Origin: an uncultured bacterium
Lineage (GTDB): Bacteria > Bacillota_I > Bacilli_A > Acholeplasmatales > Anaeroplasmataceae
DNA length: 37,322 nucleotides
Direction: 5' to 3'
NCBI GenBank assembly: GCA_949292525.1
Contig: CASEZJ010000006.1
Location: forward strand, 1-37,322
Shown here: one piece after another, positions 1 to 37,322 of the stretch
Numbering within the stretch: the first letter of the stretch is position 1
Layout of the letters: the number at the start of each line of letters is the position of its first letter
Translations under genes and position numbers: made by a program
The notes under the pieces: generated by a model
The model's input: only the letters and a program-made list of their open reading frames with translations
Database searches by the model: none
Told to the model about the DNA's origin: nothing

Positions 1-49
1 AATGAAAAAGTTTTCATTAAAAAATGCTTAAAATCAAACGTTTTCTTAC

Positions 50-77
50 TTGTAATATTATAAAATCCTCCTATAAT
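50..77 (+). promoter_or_regulatory. Promoter of the 53-aa membrane protein gene
   Basis: A -35-like TTGTAA (50-55) is followed after 16 bases by a perfect TATAAT (72-77). The expected transcript start is near 84, leaving a short leader that holds the AGGAGGT ribosome binding site at 97-103. Confidence 0.7.
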
Positions 78-110
78 AGAGCCGACTTAAATAGATAGGA
101 GGTATTTTTA

Positions 111-272
111 ATGTCATTAATAATTTTAACATTCTTAGCTGTGTTAGTATTAATTGGAGGAATCTATTTAGCCGTTAAAAAAGAAAGTAAGCTTATGAAA
201 TTTGGTGCAGTAGTTCTTACAGTTGTTGTATTAGCTCAGTTAGCTTTAACATCATATTTCATTTTGTTATAA
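111..272 (+). CDS. Small two-helix membrane protein, 53 aa, function unknown
   Basis: I do not recognise the family. The ATG at 111 sits 7 bases after a full AGGAGGT, so the start is well supported. The protein is almost entirely hydrophobic: one membrane helix at about residues 3-22, a short basic loop (AVKKESKLMK, 21-30), and a second helix at about 31-52. This is the shape of a hairpin membrane microprotein. It is a single-gene unit with its own promoter and a strong terminator directly after the stop. A type I toxin or a structural microprotein are both possible. I see no antisense RNA signal that would favour the toxin idea. Confidence 0.7.
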   Translation: MSLIILTFLAVLVLIGGIYLAVKKESKLMKFGAVVLTVVVLAQLALTSYFILL

Positions 273-283
273 TATGTAAAAAG

Positions 284-308
284 TGCCAGCAAGTGCTGGC
301 ATTTTTTT
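284..308. terminator. Bidirectional terminator between convergent genes
   Basis: A perfect 7-bp stem TGCCAGC/GCTGGCA (284-290, 295-301) with loop AAGT is followed by TTTTTTT on the plus strand. On the minus strand the same stem is followed by CTTTTTAC. It can end the small membrane gene and the CofE-like gene arriving from the other side. Confidence 0.9.
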
Positions 309-1494
309 ATTGATTAGAATAATTAGCAAAATAATTTTGGATTAAGATTACTGGTGTGCCCTTATCCCCTGAACCTGATGTAAGATCTGATAAACTTCCT
401 AAAAGATCTGTTAATTGACGTGGTGTAGTTCCTTGAGTTTCCATTTTACCAACTAAATTACTATCTTTTTCTTTAATTAGTTTAATCATTGCTTTTTGTA
501 ATTCTTCACCTTTTAAGTCTTTAAGGGCGTTATCAGAAATATACTTTAATTTCAATTCATTTGGTGTACCAATTAAGCCTTTTGTATAAGCTGGTGATAC
601 AACGGGGTCAGCAAGTTCCCAAATTCCGCCTTGAGGGTCTTTAAATGCTCCATCACCATAAACCATTACTTCAACATTTTTGTTAAACATTTTTTTAAGT
701 CTAGCTTGGACATCTTCAACTAAAGCTTGACAGTTTCTTGGGAATAGTTTAACTGAATTGTCAGTAGCTAAATTAGAACCTAATAGACCATATTTTTCGT
801 TATAGCCTGAACCATCTACACTTTCAGTTAAGATTTCATCTAAACAATAAACTTTTTTTACACCGTTTTTTAATAAGATTTTCTTATTTCTTTTTCTTTC
901 ATGAATTGAAGCAACTATTACGCTATCTGTATATTTTAAAATTGCTTTAGGATCATTTGCTAAAATGATTTCGCATTCGCATTCACAAGCATTTTTATAA
1001 TATTCAATATAATCTACGCCCGTAAATTCATGAACTGTATTTGGGAATATCTTTTTAAATTCACTAGCTGTAAAGACATCAGAATAAGGATTAATACCTG
1101 AATCAAATAATAAATCTGGTGATATTAATTTATTTCCAACTTCATCACCTGGATATGATAATTGAATAATTAGTTTCTTTACGCCTCTAGAAATACCTTT
1201 TAAGAGCATAGAGAATCTATTTCTACTCATGATCGGGAAAATAAGACCTACTGTGTCATCACCAAATTTGTTTTTTACATCTTTAGCTATTTGATCAGCT
1301 GTAGCATAGTTACCTTGGGAAATACCAACAACAGCCTCAGTGATAGCCACCACATCGCGATCATTGATTTCAATTTTTGCTTCTTCAACACATTTACAAA
1401 TTGAATCGACAACGATTGAAGCTAAATCGTCACCTTTTTTAATTATTGGAGTTCTAACTCCTCTTGATATTGTACCACTATATTTCATTTTCAT
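307..1494 (-). CDS. Coenzyme F420-0:L-glutamate ligase-like (CofE-like) protein
   Basis: The 395-aa product looks like the F420_ligase family (PF01996) proteins annotated in many Firmicutes. The N-terminus (SRGVRTPIIKKGDDLASIV), the segment DRDVVAITEAVVGISQG (about 45-61) and the late motif GDGAFKDPQGG...WELADPVVSPA (about 279-301) are the parts I recognise. True CofE adds glutamates to coenzyme F420 using GTP. This lineage is not known for F420, so the substrate here is probably different and the call is to family only. The start is the upstream of two close ATGs, 4 bases after AGGAAG. The gene is divergent from a LysR regulator, which suggests control by it. Confidence 0.65.
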   Translation of the reverse strand: MKMKYSGTISRGVRTPIIKKGDDLASIVVDSICKCVEEAKIEINDRDVVAITEAVVGISQGNYATADQIAKDVKNKFGDDTVGLIFPIMSRNRFSMLLKGISRGVKKLIIQLSYPGDEVGNKLISPDLLFDSGINPYSDVFTASEFKKIFPNTVHEFTGVDYIEYYKNACECECEIILANDPKAILKYTDSVIVASIHERKRNKKILLKNGVKKVYCLDEILTESVDGSGYNEKYGLLGSNLATDNSVKLFPRNCQALVEDVQARLKKMFNKNVEVMVYGDGAFKDPQGGIWELADPVVSPAYTKGLIGTPNELKLKYISDNALKDLKGEELQKAMIKLIKEKDSNLVGKMETQGTTPRQLTDLLGSLSDLTSGSGDKGTPVILIQNYFANYSNQ

Positions 1495-1505
1495 TCACTT
1501 CCTGC

Positions 1506-1533
1506 TTGATTTTAACAAAATATATGGTATAAG
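1506..1533 (+). promoter_or_regulatory. Possible promoter of the LysR-type regulator
   Basis: TTGATT (1506-1511) and TATAAG (1528-1533) are spaced 16 bases apart in the 81-base gap between divergent genes. The gap is so AT-rich that other assignments are possible. I could not pick out a convincing LysR operator. Confidence 0.35.
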
Positions 1534-1575
1534 TAAAATATATATTAATTATATTTGATATAAGGAGTGCTTATA

Positions 1576-2454
1576 ATGATTAACGATTTAAATCAACTGA
1601 AAATATTTCATGTCGTAGCCAATCTAGAAAGTGTGTCTAAAGCCGCTAACAAACTACATATATCGCAGCCTGCCGTTTCCCAAAGCATTAAAAACTTAGA
1701 AATAGAAATTGGTTTTCCTTTATTTATTAGAACGAACAAAGGTGTAAAATTAACTAATGAAGGAAAAGAAATCTATATATACTCTAATAATATATTTAGG
1801 CAAGTAGAATTATTAAACCAAACCTTGCAAGATCTATCAACCCTTGAAGCTGGTATATTAAATATTGGGGCATCTGATACTATATGTAAATATTATTTAA
1901 TTGATATTTTAAAAAAGTTTGAAGAAAAATATCCTAAAATCAGGTATAGAGTTACAAATTGTACTACTACTGAATCACTAAATCTCTTAAAATCCCATGA
2001 TGTAGATATAGCTTTTATACATACACCAATAGCTAATAACAATTTTTCCTATCTTAATTGTCTTCGTTTAGATGATGTTTTTGTATGTTCATATGATTTT
2101 GATGATTCAAAAATAAATGATCTTTCTGATTTGACTAAATATAGAACGCTCTTGTTAGAAGAAACTAGCCATTCTAGAAGAGCATTAAATAATAATTTAT
2201 TAAAGTATAATGTTATATTAAAACCTAAGTTTGAATTGGCTTCTCTTGATTTATTAATTGAGTTTTGTAAGAAAAATATGGGTATTATTTGTGTTTCTAA
2301 GCAATATATAAAAAATGAATTAAAAAACAAAGAGTTGAAAATTATTAATATAAAAGAAAAGCTAGAACAAAGATATATAGCTCTAGCTTATGATGCTTTA
2401 TATATGTCTAATGCGGCAAAAAAATTATTAGATTATATTAAAAATGCAAGCTAA
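1576..2454 (+). CDS. LysR-type transcriptional regulator
   Basis: The 292-aa protein has the typical LysR layout. The N-terminal winged helix-turn-helix spans about residues 1-60, with the family signature AANKLHISQPAVSQSIKNLE and then FIRTNKGVKLTNEG. A periplasmic-binding-protein-like effector domain follows from about residue 90 to the end. I start at ATG 1576 rather than GTG 1567 because AAGGAG at 1562-1567 is 8 bases before that ATG and would overlap the GTG. LysR proteins usually control a divergent neighbour, here the CofE-like gene. The effector is unknown. Confidence 0.9.
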   Translation: MINDLNQLKIFHVVANLESVSKAANKLHISQPAVSQSIKNLEIEIGFPLFIRTNKGVKLTNEGKEIYIYSNNIFRQVELLNQTLQDLSTLEAGILNIGASDTICKYYLIDILKKFEEKYPKIRYRVTNCTTTESLNLLKSHDVDIAFIHTPIANNNFSYLNCLRLDDVFVCSYDFDDSKINDLSDLTKYRTLLLEETSHSRRALNNNLLKYNVILKPKFELASLDLLIEFCKKNMGIICVSKQYIKNELKNKELKIINIKEKLEQRYIALAYDALYMSNAAKKLLDYIKNAS

Positions 2455-2469
2455 TTGGGCTTGCGTTTT
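2441..2469. terminator. Bidirectional terminator holding the LysR stop codon
   Basis: AAAATGCAAGC (2441-2451) pairs with GCTTGCGTTTT (2459-2469) to give an 11-bp stem with one wobble. The LysR stop codon TAA lies in the loop. The A/T ends provide a T-run in both directions, fitting the convergent GrpB gene. Confidence 0.8.
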
Positions 2470-2989
2470 AATATTTATTAAATTCTATTAATGCATAGAC
2501 TTCAATTTCTTTAACAAATTTATCTTTACCATTACAATAACTTTCGATGTCATATGGAAATTTGTTTGCTAGATCTTCTTTTAGTTTAGAATATTCTAAT
2601 GCTTTATCATTATGTTTAATTAAGTAATCTCTAAAAGCTAAATGTCTAGTTAAATTATATTTATCATCTTTAGTAAATATATGTATTTGATGAGTTCTAT
2701 TATCATTACCTTTTCTTAAGTAACGTCTACCTTTAATCCCAAATTCACCTAAATATTCATATCCTATTTTTATAAATTCATCTTTAATAGCATCAACTTG
2801 TTCTAATGAGTTAACACTAATTAAAATATCTATAATTGGTTTAGATTTAATATTAGGAATAGCTGTTGAACCTATATGGTATATAGAAACTAAATTATCC
2901 TTTAATATCGGGATAATTAGTTTTTTTTCATTCTCATAAATTTGAGGATAATTTTTATTATAATCTTTTACTATGACATGTTGACTCAC
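2468..2989 (-). CDS. GrpB family protein (UPF0157, nucleotidyltransferase fold)
   Basis: The 173-aa product matches the GrpB family in length and motifs: the signature HIGSTAIPNIKSKPIIDILI at about 37-56, GRRYLRK near 105, and the middle THQIHIF...HLAFRDYL segment. The family has a nucleotidyltransferase-like fold but no settled reaction. Translation probably begins at GTG (2987-2989) with AGGTG at 2995-2999 six bases upstream. It is the last gene of a minus-strand set after the DpnD-like and MazG-like genes and ends at the shared terminator with LysR. Confidence 0.85.
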   Translation of the reverse strand: MSQHVIVKDYNKNYPQIYENEKKLIIPILKDNLVSIYHIGSTAIPNIKSKPIIDILISVNSLEQVDAIKDEFIKIGYEYLGEFGIKGRRYLRKGNDNRTHQIHIFTKDDKYNLTRHLAFRDYLIKHNDKALEYSKLKEDLANKFPYDIESYCNGKDKFVKEIEVYALIEFNKY

Positions 2990-3001
2990 TATAACACCTA
3001 C

Positions 3002-3166
3002 TTAATTTATTATATTAATTTCTACATCTATAAAGTTTGTCTCATCTAATATTATTTCTTCATTATAATATTTTTCTTTAGCTAGTCTTATTGCTTCAAC
3101 ATCAGAACAAGCTTCAATTTCAATTGTTTTTTGTAATGTTTCTGTGAATTCAATTTTATATTTCAT
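3002..3166 (-). CDS. DpnD/PcfM-like small protein, 54 aa
   Basis: This short ORF starts ATG at 3166 with AGGAAA just upstream and ends 12 bases before the GrpB gene. The product opens MKYKIEFTETLQKTIEIEA, continues with an acidic helix (DVEAIRLAKEKYYNEEI), and ends in the short segment LDETNFIDVEI. This pattern is that of the DpnD/PcfM-like family (PF14207), small acidic proteins found in plasmid, phage and restriction contexts. Their function is not known. It lies 10 bases after the MazG-like gene, so co-transcription is likely. Confidence 0.7.
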   Translation of the reverse strand: MKYKIEFTETLQKTIEIEACSDVEAIRLAKEKYYNEEIILDETNFIDVEINIIN

Positions 3167-3176
3167 ATATAGTTTC

Positions 3177-3506
3177 CTAATTTAATTTATCATATTTAGT
3201 AGCAATACCCCTGCATTTATCTACCGGGTATTTGTTTGCTGTTTTTTGCATTTTATTTTTAACAATCTCAATTGGATCTAATTTTAATACCATTGCCATT
3301 TGTAAGCAATAGTTTAGAACATCTGCTAATTCTTCTTTTACTGATTCTAAATCATATTCATCATCTGACCATTGAAAACATTCTAACAATTCGGCGGCTT
3401 CAATAGAAATTGATTTAGCTAATTTATCTGGTTTGTGAAATTTATCCCAATCGCGTTCTTTATTAAATCTATCTATTTCCTTTATCAATTCATCTAATCT
3501 TTCCAT
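3177..3506 (-). CDS. MazG-like nucleotide pyrophosphohydrolase
   Basis: The 109-aa protein is an all-alpha NTP pyrophosphatase of the MazG / RS21-C6 (dCTPase-like) type, which hydrolyses nucleoside triphosphates to monophosphate and PPi with Mg2+. The metal motif is visible as E36-A-A-E39 and E59-L-A-D62, after the typical HKPDKLAKSISIEAAELLECF. I start at ATG 3506, which has GGAG seven bases upstream, not at the longer upstream in-frame start. Proteins of this type often follow DUF2075 helicase genes, and a fragment of such a gene lies immediately upstream here. Confidence 0.85.
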   Translation of the reverse strand: MERLDELIKEIDRFNKERDWDKFHKPDKLAKSISIEAAELLECFQWSDDEYDLESVKEELADVLNYCLQMAMVLKLDPIEIVKNKMQKTANKYPVDKCRGIATKYDKLN

Positions 3507-3508
3507 GT

Positions 3509-3646
3509 TTATCTCCTTACGCAAGCTAATCTTTTCTTAATGTATTCAGAAAGTTCTCTATCTTCACAATACACAAAACAACCTTTTTGTCCTCGTGATA
3601 ATAATACATATATTATATAAAATAAATTAGCTCTAACACCATAAAA
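3509..3646 (-). pseudogene. C-terminal remnant of a DUF2075 (Schlafen group 3-like) helicase
   Basis: An open frame without a start codon ends at TAA 3509-3511, three bases before the MazG-like ATG. Its product holds YVLLSRGQKGCFVYCEDREL then SEYIKKRL. This closely resembles the extreme C-terminus of DUF2075 proteins (consensus of the type RVLLTRGMKGCYVYCEDKAL). About 45 codons survive; everything upstream is replaced by the stop codon of the Dam-type methyltransferase gene at 3647. This is what a deletion or insertion through the helicase gene would leave, so it marks one edge of the defence island. Confidence 0.65.
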
Positions 3647-4963
3647 CTATAAAATTTCTTCTTTATCAATAGAGTACATCCACTCTACCCAAGCACGAAT
3701 AGTTGAGGCTCTTCTATTTACTGTTGATTCAGCCATCTTTGGATTTGCTTTTGCTATTTCGCTTTTTATAGCATCAACATTGACTCTTCTTTCCTTTTTA
3801 TAAGTAGTATATGGAATAGAAAACATTTCATTTTCCATTAGTTGATAATAAATGTCCTTCTTTACTTCTACTTCATTACCACGAATTGCATTAGCTCTAT
3901 CAGTAAATTTTTTGTTATGTGTCAAATATTTTAAATATAGTAAAGCGGATAAATAATATGCTACTTGTCTAATAGTAGTTACACCAATTAACTCACAAGC
4001 TCGTTGCTTATCAATTAAGATAGATTCATCAGACATAAGTGTTTTAATTATTTTATTCATATCATTTGCTTGAGGAAATGGTATACTATTTGGAATTCCC
4101 CAAAAAATTGCTTCTTTTCCAGTTTTTCTATCTCCGCCATTACAATTAATACTTCTCAATGTGGCAAATTGGTTGATATCATAGAAAATCTTGTAATGTG
4201 GATCTTGTTCAAATAGATTAAGTACCTTAGTTGTAGCGTTATTACTTACTATAACAAAAGCTCCCCTGTTGATTGCCCTATCACAAATTTCTTTTAATCT
4301 AATAAAATCTTCAAAAGTGAAACCTTTCATTTGATATTTAGTGAAGCCGTCATCATCTTCATAATCATAAGGTGGATCTATGTATATGATATCACCATCA
4401 CCGGCCTTATCAATTGCATATTCATATGAACCATTCATTATTTCAATTTGATTATCTTCAGAGGATAAATAATTATGAATTTCTGTAATGTTTTCTCTAT
4501 CACAAATAGTAGGATTTTTATACCTTCCAATTGGTGTATTAAATTGTCCTTTACTATTAACTCTATACAAACCATTGTAACATGTACGGTTCAAAAATAT
4601 CATTCTAGCTGCACGTTCTACATCAGTATGATTATCGGGCCAGCCTTCCTCTCTATCCCAAGAGCGAATTTCATAATAATAGTCATCTGGATCAGTCTTA
4701 TATGCAAATGCATGTTCATCTAATGCGTCAATCAATTCAAGATACTGGTCAGATTTTATGATCTGATATGCATTAATTAAATCTGAATTAAGGTCATTAA
4801 TAATAGCTTTTTTGGGTCTTTTAGCAAAGAAAACAGCTCCACCGCCTAAAAATGGTTCAATATAAGTGAATGACGGAGTATTAACAATTGAATCTTCAAT
4901 AAATTCATTTATTCTATTCAATATTTGGCGTTTCCCACCAGCCCATTTTACAAACGGTTTCAT
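3647..4963 (-). CDS. Dam-family DNA adenine N6-methyltransferase with C-terminal extension
   Basis: The 438-aa protein belongs to the D12 class (PF02086) of DNA adenine methyltransferases. The SAM-binding start FVKWAGGKRQ (4-13), the EPFLGGGAVFF motif (about 36-46) and the catalytic DPPY motif (about 196-199) are all present in Dam order. The methyltransferase domain ends near residue 295. A further ~140 residues carry helical, basic sequence (IGVTTIRQVAYYLSALLYLK; STVNRRASTIRAWVEWMY) not found in Dam itself, perhaps a specificity or contact domain. It is the last gene of a six-gene operon; AGGAG at the stop of the preceding gene serves as its ribosome binding site. It would provide the self-mark of the system. 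Confidence 0.9.
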   Translation of the reverse strand: MKPFVKWAGGKRQILNRINEFIEDSIVNTPSFTYIEPFLGGGAVFFAKRPKKAIINDLNSDLINAYQIIKSDQYLELIDALDEHAFAYKTDPDDYYYEIRSWDREEGWPDNHTDVERAARMIFLNRTCYNGLYRVNSKGQFNTPIGRYKNPTICDRENITEIHNYLSSEDNQIEIMNGSYEYAIDKAGDGDIIYIDPPYDYEDDDGFTKYQMKGFTFEDFIRLKEICDRAINRGAFVIVSNNATTKVLNLFEQDPHYKIFYDINQFATLRSINCNGGDRKTGKEAIFWGIPNSIPFPQANDMNKIIKTLMSDESILIDKQRACELIGVTTIRQVAYYLSALLYLKYLTHNKKFTDRANAIRGNEVEVKKDIYYQLMENEMFSIPYTTYKKERRVNVDAIKSEIAKANPKMAESTVNRRASTIRAWVEWMYSIDKEEIL

Positions 4964-4977
4964 AAAGATATCAACTC

Positions 4978-5709
4978 CTATGCCAATAATTCAAGCATTT
5001 TTTCGTATACCATTTGTTCCATATCCTCTTCTGATATAGAATCAAGTAATCTTACACTGCCAATAAAAGAAATAGCTTTTGCAAGTTCAGAATAAACATT
5101 AGACTCTTTCCCCTTTTCGTCAATGGCTCTCTTTTCACCCTTTAAAGCCCCTCTAACAATATGTTCTTCTGATGAATAATTACGCCATGTCAATTCACGG
5201 AATCTTAAAGGGTTTTCAATAACCCATTTTGTAAGATGATAGGGGTCAGCTGCCCTTTCATCATAAGATAATGAAACGCGGAAATAACAACGGGATAATA
5301 CACCAAACATTAGTCCTCGACGGACACCTTGTCCATGCATCCACATATTATTTATTGTTGATGTACCATTAATCGTCATCATATTTTTAACTATACCATA
5401 AAATTTCTCAAAATGCAGCCATAACCAAAAGCATTGATCAGTTAAAATATATCTTGGTAAATTCCTACAGCTTTCGTAAATGGAAATAGAATTTTGTAAA
5501 TCAATGCCTTTATCCTTTGAATTAGGATTATCAATAAGTATAAAATCATCTATTTCAAATTTCTTTTCAGTAAACATTGGTTGAGGGAATTCAGTATAAA
5601 TCCAATCATTAGTTAAATTATCTTGAATCTTCTTTGTGATAGATGCTAGATTCTTTTTTAAATGATTTAAAGCATCTTCATTTAGCATTTTAATGTGAAT
5701 CTTACTCAC
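4978..5709 (-). CDS. DUF6339-like protein of the defence operon, 243 aa
   Basis: The product resembles DUF6339 proteins: an N-terminal strand plus NEDALNHLKKNL, a central aromatic segment (LTDQCFWLWLHFEKFYGIV), then RRGLMFGVLSRCYFRVSLSYDER and LTKWVIENPLRFRELTWRN. No catalytic motif is evident and the function is unknown. I start at GTG 5707-5709, which overlaps the end of the upstream gene by 8 bases and has GGTGA five bases before it. The start gives the family-like opening SKIHIKMLNEDAL. Dam follows after 14 bases. Tight packing between the ATPase module and Dam suggests it works in the same complex. Confidence 0.6.
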   Translation of the reverse strand: MSKIHIKMLNEDALNHLKKNLASITKKIQDNLTNDWIYTEFPQPMFTEKKFEIDDFILIDNPNSKDKGIDLQNSISIYESCRNLPRYILTDQCFWLWLHFEKFYGIVKNMMTINGTSTINNMWMHGQGVRRGLMFGVLSRCYFRVSLSYDERAADPYHLTKWVIENPLRFRELTWRNYSSEEHIVRGALKGEKRAIDEKGKESNVYSELAKAISFIGSVRLLDSISEEDMEQMVYEKMLELLA

Positions 5710-6622
5710 TAAACTCACCATCCTTTGTTGCATTCTTTGTTTCATCCACAAGTTTCTTTAAAGAGATACCTAGAGGCTTTCCAAGCAGATTTTGTGCTAA
5801 TTTTACAGGAGATATTTTCTTGAATTCGTCAACTGTTAAATCAGTACCATAAATTTTCTTATAACCATTTACTATAGATCTAAACCACATAAATTTATTT
5901 CCTACATCATCAAGATCATATGATGAATCACTATTAAGATGATTTTTGCATAAGGACAACCCTTCAACTAATGCAGGTACAAGCAACATATTAAAGAAAA
6001 CTTCCATATACGTTGGAACTGTATATATTATCTTGTAATTTTTATATTCGACATCTGACATAGTAATTGTTATCTTTTTTCCTGTATCACATTCAACTAT
6101 ATATGATTCTCCAGCTTCCATGTCATGGCTTGTAACAATTGAGAAGATTGAGTGTGCCATATTATCTGCTTTTTCTTCATGAATAAAAGTTATATAGAAT
6201 CCATCATTTACAGCCAAAATATCATACTTTTCAATTTCAAATTCAATGTCAGCGTAATCCTCATCTACGTCAGCTGTCTTTAGAACAAATTTTCCTTTTG
6301 CTGTTGCAAACATTGAAAAATAAGTTTTTTCTAAGAAATCAGACTTAGATAATTTTATATCTTGTGGTTCTCTTGTTAGCTCAAATGTTTTTCTAAAAAC
6401 TGTATATGAACATTCAACCACGCAACAAATCTTTATTTTTCCTTCGTCAAATAAATCATTTATTAGCTGGCATTCTGTTTCGAACTTAGCATTTTTTAAA
6501 ATGTAATATCTTTCAGTTTCTTCTGGAGTAAAACTAAAGACAAAGTCAGCTTCGCCAAAATTTGAAATACTCTTATTATGATTTAATATAGGATACGGAA
6601 ATATCTTATCTTTAACTAGCAT
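5702..6622 (-). CDS. Unknown protein of the defence operon, 306 aa
   Basis: I do not recognise this family. The protein is acidic, mainly beta-rich in the first 200 residues (alternating short hydrophobic strands, e.g. KIKICCVVECSYTVF and KYDILAVNDGFYITFIHEE) and helical at the end. There is no signal peptide, membrane segment or obvious nuclease motif. I start at ATG 6622, two bases after the ATPase stop, with AAGGAAGG upstream; a longer TTG start at 6649 would overlap the ATPase. Its place between a GHKL ATPase and a DUF6339-like gene suggests a structural or adaptor subunit, which is inference. Confidence 0.75.
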   Translation of the reverse strand: MLVKDKIFPYPILNHNKSISNFGEADFVFSFTPEETERYYILKNAKFETECQLINDLFDEGKIKICCVVECSYTVFRKTFELTREPQDIKLSKSDFLEKTYFSMFATAKGKFVLKTADVDEDYADIEFEIEKYDILAVNDGFYITFIHEEKADNMAHSIFSIVTSHDMEAGESYIVECDTGKKITITMSDVEYKNYKIIYTVPTYMEVFFNMLLVPALVEGLSLCKNHLNSDSSYDLDDVGNKFMWFRSIVNGYKKIYGTDLTVDEFKKISPVKLAQNLLGKPLGISLKKLVDETKNATKDGEFSE

Positions 6623-6624
6623 AA

Positions 6625-8589
6625 TTACTTCGCCTTCCTTTCTATGCAAACTACTTTAACTGTTGCACCAAAGTACCCCTTTACATTTGTTGTAACTTCA
6701 AGAATCATTTTTTCATTTTGCATGATACTGAATGGACCATATTCATATGGATTTTCACATAAAATATCTAAGCCATTACATTTCATAGAAATAATGTCAA
6801 CTTTTTCAGTATTATTTGAATCATCTAGCATGCCAACATTTAAATAACACTCAGGGAATGTAATAGGTGATTTAAAAATTACCTTAATCTTTCCGTTAGC
6901 TTTATCAGTAGAAATGATATTATATTTAACCCCTGAAAGTTTATACCTTACCATTATAATATTGTCGCCAGATGTTCTTGCACCAGATTCTTTTCCTCCA
7001 TGCGGATCTTCACCTTGACCATTATTGTCACCAGTTGGATGTTCAACTTCGCCTGGATTGTCATCATCTACTTTACCAACATCTGGTTGTAAACCCTGTC
7101 CGTTTTCATCATCTTGATTTGCATTTTTAGTACTAATTTTAACCTCTTTTGGAGAAGTAACGGTTGTAGCTTCTACTTGACGGTCAGATCCTTCATTCTC
7201 TACATGGCTCTCGCCCAAGTCCTCGTCTGGCAAGAAATCGCCAGCACCATATGGATCTAATGGATTAGTATCTCCAAGTTGTAGGCATTCAATTACTTTT
7301 TCATTAATTTGAGTTTTTATAACTTTTAAAACCCCTTCTAATTCCTTCTTTAATGTAGGGTCGTCAACAATTCGTTTTGGCTCCCAATCAATATGTTGAG
7401 GATTTTCAATTGATCTAAGCATTTTTCCAAGTTTATCATCACTAATCATGCACATTGCTGACACTCTAAAACTGGCACCTAAAGATTCTTCTTTAATCTT
7501 CATTAACGGATGTCTAACCATTACGCACTTATGTGTAGCAAGTTCTTCTTCGTCCTTTCCATAAGGAAGAATATATAAAGCACATGTACCATAGTCAGTT
7601 TCAATGTCATATACTTTAACATTATCACCATCAGTTAATAATCTATATTGTGATATAATGTTGCTCTTATTACTAGGAGTAACAATATCACTATAAACTA
7701 TTTTTTCTACTGTATCTTTATTAATTGCGATATCATTAAATTCAATTTCTAATTGACCTCTAACTATTGCTGCCATAAAAGAATCTAAAATACTATTAAT
7801 TACTTCTCTTTCCCAATTTGCACTATCTCTAAATCCAATAATGTAAATATCAGTTCCATCTATTGTACTTCTTACAGTATGAGCAGGGTCTAAATCTAAA
7901 GTTTTGCTTATAGCACTGTTGAAATCATCGCTACTGAAAAATCCTTTACCTTGCGTATAATCTCTATTTAGATTTGTAACATCATCTGCAACATAACCAG
8001 AAATGAAATCGGCAACACCAACAGAACCGATATTCGTTCCTGGTGTCCTATCTATGTTCATATTAGTACGTGTAGAATAAAATACTGTTCTTATTTTTGA
8101 CATTAAGAATGCGACATTCTTACCCATACCTTTAGAACCACCAGCTACTTCACCTGTTTTTTCAGATACACCAGTACCTCTTGTTAATGCTAAAAAGTGA
8201 TTATTTGCTTTTTCATTTGATTCAACACCAACAAGACCTGTCGTATTAAAATCACTTACTCTTAAACATAATAATGATTTTTCATTTATAGCAGCTTCAA
8301 TCTTATCATATTCCTTGATGTAATCATTCTTGTAATTCCAAAACTCTTTACATCTTCTTAAAGCTATCTTTAAATCATTAATATTCGGAATATCTTTTGT
8401 TTTTAACTCAAATTGACTAAACACTACTCTAACTGGTTCTTCATCTGATACTTGAGCATCTATTGAATTTTGTAAAATTTCACGTGCAAAAGCTGAATAA
8501 GGTGCTTTCTTGAATGCTTCAGAATCACCTGTACTTATACCTTTTCTATCACCGTAATTAGCGGCTGGAAATCTCCATTTGTTATCCAT
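6625..8589 (-). CDS. GHKL ATPase (MORC/MutL-like) of a putative defence system
   Basis: The 654-aa protein has the ATP-binding motifs of the GHKL superfamily: N-box AREILQNSIDAQ (35-46), G1-like DFNTTGL (113-119), and a Gly-rich lid GGSKGMGKNVAFLMS (150-164) followed by RTVFYST. This set matches the bacterial MORC-like ATPases that were earlier linked to restriction-modification gene neighbourhoods. The conserved part runs to about 455. A long acidic, Gly/Asn-rich linker (about 455-545) leads to a beta-rich C-terminal domain (about 545-654). Such ATPases usually dimerise around DNA on ATP binding. Its Shine-Dalgarno AGGAGG is encoded by the last codons of the preceding gene, so the two are coupled. 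Confidence 0.85.
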   Translation of the reverse strand: MDNKWRFPAANYGDRKGISTGDSEAFKKAPYSAFAREILQNSIDAQVSDEEPVRVVFSQFELKTKDIPNINDLKIALRRCKEFWNYKNDYIKEYDKIEAAINEKSLLCLRVSDFNTTGLVGVESNEKANNHFLALTRGTGVSEKTGEVAGGSKGMGKNVAFLMSKIRTVFYSTRTNMNIDRTPGTNIGSVGVADFISGYVADDVTNLNRDYTQGKGFFSSDDFNSAISKTLDLDPAHTVRSTIDGTDIYIIGFRDSANWEREVINSILDSFMAAIVRGQLEIEFNDIAINKDTVEKIVYSDIVTPSNKSNIISQYRLLTDGDNVKVYDIETDYGTCALYILPYGKDEEELATHKCVMVRHPLMKIKEESLGASFRVSAMCMISDDKLGKMLRSIENPQHIDWEPKRIVDDPTLKKELEGVLKVIKTQINEKVIECLQLGDTNPLDPYGAGDFLPDEDLGESHVENEGSDRQVEATTVTSPKEVKISTKNANQDDENGQGLQPDVGKVDDDNPGEVEHPTGDNNGQGEDPHGGKESGARTSGDNIIMVRYKLSGVKYNIISTDKANGKIKVIFKSPITFPECYLNVGMLDDSNNTEKVDIISMKCNGLDILCENPYEYGPFSIMQNEKMILEVTTNVKGYFGATVKVVCIERKAK

Positions 8590-8592
8590 CTA

Positions 8593-11112
8593 TTATTTCC
8601 TCCTTATTATAAAATCTGTCGCATTATACATTGAATCAGTATATTCAATGATATATTCATCATTTAAAAAAGTTCTTATTATTCCAACTAATAAATATTT
8701 GTTCCAACCCACTCTAAGTCTTGGAAGATTGGAATAATCATTATATTTCCTACTATCAATTGGGCCAAAACTATTAATATAATAGTTTAAATCATTTTTA
8801 ATAGCATTTAATGTGATTTCATTTAGCATAAGTAGTTCTTTTTTTACTGCCGTATCCATATTAATCTGAACAAAATTGTTAGAGTTAGATATTAAAAAAT
8901 CCAAATAACTATCTACATATCTTAAATGCATTTTATTAAGATAAGATTGAAGAATTTGTGAATTGAATTTAGGCAATGTATTTATATAGTTTACTATCAA
9001 TGAATTGTGAGATAGGTCTATTGAGGCATCGCAAGATATATATGGTCTTCTGAAATAGAACTCGTTTTTTAATAAAGTTGACACTAGTGAAAAGAAAGCA
9101 AATTCTGTATCAAAAATTTTTACTTCTTCCATCAACTCTTCGTTCATAATCTTCATTCTAGCATATAGTTTTGAGCAAACTATAACCTTAGAATTCAAAG
9201 ATTTGAATAAGTAGTTTATATTATCAAACAATGCATTTTTGAATTCATTAGAAATATTGACTTTCGATAAAAGTATAAATGATTGCATATATTTTATCCA
9301 TATGACACCATTCATCTTTGACAAATAGTTCAAAAATACATAATCTTTAACTCCAGGAAATTCATTTTTAATAGTATTTAAATCTACTATTCCATCATAA
9401 GAATTAATTTCGGATATGATGAACTCAGCTGGAGATTTATATGAACTTCCTGTAATAATATAGTCTCTTTGATGAGTGAATTCTGAAGAAAGGTGATTAT
9501 CGATTAAACCTTTTAAATAATATCTATTTGTAACACCGTATTCATTAAGCTTGTCTTTAAAAGCTTCAAATAACGACTGATAATAAACTATGTCATTAGC
9601 CTCAGATAAATATTCATTTATTTCGGCTATAAGTTCTGGTGCCAACTCCGGTACATATTTTCTATTCACAACTGTACCTCTGTCAATATAGCAATAATCG
9701 TATCTAATTAAATCAGCGTTTAATGCATGCTTAGTTCCTATAGGGCAGTTAGTTTTGTATTTACTTTTAAAAGCATTATTAACTGCTTCAAAATCTTCAT
9801 CGTCGCCAAGTTTAAAACCATTAAGAAACATTTCATCAATAATATCAACAGCAATTTCAGCAGTATTTACACCTTTTTTCACATACATTAATTCATTTTG
9901 GGCTATTCTATAATTATTCTTTATAACAGACTTTTCAAAACTATCATAATCATTTATAGATTCAACACCAATAGCTTTTCCTATTTTTAACTCAACATCT
10001 GCTATTAATTCTGAAACGTTATAATTGTTCGGGTCATATAAAACATTATAAATTGAATCAAAATGAATAGGAAAATCAAATTCATCACACATAAAAAATA
10101 ATTTGTCAACCACATATTCATCTTTAATGTAATCTATTAATTGTTCTCTGGTAAGATAGTTCTTATCCAATCCTACCATAACATTAAATAGAAACATTGA
10201 TTCTTGCTTAAAACAGTTGGCTTTTCCTTTAATCTTTTCAATATTTTTTGCAACTATTTGTCTTATTCTCTCTTTTGTCACTCCATATTCGTTAGCTACT
10301 GCTGCAAGAGTCATTTTTTCATTGCAAATACCACATCTTTTAAAAACTATTTCTTTTGTCTTGTCATCTTTAAATTGGGAATCAAAAATATCATTAATTC
10401 TTATACATATTTCATGGAAATAGTTAGTGTTTCTGTGAAAATAAATATTAGCTAATATTTTCTCAATGTCATGAGAAAATAAGACTAAAATTATCGTATT
10501 TGAGAATATACTCAAATCACTAACTATTTTTACCCCTTTTTGACATAGGATTGATTTAAGTTTATTAGAGAGCACATAATCATTTATTTCAACATTAATT
10601 GCTTTTTCATCCTTGTACAGCAAATAATCAATTTGATCAATATAACTATTTTTATTGGTTATTATATCGAAACAAATCATAAAGACATAATCATCTTGAA
10701 ACTCTAATTCGTTACTTATAAGAGAGTAAACAAGTGATAACAAATAATCTAAATCATTATTTGATAAGTTTAAATTATTAAACAATTCATTTTCTATGTA
10801 ATCTTCGCCTTTAATTTTTAAAGAATAATAAATATGTTCTATCCTTTTTATTCTATTAAACTCATATTTTTGTGTTTCAGATAAACTAATGACTTGATTA
10901 CTTATTTCGTAATTTTGAAACAAGTAATCATATAATTTATGATAATCAATAATTTCTCCATAATAATAATTTAAATAGCTTAGAACTGACTCAAATTTTG
11001 AGTTCCTATTTTGATGAAGCAAATCTAACAAAAGATATTTAACAAAGCGGTCATCATATTTATATTTTTCTAAAGTCTTATTAAACTTTTTAACAAATAT
11101 TGAACATATCAT
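8593..11112 (-). CDS. Large multi-HTH protein with RNA polymerase-like DNA-binding modules, 839 aa
   Basis: No family name comes to mind for the whole protein. Residues about 177-205 (LSNKLKSILCQKGVKIVSDL) read like the helix-hairpin-helix of the RNA polymerase alpha C-terminal domain. Residues about 258-296 (MTLAAVANEYGVTKERIRQI) read like sigma-70 region 4, including the classic ERIRQI recognition helix. The remaining ~540 residues look like several winged-helix repeats (for example around 400-480, 500-560 and 580-640), each a helix bundle ending in a beta-wing-like IxYxRGTV or DYIITGSSY segment. I see no nuclease motif. It is likely a DNA-binding or sensing subunit. It overlaps the upstream 80-aa gene by ATGA. 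Confidence 0.7.
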   Translation of the reverse strand: MICSIFVKKFNKTLEKYKYDDRFVKYLLLDLLHQNRNSKFESVLSYLNYYYGEIIDYHKLYDYLFQNYEISNQVISLSETQKYEFNRIKRIEHIYYSLKIKGEDYIENELFNNLNLSNNDLDYLLSLVYSLISNELEFQDDYVFMICFDIITNKNSYIDQIDYLLYKDEKAINVEINDYVLSNKLKSILCQKGVKIVSDLSIFSNTIILVLFSHDIEKILANIYFHRNTNYFHEICIRINDIFDSQFKDDKTKEIVFKRCGICNEKMTLAAVANEYGVTKERIRQIVAKNIEKIKGKANCFKQESMFLFNVMVGLDKNYLTREQLIDYIKDEYVVDKLFFMCDEFDFPIHFDSIYNVLYDPNNYNVSELIADVELKIGKAIGVESINDYDSFEKSVIKNNYRIAQNELMYVKKGVNTAEIAVDIIDEMFLNGFKLGDDEDFEAVNNAFKSKYKTNCPIGTKHALNADLIRYDYCYIDRGTVVNRKYVPELAPELIAEINEYLSEANDIVYYQSLFEAFKDKLNEYGVTNRYYLKGLIDNHLSSEFTHQRDYIITGSSYKSPAEFIISEINSYDGIVDLNTIKNEFPGVKDYVFLNYLSKMNGVIWIKYMQSFILLSKVNISNEFKNALFDNINYLFKSLNSKVIVCSKLYARMKIMNEELMEEVKIFDTEFAFFSLVSTLLKNEFYFRRPYISCDASIDLSHNSLIVNYINTLPKFNSQILQSYLNKMHLRYVDSYLDFLISNSNNFVQINMDTAVKKELLMLNEITLNAIKNDLNYYINSFGPIDSRKYNDYSNLPRLRVGWNKYLLVGIIRTFLNDEYIIEYTDSMYNATDFIIRRK

Positions 11113-11351
11113 AATATGAACCTCTTTTTATCCTTATTGTTTGCACGAAGTAACTCTTTTTTTGCATTTTCACTAGCCTCAGCAATTGCAGCAAATATCT
11201 TTTCAATATCATCATTAGTGTATTCATAAAATGATGTATTAGTTAGATTGGTAAGTTGACTTAATAAAACTAAAATTTTTGAAACTCTATTCTCAGATAT
11301 TCTTTTAAAATTTTCTCTTTTGTTTCCTTTTTTTGAACTTTGATTATCCAT
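11109..11351 (-). CDS. Small conserved-looking helical protein at the head of the operon, 80 aa
   Basis: The product is strongly basic at both ends and helical. The core KRISENRVSKILVLLSQLTN followed by a short Asn/Thr-rich turn, then YTNDDIEKIFAAIAEA, resembles small proteins I associate with plasmid and restriction loci, but I cannot give a family name. It is first in the operon and overlaps the 839-aa gene by four bases (ATGA). AAGGA at 11363-11367 is the only upstream ribosome binding site and is somewhat distant (11 bases). A role as regulator or small subunit is conceivable; there is no HTH signature to prove it. Confidence 0.7.
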   Translation of the reverse strand: MDNQSSKKGNKRENFKRISENRVSKILVLLSQLTNLTNTSFYEYTNDDIEKIFAAIAEASENAKKELLRANNKDKKRFIL

Positions 11352-11384
11352 GATACTACCATCCTTGTTACTATTTCTAACTAA

Positions 11385-11413
11385 AATATATCAGAATAAA
11401 TGCAAAAAAGCAA
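11385..11413 (-). promoter_or_regulatory. Promoter of the six-gene defence operon
   Basis: Read on the minus strand, TTGCTT (11408-11413) and TATATT (11385-11390) are separated by exactly 17 bases, with the expected transcript start about 25 bases before the first gene's ATG. An AAGGCCTT palindrome touches the upstream edge of the -35. Confidence 0.6.
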
Positions 11414-11437
11414 GGCCTTTTCCAAAATAGTTTTTAA

Positions 11438-11495
11438 TTATTGCCAATATTTATTAAATATTTGTTTGTTATTGCCTTTTTAAATGTGAAAAGGC
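11438..11495. promoter_or_regulatory. Operator-like repeats upstream of the defence operon promoter
   Basis: TTATTGCC occurs twice (11438-11445 and 11469-11476), 31 bases apart, close to three helical turns. The second copy runs into an inverted repeat GCCTTTT/AAAAGGC (11474-11480, 11489-11495). These sit 25-80 bases upstream of the -35, where an activator or repressor could bind. The rest of the 352-base gap (11352-11703) holds the promoter and a terminator; no gene is seen. Confidence 0.35.
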
Positions 11496-11626
11496 GAGAA
11501 TAAAACTTGATCCTCAGATATCATTTTATTTACTTGTTAGATATTTTAATAAGTACTCTTTATAATATTTCATTATTTCCTCCATTATATAGGTTAGATG
11601 AATGCAAAAATCGGTAATTATTTTTG

Positions 11627-11680
11627 AAAAAATAAAAAACACTAGAATTAGTGGTTTGATTACCATTAATATCTAGTGTT
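11627..11680 (-). terminator. Terminator of the zinc-ribbon gene
   Basis: AACACTAG (11638-11645) pairs with CTAGTGTT (11673-11680), and the interior adds further pairing (ATTA-TGGT with ACCA-TAAT). On the minus strand the stem is followed by TTTTTTATTTTTT. It ends the 161-aa gene and insulates the defence operon from upstream transcription. Confidence 0.85.
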
Positions 11681-11703
11681 ATAAGTGATTTTAACATATT
11701 AAA

Positions 11704-12189
11704 TTAACCAGTAAAAGAATTAGGTGTTGTTTTAGAAGTTATATCCTGTTCTTGTCTTAATTGTTCTGCTTCAGCTCTTAGTTTATTAGCTACAACCAAA
11801 TATTTATTCTCACAACTTTTTAACTCGCTTTCTATTCTTTTAAGTTCATCTTCTAAACCTATTTTGGTTCTTACCGTGATATCTAAATTTTCCAATTTAA
11901 CTATAATCTCTTGTTTGCGATTGCTTAATTTAGAAGTTATTTCAGCATATTCACATTCTAATTTATCAGCTTTTAATAAAAGGCCATAATATTTGTCCTT
12001 AGATGAATCATATTCTAATTCTTTTTTAATATATTTAGTATTAAAAAATTCATAGTGACCACATTTAGTACAAATAAGACTAGTCACTTGTTCACTACAT
12101 CCACCATCTGGAAAAACTTGAACTGGAAAATTAACACCTTTTAATTCATGTGAACCGCACATGGTACATTTAATATTTGAACGTTTCAT
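11704..12189 (-). CDS. Zinc-ribbon protein with C-terminal coiled coil, 161 aa
   Basis: The first 50 residues form a zinc ribbon with two CxxC knuckles (C8-T-M-C11 and C40-T-K-C43), the second inside LICTKCGHYEFF. A charged coiled coil follows from about 75 to 150 (heptad-like L/I spacing with many E and K), ending in a polar tail. I know no named family. Zinc ribbons of this kind often bind nucleic acid or serve as protein docking sites. The start ATG at 12189 is preceded by AAGGAG (12201-12206). The gene forms its own transcription unit with an operator-like promoter and a strong terminator. Confidence 0.75.
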   Translation of the reverse strand: MKRSNIKCTMCGSHELKGVNFPVQVFPDGGCSEQVTSLICTKCGHYEFFNTKYIKKELEYDSSKDKYYGLLLKADKLECEYAEITSKLSNRKQEIIVKLENLDITVRTKIGLEDELKRIESELKSCENKYLVVANKLRAEAEQLRQEQDITSKTTPNSFTG

Positions 12190-12218
12190 AATTTAAATCT
12201 CTCCTTCTAGCATATAAG

Positions 12219-12309
12219 AATATTGCTAATTTTTGTAAATTGAAATTGTTATATTTGCAATATTTAATTTTAGTTTCAACATGTGTCAAGAAAATCAAAT
12301 ATTGCTAAT
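12219..12309 (-). promoter_or_regulatory. Promoter of the zinc-ribbon gene with inverted-repeat operator
   Basis: On the minus strand a perfect TTGACA (12284-12289) is followed after 16 bases by TTAAAT (12262-12267). An inverted repeat AATATTGC (12219-12226) / GCAATATT (12257-12264) overlaps the -10 and the start of transcription, and another copy of ATATTGCTAAT lies upstream at 12299-12309. This is a reasonable repressor-binding layout. Apart from it, I see nothing in the 299-base gap 12190-12488. Confidence 0.45.
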
Positions 12310-12488
12310 CAACTTCCTATTTCAGTTTTATATGAAATATTTATTGTAATTTGGTTGCAAATGTTTTTCATAAAAGAACAACTTAAAATTTCGCTTATTA
12401 AGTATATTTTTCATTAAACCATCATCTTGTTTGCACATTGTAATTTAATTATTTACTTAATTACCAAAACTACATTTCTCGCTTTAAT

Positions 12489-15400
12489 TTAATTCTCATT
12501 CATTATATATTCAGCTTGCTTAATAACATCATCTACCGCTTGTTTTTGATATTCAGGTGGATAATTATATTTTTTTAGGCATTCTTTAATTTTTATTCTC
12601 ATTCTCGCTCTTGTTGATTCTTTATGTGCCCAATCAGTTGATGCATACTCTTCAACAACTGACTTTAGTTCTCTAGCAATTAGTTTAAGTGTCTCATCAT
12701 TTAATAATTCTTTTGCAGATTTATCTCTAATTAAGGCATCATAAAATGCTCTTTCTCTACCGAAAACTCCTAAATCTTTAGCTGTTTTTTCATCTTTTAC
12801 CATTTCACTAGCAAAACTAACTAAATCAACAATTGTTTGTTCTGGAGCAAAAACAGCATCTCTGTCATTATATTTCTCTAAAATTTTTCTTAATCTTTTG
12901 CTATATTCTTGTGATTTAAAATAGTTATTTTTTCTAGATTCTGCTATTGCTCTTTCAAGTAATTTCTTAACAATTTGAACAAAAACATGAGGGGGATTTT
13001 TCTTTCTTAACTCTTCAATACTTTTCTCACTCAATAACTCAATAACATTAATCGAGTCATCCTTAGTTTGTGTTAATACTTTTACTTCATCACCTTTAAT
13101 AGCATCAGCTAATAGATTAGAAACATATTCATTCATTTCTTTTATAGAAACAGTTCCGGTTTTTGCTTTTAGTTTTAAAATAAAACTTCTAATAGCTAAG
13201 TAATAATAAACATCATTCTTCTCTTCTTTAGTTAAAATACCACCACAAACAACAAAAGCTTGTTTAATTGATAAAGATAAATCACTCATAAAAGCATCTT
13301 CTATTTTTACATCTTTTAGAACAAATTCTGCGCCAACTTGAATGGCTTGGAATCTGTCATGGTCATTTGAACTGTAAAATTTACATTTATCTATTTTATA
13401 AAACCATTCATTAAGAATACTTAATTTTTCTTTTAAAATATTATAAATTTCTTTCTTTACATCTTGAACATTTTCTTGTCTATCTCTATCAGTATATTCT
13501 GTCAAGGCTTCATTTAATGCTTTATTTAGCCCAATATAATCAACAATTAAACCGTAATACTTACCAGGATAAACTCTATTAACACGAGCTATTGCTTGCA
13601 TTAAATTATAAGATTTAAGTCTCTTAATAAAGTACATTACATCTAAATCAGGAACATCAAAACCAGTTAGCCACATATCAACAACAATAGCAATTTTGTA
13701 CTTAGATGTATCCTTTTTAAATTCTTCACCTAATTCTTTTCTGTAAGCAGAATCTTTAAACAAATTACGCATTTCTTCCGTATCTTTATTAGATTCAGTA
13801 ACAACTAAAATAATTTGCTCTTTCATATCAGGAGCAATTTCGTTAACTATTTTTTTATATAGTTTCAATGCAGCATATCTTGTTTGGCAAACTATCATAG
13901 CTTTGCCATTTAAAAAGCCTTTTCTTTCAGAATAATGAGCCATAATATCTTTAGCAAATAAATCAATCATGTCATCATCTTCTAAAATAACTTTAATTTT
14001 GCTCATTTCAAGTTTTGATTTTTCTATTGCTTGTTTGTCTGCTCGTTCATTAATTTCTAAATCATTATAGTAATCATCGATTTGATTTAAGACTGCTTCA
14101 TTTGTCCAAACTTTAGCAAGTCTAGATTCATAATAAAGTTTTACAGTCGAACCATCAATAACTGATTGTGTCATATCATAAACATCGATGATATCACCAA
14201 AAATATCGGTTGTTTGCTTATCTTTAGTAGAAACTGGTGTACCCGTAAAACCAATAAATGTTGCATTAGGTAAAGCTTCTCTTATATATTTTTCAATACC
14301 ATATTTAAATACTGCTTCTAATTCATCAGTTTCCTTATTTTTTTCATAACGAACAGTCTCATAAATGCCATAATGCCCTCTGTGAGCCTCATCAGTCATA
14401 ACAATAATATTTGAACGTTCATTTTTAGGTAAATCATGCTTATCAAATTTTCCAACAGTAGTAAAAATAATACCACCTTGTTTAATAGGCTTAAGTTTTT
14501 TAACTAAATCTTCCCTTGAAGTTGCTATTTGAGGTTCACATTTTAAATAATTTCGTGCACTAAAAAAAGTTTTATACAGTTGATCATCTAAATCAATTCT
14601 ATCTGTTAGAACAACAATAGTAGGCACGTTTAATTCCTTATTAATCAGTAATCTGTGAGCAAGCATTACCATTGAAAAAGATTTGCCACTTCCCTGAGTG
14701 TGCCAAATAATACCTGCCTTACCATCACCACTAGGTTTTATACTTTTTAAAATTGACTGAACTGCTTTTTTGACCCCAAAATATTGATGATATTGTGATA
14801 TTATTTTTATAGGCTTATTGTTTTTATCTTGAATAAAGAAAAGATTATGTTCTATTATATCTAAAAGTCTATTTTTCTCAAAAACACCATTTATAAAAGT
14901 ATTTAACTTAAAAGCATAGTTGTCATCATATCCTTTTTCACCTTCTACACTTTTCCATTCATTATACCTGTCGAATTTAGATGTTAATGTCCCTATTCTA
15001 GTACTTACTCCGTTAGAAATTACTAGGAGTGCAGAATAATTGAACAAAGTTGGTATATCATATCGATAACCATTAGATTCACTGCTACCACCTAATTGAT
15101 TAAAAGCATCTTCTAATGTAGCTCCTGTGGCATCTTCTAATAAAGATTTAAGCTCCATCACTATTAGTGGTAAACCATTTATATATACAATTACATCAGG
15201 AATTCTAGTAGCTCTACCTTCATTAAACTTAACTTGATGAACCACTTGAAATGTATTGTTATTCACGTTATTAAAATCAATAAACTTAATGAGAGGGTTA
15301 ACTTGATATTTATTTGATTCAATTGTTACTCCCCCTACTAACATTTTATGAACTAAAAAATTTCTTTCAAATAGAGAAGGATTGTCAACTCTCATAAGCA

Positions 15401-15602
15401 AATTAATTGCTTCATTAAGTATATCTAAATCATTAAGTTTATTTATTTTAATTAAAGCATTTAAAAGAATTTCTTTATTAACAAATTCATCTAATTTTCT
15501 TTCACTTAGCCATGAATCATCAAAATCTAATAATTCAAAACCATTATTGTGTAAAAGCTCTAAAATACTATTTTCAATAGCAGCCTCATTAAACATAAGC
15601 AA
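12489..15602 (-). CDS. hsdR: Type I restriction enzyme, R (endonuclease/translocase) subunit
   Basis: The 1037-aa protein has the full HsdR order. An N-terminal PD-(D/E)xK nuclease shows RIPDVIVYINGLPLIVMELK (D136, E150, K152). Walker A is HTQGSGKS (about 301-308), the DEAH box is DEAHRGHYG (about 404), helicase motif VI is QAIARVNRVYPGK, and an all-helical C-terminus would contact HsdM/HsdS. It cuts unmethylated DNA after ATP-driven translocation. The start is uncertain: TTG 15602 or ATG 15596, neither with an adjacent Shine-Dalgarno; GAGGAG lies further upstream beyond a hairpin. Its partners hsdM and hsdS are 3-9 kb away, separated by an IS110 element and a recombinase. No key residue is missing, so the enzyme looks intact. 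Confidence 0.95.
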   Translation of the reverse strand: MLMFNEAAIENSILELLHNNGFELLDFDDSWLSERKLDEFVNKEILLNALIKINKLNDLDILNEAINLLMRVDNPSLFERNFLVHKMLVGGVTIESNKYQVNPLIKFIDFNNVNNNTFQVVHQVKFNEGRATRIPDVIVYINGLPLIVMELKSLLEDATGATLEDAFNQLGGSSESNGYRYDIPTLFNYSALLVISNGVSTRIGTLTSKFDRYNEWKSVEGEKGYDDNYAFKLNTFINGVFEKNRLLDIIEHNLFFIQDKNNKPIKIISQYHQYFGVKKAVQSILKSIKPSGDGKAGIIWHTQGSGKSFSMVMLAHRLLINKELNVPTIVVLTDRIDLDDQLYKTFFSARNYLKCEPQIATSREDLVKKLKPIKQGGIIFTTVGKFDKHDLPKNERSNIIVMTDEAHRGHYGIYETVRYEKNKETDELEAVFKYGIEKYIREALPNATFIGFTGTPVSTKDKQTTDIFGDIIDVYDMTQSVIDGSTVKLYYESRLAKVWTNEAVLNQIDDYYNDLEINERADKQAIEKSKLEMSKIKVILEDDDMIDLFAKDIMAHYSERKGFLNGKAMIVCQTRYAALKLYKKIVNEIAPDMKEQIILVVTESNKDTEEMRNLFKDSAYRKELGEEFKKDTSKYKIAIVVDMWLTGFDVPDLDVMYFIKRLKSYNLMQAIARVNRVYPGKYYGLIVDYIGLNKALNEALTEYTDRDRQENVQDVKKEIYNILKEKLSILNEWFYKIDKCKFYSSNDHDRFQAIQVGAEFVLKDVKIEDAFMSDLSLSIKQAFVVCGGILTKEEKNDVYYYLAIRSFILKLKAKTGTVSIKEMNEYVSNLLADAIKGDEVKVLTQTKDDSINVIELLSEKSIEELRKKNPPHVFVQIVKKLLERAIAESRKNNYFKSQEYSKRLRKILEKYNDRDAVFAPEQTIVDLVSFASEMVKDEKTAKDLGVFGRERAFYDALIRDKSAKELLNDETLKLIARELKSVVEEYASTDWAHKESTRARMRIKIKECLKKYNYPPEYQKQAVDDVIKQAEYIMNEN

Positions 15603-15609
15603 TCACATA

Positions 15610-15644
15610 TAATAAATGTGGAATTGTTAATACCACATTTATTA
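15610..15644. repeat. 12-bp inverted repeat in the hsdR leader
   Basis: TAATAAATGTGG (15610-15621) and CCACATTTATTA (15633-15644) form a perfect 12-bp stem with an 11-base loop. It lies between GAGGAG (about 15647-15652, minus strand) and the hsdR start. It could be an operator or an mRNA hairpin shortening the distance between ribosome binding site and start codon. No T-run follows, so a terminator is unlikely. Confidence 0.75.
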
Positions 15645-15738
15645 ATTCTCCTCGTATAATATATTTGTATTAATTATTTAATGATGCTAACACATAAACA
15701 TCTTTTTATATTCAAGCATTGTTGAATACATGTTAATA

Positions 15739-15744
15739 TATAAT
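15739..15744 (+). promoter_or_regulatory. -10 element for the IS110 noncoding RNA
   Basis: A perfect TATAAT at 15739-15744 places a transcript start near 15751, exactly at the beginning of the folded region. No good -35 is seen 17 bases upstream. In IS110 elements the -35 is known to be supplied by the other end of the element when the excised circle forms, which would explain its absence. Confidence 0.45.
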
Positions 15745-15750
15745 TGATAA

Positions 15751-15923
15751 CACTGTAGACTATTTAAGTTCCTCCTTACAGCAAGCGTTCCTTGACTGGT
15801 TTAGAAAGGGAATAGCTACAGTTTTTAATTCTATATGGTTATGAGTAGGTTACAGCACGTTGGTGACTGGTATATCAAAAGCGAGGTAACGTGGATTAAA
15901 AATTGTGGATAGCACCAGTGTTA
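15751..15923 (+). ncRNA. Candidate IS110 bridge RNA
   Basis: The ~190 bases between the TATAAT and the transposase are less AT-rich than their surroundings and fold into two domains. Domain 1 is closed by CTGTAG-CTATT (15753-15764, one bulged A) with AATAG-CTACAG (15811-15821). Domain 2 is closed by TTTTTAAT (15822-15829) with ATTAAAAA (15895-15902) and contains an inner stem CACGTT/AACGTG (15856-15861, 15888-15893) around a 26-base loop. Bridge RNAs of IS110-group elements lie in this position and have target- and donor-binding loops of this kind. I could not assign guide bases because the element ends are unknown. The 3' limit is arbitrary. Confidence 0.5.
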
Positions 15924-15944
15924 ATTAAGAAAGGACAAGATACA

Positions 15945-17123
15945 ATGATTTATGTAGGTATTGACGTGGCCTCTAATAAACACGACTGCTTTATTATGAG
16001 AGATACAGGCGAAGTATTCTCTAAGAAATCTTTTACAATCACAAATGACTTTGAAGGATATAAAAAACTCCACAATTCAATCAAGAACTTTGTGGAGTCT
16101 ACTAAAGATTCAAATGTGCGTATAGGATTAGAATCAACTGGGCATTATAGCAAGAATATTCTTCTTTTTTTGATTAAAGCAGGTTATCAAACCACTTTAA
16201 TCAACCCAATACTTACCAATATGGACAGGAAGGCATCATCAGTTCGTAAAACTAAAACCGATACTATCGATGCCGAAGCCATTTGTAGATTCCTAGACAA
16301 AAATCGATTAGACTTCAAACCCTATACACTATTATCATACCATATTGACGCACTGAAATCACTAACTAGACAAAGATTTTCTTTAGTAAAACAACAAACA
16401 ACTCAAAAATTAATATTCCAAAGGCTACTAAACGTTATTTTTCCTGAATTTGTAGGACTTTTCTCGAGCGCCTATGTTGAATCATCACTAAATATACTAT
16501 ATGCATACCCAACTCCTAAAAAACTGGCAAAAGCTCATGTTTCTAGTATAGATAAACTACTTCATCATAAAAGTAACATTACTGCCAATAGATTGATTGA
16601 AATAGCTAAGTCATCTATCGGTCAATCTGAAGATTATTTAGCTTTTGAATTAAAGCACACCATTGATATGATAAGATTTTATCAATCTCAAATTGAAATT
16701 TACAATAAACAAATTGAACACGAATTAATGCAAACTGAATATGGTTCAATTATTACATCTATCCCTGGTGTTGGTGTCATTACTGGTGCAATGATTATTT
16801 CAGAAATAGGAGATATTAATAATTTTAATAATCCTCATCAATTATTGGCTTTTGCAGGTTTAGATCCTAGTGTTTATGAGTCCGGTAATTTTTCATCATC
16901 AAATAACAAACCATCTAAACGTGGTTCTAAGTACTTAAGATGGGCTATTCACCAGGTTTCATCAAGTATTTGGAAATGGGATAAAACATTTAAAGCATAT
17001 TATGAAAGGAAAATTCAAGAAGGAAAACATTATTACGTAGCAATTGGCCATATTGACAAAAAACTAGTAAGAGTTATTTTTTCTCTCCTTAAAAATAAGA
17101 CATCTTTTATTCCACAAAATTAA
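15945..17123 (+). CDS. IS110-family DEDD transposase (recombinase)
   Basis: The 392-aa protein begins MIYVGIDVASNKHD and carries the RuvC-like DEDD residues D7, E63 (GLESTGHY), D106 and D109 (TDTIDAEA). The C-terminal transposase_20 domain has the helix-hairpin-helix SIPGVGVITGAMIISEIGDI and the SKRGSKYLRWA segment with the usual serine-rich catalytic stretch before it (SGNFSSSNN). The length is normal and no frameshift is seen, so it may be active. ATG 15945 has AGAAAGGA at 15928-15935 upstream and gives the conventional N-terminus; the longer start at 15903 lies in the RNA-coding part. It uses a structured RNA to choose the target, as known for this family. Confidence 0.95.
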   Translation: MIYVGIDVASNKHDCFIMRDTGEVFSKKSFTITNDFEGYKKLHNSIKNFVESTKDSNVRIGLESTGHYSKNILLFLIKAGYQTTLINPILTNMDRKASSVRKTKTDTIDAEAICRFLDKNRLDFKPYTLLSYHIDALKSLTRQRFSLVKQQTTQKLIFQRLLNVIFPEFVGLFSSAYVESSLNILYAYPTPKKLAKAHVSSIDKLLHHKSNITANRLIEIAKSSIGQSEDYLAFELKHTIDMIRFYQSQIEIYNKQIEHELMQTEYGSIITSIPGVGVITGAMIISEIGDINNFNNPHQLLAFAGLDPSVYESGNFSSSNNKPSKRGSKYLRWAIHQVSSSIWKWDKTFKAYYERKIQEGKHYYVAIGHIDKKLVRVIFSLLKNKTSFIPQN

Positions 17124-17205
17124 CCATATAAAATTTTCAAAGATCAAGATATATTACAAATTTGGTGATTATTTCTATAACACCATAAACTAATTTTTAA
17201 AAATT

Positions 17206-17225
17206 AAGGGTGAAAGGCCCTTTTT
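17206..17225 (+). terminator. Weak terminator after the transposase gene
   Basis: AAGGG (17206-17210) can pair with CCCTT (17218-17222), followed by TTTTG. The stem is only 5 bp. The rest of 17124-17399 is AT-rich and shows nothing else I can support; it should contain the right end of the IS110 element. Confidence 0.4.
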
Positions 17226-17399
17226 GTGCTTCCTATAAATAATTTTATATTTTTTTCATTTTTTTACTTGATTTATTTATAGTAGGCTTTCTTTTAATTC
17301 AATAAGTTATATCATCTATGTAAAGGCATCATAATATAATTGTATTCGACTAATTATAACATAAAATACTAGCTATTCTTACAAAATATTAAAATTAAG

Positions 17400-17413
17400 A
17401 TAGTTAACACTAT
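17400..17413 (+). repeat. hsdS recombination site A
   Basis: ATAGTTAACACTAT, in plus orientation. The sequence is two 5-bp inverted arms (ATAGT, ACTAT) around TAAC, the usual form of a tyrosine recombinase core site. It encodes the conserved Ile-Val-Asn-Thr-Ile of the hsdS central region and opens the silent second-half cassette. Confidence 0.8.
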
Positions 17414-18032
17414 AGGAAGTGTGGATGATTTAATTGAAAAATACATAAACATAGAATCAAAAATAATTAATGTCGGATTAACAAAAATTAATAATTTAAT
17501 GTCTAATTTGGAATTGCAAAATTTAACTAATATAGCCACATTTGAAAAAGGATACGAAGTGGGATCAAGTAATTATATTCATAATCCAAAAAAGAAAAAT
17601 GATTTGATTAAATATATACGTGTTGGAGATTTAGATTCTTCAAAAAATTATTTCATCAAAATAACTGATAAAATTAAAACATGTGAAGATAGTGATATTT
17701 TAATAGCTTTTGATGGCGCTCCAGGTAGATTAAACGTCGGTTTAAATGGTGCATATTCATCAGGAATTTTTAAAGTGAGAGGAGCTAATAAGGGATTAAT
17801 TTATTTTTCTTTGCTTAGTGAATTAAATCAAAAAATAATAAAAGATAATTCTCAAGGTACGACAATATTACATGCTTCTAAAGCTATACCTTTTTTAAAA
17901 TACCCTCAAGCTTCAAATGAAATAATTAATAGTTTCAATTATCTTTTTGATTTTTTGATCGAGCTAAAGAAAAAGAAGAATAAAATGCAAGAGATTAAAG
18001 AATTAATGCTTAATAAATATTTTACCAATTAA
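17400..18032 (+). pseudogene. Silent hsdS cassette: second half (central repeat, TRD2 and C-terminal region)
   Basis: The frame runs through site A as IVNTIGSVDDLIEKY, which is the conserved central region of HsdS, and continues with a second target recognition domain and the C-terminal conserved helix (KKNKMQEIKELMLNKYF). No promoter, ribosome binding site or natural start is present; the GTG at 17421 lies inside the conserved helix. It is therefore a storage cassette on the strand opposite to hsdS. Inversion between sites A and B would replace the TRD2 of the active gene with this one. Its end overlaps the end of the recombinase gene by 11 bases. Confidence 0.85.
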
Positions 18033-18822
18033 CTAACTCGTCGACTATTTGTTGTTGTTCCTCACTCGTCTTTCTTAAATATATTCTAGTTGTTTCAATA
18101 GATTCATGCCCCATTAAATCTGCTAATAACGCGATATCTTTGCATTTTTCTAAGAAGTTTTTAGCAAATCTATGGCGAAAAGAGTGAGGATATATAACGT
18201 TAAGATTCATTTTATATTTTTTAGCTAATGTTTTTAATTGATGAGCAATTCCTCTTGTCGATATTTGATTGCCGTCTTTATTTAGAAATAAATATCCTTC
18301 AGTTCTATTAATTGAATTATAAAATTCTATTGCTTTAATCCTTAATTTTTTAGGAATAAAAATACGTCTTATTTTCCCTGATTTAGTATATAAATCAATA
18401 TAACCACGAACAAGATGTTCATACTTAAACTGAATTAATTCAGATACTCTAGCACCAGTAGCACCTAAAAACCGTACTATGAAATACCATTCCAAATTTC
18501 TGTCTTTCTTTAATTTATTCTTTAAGAATTCATAATCAGCATCACTAATTACATTTTCTAAAAAAGTTTTTTGTTGTAATTTTATATATTTTAGTTTTAA
18601 TTTTTCTTTCTTTATAAATTCGAGATATTTATTAATACCTTGGATTCTTAAATTAACGGTTTTACCTTTGTATTTATCGACTAAGATAGCTTTAAAGGCC
18701 AATAAATTTTGCTTTGTTATTTCACTAAAGTTTTCATTAAACTGTTTAACTGCAATGACATAAGAATCAATTGTGTTTTTTGTTAAATTTTGATGTTGTA
18801 AATGTTCTTTAAACTTTTCCAT
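18022..18822 (-). CDS. Tyrosine recombinase for hsdS inversion
   Basis: The 266-aa protein has a SAM-like N-terminal DNA-binding domain (about 1-90) and a catalytic domain with the complete tyrosine recombinase set: R125 (GATGARVSEL), K150 or K147 (TKSGKIRRIFIP), H213-x-x-R216 (PHSFRHRFA), H239 (LMGHESIETT) and Y248. I start at ATG 18822, which has GGAGGT seven bases upstream. The gene lies inside the segment bounded by sites A and B, right after hsdS. Dedicated recombinases in this place invert hsdS cassettes in other phase-variable type I systems, so this is its likely job. Confidence 0.9.
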   Translation of the reverse strand: MEKFKEHLQHQNLTKNTIDSYVIAVKQFNENFSEITKQNLLAFKAILVDKYKGKTVNLRIQGINKYLEFIKKEKLKLKYIKLQQKTFLENVISDADYEFLKNKLKKDRNLEWYFIVRFLGATGARVSELIQFKYEHLVRGYIDLYTKSGKIRRIFIPKKLRIKAIEFYNSINRTEGYLFLNKDGNQISTRGIAHQLKTLAKKYKMNLNVIYPHSFRHRFAKNFLEKCKDIALLADLMGHESIETTRIYLRKTSEEQQQIVDELVNW

Positions 18823-18857
18823 TGTTAATACCTCCAAATATAGAAGGTATTAAAAAA

Positions 18858-19907
18858 CTAAAAATATTTATCTAATAGTAATTGCTTTGTTTGTTTAAGT
18901 GAGATTATTTTCCTACGATATAAGCTTAATTGATTAATATAATGCGAATAAATATAATCGTATCTTAATAGTTCATTTTTATTTAGCTTTGGGACTAGAA
19001 TCTTCATAAAAGTATCATTATTTATGCCTGCCATTGTTGTTCCTACCGAATTTAAGTCTCTTTGTTCTTTAAAACTTTTTGAACTAACAATGGCAGTCAA
19101 AAAACTAAGAGGCAATGAATTGTTGCTCTGTAGTCCAAAAAAGCCTGTTGAAAAAATATAGCCACTTAATAAATCTTCATCACGGTTAGTTACAATTATC
19201 ACTTTATTTGAATCTTTCATCTTAGCAAACCATACTGAATTCACCATGGGCTGCATATTAGCCCTAGATGGTCTTGTATTGTATGTCACAGTATTAGATT
19301 CAATGATATTATTAATACCTTCTACGGACGATGTGTCCAAATATTCTTTGGTATTATAATATTTTTTAATTCCTGATTTCACAATTTGAGGTTTATAGAA
19401 TTCAAAAGAAACTTTTGGATAATTTAACAAAGAAAGTTCAAGAATATTTAGAATTTTTGCTGCTTTTAGATTTGTATTCTCAATAAGATCGTCAATACTT
19501 CCTATAGTGTTAACTATGTGACTCTGAATTTCTAATGGGTGGAACATTACAGGCATATCTAAAAAGTGAGCTAATCTAAGTGATTTGACAGTAGAACCTG
19601 TCGCAACTCTAGTGAAATATTCTTTGTGACACTCCAAATAATAGTACAAATATTTTGTCATTAAACTTGAGCTATTTGAAGTTATGCAATAGCATCTTTG
19701 ATGTAAATCAAACTTACCTTCATAATAACGTGGTTGAAAATTTGTTCCTTCGCCAGGTATTATCACTGCCTTATCATCATAGAGATAATTATCGCTATAC
19801 TTTATTATTTCAGACCTGTCAAAAAAAGGGTATTTACCATTAATTTTACAATCTTGAGTATTATGTTTTCCGTTAGATATTTTAATAAAAGTTGCTAGTT
19901 TATCCAT
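18858..19907 (-). CDS. hsdS: Type I restriction-modification specificity subunit, active copy
   Basis: The 349-aa protein has the two-TRD layout of HsdS. TRD1 is about 1-150. The central conserved helix begins HIVNTIGSIDDLIEN at about 163. TRD2 is about 190-325, and the C-terminal conserved region ends LKQTKQLLLDKYF. Each TRD reads one half of a bipartite DNA target for HsdM and HsdR. The start ATG 19907 has GAGGTG about 10 bases upstream and follows the stop of a silent cassette by one base (TAA-T-ATG). Recombination site B lies within the central helix codons, so TRD1 and TRD2 can be exchanged separately. It is the only complete hsdS in the window. Confidence 0.93.
   Translation of the reverse strand: MDKLATFIKISNGKHNTQDCKINGKYPFFDRSEIIKYSDNYLYDDKAVIIPGEGTNFQPRYYEGKFDLHQRCYCITSNSSSLMTKYLYYYLECHKEYFTRVATGSTVKSLRLAHFLDMPVMFHPLEIQSHIVNTIGSIDDLIENTNLKAAKILNILELSLLNYPKVSFEFYKPQIVKSGIKKYYNTKEYLDTSSVEGINNIIESNTVTYNTRPSRANMQPMVNSVWFAKMKDSNKVIIVTNRDEDLLSGYIFSTGFFGLQSNNSLPLSFLTAIVSSKSFKEQRDLNSVGTTMAGINNDTFMKILVPKLNKNELLRYDYIYSHYINQLSLYRRKIISLKQTKQLLLDKYF
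19504..19517 (-). repeat. hsdS recombination site B
   Basis: ATAGTTAACACTAT on the minus strand, inside the active hsdS at the central helix. It is inverted relative to sites A and D and direct relative to C. The match to A extends a few bases further (to AGGAAGT), the longest agreement among the four. Confidence 0.8.
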
Positions 19908-19908
19908 A

Positions 19909-20430
19909 TTATAATTTACACCTCACTTGAATGTTAACTATGTGTTGTTGAATTTCTAAATCGTGAACTGTTACTTCCAAATTTCTTAAGTCAGTTTTCG
20001 TAAATTTTGGCATAGCACTACCACTTGCTAATGATGCAAGCTTATCTTGTCCATATTTAGATAAAAATAAATAATAAAGATAATTATTAGAGGTAAAAAG
20101 AGGATTTGCTCTAATTAAAACCGCATTAGGACCTAATGTCATTTTAATACTTAATTTTGGACATTTAAATACAGTGCCTATATTAGAACCAACATTTGAG
20201 ATAATAATATCTCCATTTTCTAAATTACTTTTTTTAAGGTAATTAAATGAATGTTCAGATATATATATTGCATTATCTTCAGAAAAATTATTGTTAAAAT
20301 CAGTTAAACGAATTAATCGAGCATAAGCAATATTTTTATCTTTTAAATATTTAACATTATCATTAAGTGATTTAAAACTTCCGTTAGCTACATAATCAGT
20401 TATAACATTTGTGATATTTTCTAGTTTCAT
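19909..20430 (-). pseudogene. Silent hsdS cassette: first half (TRD1), minus strand
   Basis: The product is a TRD1-type domain beginning MKLENITNVITDY and ending with the conserved LEIQQHIVN, after which site C throws the frame into a short tail and a stop at 19909. The possible starts (ATG 20430 or TTG 20442) have no Shine-Dalgarno. It lies between hsdM and hsdS in the same direction, so it might be transcribed and could even be translated as a half-subunit. Recombination between C and B (direct repeats) would fuse it to the TRD2 of the active gene. Confidence 0.75.
19932..19941 (-). repeat. hsdS recombination site C (shorter copy)
   Basis: ATAGTTAACA on the minus strand, preceded like B and D by CAC. 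It diverges after this into the leader (with GAGGTG) of the active hsdS. Only ten core bases are kept, so the crossover must lie at or before TAAC. Confidence 0.7.
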
Positions 20431-20435
20431 ACAAT

Positions 20436-20945
20436 ATGTCAAAAGAACTAAATTTTTTTATAAAATCTTCCGCAACAGGTTTAGATGCAAACATGAGAGC
20501 CCCTATTGTGGCTTACAATACAGGAATCAAATGTCTTAGAATTGGAGATGTATCTCAATCTAATAATTTTGATTTTTGGGGATATAGTGAAGTTAATAAC
20601 ACAGATTACGGTAAATTTCATATAGAAAAGAATGATATATTTATCGCAAGAACAGGAGCTTCAATAGGGTGCTCCTTTATTGCAACGAAGAATTATGACT
20701 CTGTATTTAATAATGGACTTATTAGACTTAGAGTAAATGAAAATGCCTTACCACGATACATTTACTACTTATTTAAAACAAATGATTTTATGTCATTTAT
20801 AACAGCCACTGGAATGAGTAGCGCAACTCAACCAAATATTAGAATAAGTGATCTGCTTAAATATAAAATAAATAGGTTACATTCTCTCGCTGAACAACAA
20901 CACATAGTTAACACTATTTTAATTCTTCCATTAATATCTCTTTAA
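20436..20945 (+). pseudogene. Silent hsdS cassette: first half (TRD1), plus strand
   Basis: The product is another TRD1-type domain (start MSKELNFFIKSS, middle NDIFIARTGASIGC) ending SLAEQQHIVNTI at site D, then running about ten codons into antisense hsdM sequence. There is no ribosome binding site before ATG 20436. It is arranged head to head with the minus-strand TRD1 cassette: the two starts overlap in the palindrome CATACAATATG (20428-20438). Inversion between D and B would join this TRD1 to the active TRD2. Confidence 0.8.
20904..20917 (+). repeat. hsdS recombination site D, overlapping the hsdM stop
   Basis: ATAGTTAACACTAT in plus orientation. On the minus strand its end supplies the hsdM stop codon TAG (20914-20916). 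It is inverted relative to B and C. Confidence 0.8.
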
Positions 20946-22392
20946 CTTTATCTTCTAGTTCCATTCCCTCCTTCATTAATTCTAATAATTCAGCAGTGGC
21001 CTTCTTAAGTTCTTCTTGAATTTCTTCAGGAGATAACTTATTTGACTCATCTGCACCTACATATCTTCCAGGATTTAAAGAAAAATCCTTTTCTTCAATT
21101 TCTTCTATAGTAGCTTTCTTACAAAAACCTGGTACATCTTCAAGAGTTCCTTTATTAAAATCTTGATAAGCTCTTACAATTTTATCAATATCTTTTTGTT
21201 CAAGAACCCTTATTTTTCGTGAAATTAGTTTCCCTAATCCATCTGCATTTACAAATAAAACATCAGTATTAGTTTTACCTTTATTTAATATCCAACATTG
21301 AACTGAGATGGTAACATTTGAAAATAATTTATTAGGTAAAGCTAATATAGCATCTACTTTTCCTTCTCTTAACATAGCTTCTCTAATTTTCAAATCATCT
21401 TTTGTATTACTTGTAGTAGCCCCATTCGGCATTAATATTGCTGCTTTACCATTAGGTGTTAATTTAGAATATATTAAAGACAACCAAGCATAGTTAGCAT
21501 TTTTTGTATCCGGTTTACCAAATACCCATCTTGGATCACCTTCAAGCGATGGCTTCCAATAATCTTTTAAATTATATGGTGGATTGGCAATGATGTAGTT
21601 TGCTCTTAACGACTTATGCAGATCTTCAGTAAATGAATCAGCACTTTTCTCACCCAAATTACCCTCAAGGCCTCTAATAGCCAGATTCATTTTAGCCATC
21701 TTCCAAGTTCCAGGATTAGATTCTTGGCCATAAATTGAGATATTGTCAACATTTCCTTGATGTTCTTTAACGAACTTAGAGCATTGAACAAACATACCAC
21801 CACTTCCACAGCATGGATCAAATACTTTACCACTATAAGGCTCAAGAATATCAACCATTAGTTCGACAATTGACTTTGGAGTAAAAAATTCTCCTCCTTT
21901 TGTAGGTATATATTTAGCAAATGCTCCTACATAATATTCATACACTTGACCAAAAAAATCACCATCAGCATCTTCCATATTTAAATTATTAGTAAAGAAA
22001 TCTACTAATTCTCCTAAAGCAGTTTTATCCAATTCATTTTTAGAATAAGTTTTAGGAAGAATACCTTTTAATTGATTATTGTGCTTTTCAAGTTCAATAA
22101 AAGCATCATCAATTATTTGGCCTAAATCAGCCTGCTTAGAATGACTTGCTACATAACTCCACAAAGCAATCTCAGGTACTAAAAATACGTGGTCTTGAAT
22201 ATAATAATCTTCATCTTCTTCTCGACCATCGCCATATTTTTTTAATTCAATATATTTAGCTGTATATTTATCGCTAACATATTTTAAAAATACTAAACCT
22301 AATACAATATTTTTATAGTCAGCAGGATCACATTTATCTCTAAGCTTTTCTGCTGCTTTCCATAAAATACCTTCATCAATAATTTGAGACAT
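20914..22392 (-). CDS. hsdM: Type I restriction-modification methyltransferase subunit
   Basis: The 492-aa protein is a standard HsdM: N-terminal helical HsdM_N domain (about 5-135), SAM motif DPCCGSGGMF (192-201), catalytic NPPY (270-273), and a C-terminal helical tail that docks to HsdS. It methylates adenine in the target chosen by HsdS. The ATG at 22392 is preceded by AAGGGAG, about 13 bases away. It is the first gene of the hsdM/hsdS unit. Its stop codon lies inside recombination site D, so crossovers there must leave the reading frame end intact. Confidence 0.95.
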   Translation of the reverse strand: MSQIIDEGILWKAAEKLRDKCDPADYKNIVLGLVFLKYVSDKYTAKYIELKKYGDGREEDEDYYIQDHVFLVPEIALWSYVASHSKQADLGQIIDDAFIELEKHNNQLKGILPKTYSKNELDKTALGELVDFFTNNLNMEDADGDFFGQVYEYYVGAFAKYIPTKGGEFFTPKSIVELMVDILEPYSGKVFDPCCGSGGMFVQCSKFVKEHQGNVDNISIYGQESNPGTWKMAKMNLAIRGLEGNLGEKSADSFTEDLHKSLRANYIIANPPYNLKDYWKPSLEGDPRWVFGKPDTKNANYAWLSLIYSKLTPNGKAAILMPNGATTSNTKDDLKIREAMLREGKVDAILALPNKLFSNVTISVQCWILNKGKTNTDVLFVNADGLGKLISRKIRVLEQKDIDKIVRAYQDFNKGTLEDVPGFCKKATIEEIEEKDFSLNPGRYVGADESNKLSPEEIQEELKKATAELLELMKEGMELEDKVKEILMEELK

Positions 22393-22423
22393 TGTTGTAT
22401 ATCACTCCCTTATTTTTTTCTAA

Positions 22424-22432
22424 ATTATAGCA
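22424..22432 (-). promoter_or_regulatory. Extended -10 promoter of hsdM
   Basis: TGCTATAAT read on the minus strand is a perfect extended -10. The -35 position has only a weak TCGATT, which an extended -10 can tolerate. The remaining gap to 22590 is very AT-rich with one loose stem (ATGTTTA/TAAACAT, 22492-22498 and 22513-22519) and no gene. Confidence 0.6.
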
Positions 22433-22590
22433 TATATATCAAATATAATCGAGAGATTAGAATGTTTTTTATATATTTTATCATAGAGAACATGTTTAGT
22501 TTTATTGTCAATTAAACATAAAATATGCATAAATTAATATTAAATAATTTAGAAAAGATAAAGTAATAATATTTAAAAATTAAATTATAT

Positions 22591-22616
22591 AAAAAGCCGT
22601 TACTTTTTAGGTAACG
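22591..22616 (-). terminator. Terminator of the ssrA unit
   Basis: CGTTAC (22598-22603) pairs with GTAACG (22611-22616); on the minus strand GGC and TTTTTATAT follow. It lies about 75 bases after the mature tmRNA 3' end. Confidence 0.75.
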
Positions 22617-22639
22617 ACCTTGATTTATTATTAAGCGAT

Positions 22640-22676
22640 ACACCTATTGCCATTCCTCCTGGAAAGAATACGGTGT
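22640..22676 (-). other. Structured segment between tmRNA and its terminator, unidentified
   Basis: On the minus strand ACACC/GGTGT (22672-22676 with 22640-22644) encloses a hairpin ATTCTTT-CCAG-GAGGAAT (22652-22669). The pairing relies on two G-U pairs that only exist in minus-strand RNA, so the folded product would be part of the tmRNA precursor. The region is also less AT-rich than its flanks. I tested SRP RNA and 5S rRNA by eye and neither fits. Confidence 0.4.
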
Positions 22677-22692
22677 TCGACCAGTTCTCCTT

Positions 22693-23064
22693 TGGTGGAC
22701 CTGAGGGGATTTGAACCCCTGTATATAAAACAATATTATTTGCTTTCTACGTATGTAGTTTATTTATAAATTTAAGTAAAGTTAATAAATAAACAAAAGT
22801 TCTTTACCGAGCTAGATTATATTCATAATAATTCTTCTAGCTTGAGAATTATTATATAACCTATTAAATGATTCGTATTAATTGTCATAGGTTACAATTA
22901 ATATATAGCTGCGTTATATTAGCAAGCTAATTGAACGCTCATATTATTGTTACGAGCAAATAAATGTGTGTTTGCGTTTATTCAAACCTCGATGCTTTTT
23001 ACTTGGCATTAACAAGATACGCTTACAAACTTTCTCATTTTATAGCGAATCCAAAAACAAGCCC
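22693..23064 (-). ncRNA. ssrA: Transfer-messenger RNA
   Basis: The 372-base RNA rescues stalled ribosomes together with SmpB, the neighbouring gene. The 3' end has the T-arm AGGGG-TTCAAAT-CCCCT and CAGGTCC-ACCA. The 5' end GGGCTTG pairs with CAGGTCC through seven pairs, two of them G-U, and is followed by the family-typical GGATTCG (TTTTTGGATTCG). CCA is encoded. The internal reading frame for the degradation tag is at 22919-22975. Confidence 0.93.
22919..22975 (-). other. tmRNA tag-peptide reading frame
   Basis: From GCA (22973-22975) to TAA (22919-22921) the frame encodes ANTHLFARNNNMSVQLAC. Usual tags end in Leu-Ala-Ala. This one ends Leu-Ala-Cys if the frame and resume codon are right; the other two frames close within a few codons. 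Confidence 0.6.
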
Positions 23065-23077
23065 ATTTGCGGGTATT

Positions 23078-23105
23078 ATTATACCTGTTTTTAGATTTAT
23101 TGCAA
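23078..23105 (-). promoter_or_regulatory. Promoter of ssrA
   Basis: On the minus strand TTGCAA (23100-23105) and a perfect TATAAT (23078-23083) are 16 bases apart. Transcription would start a few bases before the mature 5' end at 23064. The promoter lies directly after the smpB stop. Confidence 0.75.
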
Positions 23106-23107
23106 TA

Positions 23108-23557
23108 TTAATACTTATAATTTTTTAAAGTTTTTTCTATTTTTCTTTTTTCGTCTGCTTCTTTTAATGATTGTCTTTTATCATATAATTTTTTACCTTT
23201 ACATAAGCCAATTTCCAATTTAAGTAAACCTTCATTAAAATAAGCTTTTAAAGGAATCAATGTTAAACCTTCTAACTTAATTTTATTAAATAATTTCGTT
23301 ATTTCTTTTTTATGTAAAAGTAATTCTCTTGTTCTTCTTTCATCGTGATTAAAAATATTACCTTGTTCATATTTACCAATGAACATGTTTATTATTTCTA
23401 CTTTGCCATTTTTGATTATAACATAAGAATCATTAATATTTATACTGCCTGCTCGAACAGCTTTTATTTCGGTTCCTTTTAATTTTATACCAGCTTCATA
23501 TTTATCTAATATAAAATATTCAAAAGAAGCTTTACGATTAGTAGCTACTATTTTCAT
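23108..23557 (-). CDS. smpB: SsrA-binding protein
   Basis: The 149-aa protein has the SmpB signatures NRKASFEYFILDKYEAGIKL, GTEIKAVRAGSININDSYV near 29-47, and the basic C-terminal tail GLCKGKKLYDKRQSLKEAD that enters the ribosome decoding channel. It binds the tRNA-like part of tmRNA and is needed for trans-translation. Length is normal. It lies 11 bases after rnr and 44 bases before the mature tmRNA, the common Firmicute order secG-rnr-smpB-ssrA. Confidence 0.97.
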   Translation of the reverse strand: MKIVATNRKASFEYFILDKYEAGIKLKGTEIKAVRAGSININDSYVIIKNGKVEIINMFIGKYEQGNIFNHDERRTRELLLHKKEITKLFNKIKLEGLTLIPLKAYFNEGLLKLEIGLCKGKKLYDKRQSLKEADEKRKIEKTLKNYKY

Positions 23558-23568
23558 TTATCATCATC

Positions 23569-25623
23569 CTAATCACTTAATTCAAAATCAATTTTTCTAG
23601 TTCTACGATTAGAATCTAGAACTTTAACTCGCACCTTATCACCTAAACTATATGTCTTATATTTACTAATATATTTCATATTTTTTTCGTCAAAATAAAA
23701 TTTTTCTTGCAAACTATCTTCACGAACTAAGCCTTCAACCCCCTTATCAATTGTAACAAAAAAGCCAAACTTAGTCATAGATGAAATTATGCCCATAAAC
23801 TCTTCATTTTTGTGCCCTTCCATATACCATGCATAAAGCATATCATTAACATCACGTTCACAAGCTATAGCATTACGCTCTCTAGTAGAAGTGCTTAAAC
23901 CAATTTCTTGAAGATGATTTGCATAATAGCTTAATGCTTTATTGTAGTTAGTAGGGTGTAATATAAGTTCCTTAATTATTCGATGAACTATTAAATCAGG
24001 GTATCTCCTTATAGGTGAAGTAAAGTGACAATAATTTTTTAATGCTAAGCCATAATGGCCTATATTATCTTCTGAATATTTTGCTTTTGCCATTGAACGT
24101 AATAAAAGTTGATTCAATATATTACTGTCTGGTTTTTCTTCTAATGATTTTAATAAATCTTGAACTTGTTTTGGCCTAATTTCCCGATCAGTTTTAATCT
24201 TTTTTTCACCTACAAGATTTAAAAATTCAGCTATTTTTTCTTCACTTGGTTTGTCATGTATTCTGTATAAAAATGGCAAATCTAGTCTTGTCATATATTT
24301 AGCAACTTCTTCATTTGCTAAAATCATAAAATCTTCAATTAATTTTTCAGCATCAAAACGAGTTCTTTTTATTATATCTTTTGGTGAACCGTCTTCATTT
24401 AAAATAAAGCTATATTCATCAATGTCAAAATCTAAGCTACCTGCTGCTTCTCTTTTCTTTCTTATAATATGATGCAGTTCATTAGCTTCTAAAAGCATTT
24501 GATAAATATCTTGATATTTAGATATTGTTTCTTGATCACCATTTAGCATTTTATTTACATTATTATATGTCATTCGGTGCCGTGATTTAATTACACCTTC
24601 TACTAAATTAGAATCAATACATTTTCCTTTAACATCAACTTTCATAATCATTGCTAGAACTAAACGATCTACACCTTCATTTAATGAACATATACCATTT
24701 GAAAGTTCTCTTGGTAACATTGGTATTACGCGATCAGCTAAATATACACTAGTACCACGATGATATGCTTCTTTATCAAGTGGTGACCTATCTTTAACAT
24801 AATTTGAAACATCAGCTATATAAACGCCTAAAGTGTAAGTACCATCTTCTTCCTTTTTTACATAAATCGCATCATCAAAGTCTTTAGAATCATCACCATC
24901 AATAGTAATGATCGGTAAATCACGAAAATCTTTTCGACCTATAATTTCGGCTTCATTAACGGTTGGAGGTATTTCATTTTCTACTTCTTCTTTTACTTCA
25001 ATAGGGAAATCTTTATTAAAGCCATAAACTGCCGCAATCGCAGCTATTTCAACACCTGGATCATCTTTATAACCTATTAGCTCAATAAATCTAGCTTTAA
25101 CATTATGTTCACTATAAACTAATTCACATTTTATAATGGCACCTTTAAACAATTCAACATTAGAATCTAATACTAAATTATATGAATCTTTATAATCTAG
25201 ACTAACAACACTATAATATTTTTTATTTTTATATGTATCTATTCTAAAAGTACCAACAACTTCAGTTTTGGTATGTTCAAGAACTTTAATTACATTAGCA
25301 CGCATTTTTAAATTACGATCTTTATATACATAAAATAAAACTATATCAGAATCAAAGGCATCATTAAAATTTTCGTGTGAAACATAAAAGTCTTTAGTGT
25401 TGTCGTCCATATTTAATGGCGTAATAAAGCCAAATCTTTCATTTGTAATTTCAATTTTACCTTGATATACCGGGTAGAATTTATCACCATCAGTTATAAC
25501 TTTATTATCTTTAATTAATTTTTTTATTATATCTAAAACACTTTTTTTATTCATTTTCGCTGCTGAAGCTATTTTACTTAATGTGTGATGTTTTTTTATT
25601 ATATCTAATATTCTTTCTATCAT
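23569..25623 (-). CDS. rnr: Ribonuclease R
   Basis: The 684-aa protein is a 3'-to-5' exoribonuclease of the RNB family. It has an N-terminal helix-turn-helix (about 1-45), two cold-shock-type OB domains (about 50-210), the catalytic RNB domain with IDGDDSKDFDDA (241-252) providing the Mg2+ aspartates, CHFTSPIRRYPDLIVHR, and a C-terminal S1 domain (about 605-682, GIISSMTKFGFFVTIDKGVE). It degrades structured RNA, including messages released by tmRNA. AAGGAG lies at 25629-25634. It is shorter than the E. coli enzyme because the basic tail is absent, as is usual in this group. Confidence 0.96.
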   Translation of the reverse strand: MIERILDIIKKHHTLSKIASAAKMNKKSVLDIIKKLIKDNKVITDGDKFYPVYQGKIEITNERFGFITPLNMDDNTKDFYVSHENFNDAFDSDIVLFYVYKDRNLKMRANVIKVLEHTKTEVVGTFRIDTYKNKKYYSVVSLDYKDSYNLVLDSNVELFKGAIIKCELVYSEHNVKARFIELIGYKDDPGVEIAAIAAVYGFNKDFPIEVKEEVENEIPPTVNEAEIIGRKDFRDLPIITIDGDDSKDFDDAIYVKKEEDGTYTLGVYIADVSNYVKDRSPLDKEAYHRGTSVYLADRVIPMLPRELSNGICSLNEGVDRLVLAMIMKVDVKGKCIDSNLVEGVIKSRHRMTYNNVNKMLNGDQETISKYQDIYQMLLEANELHHIIRKKREAAGSLDFDIDEYSFILNEDGSPKDIIKRTRFDAEKLIEDFMILANEEVAKYMTRLDLPFLYRIHDKPSEEKIAEFLNLVGEKKIKTDREIRPKQVQDLLKSLEEKPDSNILNQLLLRSMAKAKYSEDNIGHYGLALKNYCHFTSPIRRYPDLIVHRIIKELILHPTNYNKALSYYANHLQEIGLSTSTRERNAIACERDVNDMLYAWYMEGHKNEEFMGIISSMTKFGFFVTIDKGVEGLVREDSLQEKFYFDEKNMKYISKYKTYSLGDKVRVKVLDSNRRTRKIDFELSD

Positions 25624-25634
25624 AGTAACTCCTT

Positions 25635-25662
25635 AAAAAAAGAGATACTATTTAGTATCTCT
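25635..25662 (-). terminator. Terminator between secG and rnr
   Basis: A perfect 9-bp stem AGAGATACT/AGTATCTCT with a four-base loop is followed on the minus strand by TTTTTTAAGGAG, the last part being the rnr ribosome binding site. It would stop or reduce read-through from the upstream operon into rnr. Confidence 0.85.
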
Positions 25663-25668
25663 AATTTG

Positions 25669-25902
25669 TTATAATGTCGTATGTAATACAACTGATGTTA
25701 TTACTAATGCTATAAATATTATAGCTATAACTAAAGTTGAGCGTTGTAAGAATAATTCTGCGCCCCTAACTTTTTGATCTTTAAATAGTTCTGTTTTACT
25801 ACCATTAAAGGCATCATTAATATCATCTTTAGATGTTTGTAACATAACAACAATTATCATTAAAATTGAAAAAACTAAAACAAAATAATCAGCAATATTC
25901 AA
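25669..25902 (-). CDS. secG: Preprotein translocase subunit SecG
   Basis: The protein has two membrane helices (about 6-22 and 55-75) joined by a loop with the SecG-type pattern LQTSKDDINDAFNGSKTELF. It assists the SecYE channel. I prefer the TTG start at 25900-25902, seven bases after AAGGTG, which gives 77 aa (MNIADYFVLV); the GTG at 25911 would be part of that ribosome binding site. It is the last gene before the internal terminator. Confidence 0.9.
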   Translation of the reverse strand: MNIADYFVLVFSILMIIVVMLQTSKDDINDAFNGSKTELFKDQKVRGAELFLQRSTLVIAIIFIALVITSVVLHTTL

Positions 25903-25950
25903 AATTTTCACCTTCCAATAATTAGCACGACAATTTTAGCATATTTTTAT

Positions 25951-27246
25951 TTATCTGACAACATCTAATATTAATTTTGTTGTAATTTCTTTATCAGTAT
26001 ATGTATATGCTTCTTTTAACATATTATATGCTTCATCAACATTTTTATCATTAACATATAAATAAGCTAAAACATCACCGCAATTGACATAATCTCCGAC
26101 TTTTTTATTTAAAACAATTCCAACACTATAATCTATTTCACTATCTAAGTTTTCTCTTCCTGCTCCTAATAACATAGAAGCATGACCAACCTTATATGAA
26201 TCTATTCTACTAATATAACCTGATGTTTCCGCTTTAAGTTCAATAACTTCACCTAAATCAAACAATTCCGGATGGTGAATATAATCAACATTACCACCTT
26301 GAGCCTTAACTAATTCAACGAACTTAGCTAATGCTCTACCATTTCTAATTTGTTCTAGTAAAGTTTTTCTTGCTTCCTCTAATGACGTTTCTAATCCTGC
26401 ATCAACAACTAAATATGAGCCTAATGTTAAACATAATTCTGTTAAATCTTTTGGTCCACGGCCATTTAAAGTATTAATAGCTTCAATTACTTCTAATGAA
26501 TTACCAATTGCTAAACCTAAAGGTTCATCCATATTTGTCAATACGCATGTAACCTTTTTATTAGCCATAGTACCGATATCTTTCATAGCTGAAGCCAGTT
26601 TTAAAGCTTCTTCTACATTAGGCATAAAGGCTCCACTACCTACTTTAACATCTAAAATGATAGCATCAGCCCCAGCTGCTAGTTTTTTAGACATTATACT
26701 AGAGGCAATTAATGGTATTGATGGAACTGTACCTGTTACATCGCGTAAAGCATATAGTTTTTTGTCAGCTACATTGATTTCTTTAGTTTGTCCAATAATA
26801 GCAATATTAATATTTTCAACTTGATCAATAAATTCACTAATGCTTAAATTAACATTAAAATCTCTAATTGATTCTAATTTATCTAATGTACCACCAGTAT
26901 GTCCTAATCCTCTACCGCTCATTTTAGCGAATTTAATACCTAGACTTGCTACTAAAGGTGCTAAAACTAAAGTTGTTTTATCACCAACACCACCTGTTGA
27001 GTGTTTATCTACTTTAAAACCTTTAATTTGGCTTAAATCAACTGTTTTACCACTGTTTTCCATCGCCATTGTTAAGGCAAATATTTCATCTTTATTCATA
27101 CCTTTAAAATAAGTTGCCATTAAAAAGGCACTCATTTGATAATCAGGTATCTCCCCATTTGCATAACCATTGATTAAATAATCAATTTCTGTTTTTGTTA
27201 AACTATAACCATCGCGTTTTTTTATAATTAAATCTAAAACGTTCAT
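25951..27246 (-). CDS. pdp: Pyrimidine-nucleoside phosphorylase
   Basis: The 431-aa enzyme splits uridine, thymidine and deoxyuridine with phosphate into base and (deoxy)ribose-1-phosphate for salvage. Recognised motifs are KHSTGGVGDKTTLVLAPLVA (about 81-100), the family signature SGRGLGHTGGTLDKLESI (about 110-127), and the C-terminal PYNP domain from about 340. Length is normal. Its ATG overlaps the stop of the S51 peptidase gene (ATGA), so the two are translationally coupled. A thymidine-specific deoA function cannot be excluded from sequence alone. Confidence 0.93.
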   Translation of the reverse strand: MNVLDLIIKKRDGYSLTKTEIDYLINGYANGEIPDYQMSAFLMATYFKGMNKDEIFALTMAMENSGKTVDLSQIKGFKVDKHSTGGVGDKTTLVLAPLVASLGIKFAKMSGRGLGHTGGTLDKLESIRDFNVNLSISEFIDQVENINIAIIGQTKEINVADKKLYALRDVTGTVPSIPLIASSIMSKKLAAGADAIILDVKVGSGAFMPNVEEALKLASAMKDIGTMANKKVTCVLTNMDEPLGLAIGNSLEVIEAINTLNGRGPKDLTELCLTLGSYLVVDAGLETSLEEARKTLLEQIRNGRALAKFVELVKAQGGNVDYIHHPELFDLGEVIELKAETSGYISRIDSYKVGHASMLLGAGRENLDSEIDYSVGIVLNKKVGDYVNCGDVLAYLYVNDKNVDEAYNMLKEAYTYTDKEITTKLILDVVR

Positions 27247-27899
27247 ATATTCCTTTCATATAAAGGAATTAATATATATTCATTGTTTGCCAAACAATAT
27301 ACACTATTCCTTTTTTCATTCTTAATAACTTTAGATAATCTGCCGTCTTCAAAATAAATAGCTGTATCATCTTCTAAAGCATAGGAATCTAAACCATATT
27401 TTTTGCATTCATCATCAAATAAAACTAATTCTTCTTTTTGATAATGAGGACAAAAACATATGTCTATTATGCCTAAGCCTTTAATCATTTTAAAATTAAA
27501 ATATTGACCACAATCAATAAAACTATCTGCATCGCCCATCCCATAGCTTGCTAACATTATTGCTCCGGCAGATACCCCAACTAATATTTTATCTTCCGTG
27601 AAATATTTATCTAAATTATACTTTTTGACATATTCTAGTAATTCTTTTGTGTTTCCACCTGCAAAAAATAAAATATTAGCCTTATTAAAAAGTGATTCAT
27701 AATCTAAATTTGTAATATTTTTTCTAGTTAAAATGCTAATGTTGGTTTTTATTTTATTTTTAAATAAATTATAACTATATTCATATTTATCAGTTGCTAA
27801 AGCAATATATAAAATATCCGGATTAGGAATTAAATTAATAAGAAAATTTTCAATATTTTTTTTATTATTAGTTAATCCACCAATTAATAAGCATTTCAT
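27243..27899 (-). CDS. Peptidase S51 family protein (dipeptidase E-like)
   Basis: The 218-aa protein has the S51 layout: FFAGGNTKELL (about 78-88), the nucleophile elbow GVSAGAIML with S110, and the later GLGIIDICFCPHY holding a likely catalytic histidine. The family includes PepE, which releases N-terminal aspartate from dipeptides, and cyanophycinase. The exact substrate is not visible. It overlaps trmB upstream and pdp downstream by four bases each. Confidence 0.85.
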   Translation of the reverse strand: MKCLLIGGLTNNKKNIENFLINLIPNPDILYIALATDKYEYSYNLFKNKIKTNISILTRKNITNLDYESLFNKANILFFAGGNTKELLEYVKKYNLDKYFTEDKILVGVSAGAIMLASYGMGDADSFIDCGQYFNFKMIKGLGIIDICFCPHYQKEELVLFDDECKKYGLDSYALEDDTAIYFEDGRLSKVIKNEKRNSVYCLANNEYILIPLYERNI

Positions 27900-28525
27900 T
27901 TTCTAACCTTAACATAACAAATAGGTCCAATTTGTGACCATTTATCTTCAAATTCAGTCGTAATATTGAAAGTGTTTGTGCTGTGTAAATCATATGTTTT
28001 ATCTAAAATTGTAAAACCTTCTTCTTCATAACGTAATAATGAATAATTAAATAAATCAACATTATCAGTTTTTTGAATAATAGTTCCAGCATTAGTTAAT
28101 ATTCGTTTATAAGAGTTTAAAAAATTATTTGAAGTTAATCTTCTTTTAGCTTGGGCTTGTTTAGGCCAAGGATCAGAAAAATTAAGATAAATATTACTAA
28201 TACTTGCCGTTTTAATTTTAGGTTCTATATCTTTAAAATCACCTAGAATAAAGAATAAGTTGCTTGGCTTTTCTTCTAAATTTAAATATTTTTCTACAGC
28301 TCTTAATAATACTGAATCATATTTTTCAATTGCTATAAAATTAATATCTGGTAATGCCTTAGCCATATTAATAATAAATTGGCCTTTCCCACAACCTATT
28401 TCTAAATGAAGAGGTAATTCATTTAGAAATAATTGTTCAATATTTAATGTTTCTAAATTAGTAACAACAATTTCTTGATGACTATCTAAAAATTCTTTTG
28501 CTCTTTTAATGTGTCTTAAACGCAT
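27896..28525 (-). CDS. trmB: tRNA (guanine-N7-)-methyltransferase
   Basis: The 209-aa protein is a class I SAM methyltransferase that makes m7G46 in tRNA. It shows the SAM motif LEIGCGKGQFI (about 41-51), the characteristic NFSDPWPKQAQAKRRL (about 133-148), and a C-terminal TEFEDKW segment. Length is typical. It starts one base after the pepV stop and overlaps the S51 gene. Confidence 0.96.
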   Translation of the reverse strand: MRLRHIKRAKEFLDSHQEIVVTNLETLNIEQLFLNELPLHLEIGCGKGQFIINMAKALPDINFIAIEKYDSVLLRAVEKYLNLEEKPSNLFFILGDFKDIEPKIKTASISNIYLNFSDPWPKQAQAKRRLTSNNFLNSYKRILTNAGTIIQKTDNVDLFNYSLLRYEEEGFTILDKTYDLHSTNTFNITTEFEDKWSQIGPICYVKVRK

Positions 28526-28526
28526 T

Positions 28527-29882
28527 TTATTTACCTAATTCATAAATTGCCTTTGCATAAATAGCAATATCTTCAACAAAGTCGTTAATTTTACGATATT
28601 CATTCGCAATATGACAAACATCAGGACTACCTGGTCTTTGTGGGCCAAATGCTACACATTGTTCAATAAATTTTGCGTATGTTCCGCCACCAATCGTAAA
28701 TGGCTTATTAATATTATCACCTGTTATAGCTGTATAAGATTCCATTAATTTTCTGACTAAAAATGAATCTTTTTTAACATAATGAATTGGTGTAAGACTA
28801 TCTTGACTATAGCTAAAACCATATTGTTTCATGCTTGAAGCAAATTTTTCTTCAATTACTACATTATATTTATCTTTAGGAATTCTAAAGTCTAGGCCAA
28901 CTACTAATTGATTATTTTCTAGTTTAAAAGTACCTAAATTCATAGTTAATAGTCCCATATCATTATCCTTTATAGCTAAGCCTAATTTTTTAGCAAACGG
29001 ATCAAATAAAAAATAATCTTGTAAATATTTAGCAACTGATGAATTTGTGTTTTTAGCTACGAAGTCAAGCAAAATAAAGGCTGCGTTTAGGCCTTTTTCA
29101 GGTACCATGGCATGGCTTGATTTTCCGTATGCAATATAAGTATCGCCCTTTACTTCACCCTCGTAGCCATTTTCTTTTAAATAAAGAAGATATTCATTTT
29201 TTAAATCAACATTCAATTCCATTTGGGCTAAAGCAGGAACAATATTTAATCTTTCACCAGCATTAAATGATTTAAAAACATTTTCTTTATCATCAAGATA
29301 TAGATGATAATTTGCATGAGCCTTTTCGCCATAAATAGCCGGAAATTCAGCATCAGGTGAAAAACCAAAAACTGGCATTTCTTCTTCTTCAAAATATTTA
29401 GTTAAACAACGAGAGCCACTCTCTTCATCGCAGCCCATAATTAAGCGAACTTTTTTAGTTAATTTTATTTGATTATCTTTTAAAAGTTTAATGGCATATA
29501 AACTAGCTACTAATGGACCTTTATCATCCATTACTCCTCTACCATACATGTTTTCACCTTTTATAGTTAGGGTAAATGGATCACTATCCCATTCATCTTT
29601 ATTAGCAGGAACTACATCTAGATGTGCTAAAACACCAATTAATTGGCCGTTTGCATTACCATATTCAATATGTCCTGCATAATTATAAACATTTTTAGCA
29701 CTTAAGCCAAAACTTCTAGCTTTATTTAAAACATAATCTAGAGCTTCTTTATTTTCTTTACCAAATGGTACATCAGAATCAGGATGATATTCATCTAAAA
29801 CACTTTTATATTCTATTAATTCTTTTAGAGTGTTTAAAGCTTCTTCTTTATATTTTTCAGCTAAGGCTTTAAAATTATACAT
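28527..29882 (-). CDS. pepV: Dipeptidase PepV (M20 family)
   Basis: The 451-aa metallopeptidase cleaves dipeptides in the cytoplasm with two zinc ions. Ligands and catalytic residues are visible: H87 and D89 (AHLDVVPA), D119/D120 (GRGVMDDKGPL), E153/E154 (GCDEESGSR), and a late His (PDVCHIANE). The lid domain contains GKSSHAMVPEKGLNAA. Its start overlaps the HPr stop (TAATG), and the AAGGAGGTG ribosome binding site is encoded by the last HPr codons, so the pair is coupled. Confidence 0.93.
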   Translation of the reverse strand: MYNFKALAEKYKEEALNTLKELIEYKSVLDEYHPDSDVPFGKENKEALDYVLNKARSFGLSAKNVYNYAGHIEYGNANGQLIGVLAHLDVVPANKDEWDSDPFTLTIKGENMYGRGVMDDKGPLVASLYAIKLLKDNQIKLTKKVRLIMGCDEESGSRCLTKYFEEEEMPVFGFSPDAEFPAIYGEKAHANYHLYLDDKENVFKSFNAGERLNIVPALAQMELNVDLKNEYLLYLKENGYEGEVKGDTYIAYGKSSHAMVPEKGLNAAFILLDFVAKNTNSSVAKYLQDYFLFDPFAKKLGLAIKDNDMGLLTMNLGTFKLENNQLVVGLDFRIPKDKYNVVIEEKFASSMKQYGFSYSQDSLTPIHYVKKDSFLVRKLMESYTAITGDNINKPFTIGGGTYAKFIEQCVAFGPQRPGSPDVCHIANEYRKINDFVEDIAIYAKAIYELGK

Positions 29883-30157
29883 TATTGCACCTCCTTACCC
29901 ACTTTTAAATCTTCAATTAAACTTATTAGCTTTTCACTAGCTAAATTTTCATCTTCACCAACAAAGATTAAAGTGATTTCTTCACCCATATAAATTCCTA
30001 GTGATAATACACCTATTATTGATTTAAAATCTATATCTTTGTTATGAGCTTTTAAGGTAATGTCTGATTTAAATTTATCTGCTTCAGTAACTAAAATGGT
30101 TGCTGGTCTAGAATGCATACCAGTTTCTGCCGTAATATACACTTTTTTTACAACCAT
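29882..30157 (-). CDS. ptsH: Phosphocarrier protein HPr
   Basis: The 91-aa protein carries phosphate from enzyme I to the sugar-specific PTS enzymes. The active-site H15 lies in TGMHSRPAT, and the regulatory S46 in FKSIIGVLSLG, so HPr kinase control of the Firmicute type is possible. Enzyme I (ptsI) is not next to it, which is less usual. It follows an EIIB-like membrane protein by five bases. AGAGGT is upstream of the ATG. Confidence 0.95.
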   Translation of the reverse strand: MVVKKVYITAETGMHSRPATILVTEADKFKSDITLKAHNKDIDFKSIIGVLSLGIYMGEEITLIFVGEDENLASEKLISLIEDLKVGKEVQ

Positions 30158-30162
30158 AATAT

Positions 30163-30504
30163 CTACCTCTTTTCTAAAGCATTTTTAATGTTAATAGCCT
30201 CATCTTTAAATAAGGCTTTAATTGTATTACCAGTAACAAATATACCTTTATCAGTTAAAGTTTTTAATTTTTCTAAATCGACTAAATCAAGTTCATTAAC
30301 TTCAATTTTTAGTCTACTTTGTTCAACTTCAACTTTTAAAATATTATTGTTACCTCCTAAATATAATAATAATGCAGCAATAAAATCAGGATTAACTATT
30401 GATTTATTTTGTTTTTTCTTTAAATAATAAAAAGCAATGAAAACGCCTAATATTAATATTAATGCCGCTGCTAATATTATTAAGGTAATCACCCAAGCTT
30501 CCAT
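30163..30504 (-). CDS. Membrane-anchored PTS EIIB-like protein lacking the phosphorylated cysteine
   Basis: A single N-terminal membrane helix (about 4-27) is followed by KKKQNK and an ~80-residue domain that reads like glucose-type EIIB. It has FIAALLLYLGGNNNILKVEV, then SRLKIEVN, then LKTLTDKGIFVTGNTIKALF. In true EIIB the motif is C-I-T-R-L-R with the phosphorylated Cys. Here the aligned position is Glu61 (E-Q-S-R-L-K), so phosphotransfer is not possible in the usual way. Standing beside HPr, it may be a sensor or docking protein. Its size and position after tgt recall YajC, but the C-terminal domain does not fit YajC. Confidence 0.75.
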   Translation of the reverse strand: MEAWVITLIILAAALILILGVFIAFYYLKKKQNKSIVNPDFIAALLLYLGGNNNILKVEVEQSRLKIEVNELDLVDLEKLKTLTDKGIFVTGNTIKALFKDEAINIKNALEKR

Positions 30505-30508
30505 CTAA

Positions 30509-32111
<1,603 letters not shown>

Positions 32112-32120
32112 ATAAACTCC

Positions 32121-33140
32121 TTAAATAATAAACATTGCATCACCAAAAGAAAAAAAACGATATTTTTCTTTAACGGCTTCATTATAAGCTTTTAGTATTA
32201 ATTCTTTATCACTAAAAGCACTAACTAACATAATTAAAGTTGATTTAGGTAAATGAAAATTAGTTATCAATCCTTTAATAACCTTAAATTCATAACCTGG
32301 ATAAATAAAAATACTTGTCTCTTTTGACTCTTCTTTAAAACCGTCCTTAGTATAAGCACTTTCTAAAGTTCTTACACTTGTAGTCCCGACTGCTATAATT
32401 CGCTTACCCTTTCTAATAGCTTCATTTAATCTATCAGCACTATCTTTAGTAATATGATAAGCTTCACTATGCATTTGATGGTTAGTGACATCTTCAACAT
32501 TCACCGGTCTAAAAGTTCCTAAGCCAACATTTAACGTGACATAAATAATCTCTACCCCTTTAGCTTTAATTTGTTCTAATAGTTCATTTGTAAAATGTAA
32601 TCCAGCAGTTGGGGCAGCTGCACTACCAATATTTTTAGCATAAACAGTTTGATATCTATCTTTATCTTCTAATTTTTCATGAATATATGGAGGTAGTGGC
32701 ATTTGCCCTATTTCATTTAATATTTCTACTAAAATACCTTCATATATTAATTTAATATGACAAATTCCATCTTCTAAAACTTCTAAACATAAAGCCTTTA
32801 ATTTATCAGAAAAAACAACAACCGTATTTTTATGCATACGGCGTTGCGGCTTAACTAAACATTCCCAAACATTTTCACCTAAGTCTTTTAATAATAAAAC
32901 TTCCATTTTTGCTAAAGTATCCTCTTTATAACCAAAAATACGAGCAGGATAAACTTTAGTATCATTCATAACTAAAACATCATTAGGTCCTAAATAATTA
33001 ATGATATTGGCAAAAACTTCATGTTTTATTGCGCGCGTTTTTCGATCTAAAACCATTAAACGTGAACTACTACGGTCTTTAAGTGGTGTTTGAGCTATTA
33101 ATTCTTCTGGTAAATAATAATCAAAATCACTAGTTTTCAT
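32121..33140 (-). CDS. queA: S-adenosylmethionine:tRNA ribosyltransferase-isomerase
   Basis: The 339-aa enzyme converts preQ1 in tRNA to epoxyqueuosine using the ribosyl part of SAM. It starts [20 protein letters not shown], has the conserved [13 protein letters not shown] near 172-184 and NLHLPKST-like [17 protein letters not shown] near the end. Its start overlaps the ruvB stop (ATGA). With tgt downstream it forms the ruvAB-queA-tgt arrangement common in bacteria. Confidence 0.97.
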
Positions 33141-34144
33141 CCTAAAAAACCTTCCATATATTTATAATTTAAATGCTTATACGCTTTTTCTGTCGCAACT
33201 CTACCTCGGTTAGAACGCTTAATAAATCCTTCTTGTAACAAATACGGTTCATAAACGTCTTCTAATGTTGAAACTTCTTCCGATAAACTAGCGGCCAAAG
33301 CCTCAACCCCAACCGGACCACCATGATATATTTCAATCAAAGTTTTTAAATATTTATGATCTCGCATATCTAAACCACTATCATCTACCCCAAGTTGACT
33401 TAAAGCATATTTAGTTATTTCTAAATTTATTACGCCTTCATTTTTAACTTCAGCAAAATCTCTAACCCTTCTAAATAAACGATTAGCTATTCTTGGTGTT
33501 CCTCTACTACGCTTAGCCAATTCTAATGCCGCTTCATCATCGATTTTAGCATTATAAACTAAGGCTGTTCTTTTAATTATTTCATTCAATTCTTTAGTAT
33601 TATAATAATCTAAATGAAAAATAACACCAAATCTATCTCTTAAGGGGCTAGATATATCCCCATATCTTGTGGTAGCACCAATTAAAGTAAATGGTGGTAA
33701 ATCAACTCTAATACTTTTAGCAGTTGAATCCTTACCAATTAAAACATCTAATACATAATCTTCCATCGCACTATATAAAATTTCTTCAACAAAGCGAGGA
33801 AGGCGATGTATTTCATCGATAAATAATACATCTCCTTCTTCTAATTGTGATAAAACAGCTGCTAAATCGCCACTTCTTTCAATAGTTGGGCCTGAAATAA
33901 CTTTTAAATTAACATGTAATTCATTGGCCACAATTTGAGCTAAAGTAGTTTTACCTAAACCTGGAGGTCCATATAACAAAACATGATCTAAGCTTTCATG
34001 TCTAGCTAAAGCGGCCTTAATATATATTTCTAAACTTTCTTTTATTTTTTCTTGTCCTATATATTCTTTAAGAACTGAGGGTCTTAAGCTTAAATCATCA
34101 TTTGCTTCAATCACTTCTGGATCTAATATTCTTTCATCTTGCAA
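33137..34144 (-). CDS. ruvB: Holliday junction branch migration ATPase RuvB
   Basis: The 335-aa motor has Walker A GPPGLGKT (59-66), Walker B LFIDEIH (107-113), sensor 1 GATTRYG, the arginine-finger segment PLRDRFG, and a C-terminal winged helix that binds DNA ([12 protein letters not shown]). As a hexamer it drives DNA through the RuvA-bound junction. Length is normal; it follows ruvA by ten bases. Confidence 0.98.
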
Positions 34145-34154
34145 AATAAAACAC

Positions 34155-34709
34155 CTACTTCGTTAATAATTTTAAAGCCATTTTTAATAAATTAGCCTCA
34201 TTATCATTTTCATCTAATTTAGGTAGAATCTTATTAACTTCTTTTTTGCTATAACCTAAAGCTTGTAAAGCATCACTTATCTCTTCTAATTTAGAAGATA
34301 CTAAAACTTGTTCATCTAAATTTATTTTACCTTTTAAATCTAAAATAATTTGTTGACTAGCTTTAGGACCTATACCTGGGAATTTTCTTAAATATGCATC
34401 ATTTCTACTTTCAATTGCTTCATACACTTGTCTTACAGAACCTAGTGCTAAAATACTTAAAGCGCTCTTTGGTCCAATTCCAGATACACTGATTAATTTT
34501 AAAAACAATTCTTTTTCTTCCTTACTTAAAAAGCCATATAATTCAATCACATTATCACGAATATATTGATGAATATAAACGACCTTTTCATCATTTTTTT
34601 TATATGCATAAGGATTAGGAACAATAACAAGATAACCAATATTTTGACATTCTAAAACAATGTTTTTAGGAGTAATATCAACAATTTTACCTTTAATAAA
34701 TTCAAACAT
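34155..34709 (-). CDS. ruvA: Holliday junction-binding protein RuvA
   Basis: The 184-aa protein has the N-terminal OB-fold (1-62), tandem helix-hairpin-helix domain ([35 protein letters not shown]) and the C-terminal RuvB-contact domain after a short linker. It binds four-way junctions as a tetramer. ATG 34709 has AGGTG seven bases upstream. It is the first gene of the long minus-strand operon. Confidence 0.97.
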
Positions 34710-34726
34710 AAAAAATCACCTAGGCA

Positions 34727-34735
34727 ATTATACCA
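34727..34735 (-). promoter_or_regulatory. Extended -10 promoter of the ruvA operon
   Basis: TGGTATAAT on the minus strand is an extended -10 just before ruvA. The region upstream is nearly all T on that strand and has no clear -35. No other terminator or promoter is evident until the secG-rnr terminator, so this probably serves twelve genes. Confidence 0.65.
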
Positions 34736-34807
34736 TAAAAAAACAAAAAATTATATAAAACCTACATTAAATAATAGCCGAAATTCATTTATTTTTCACC
34801 TTTTATT

Positions 34808-34836
34808 TTGCTATTTTATAGCCTATAAGTTATAAT
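34808..34836 (+). promoter_or_regulatory. Promoter of the coiled-coil gene
   Basis: TTGCTA (34808-34813) and a perfect TATAAT (34831-34836) with 17 bases between. Transcription would begin near 34843, about 27 bases before the ATG. Confidence 0.75.
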
Positions 34837-34869
34837 TATAAATAGATTAAATTAAGGCAGGTGGTAAAG

Positions 34870-37322
34870 ATGAAAAACAAATATGATTTCGATAAATTTG
34901 AAATCGATTTTTCAAATATTTTAAATGCCTTCACTGCCAATAACTTGATTAAAGATTCCGTTATTAGTTCTATTAAAGTAGCCTTTAAAACTTTTAAAGA
35001 TAAAACTATAAATAATTTTGCTAATCATACCTACGCTAAAAACAAAATTATTGATCGAAAAAAACAAGAAGCTCAAGAATATAAGACTATAAATACGAAT
35101 CTAAATAATAAATATTTAGTTAGAAAAGAAAATATCAAAAAAATAAATAAAAATAATATACTTCAAACTAATCAAATAATCCATCAAAAACAAAATGAAT
35201 GTCGAGCTGAATTAGACGCTTTATATGAGCAATACCAAACTAAAATCGAAAAAACAAAGGCTAATATCGAGCCTATAAATAAAGCTTATGATTTAAATTT
35301 AAAACATTTAGAAAAGAATCTCAATATGGCTTTAGAATCTTATTCTACTTTCTTAGATAAGAAAGCTTTAGAAACTAATAATATAATTAATAAAATACAT
35401 TCTTCTTATTCTAAACAAATAATTATCTCTAACGAAGAAGATAATGCCGAGATTTTAAATATTGAGAAACAAATCAAAGCGAAAAAAGATGAGCTTGTTA
35501 AATTAGATAATGAATTTAATGAAAATAAAAATCTTATCTTACAAAAAAAATTATTAACTATCACTAACCTTAATAATGACATAAGAGATAAAACTAAACA
35601 AGAGAATATTAAACTTAAGAGTGAAAAAGAAAATAATATTATTAAACAAAAAGATATTGAAAAACAATTATCATATTACGAAGATGAATTTAATGATAAA
35701 TCTCAACAAATTTTAGCTAATTTCATCAACGAGTTAAATACCTTAGATGAGAGTAATGAATTAACAGAAAAACAATATAAAAGTGATTGTGAAAGAGTTA
35801 AAAGAGAATATTTCTATACCTATTATTCTTTAAATAACGAACTTAATAATTATTTAAAAAAGATCAATAAAGAAACTAATGAGAGTTTAAAGATACGTTT
35901 AATAAATAAGCGCTTAATTAAGCTAAAAATTAATACATTTTATCAGAAAATTAAAGAGATTAAATTTTATTACAATACTGAAATAACAAAATTAAAATCT
36001 AATTATGATGATGAAATTGCCAAAAATAATTTAGCTAAAAGAATAGCTGAAATAAATAAAAACTATGAATTAGAAATGGCTAATATTGAGTTTAACACTA
36101 TGAAGGATAATAATAAATTGTTAAGTGAATTTGTTTCACAACAAATTGCCTTAAACCAATCAAACATTTCTAATTATTATGAATATGGAATTATTAAGAG
36201 TAAAGATAAATATGGTATTGAAGTAGCTAATTATGATAAAGAAATCAATTTATTACAAGCTACTCATCAATATTTATCTAATAAAATAAGGCTTGAAATA
36301 TTAGACTTAAAAGCTTTAGAAAATCAAATTTATAACATAATGCAGCTAAGAGAAGAGTATTACAATAATTCTTCTTTTGAAGCTTGTAAACTTGAACAAA
36401 TAATTTCAAATCTTGAACTAGATCGTAATGCTAAGATCAATGAATATAATCATAAACAATATGCTAAAAAAATGAAGATTGTTGAATTATATAAAGATCT
36501 ACAATTAAATAAGATTGATTTACGTATTGATTATATTAAAGAAGATTTAAAACTTAAACGTAAGTTAATTAACATGCGTTTCGCGAAAGAAAGACTTCCT
36601 TATGTAAATAGAATAGATGAAATTAGAACTAAGGAGATTTATTATCTTGAGTTTGAAGATTGTCATCATGATAAGAATACTGGTTTAGCAGAACTTAATC
36701 ATAATCGGAAAAATTACCGCTTTGATGCTTTATTGTTAAATCAAAATGGTTCTTTTGTTTTTCTACTATTAGATGATTTAGTTACTTTATTAAAAGAAAT
36801 TACTAATTCTGTCAGCGAAAAATTAGATCAAACAAATTATTCAATTTTATATAATAATTTAGCTGCTATTATCTTTAATTATTATTCTATTATCTTTAAA
36901 AACTTTACTGATAGTGAAATATTAGTTCTTGAAGAAAGAATTCAAAATGAAACTAAGAATACTTATAAGATTAAAAAAGATGATTTAACTATTAGTTATA
37001 AAGCTAATACTGCTAAATTACAGACTAAGATTGAAGATTTTAATAAGATAATAAATAAATATGATATTACTACTTCTAAATATTTAACAAAGATAAATAA
37101 TTTAAACTATGACATTAATAAAATAAGGGAAAATACTAATATATTTTCCTTTATATTCGATCGTGATCGGATGAAATTAGCTAAAGATTTAGATTATTAT
37201 AAAAAAGGTTTAAAGAAAATTAAACGTTCTAAGCATAATATAGCTAATTTAATTATTGGTATTAATAAAAAAATTAAAAATATCCAAAAAGGCTATAATA
37301 AAACCTTACTTAAATATGATAA
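34870..37322 (+). CDS. Large coiled-coil protein, incomplete at the right edge (at least 817 aa)
   Basis: The frame is open from ATG 34870, with AGGTGG five bases upstream, to the end of the window (817 codons and two bases). The product is rich in Lys, Asn, Glu and Ile and predicted by eye to be mostly coiled coil from about 60 to 560. A more globular stretch follows at about 565-660 (with the hydrophobic FVFLLLDDLVTLLKEI), and then coiled coil again. No Walker motif, signal peptide or membrane helix is seen, so it is not an SMC protein in the part visible. I know no family. Candidates are cytoskeletal or cell-architecture proteins, which wall-poor Mollicute relatives often have; that is inference. 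Confidence 0.85.
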   Translation, partial: MKNKYDFDKFEIDFSNILNAFTANNLIKDSVISSIKVAFKTFKDKTINNFANHTYAKNKIIDRKKQEAQEYKTINTNLNNKYLVRKENIKKINKNNILQTNQIIHQKQNECRAELDALYEQYQTKIEKTKANIEPINKAYDLNLKHLEKNLNMALESYSTFLDKKALETNNIINKIHSSYSKQIIISNEEDNAEILNIEKQIKAKKDELVKLDNEFNENKNLILQKKLLTITNLNNDIRDKTKQENIKLKSEKENNIIKQKDIEKQLSYYEDEFNDKSQQILANFINELNTLDESNELTEKQYKSDCERVKREYFYTYYSLNNELNNYLKKINKETNESLKIRLINKRLIKLKINTFYQKIKEIKFYYNTEITKLKSNYDDEIAKNNLAKRIAEINKNYELEMANIEFNTMKDNNKLLSEFVSQQIALNQSNISNYYEYGIIKSKDKYGIEVANYDKEINLLQATHQYLSNKIRLEILDLKALENQIYNIMQLREEYYNNSSFEACKLEQIISNLELDRNAKINEYNHKQYAKKMKIVELYKDLQLNKIDLRIDYIKEDLKLKRKLINMRFAKERLPYVNRIDEIRTKEIYYLEFEDCHHDKNTGLAELNHNRKNYRFDALLLNQNGSFVFLLLDDLVTLLKEITNSVSEKLDQTNYSILYNNLAAIIFNYYSIIFKNFTDSEILVLEERIQNETKNTYKIKKDDLTISYKANTAKLQTKIEDFNKIINKYDITTSKYLTKINNLNYDINKIRENTNIFSFIFDRDRMKLAKDLDYYKKGLKKIKRSKHNIANLIIGINKKIKNIQKGYNKTLLKYD

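Follow-up and report, generated by a model that had tools for sequence, protein, structure and literature searches.

ParaMORC proteins were tied to restriction-modification (R-M) systems in 2008, and the paraMORC2 neighbourhoods described at that time, which include DNA methylase genes, mostly carry SF2 helicases and endonucleases (Iyer, Abhiman, Aravind 2008, PMC2292703). PADLOC contains the candidate PDC-M33, catalogued as a three-gene core, and the literature searched contained no published test of whether it confers phage resistance. GHKL ATPases are also present in the MZA system (MzaABCDE, PMC9523054), which has a sigma-like protein, Z1 (MzaC), AIPR (MzaE), and a DUF4420 nuclease, and in VcSduA, a paraMORC3 Shedu of the paraMORC radiation whose phage defence requires ATP hydrolysis (PMC12137116).

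The window analysed here is a stretch of 37,322 nucleotides from an uncultured bacterium of the family Anaeroplasmataceae (contig CASEZJ010000006.1). In the operon at 3647-11351 of the window, three adjacent genes matched the three PDC-M33 models over almost their entire length, with the gene order unchanged, and the ATPase among them falls in the paraMORC2 group of 2008. An earlier note on this DNA had called the operon undescribed; this does not hold for these three of the six proteins, while SMALL, SIG, and the Dam-DUF7226 fusion, which the operon adds, are outside PDC-M33 as catalogued. The operon shares GHKL motifs, ExxxH, and a DNA methylase with the paraMORC2 neighbourhoods of 2008 but has neither the helicase nor the endonuclease that most of those contain. 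Membership in MZA or a Z1 system was rejected because Z1, AIPR, and DUF4420 are all lacking and SIG matches MzaA at the helix-turn-helix (HTH) only (31.4 bits at aa 250-295, cut-off 800). In the Z1-type loci L024, L122, and L123, the GHKL gene is followed by two proteins, of which one is weakly M33C-like (probability 89%) and the other doubtfully M33B-like (55%). Type II R-M systems composed of a D12 methyltransferase (MTase) and a DUF6996-DUF6997-DUF7226 restriction endonuclease (REase) have the same MTase family and DUF7226 in common with the operon, which lacks the REase body and carries its DUF7226 on the MTase. VcSduA differs: its ATPase and a PD-(D/E)XK nuclease are parts of one polypeptide, and it has no MTase. 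A PADLOC scan detected no BREX, DISARM, or MADS signatures (helicase, PglZ, Mad proteins) in the operon.

Organisation and distribution of the operon

The operon is real and intact. It consists of six co-directional genes on the minus strand, arranged from operon start to end as SMALL, SIG, M33A, M33B, M33C, and Dam-DUF7226, with consecutive overlaps or gaps of -4, +3, +2, +13, and +14 nt when the conserved ATG starts are used, in agreement with the earlier description of one unit. The dN/dS values of 0.05-0.13 over all six genes indicate purifying selection in each, and the arrangement is more than chance, as divergent genomes carry the block as well. Promoter and terminator scans gave scores no better than those of shuffled sequences, and tmRNA was the sole match in an Rfam scan.

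The proposed conservation of the six genes together stood in part: the genes recur at unrelated places, but as a core plus exchangeable parts and not as a fixed set of six. The core is M33A, M33B, and M33C, usually with SMALL, and the MTase and SIG are exchangeable. The distribution is patchy: among 392 genomes from the phylum, 23 have the locus, and all seven genus mates lack it. Core loci were found on plasmids, next to AbiG and an AlwI-type R-M system, and on a few viral contigs; neighbours of core loci include type I, II, and III R-M systems and AbiG. The suggested link to R-M neighbourhoods and the defence-type surroundings were supported. In genus g6, the A-B-C core occupies a fixed chromosomal site without an MTase, and thus the core can persist without one. 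The sample of 80 loci is biased to near relatives since these loci were the best matches to the window.

Beside the operon, a supposedly broken helicase gene turned out to be an intact hsdR (12489-15602), a full-length frame of 1037 aa that matched the whole type I REase profile and has a full-length homologue with 61% identity. The type I system was not taken as part of the unit, as the fusion clade described below is not consistently accompanied by one. A zinc-ribbon-like gene (11704-12189) and a MazG-like gene (3177-3524) were likewise rejected as operon members because they are not conserved beside the core; a single MazG match was found, and it lies beside a Z1 system.

Core proteins, SIG, and SMALL

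M33A (6625..8589, minus strand) is a 654-aa GHKL ATPase that matched PDC-M33A with an E-value of 3.8e-127. Although it had no Pfam match, its GHKL motifs are intact (RE37xxQN41S, D113xN115xxG118, and G151SxGxGK157 in 84 sequences), in keeping with the MORC/MutL-like GHKL ATPase named in the earlier note. E395 and H399 of ExxxH are invariant in the same number of sequences, and this signature C-terminal to the GHKL domain, together with the GHKL motifs, assigns M33A to the paraMORC2 group. A profile of M33A, built from only seven sequences, gave no match in the PDB.

M33B (306 aa; 5702..6622, minus strand, from the conserved ATG) matched PDC-M33B (E=1.9e-45) and is predicted to have a beta-sandwich in its N-terminal half and a helical C-terminal half (AlphaFold pLDDT 88). 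M33C (236 aa; 4978..5688, minus strand) is the DUF6339-like protein recognised earlier (Pfam DUF6339, 8.7e-34; PDC-M33C, 6.6e-38) and is predicted to be all-helical (pLDDT 94, pTM 0.91). Its model gave no confident match in a fold search, and its PDB-profile matches to designed helical repeat proteins, which covered about 45 residues, were taken as chance. The database searches found no characterised relatives of M33B, M33C, or most of SIG.

SIG (8593..11112, minus strand) is an 839-aa DNA-binding protein with a sigma-70 region 4-like HTH at aa 253-295 (10228..10356, minus strand; Pfam Sigma70_r4, E=8.6e-6), whose TxERxRQ motif is nearly invariant in 30 relatives. Sigma region 4 is present in 24 of 27 SIG relatives and RNA polymerase alpha-CTD modules also occur in 7 of the 27; therefore, the "RNA polymerase-like DNA-binding modules" ascribed to this protein were correctly named. 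SIG also has a long, conserved C-terminal half and a dN/dS of 0.11-0.13, and is not a full sigma factor. In L030 and L062, both of which lack SIG, a 250-aa protein encoded upstream belongs to no Pfam family. The first gene of the operon, SMALL (11109..11351, minus strand), encodes a conserved 80-aa protein whose family occurs in 57 of about 90 loci, with F15, R17, R22, N35, and Y42 invariant in the family alignment and a dN/dS of 0.087 against L025.

The divergence of M33A correlated closely with that of M33B (r=0.96), M33C (0.89), and SIG (0.93), and more loosely with that of the Dam MTase (r=0.61). Across about 90 loci, the A-B-C core is inherited as a block, usually with SMALL and in part with SIG.

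The MTase and the DUF7226 fusion

The last gene (3647..4963, minus strand) encodes a Dam-type N6-adenine MTase (aa 1-286; MethyltransfD12, 6.6e-57; TIGR00571 dam, 1.5e-70), as had been proposed, fused to a DUF7226 domain at about aa 291-432 (3668..4093, minus strand; Pfam, 2.6e-11). MTases cluster around the core: in about 90 loci, 52 lie within 1.5 kb, three at 1.5-3 kb, and none further out. Their density is 0.27 per kb in the first 1.5 kb and zero past 3 kb, and of the 38 loci whose flanks extend to 3 kb, 30 contain one. The type varies among Dam-type (D12), C5, and type I HsdM, the last accompanied by HsdS in L127; MTases of other types without a REase also pair with the core.

In sister loci, Dam is accompanied by a type II REase with a C-terminal DUF7226 (PADLOC REase_II, DUF6996-DUF6997-DUF7226). 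In the window's clade, this REase is absent and DUF7226 is joined to the end of Dam. Eight fusion loci fall in one clade with a support of 100, and a ninth belongs to a genome translated with genetic code 4; in L063, DUF7226 is a separate gene adjoining Dam. The DUF7226 of Dam aligns with REase positions 277-424 (hhalign probability 99.5%; hmmsearch E=6e-18), indicating that it derives from the type II REase family. The new observation is that the REase of the sister loci is gone in the window's clade, with DUF7226 alone kept, on Dam.

Search for a nuclease

Pfam, PADLOC, and other profile searches matched none of the six proteins to Z1, an SF2 helicase, or any nuclease family, as the earlier note had stated, and no cognate REase was matched in the operon. 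Across 74-84 members, conservation revealed no acid/base set of the PD-(D/E)XK, HNH, or a similar type, and the AlphaFold models of M33B and M33C, the two proteins modelled, had no nuclease fold among their matches in Foldseek and VIA-align. Conservation, PDB sequence profiles, and these fold searches gave nothing convincing for a nuclease in M33B or M33C, although such searches can miss divergent nucleases and do not amount to proof of absence. The flanks of the fusion loci contained no nuclease common to them, and a distant or unlinked partner may exist. Nucleases near other core loci are a second REase_II, NgoFVII-like, GIY-YIG, Mrr-like, or Vsr.

Discussion

The operon most likely enables its host to distinguish its own DNA from that of phages. 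We give roughly even chances to an R-M-like self/non-self system built on the paraMORC2 core, in which Dam would mark self and the paraMORC2 complex would be the interference arm. Dam would methylate host sites, guided by its recognition loop, by DUF7226, or by both, and DNA binding by the core would be aided by SMALL and by SIG, which has a sigma region 4 and in relatives also alpha-CTD. When incoming DNA is unmethylated, the GHKL dimer would close on it in an ATP-dependent manner with its partners M33B and M33C, and the closed complex would block replication or transcription by MORC-like clamping, looping, or compacting of the DNA or, alternatively, would act like MutL and hand it over to a nuclease whose gene lies elsewhere. 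On methylated host DNA, the complex would stay inactive. Eukaryotic MORC proteins silence transposons by clamping and compaction, and a rather unlikely but possible form of this system is a methylation-guided, nuclease-free immunity, in which paraMORC2 would silence unmethylated phage DNA by ATP-driven clamping or compaction and the ancestral REase would have been discarded save for a DNA-reading or docking domain, now in the methylase.

Since at least nine related loci keep a REase, the core may instead assist nuclease-based restriction, with a MutL-like role as activator or matchmaker. After loss of the cognate REase in the clade, it would activate a nuclease encoded elsewhere, or the locus would only modify DNA. 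We regard this as a real, if lesser, possibility: MutL activates separate nucleases (PMC2292703), REase_II stands beside Dam in sister loci, and various nucleases lie near other core loci. On the other hand, the clade as a whole stably inherits the REase-less fusion state and purifying selection acts on all six genes, the fusion-locus flanks share no nuclease, and other REase-less MTase types also pair with the core. A nuclease that went unrecognised in M33B, M33C, SIG, or SMALL would make the operon a conventional multi-subunit restriction system, like BsuMI and LlaI. Firmicutes are known to have multi-subunit, NTP-dependent restriction next to type II-like MTases, and the shortage of characterised relatives leaves room for such an enzyme; nevertheless, the lack of a conserved acid/base set, the beta-sandwich and helices of the M33B model, and the all-helical M33C model make it improbable. 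Least probable is a role outside defence, in which the operon would serve epigenetic regulation or repair and methylation would guide the MutL/MORC-like protein and the sigma-like factor to host genes. The sigma region 4 and alpha-CTD modules of the SIG family and the fixed, MTase-free core of genus g6 fit this reading, whereas the patchy accessory distribution, the occurrence on plasmids and a few viral contigs, the R-M and AbiG neighbours, and the exchange of MTases argue against it.

Returning to the self/non-self system, the family offers a natural comparison, as the same ATPase core is found with a REase in sister loci and in a stable REase-less clade with DUF7226 kept on the methylase. 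Because the core occurs with and without a REase, the question of whether a MORC-like ATPase can restrict DNA without cutting is directly testable, and plasmids of Lactococcus lactis (e.g. pS127) bear related cores and provide cultivable material. If true, nuclease-free restriction would connect MORC silencing in eukaryotes with immunity in bacteria.

Results

Six genes, SMALL (80 aa), SIG (839 aa), M33A (a GHKL ATPase of 654 aa), M33B (306 aa), M33C (a DUF6339 protein), and a Dam-type methylase (438 aa), lie on the minus strand at 3647-11351 of the window, which is one entire contig (37,322 nt) of an AT-rich, 1.24-Mb draft genome. Their tight packing, claimed in the earlier note, was borne out using alignment-supported starts, which gave junctions of -4, +3, +2, +13, and +14 nt. 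The PADLOC models PDC-M33A, B, and C matched M33A (3.8e-127), M33B (1.9e-45), and M33C (6.6e-38), respectively; PDC-M33 is a phage defence candidate catalogued from sequence alone. M33A, which had no match in Pfam, retains all GHKL motifs, and its E395 and H399, invariant across 84 relatives, form the ExxxH that is the signature of paraMORC2 according to Iyer and colleagues (PMC2292703).

AlphaFold predicted a beta sandwich in the N-terminal half and a helical C-terminal half for M33B (pLDDT 88, pTM 0.52), and an all-helical M33C (pLDDT 94, pTM 0.91). The top structure matches, to beta domains of Ig/FnIII type for M33B (Z 6.7, rmsd 3.3 over 106 residues) and with Z 5.8 and rmsd 3.5 over 81 residues for M33C, were weak and under the level for a fold claim. 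No nuclease fold was present among the structure matches of the two models, and the conserved residues in the family alignments did not form a known nuclease motif. A profile search detected a sigma-70 region 4 HTH in SIG; this HTH was present in 24 of 27 SIG relatives, 7 of which additionally carried RNA polymerase alpha-CTD modules. Since SIG is shortened and lacks the sigma-4 part in two other loci carrying core (M33A-M33B-M33C) relatives, L028 and L120, the HTH is, judging from these genes, dispensable.

A scan of GTDB species genomes yielded 347 M33A relatives, and the best 80 of them were retained, which favours near relatives of the window. The three core genes adjoin in about 90 loci (matches: A, 91; B, 86; C, 82), with SMALL in 57 and SIG in 36 of them. 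Pairwise divergences were strongly correlated (A-B, r=0.96; A-SIG, 0.93; A-C, 0.89; A-SMALL, 0.82; as high in 0 of 500 permutations), and that of Dam tracked the ATPase less closely (r 0.61). Against the relatives L025 and L026, dN/dS was 0.05-0.13 for every operon gene (dS near or above 1), indicating that the whole set of six has been maintained, the fused methylase among them. The ATPase occurred in 23 of 392 genomes drawn evenly from the phylum and in 0 of 7 genus mates, and relatives were found on 27 plasmids, with Lactococcus and Ligilactobacillus among the hosts, and on six viral contigs. One genus (L014-L017 and L019) carries a bare core without methylase, SMALL, or SIG at a fixed site beside cinA/udk/priA-like genes genus-wide.

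With the far flanks of the core loci as an internal control, 52 D12 and C5 methylases lay within 1.5 kb of the core (in 191 kb of sequence), another 3 at 1.5-3 kb (in 153 kb), and none beyond 3 kb (in 450 kb). A methylase was present in 30 of the 38 loci having a 3 kb flank on each side. The partner is a D12, a C5, or a type I HsdM with HsdS, and its type is distributed in blocks along the ATPase tree. The type I case is L127:4609-10569 of a Ligilactobacillus salivarius plasmid, where a SMALL-sized gene and the core come immediately after hsdS and hsdM and no hsdR is annotated within the stretch examined; here the core is seemingly paired with a type I methylase instead of a restriction subunit. 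On the Lactococcus plasmid pS127, the core adjoins two D12-like methylases, an AlwI-type restriction enzyme, and AbiG.

Nine loci encode a 428-442-aa protein after Dam. In L064, this protein was PADLOC REase_II (2.8e-97) with the Pfam domains DUF6996, DUF6997, and DUF7226; those of the remaining loci fit the same profile over its full length. The window methylase is a D12/Dam enzyme with DUF7226 at its C-terminus, and its aa 291-432 align with the final third of the REase_II protein (hhalign probability 99.5%). Eight such fusion loci (the window, L025-L030, and L062), all without DUF6996 and DUF6997, form a single clade (support 100) in the unrooted ATPase tree. A ninth fusion, in L120 (G091:C1) of a 0.67-Mb genome with frames intact if TGA encodes Trp, accompanies the shortened SIG, SMALL, and the core; L120 also has another Dam-like gene, at 16703-17457, that seems to be broken. 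L063 encodes DUF7226 separately, beside Dam. These observations suggest that the body of the restriction enzyme has disappeared and that the C-terminal domain persists on the methylase, a direction given by parsimony rather than proof because the tree is unrooted. A PADLOC scan of the flanks of the fusion and other loci lacking the enzyme found no shared defence gene, only scattered ones (L025 has a separate restriction-modification system, L028 a type IIG enzyme, and other loci Gabija-like and AbiE-like genes).

Elsewhere in the window, 17388-20945 appears to be a known kind of phase-variable type I specificity inverton. It holds hsdS half-genes at 17421-18032 (+), 18858-19907 (-), 19909-20442 (-), and 20436-20945 (+), a tyrosine integrase gene (18022-18837), and shared inverted repeats, whose exact arms of 17 and 19 nt lie at 19504-19520, 19932-19950, and 20895-20917. 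A tmRNA gene (22693-23064) lies just past the type I genes; since tmRNA genes are frequent integration sites, ca. 3.6-22.4 kb may be an inserted island. At 34861-37320, an 820-aa open frame, Lys/Asn-rich and coiled-coil-like, leaves the contig end and has no family in Pfam.

Discussion

The operon is a conserved nuclease-less variant of the already catalogued candidate PDC-M33. The sequence evidence establishes its gene content, homology, selection, and associations, from which defence and mechanism are inferred. Z1-type loci (L024, L122, and L123) encode Z1 or a Z1-sized protein, a GHKL protein, and two proteins at the M33B and M33C positions, with a DUF4420 nuclease also in L024. Alignment to these counterparts (three sequences each) gave probabilities of 89% for M33C and 55% for M33B, suggesting that the GHKL-B-C trio may be common to M33 and MZA-like systems. 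A related ATPase, that of the paraMORC3 GHKL-nuclease defence protein VcSduA, is required for phage defence (PMC12137116), but VcSduA has a nuclease of its own.

The operon is best read as a restriction-modification-like system with a presumed role in defence. Dam would mark self DNA, the paraMORC2 complex would be the interference arm, and SIG, SMALL, and DUF7226 would serve as docking or DNA-reading parts. MORC2 clamps and compacts DNA in vitro (PMC12216690), and the paraMORC2 complex may either act likewise or, as in a MutL-like mode, pass DNA to a nuclease.
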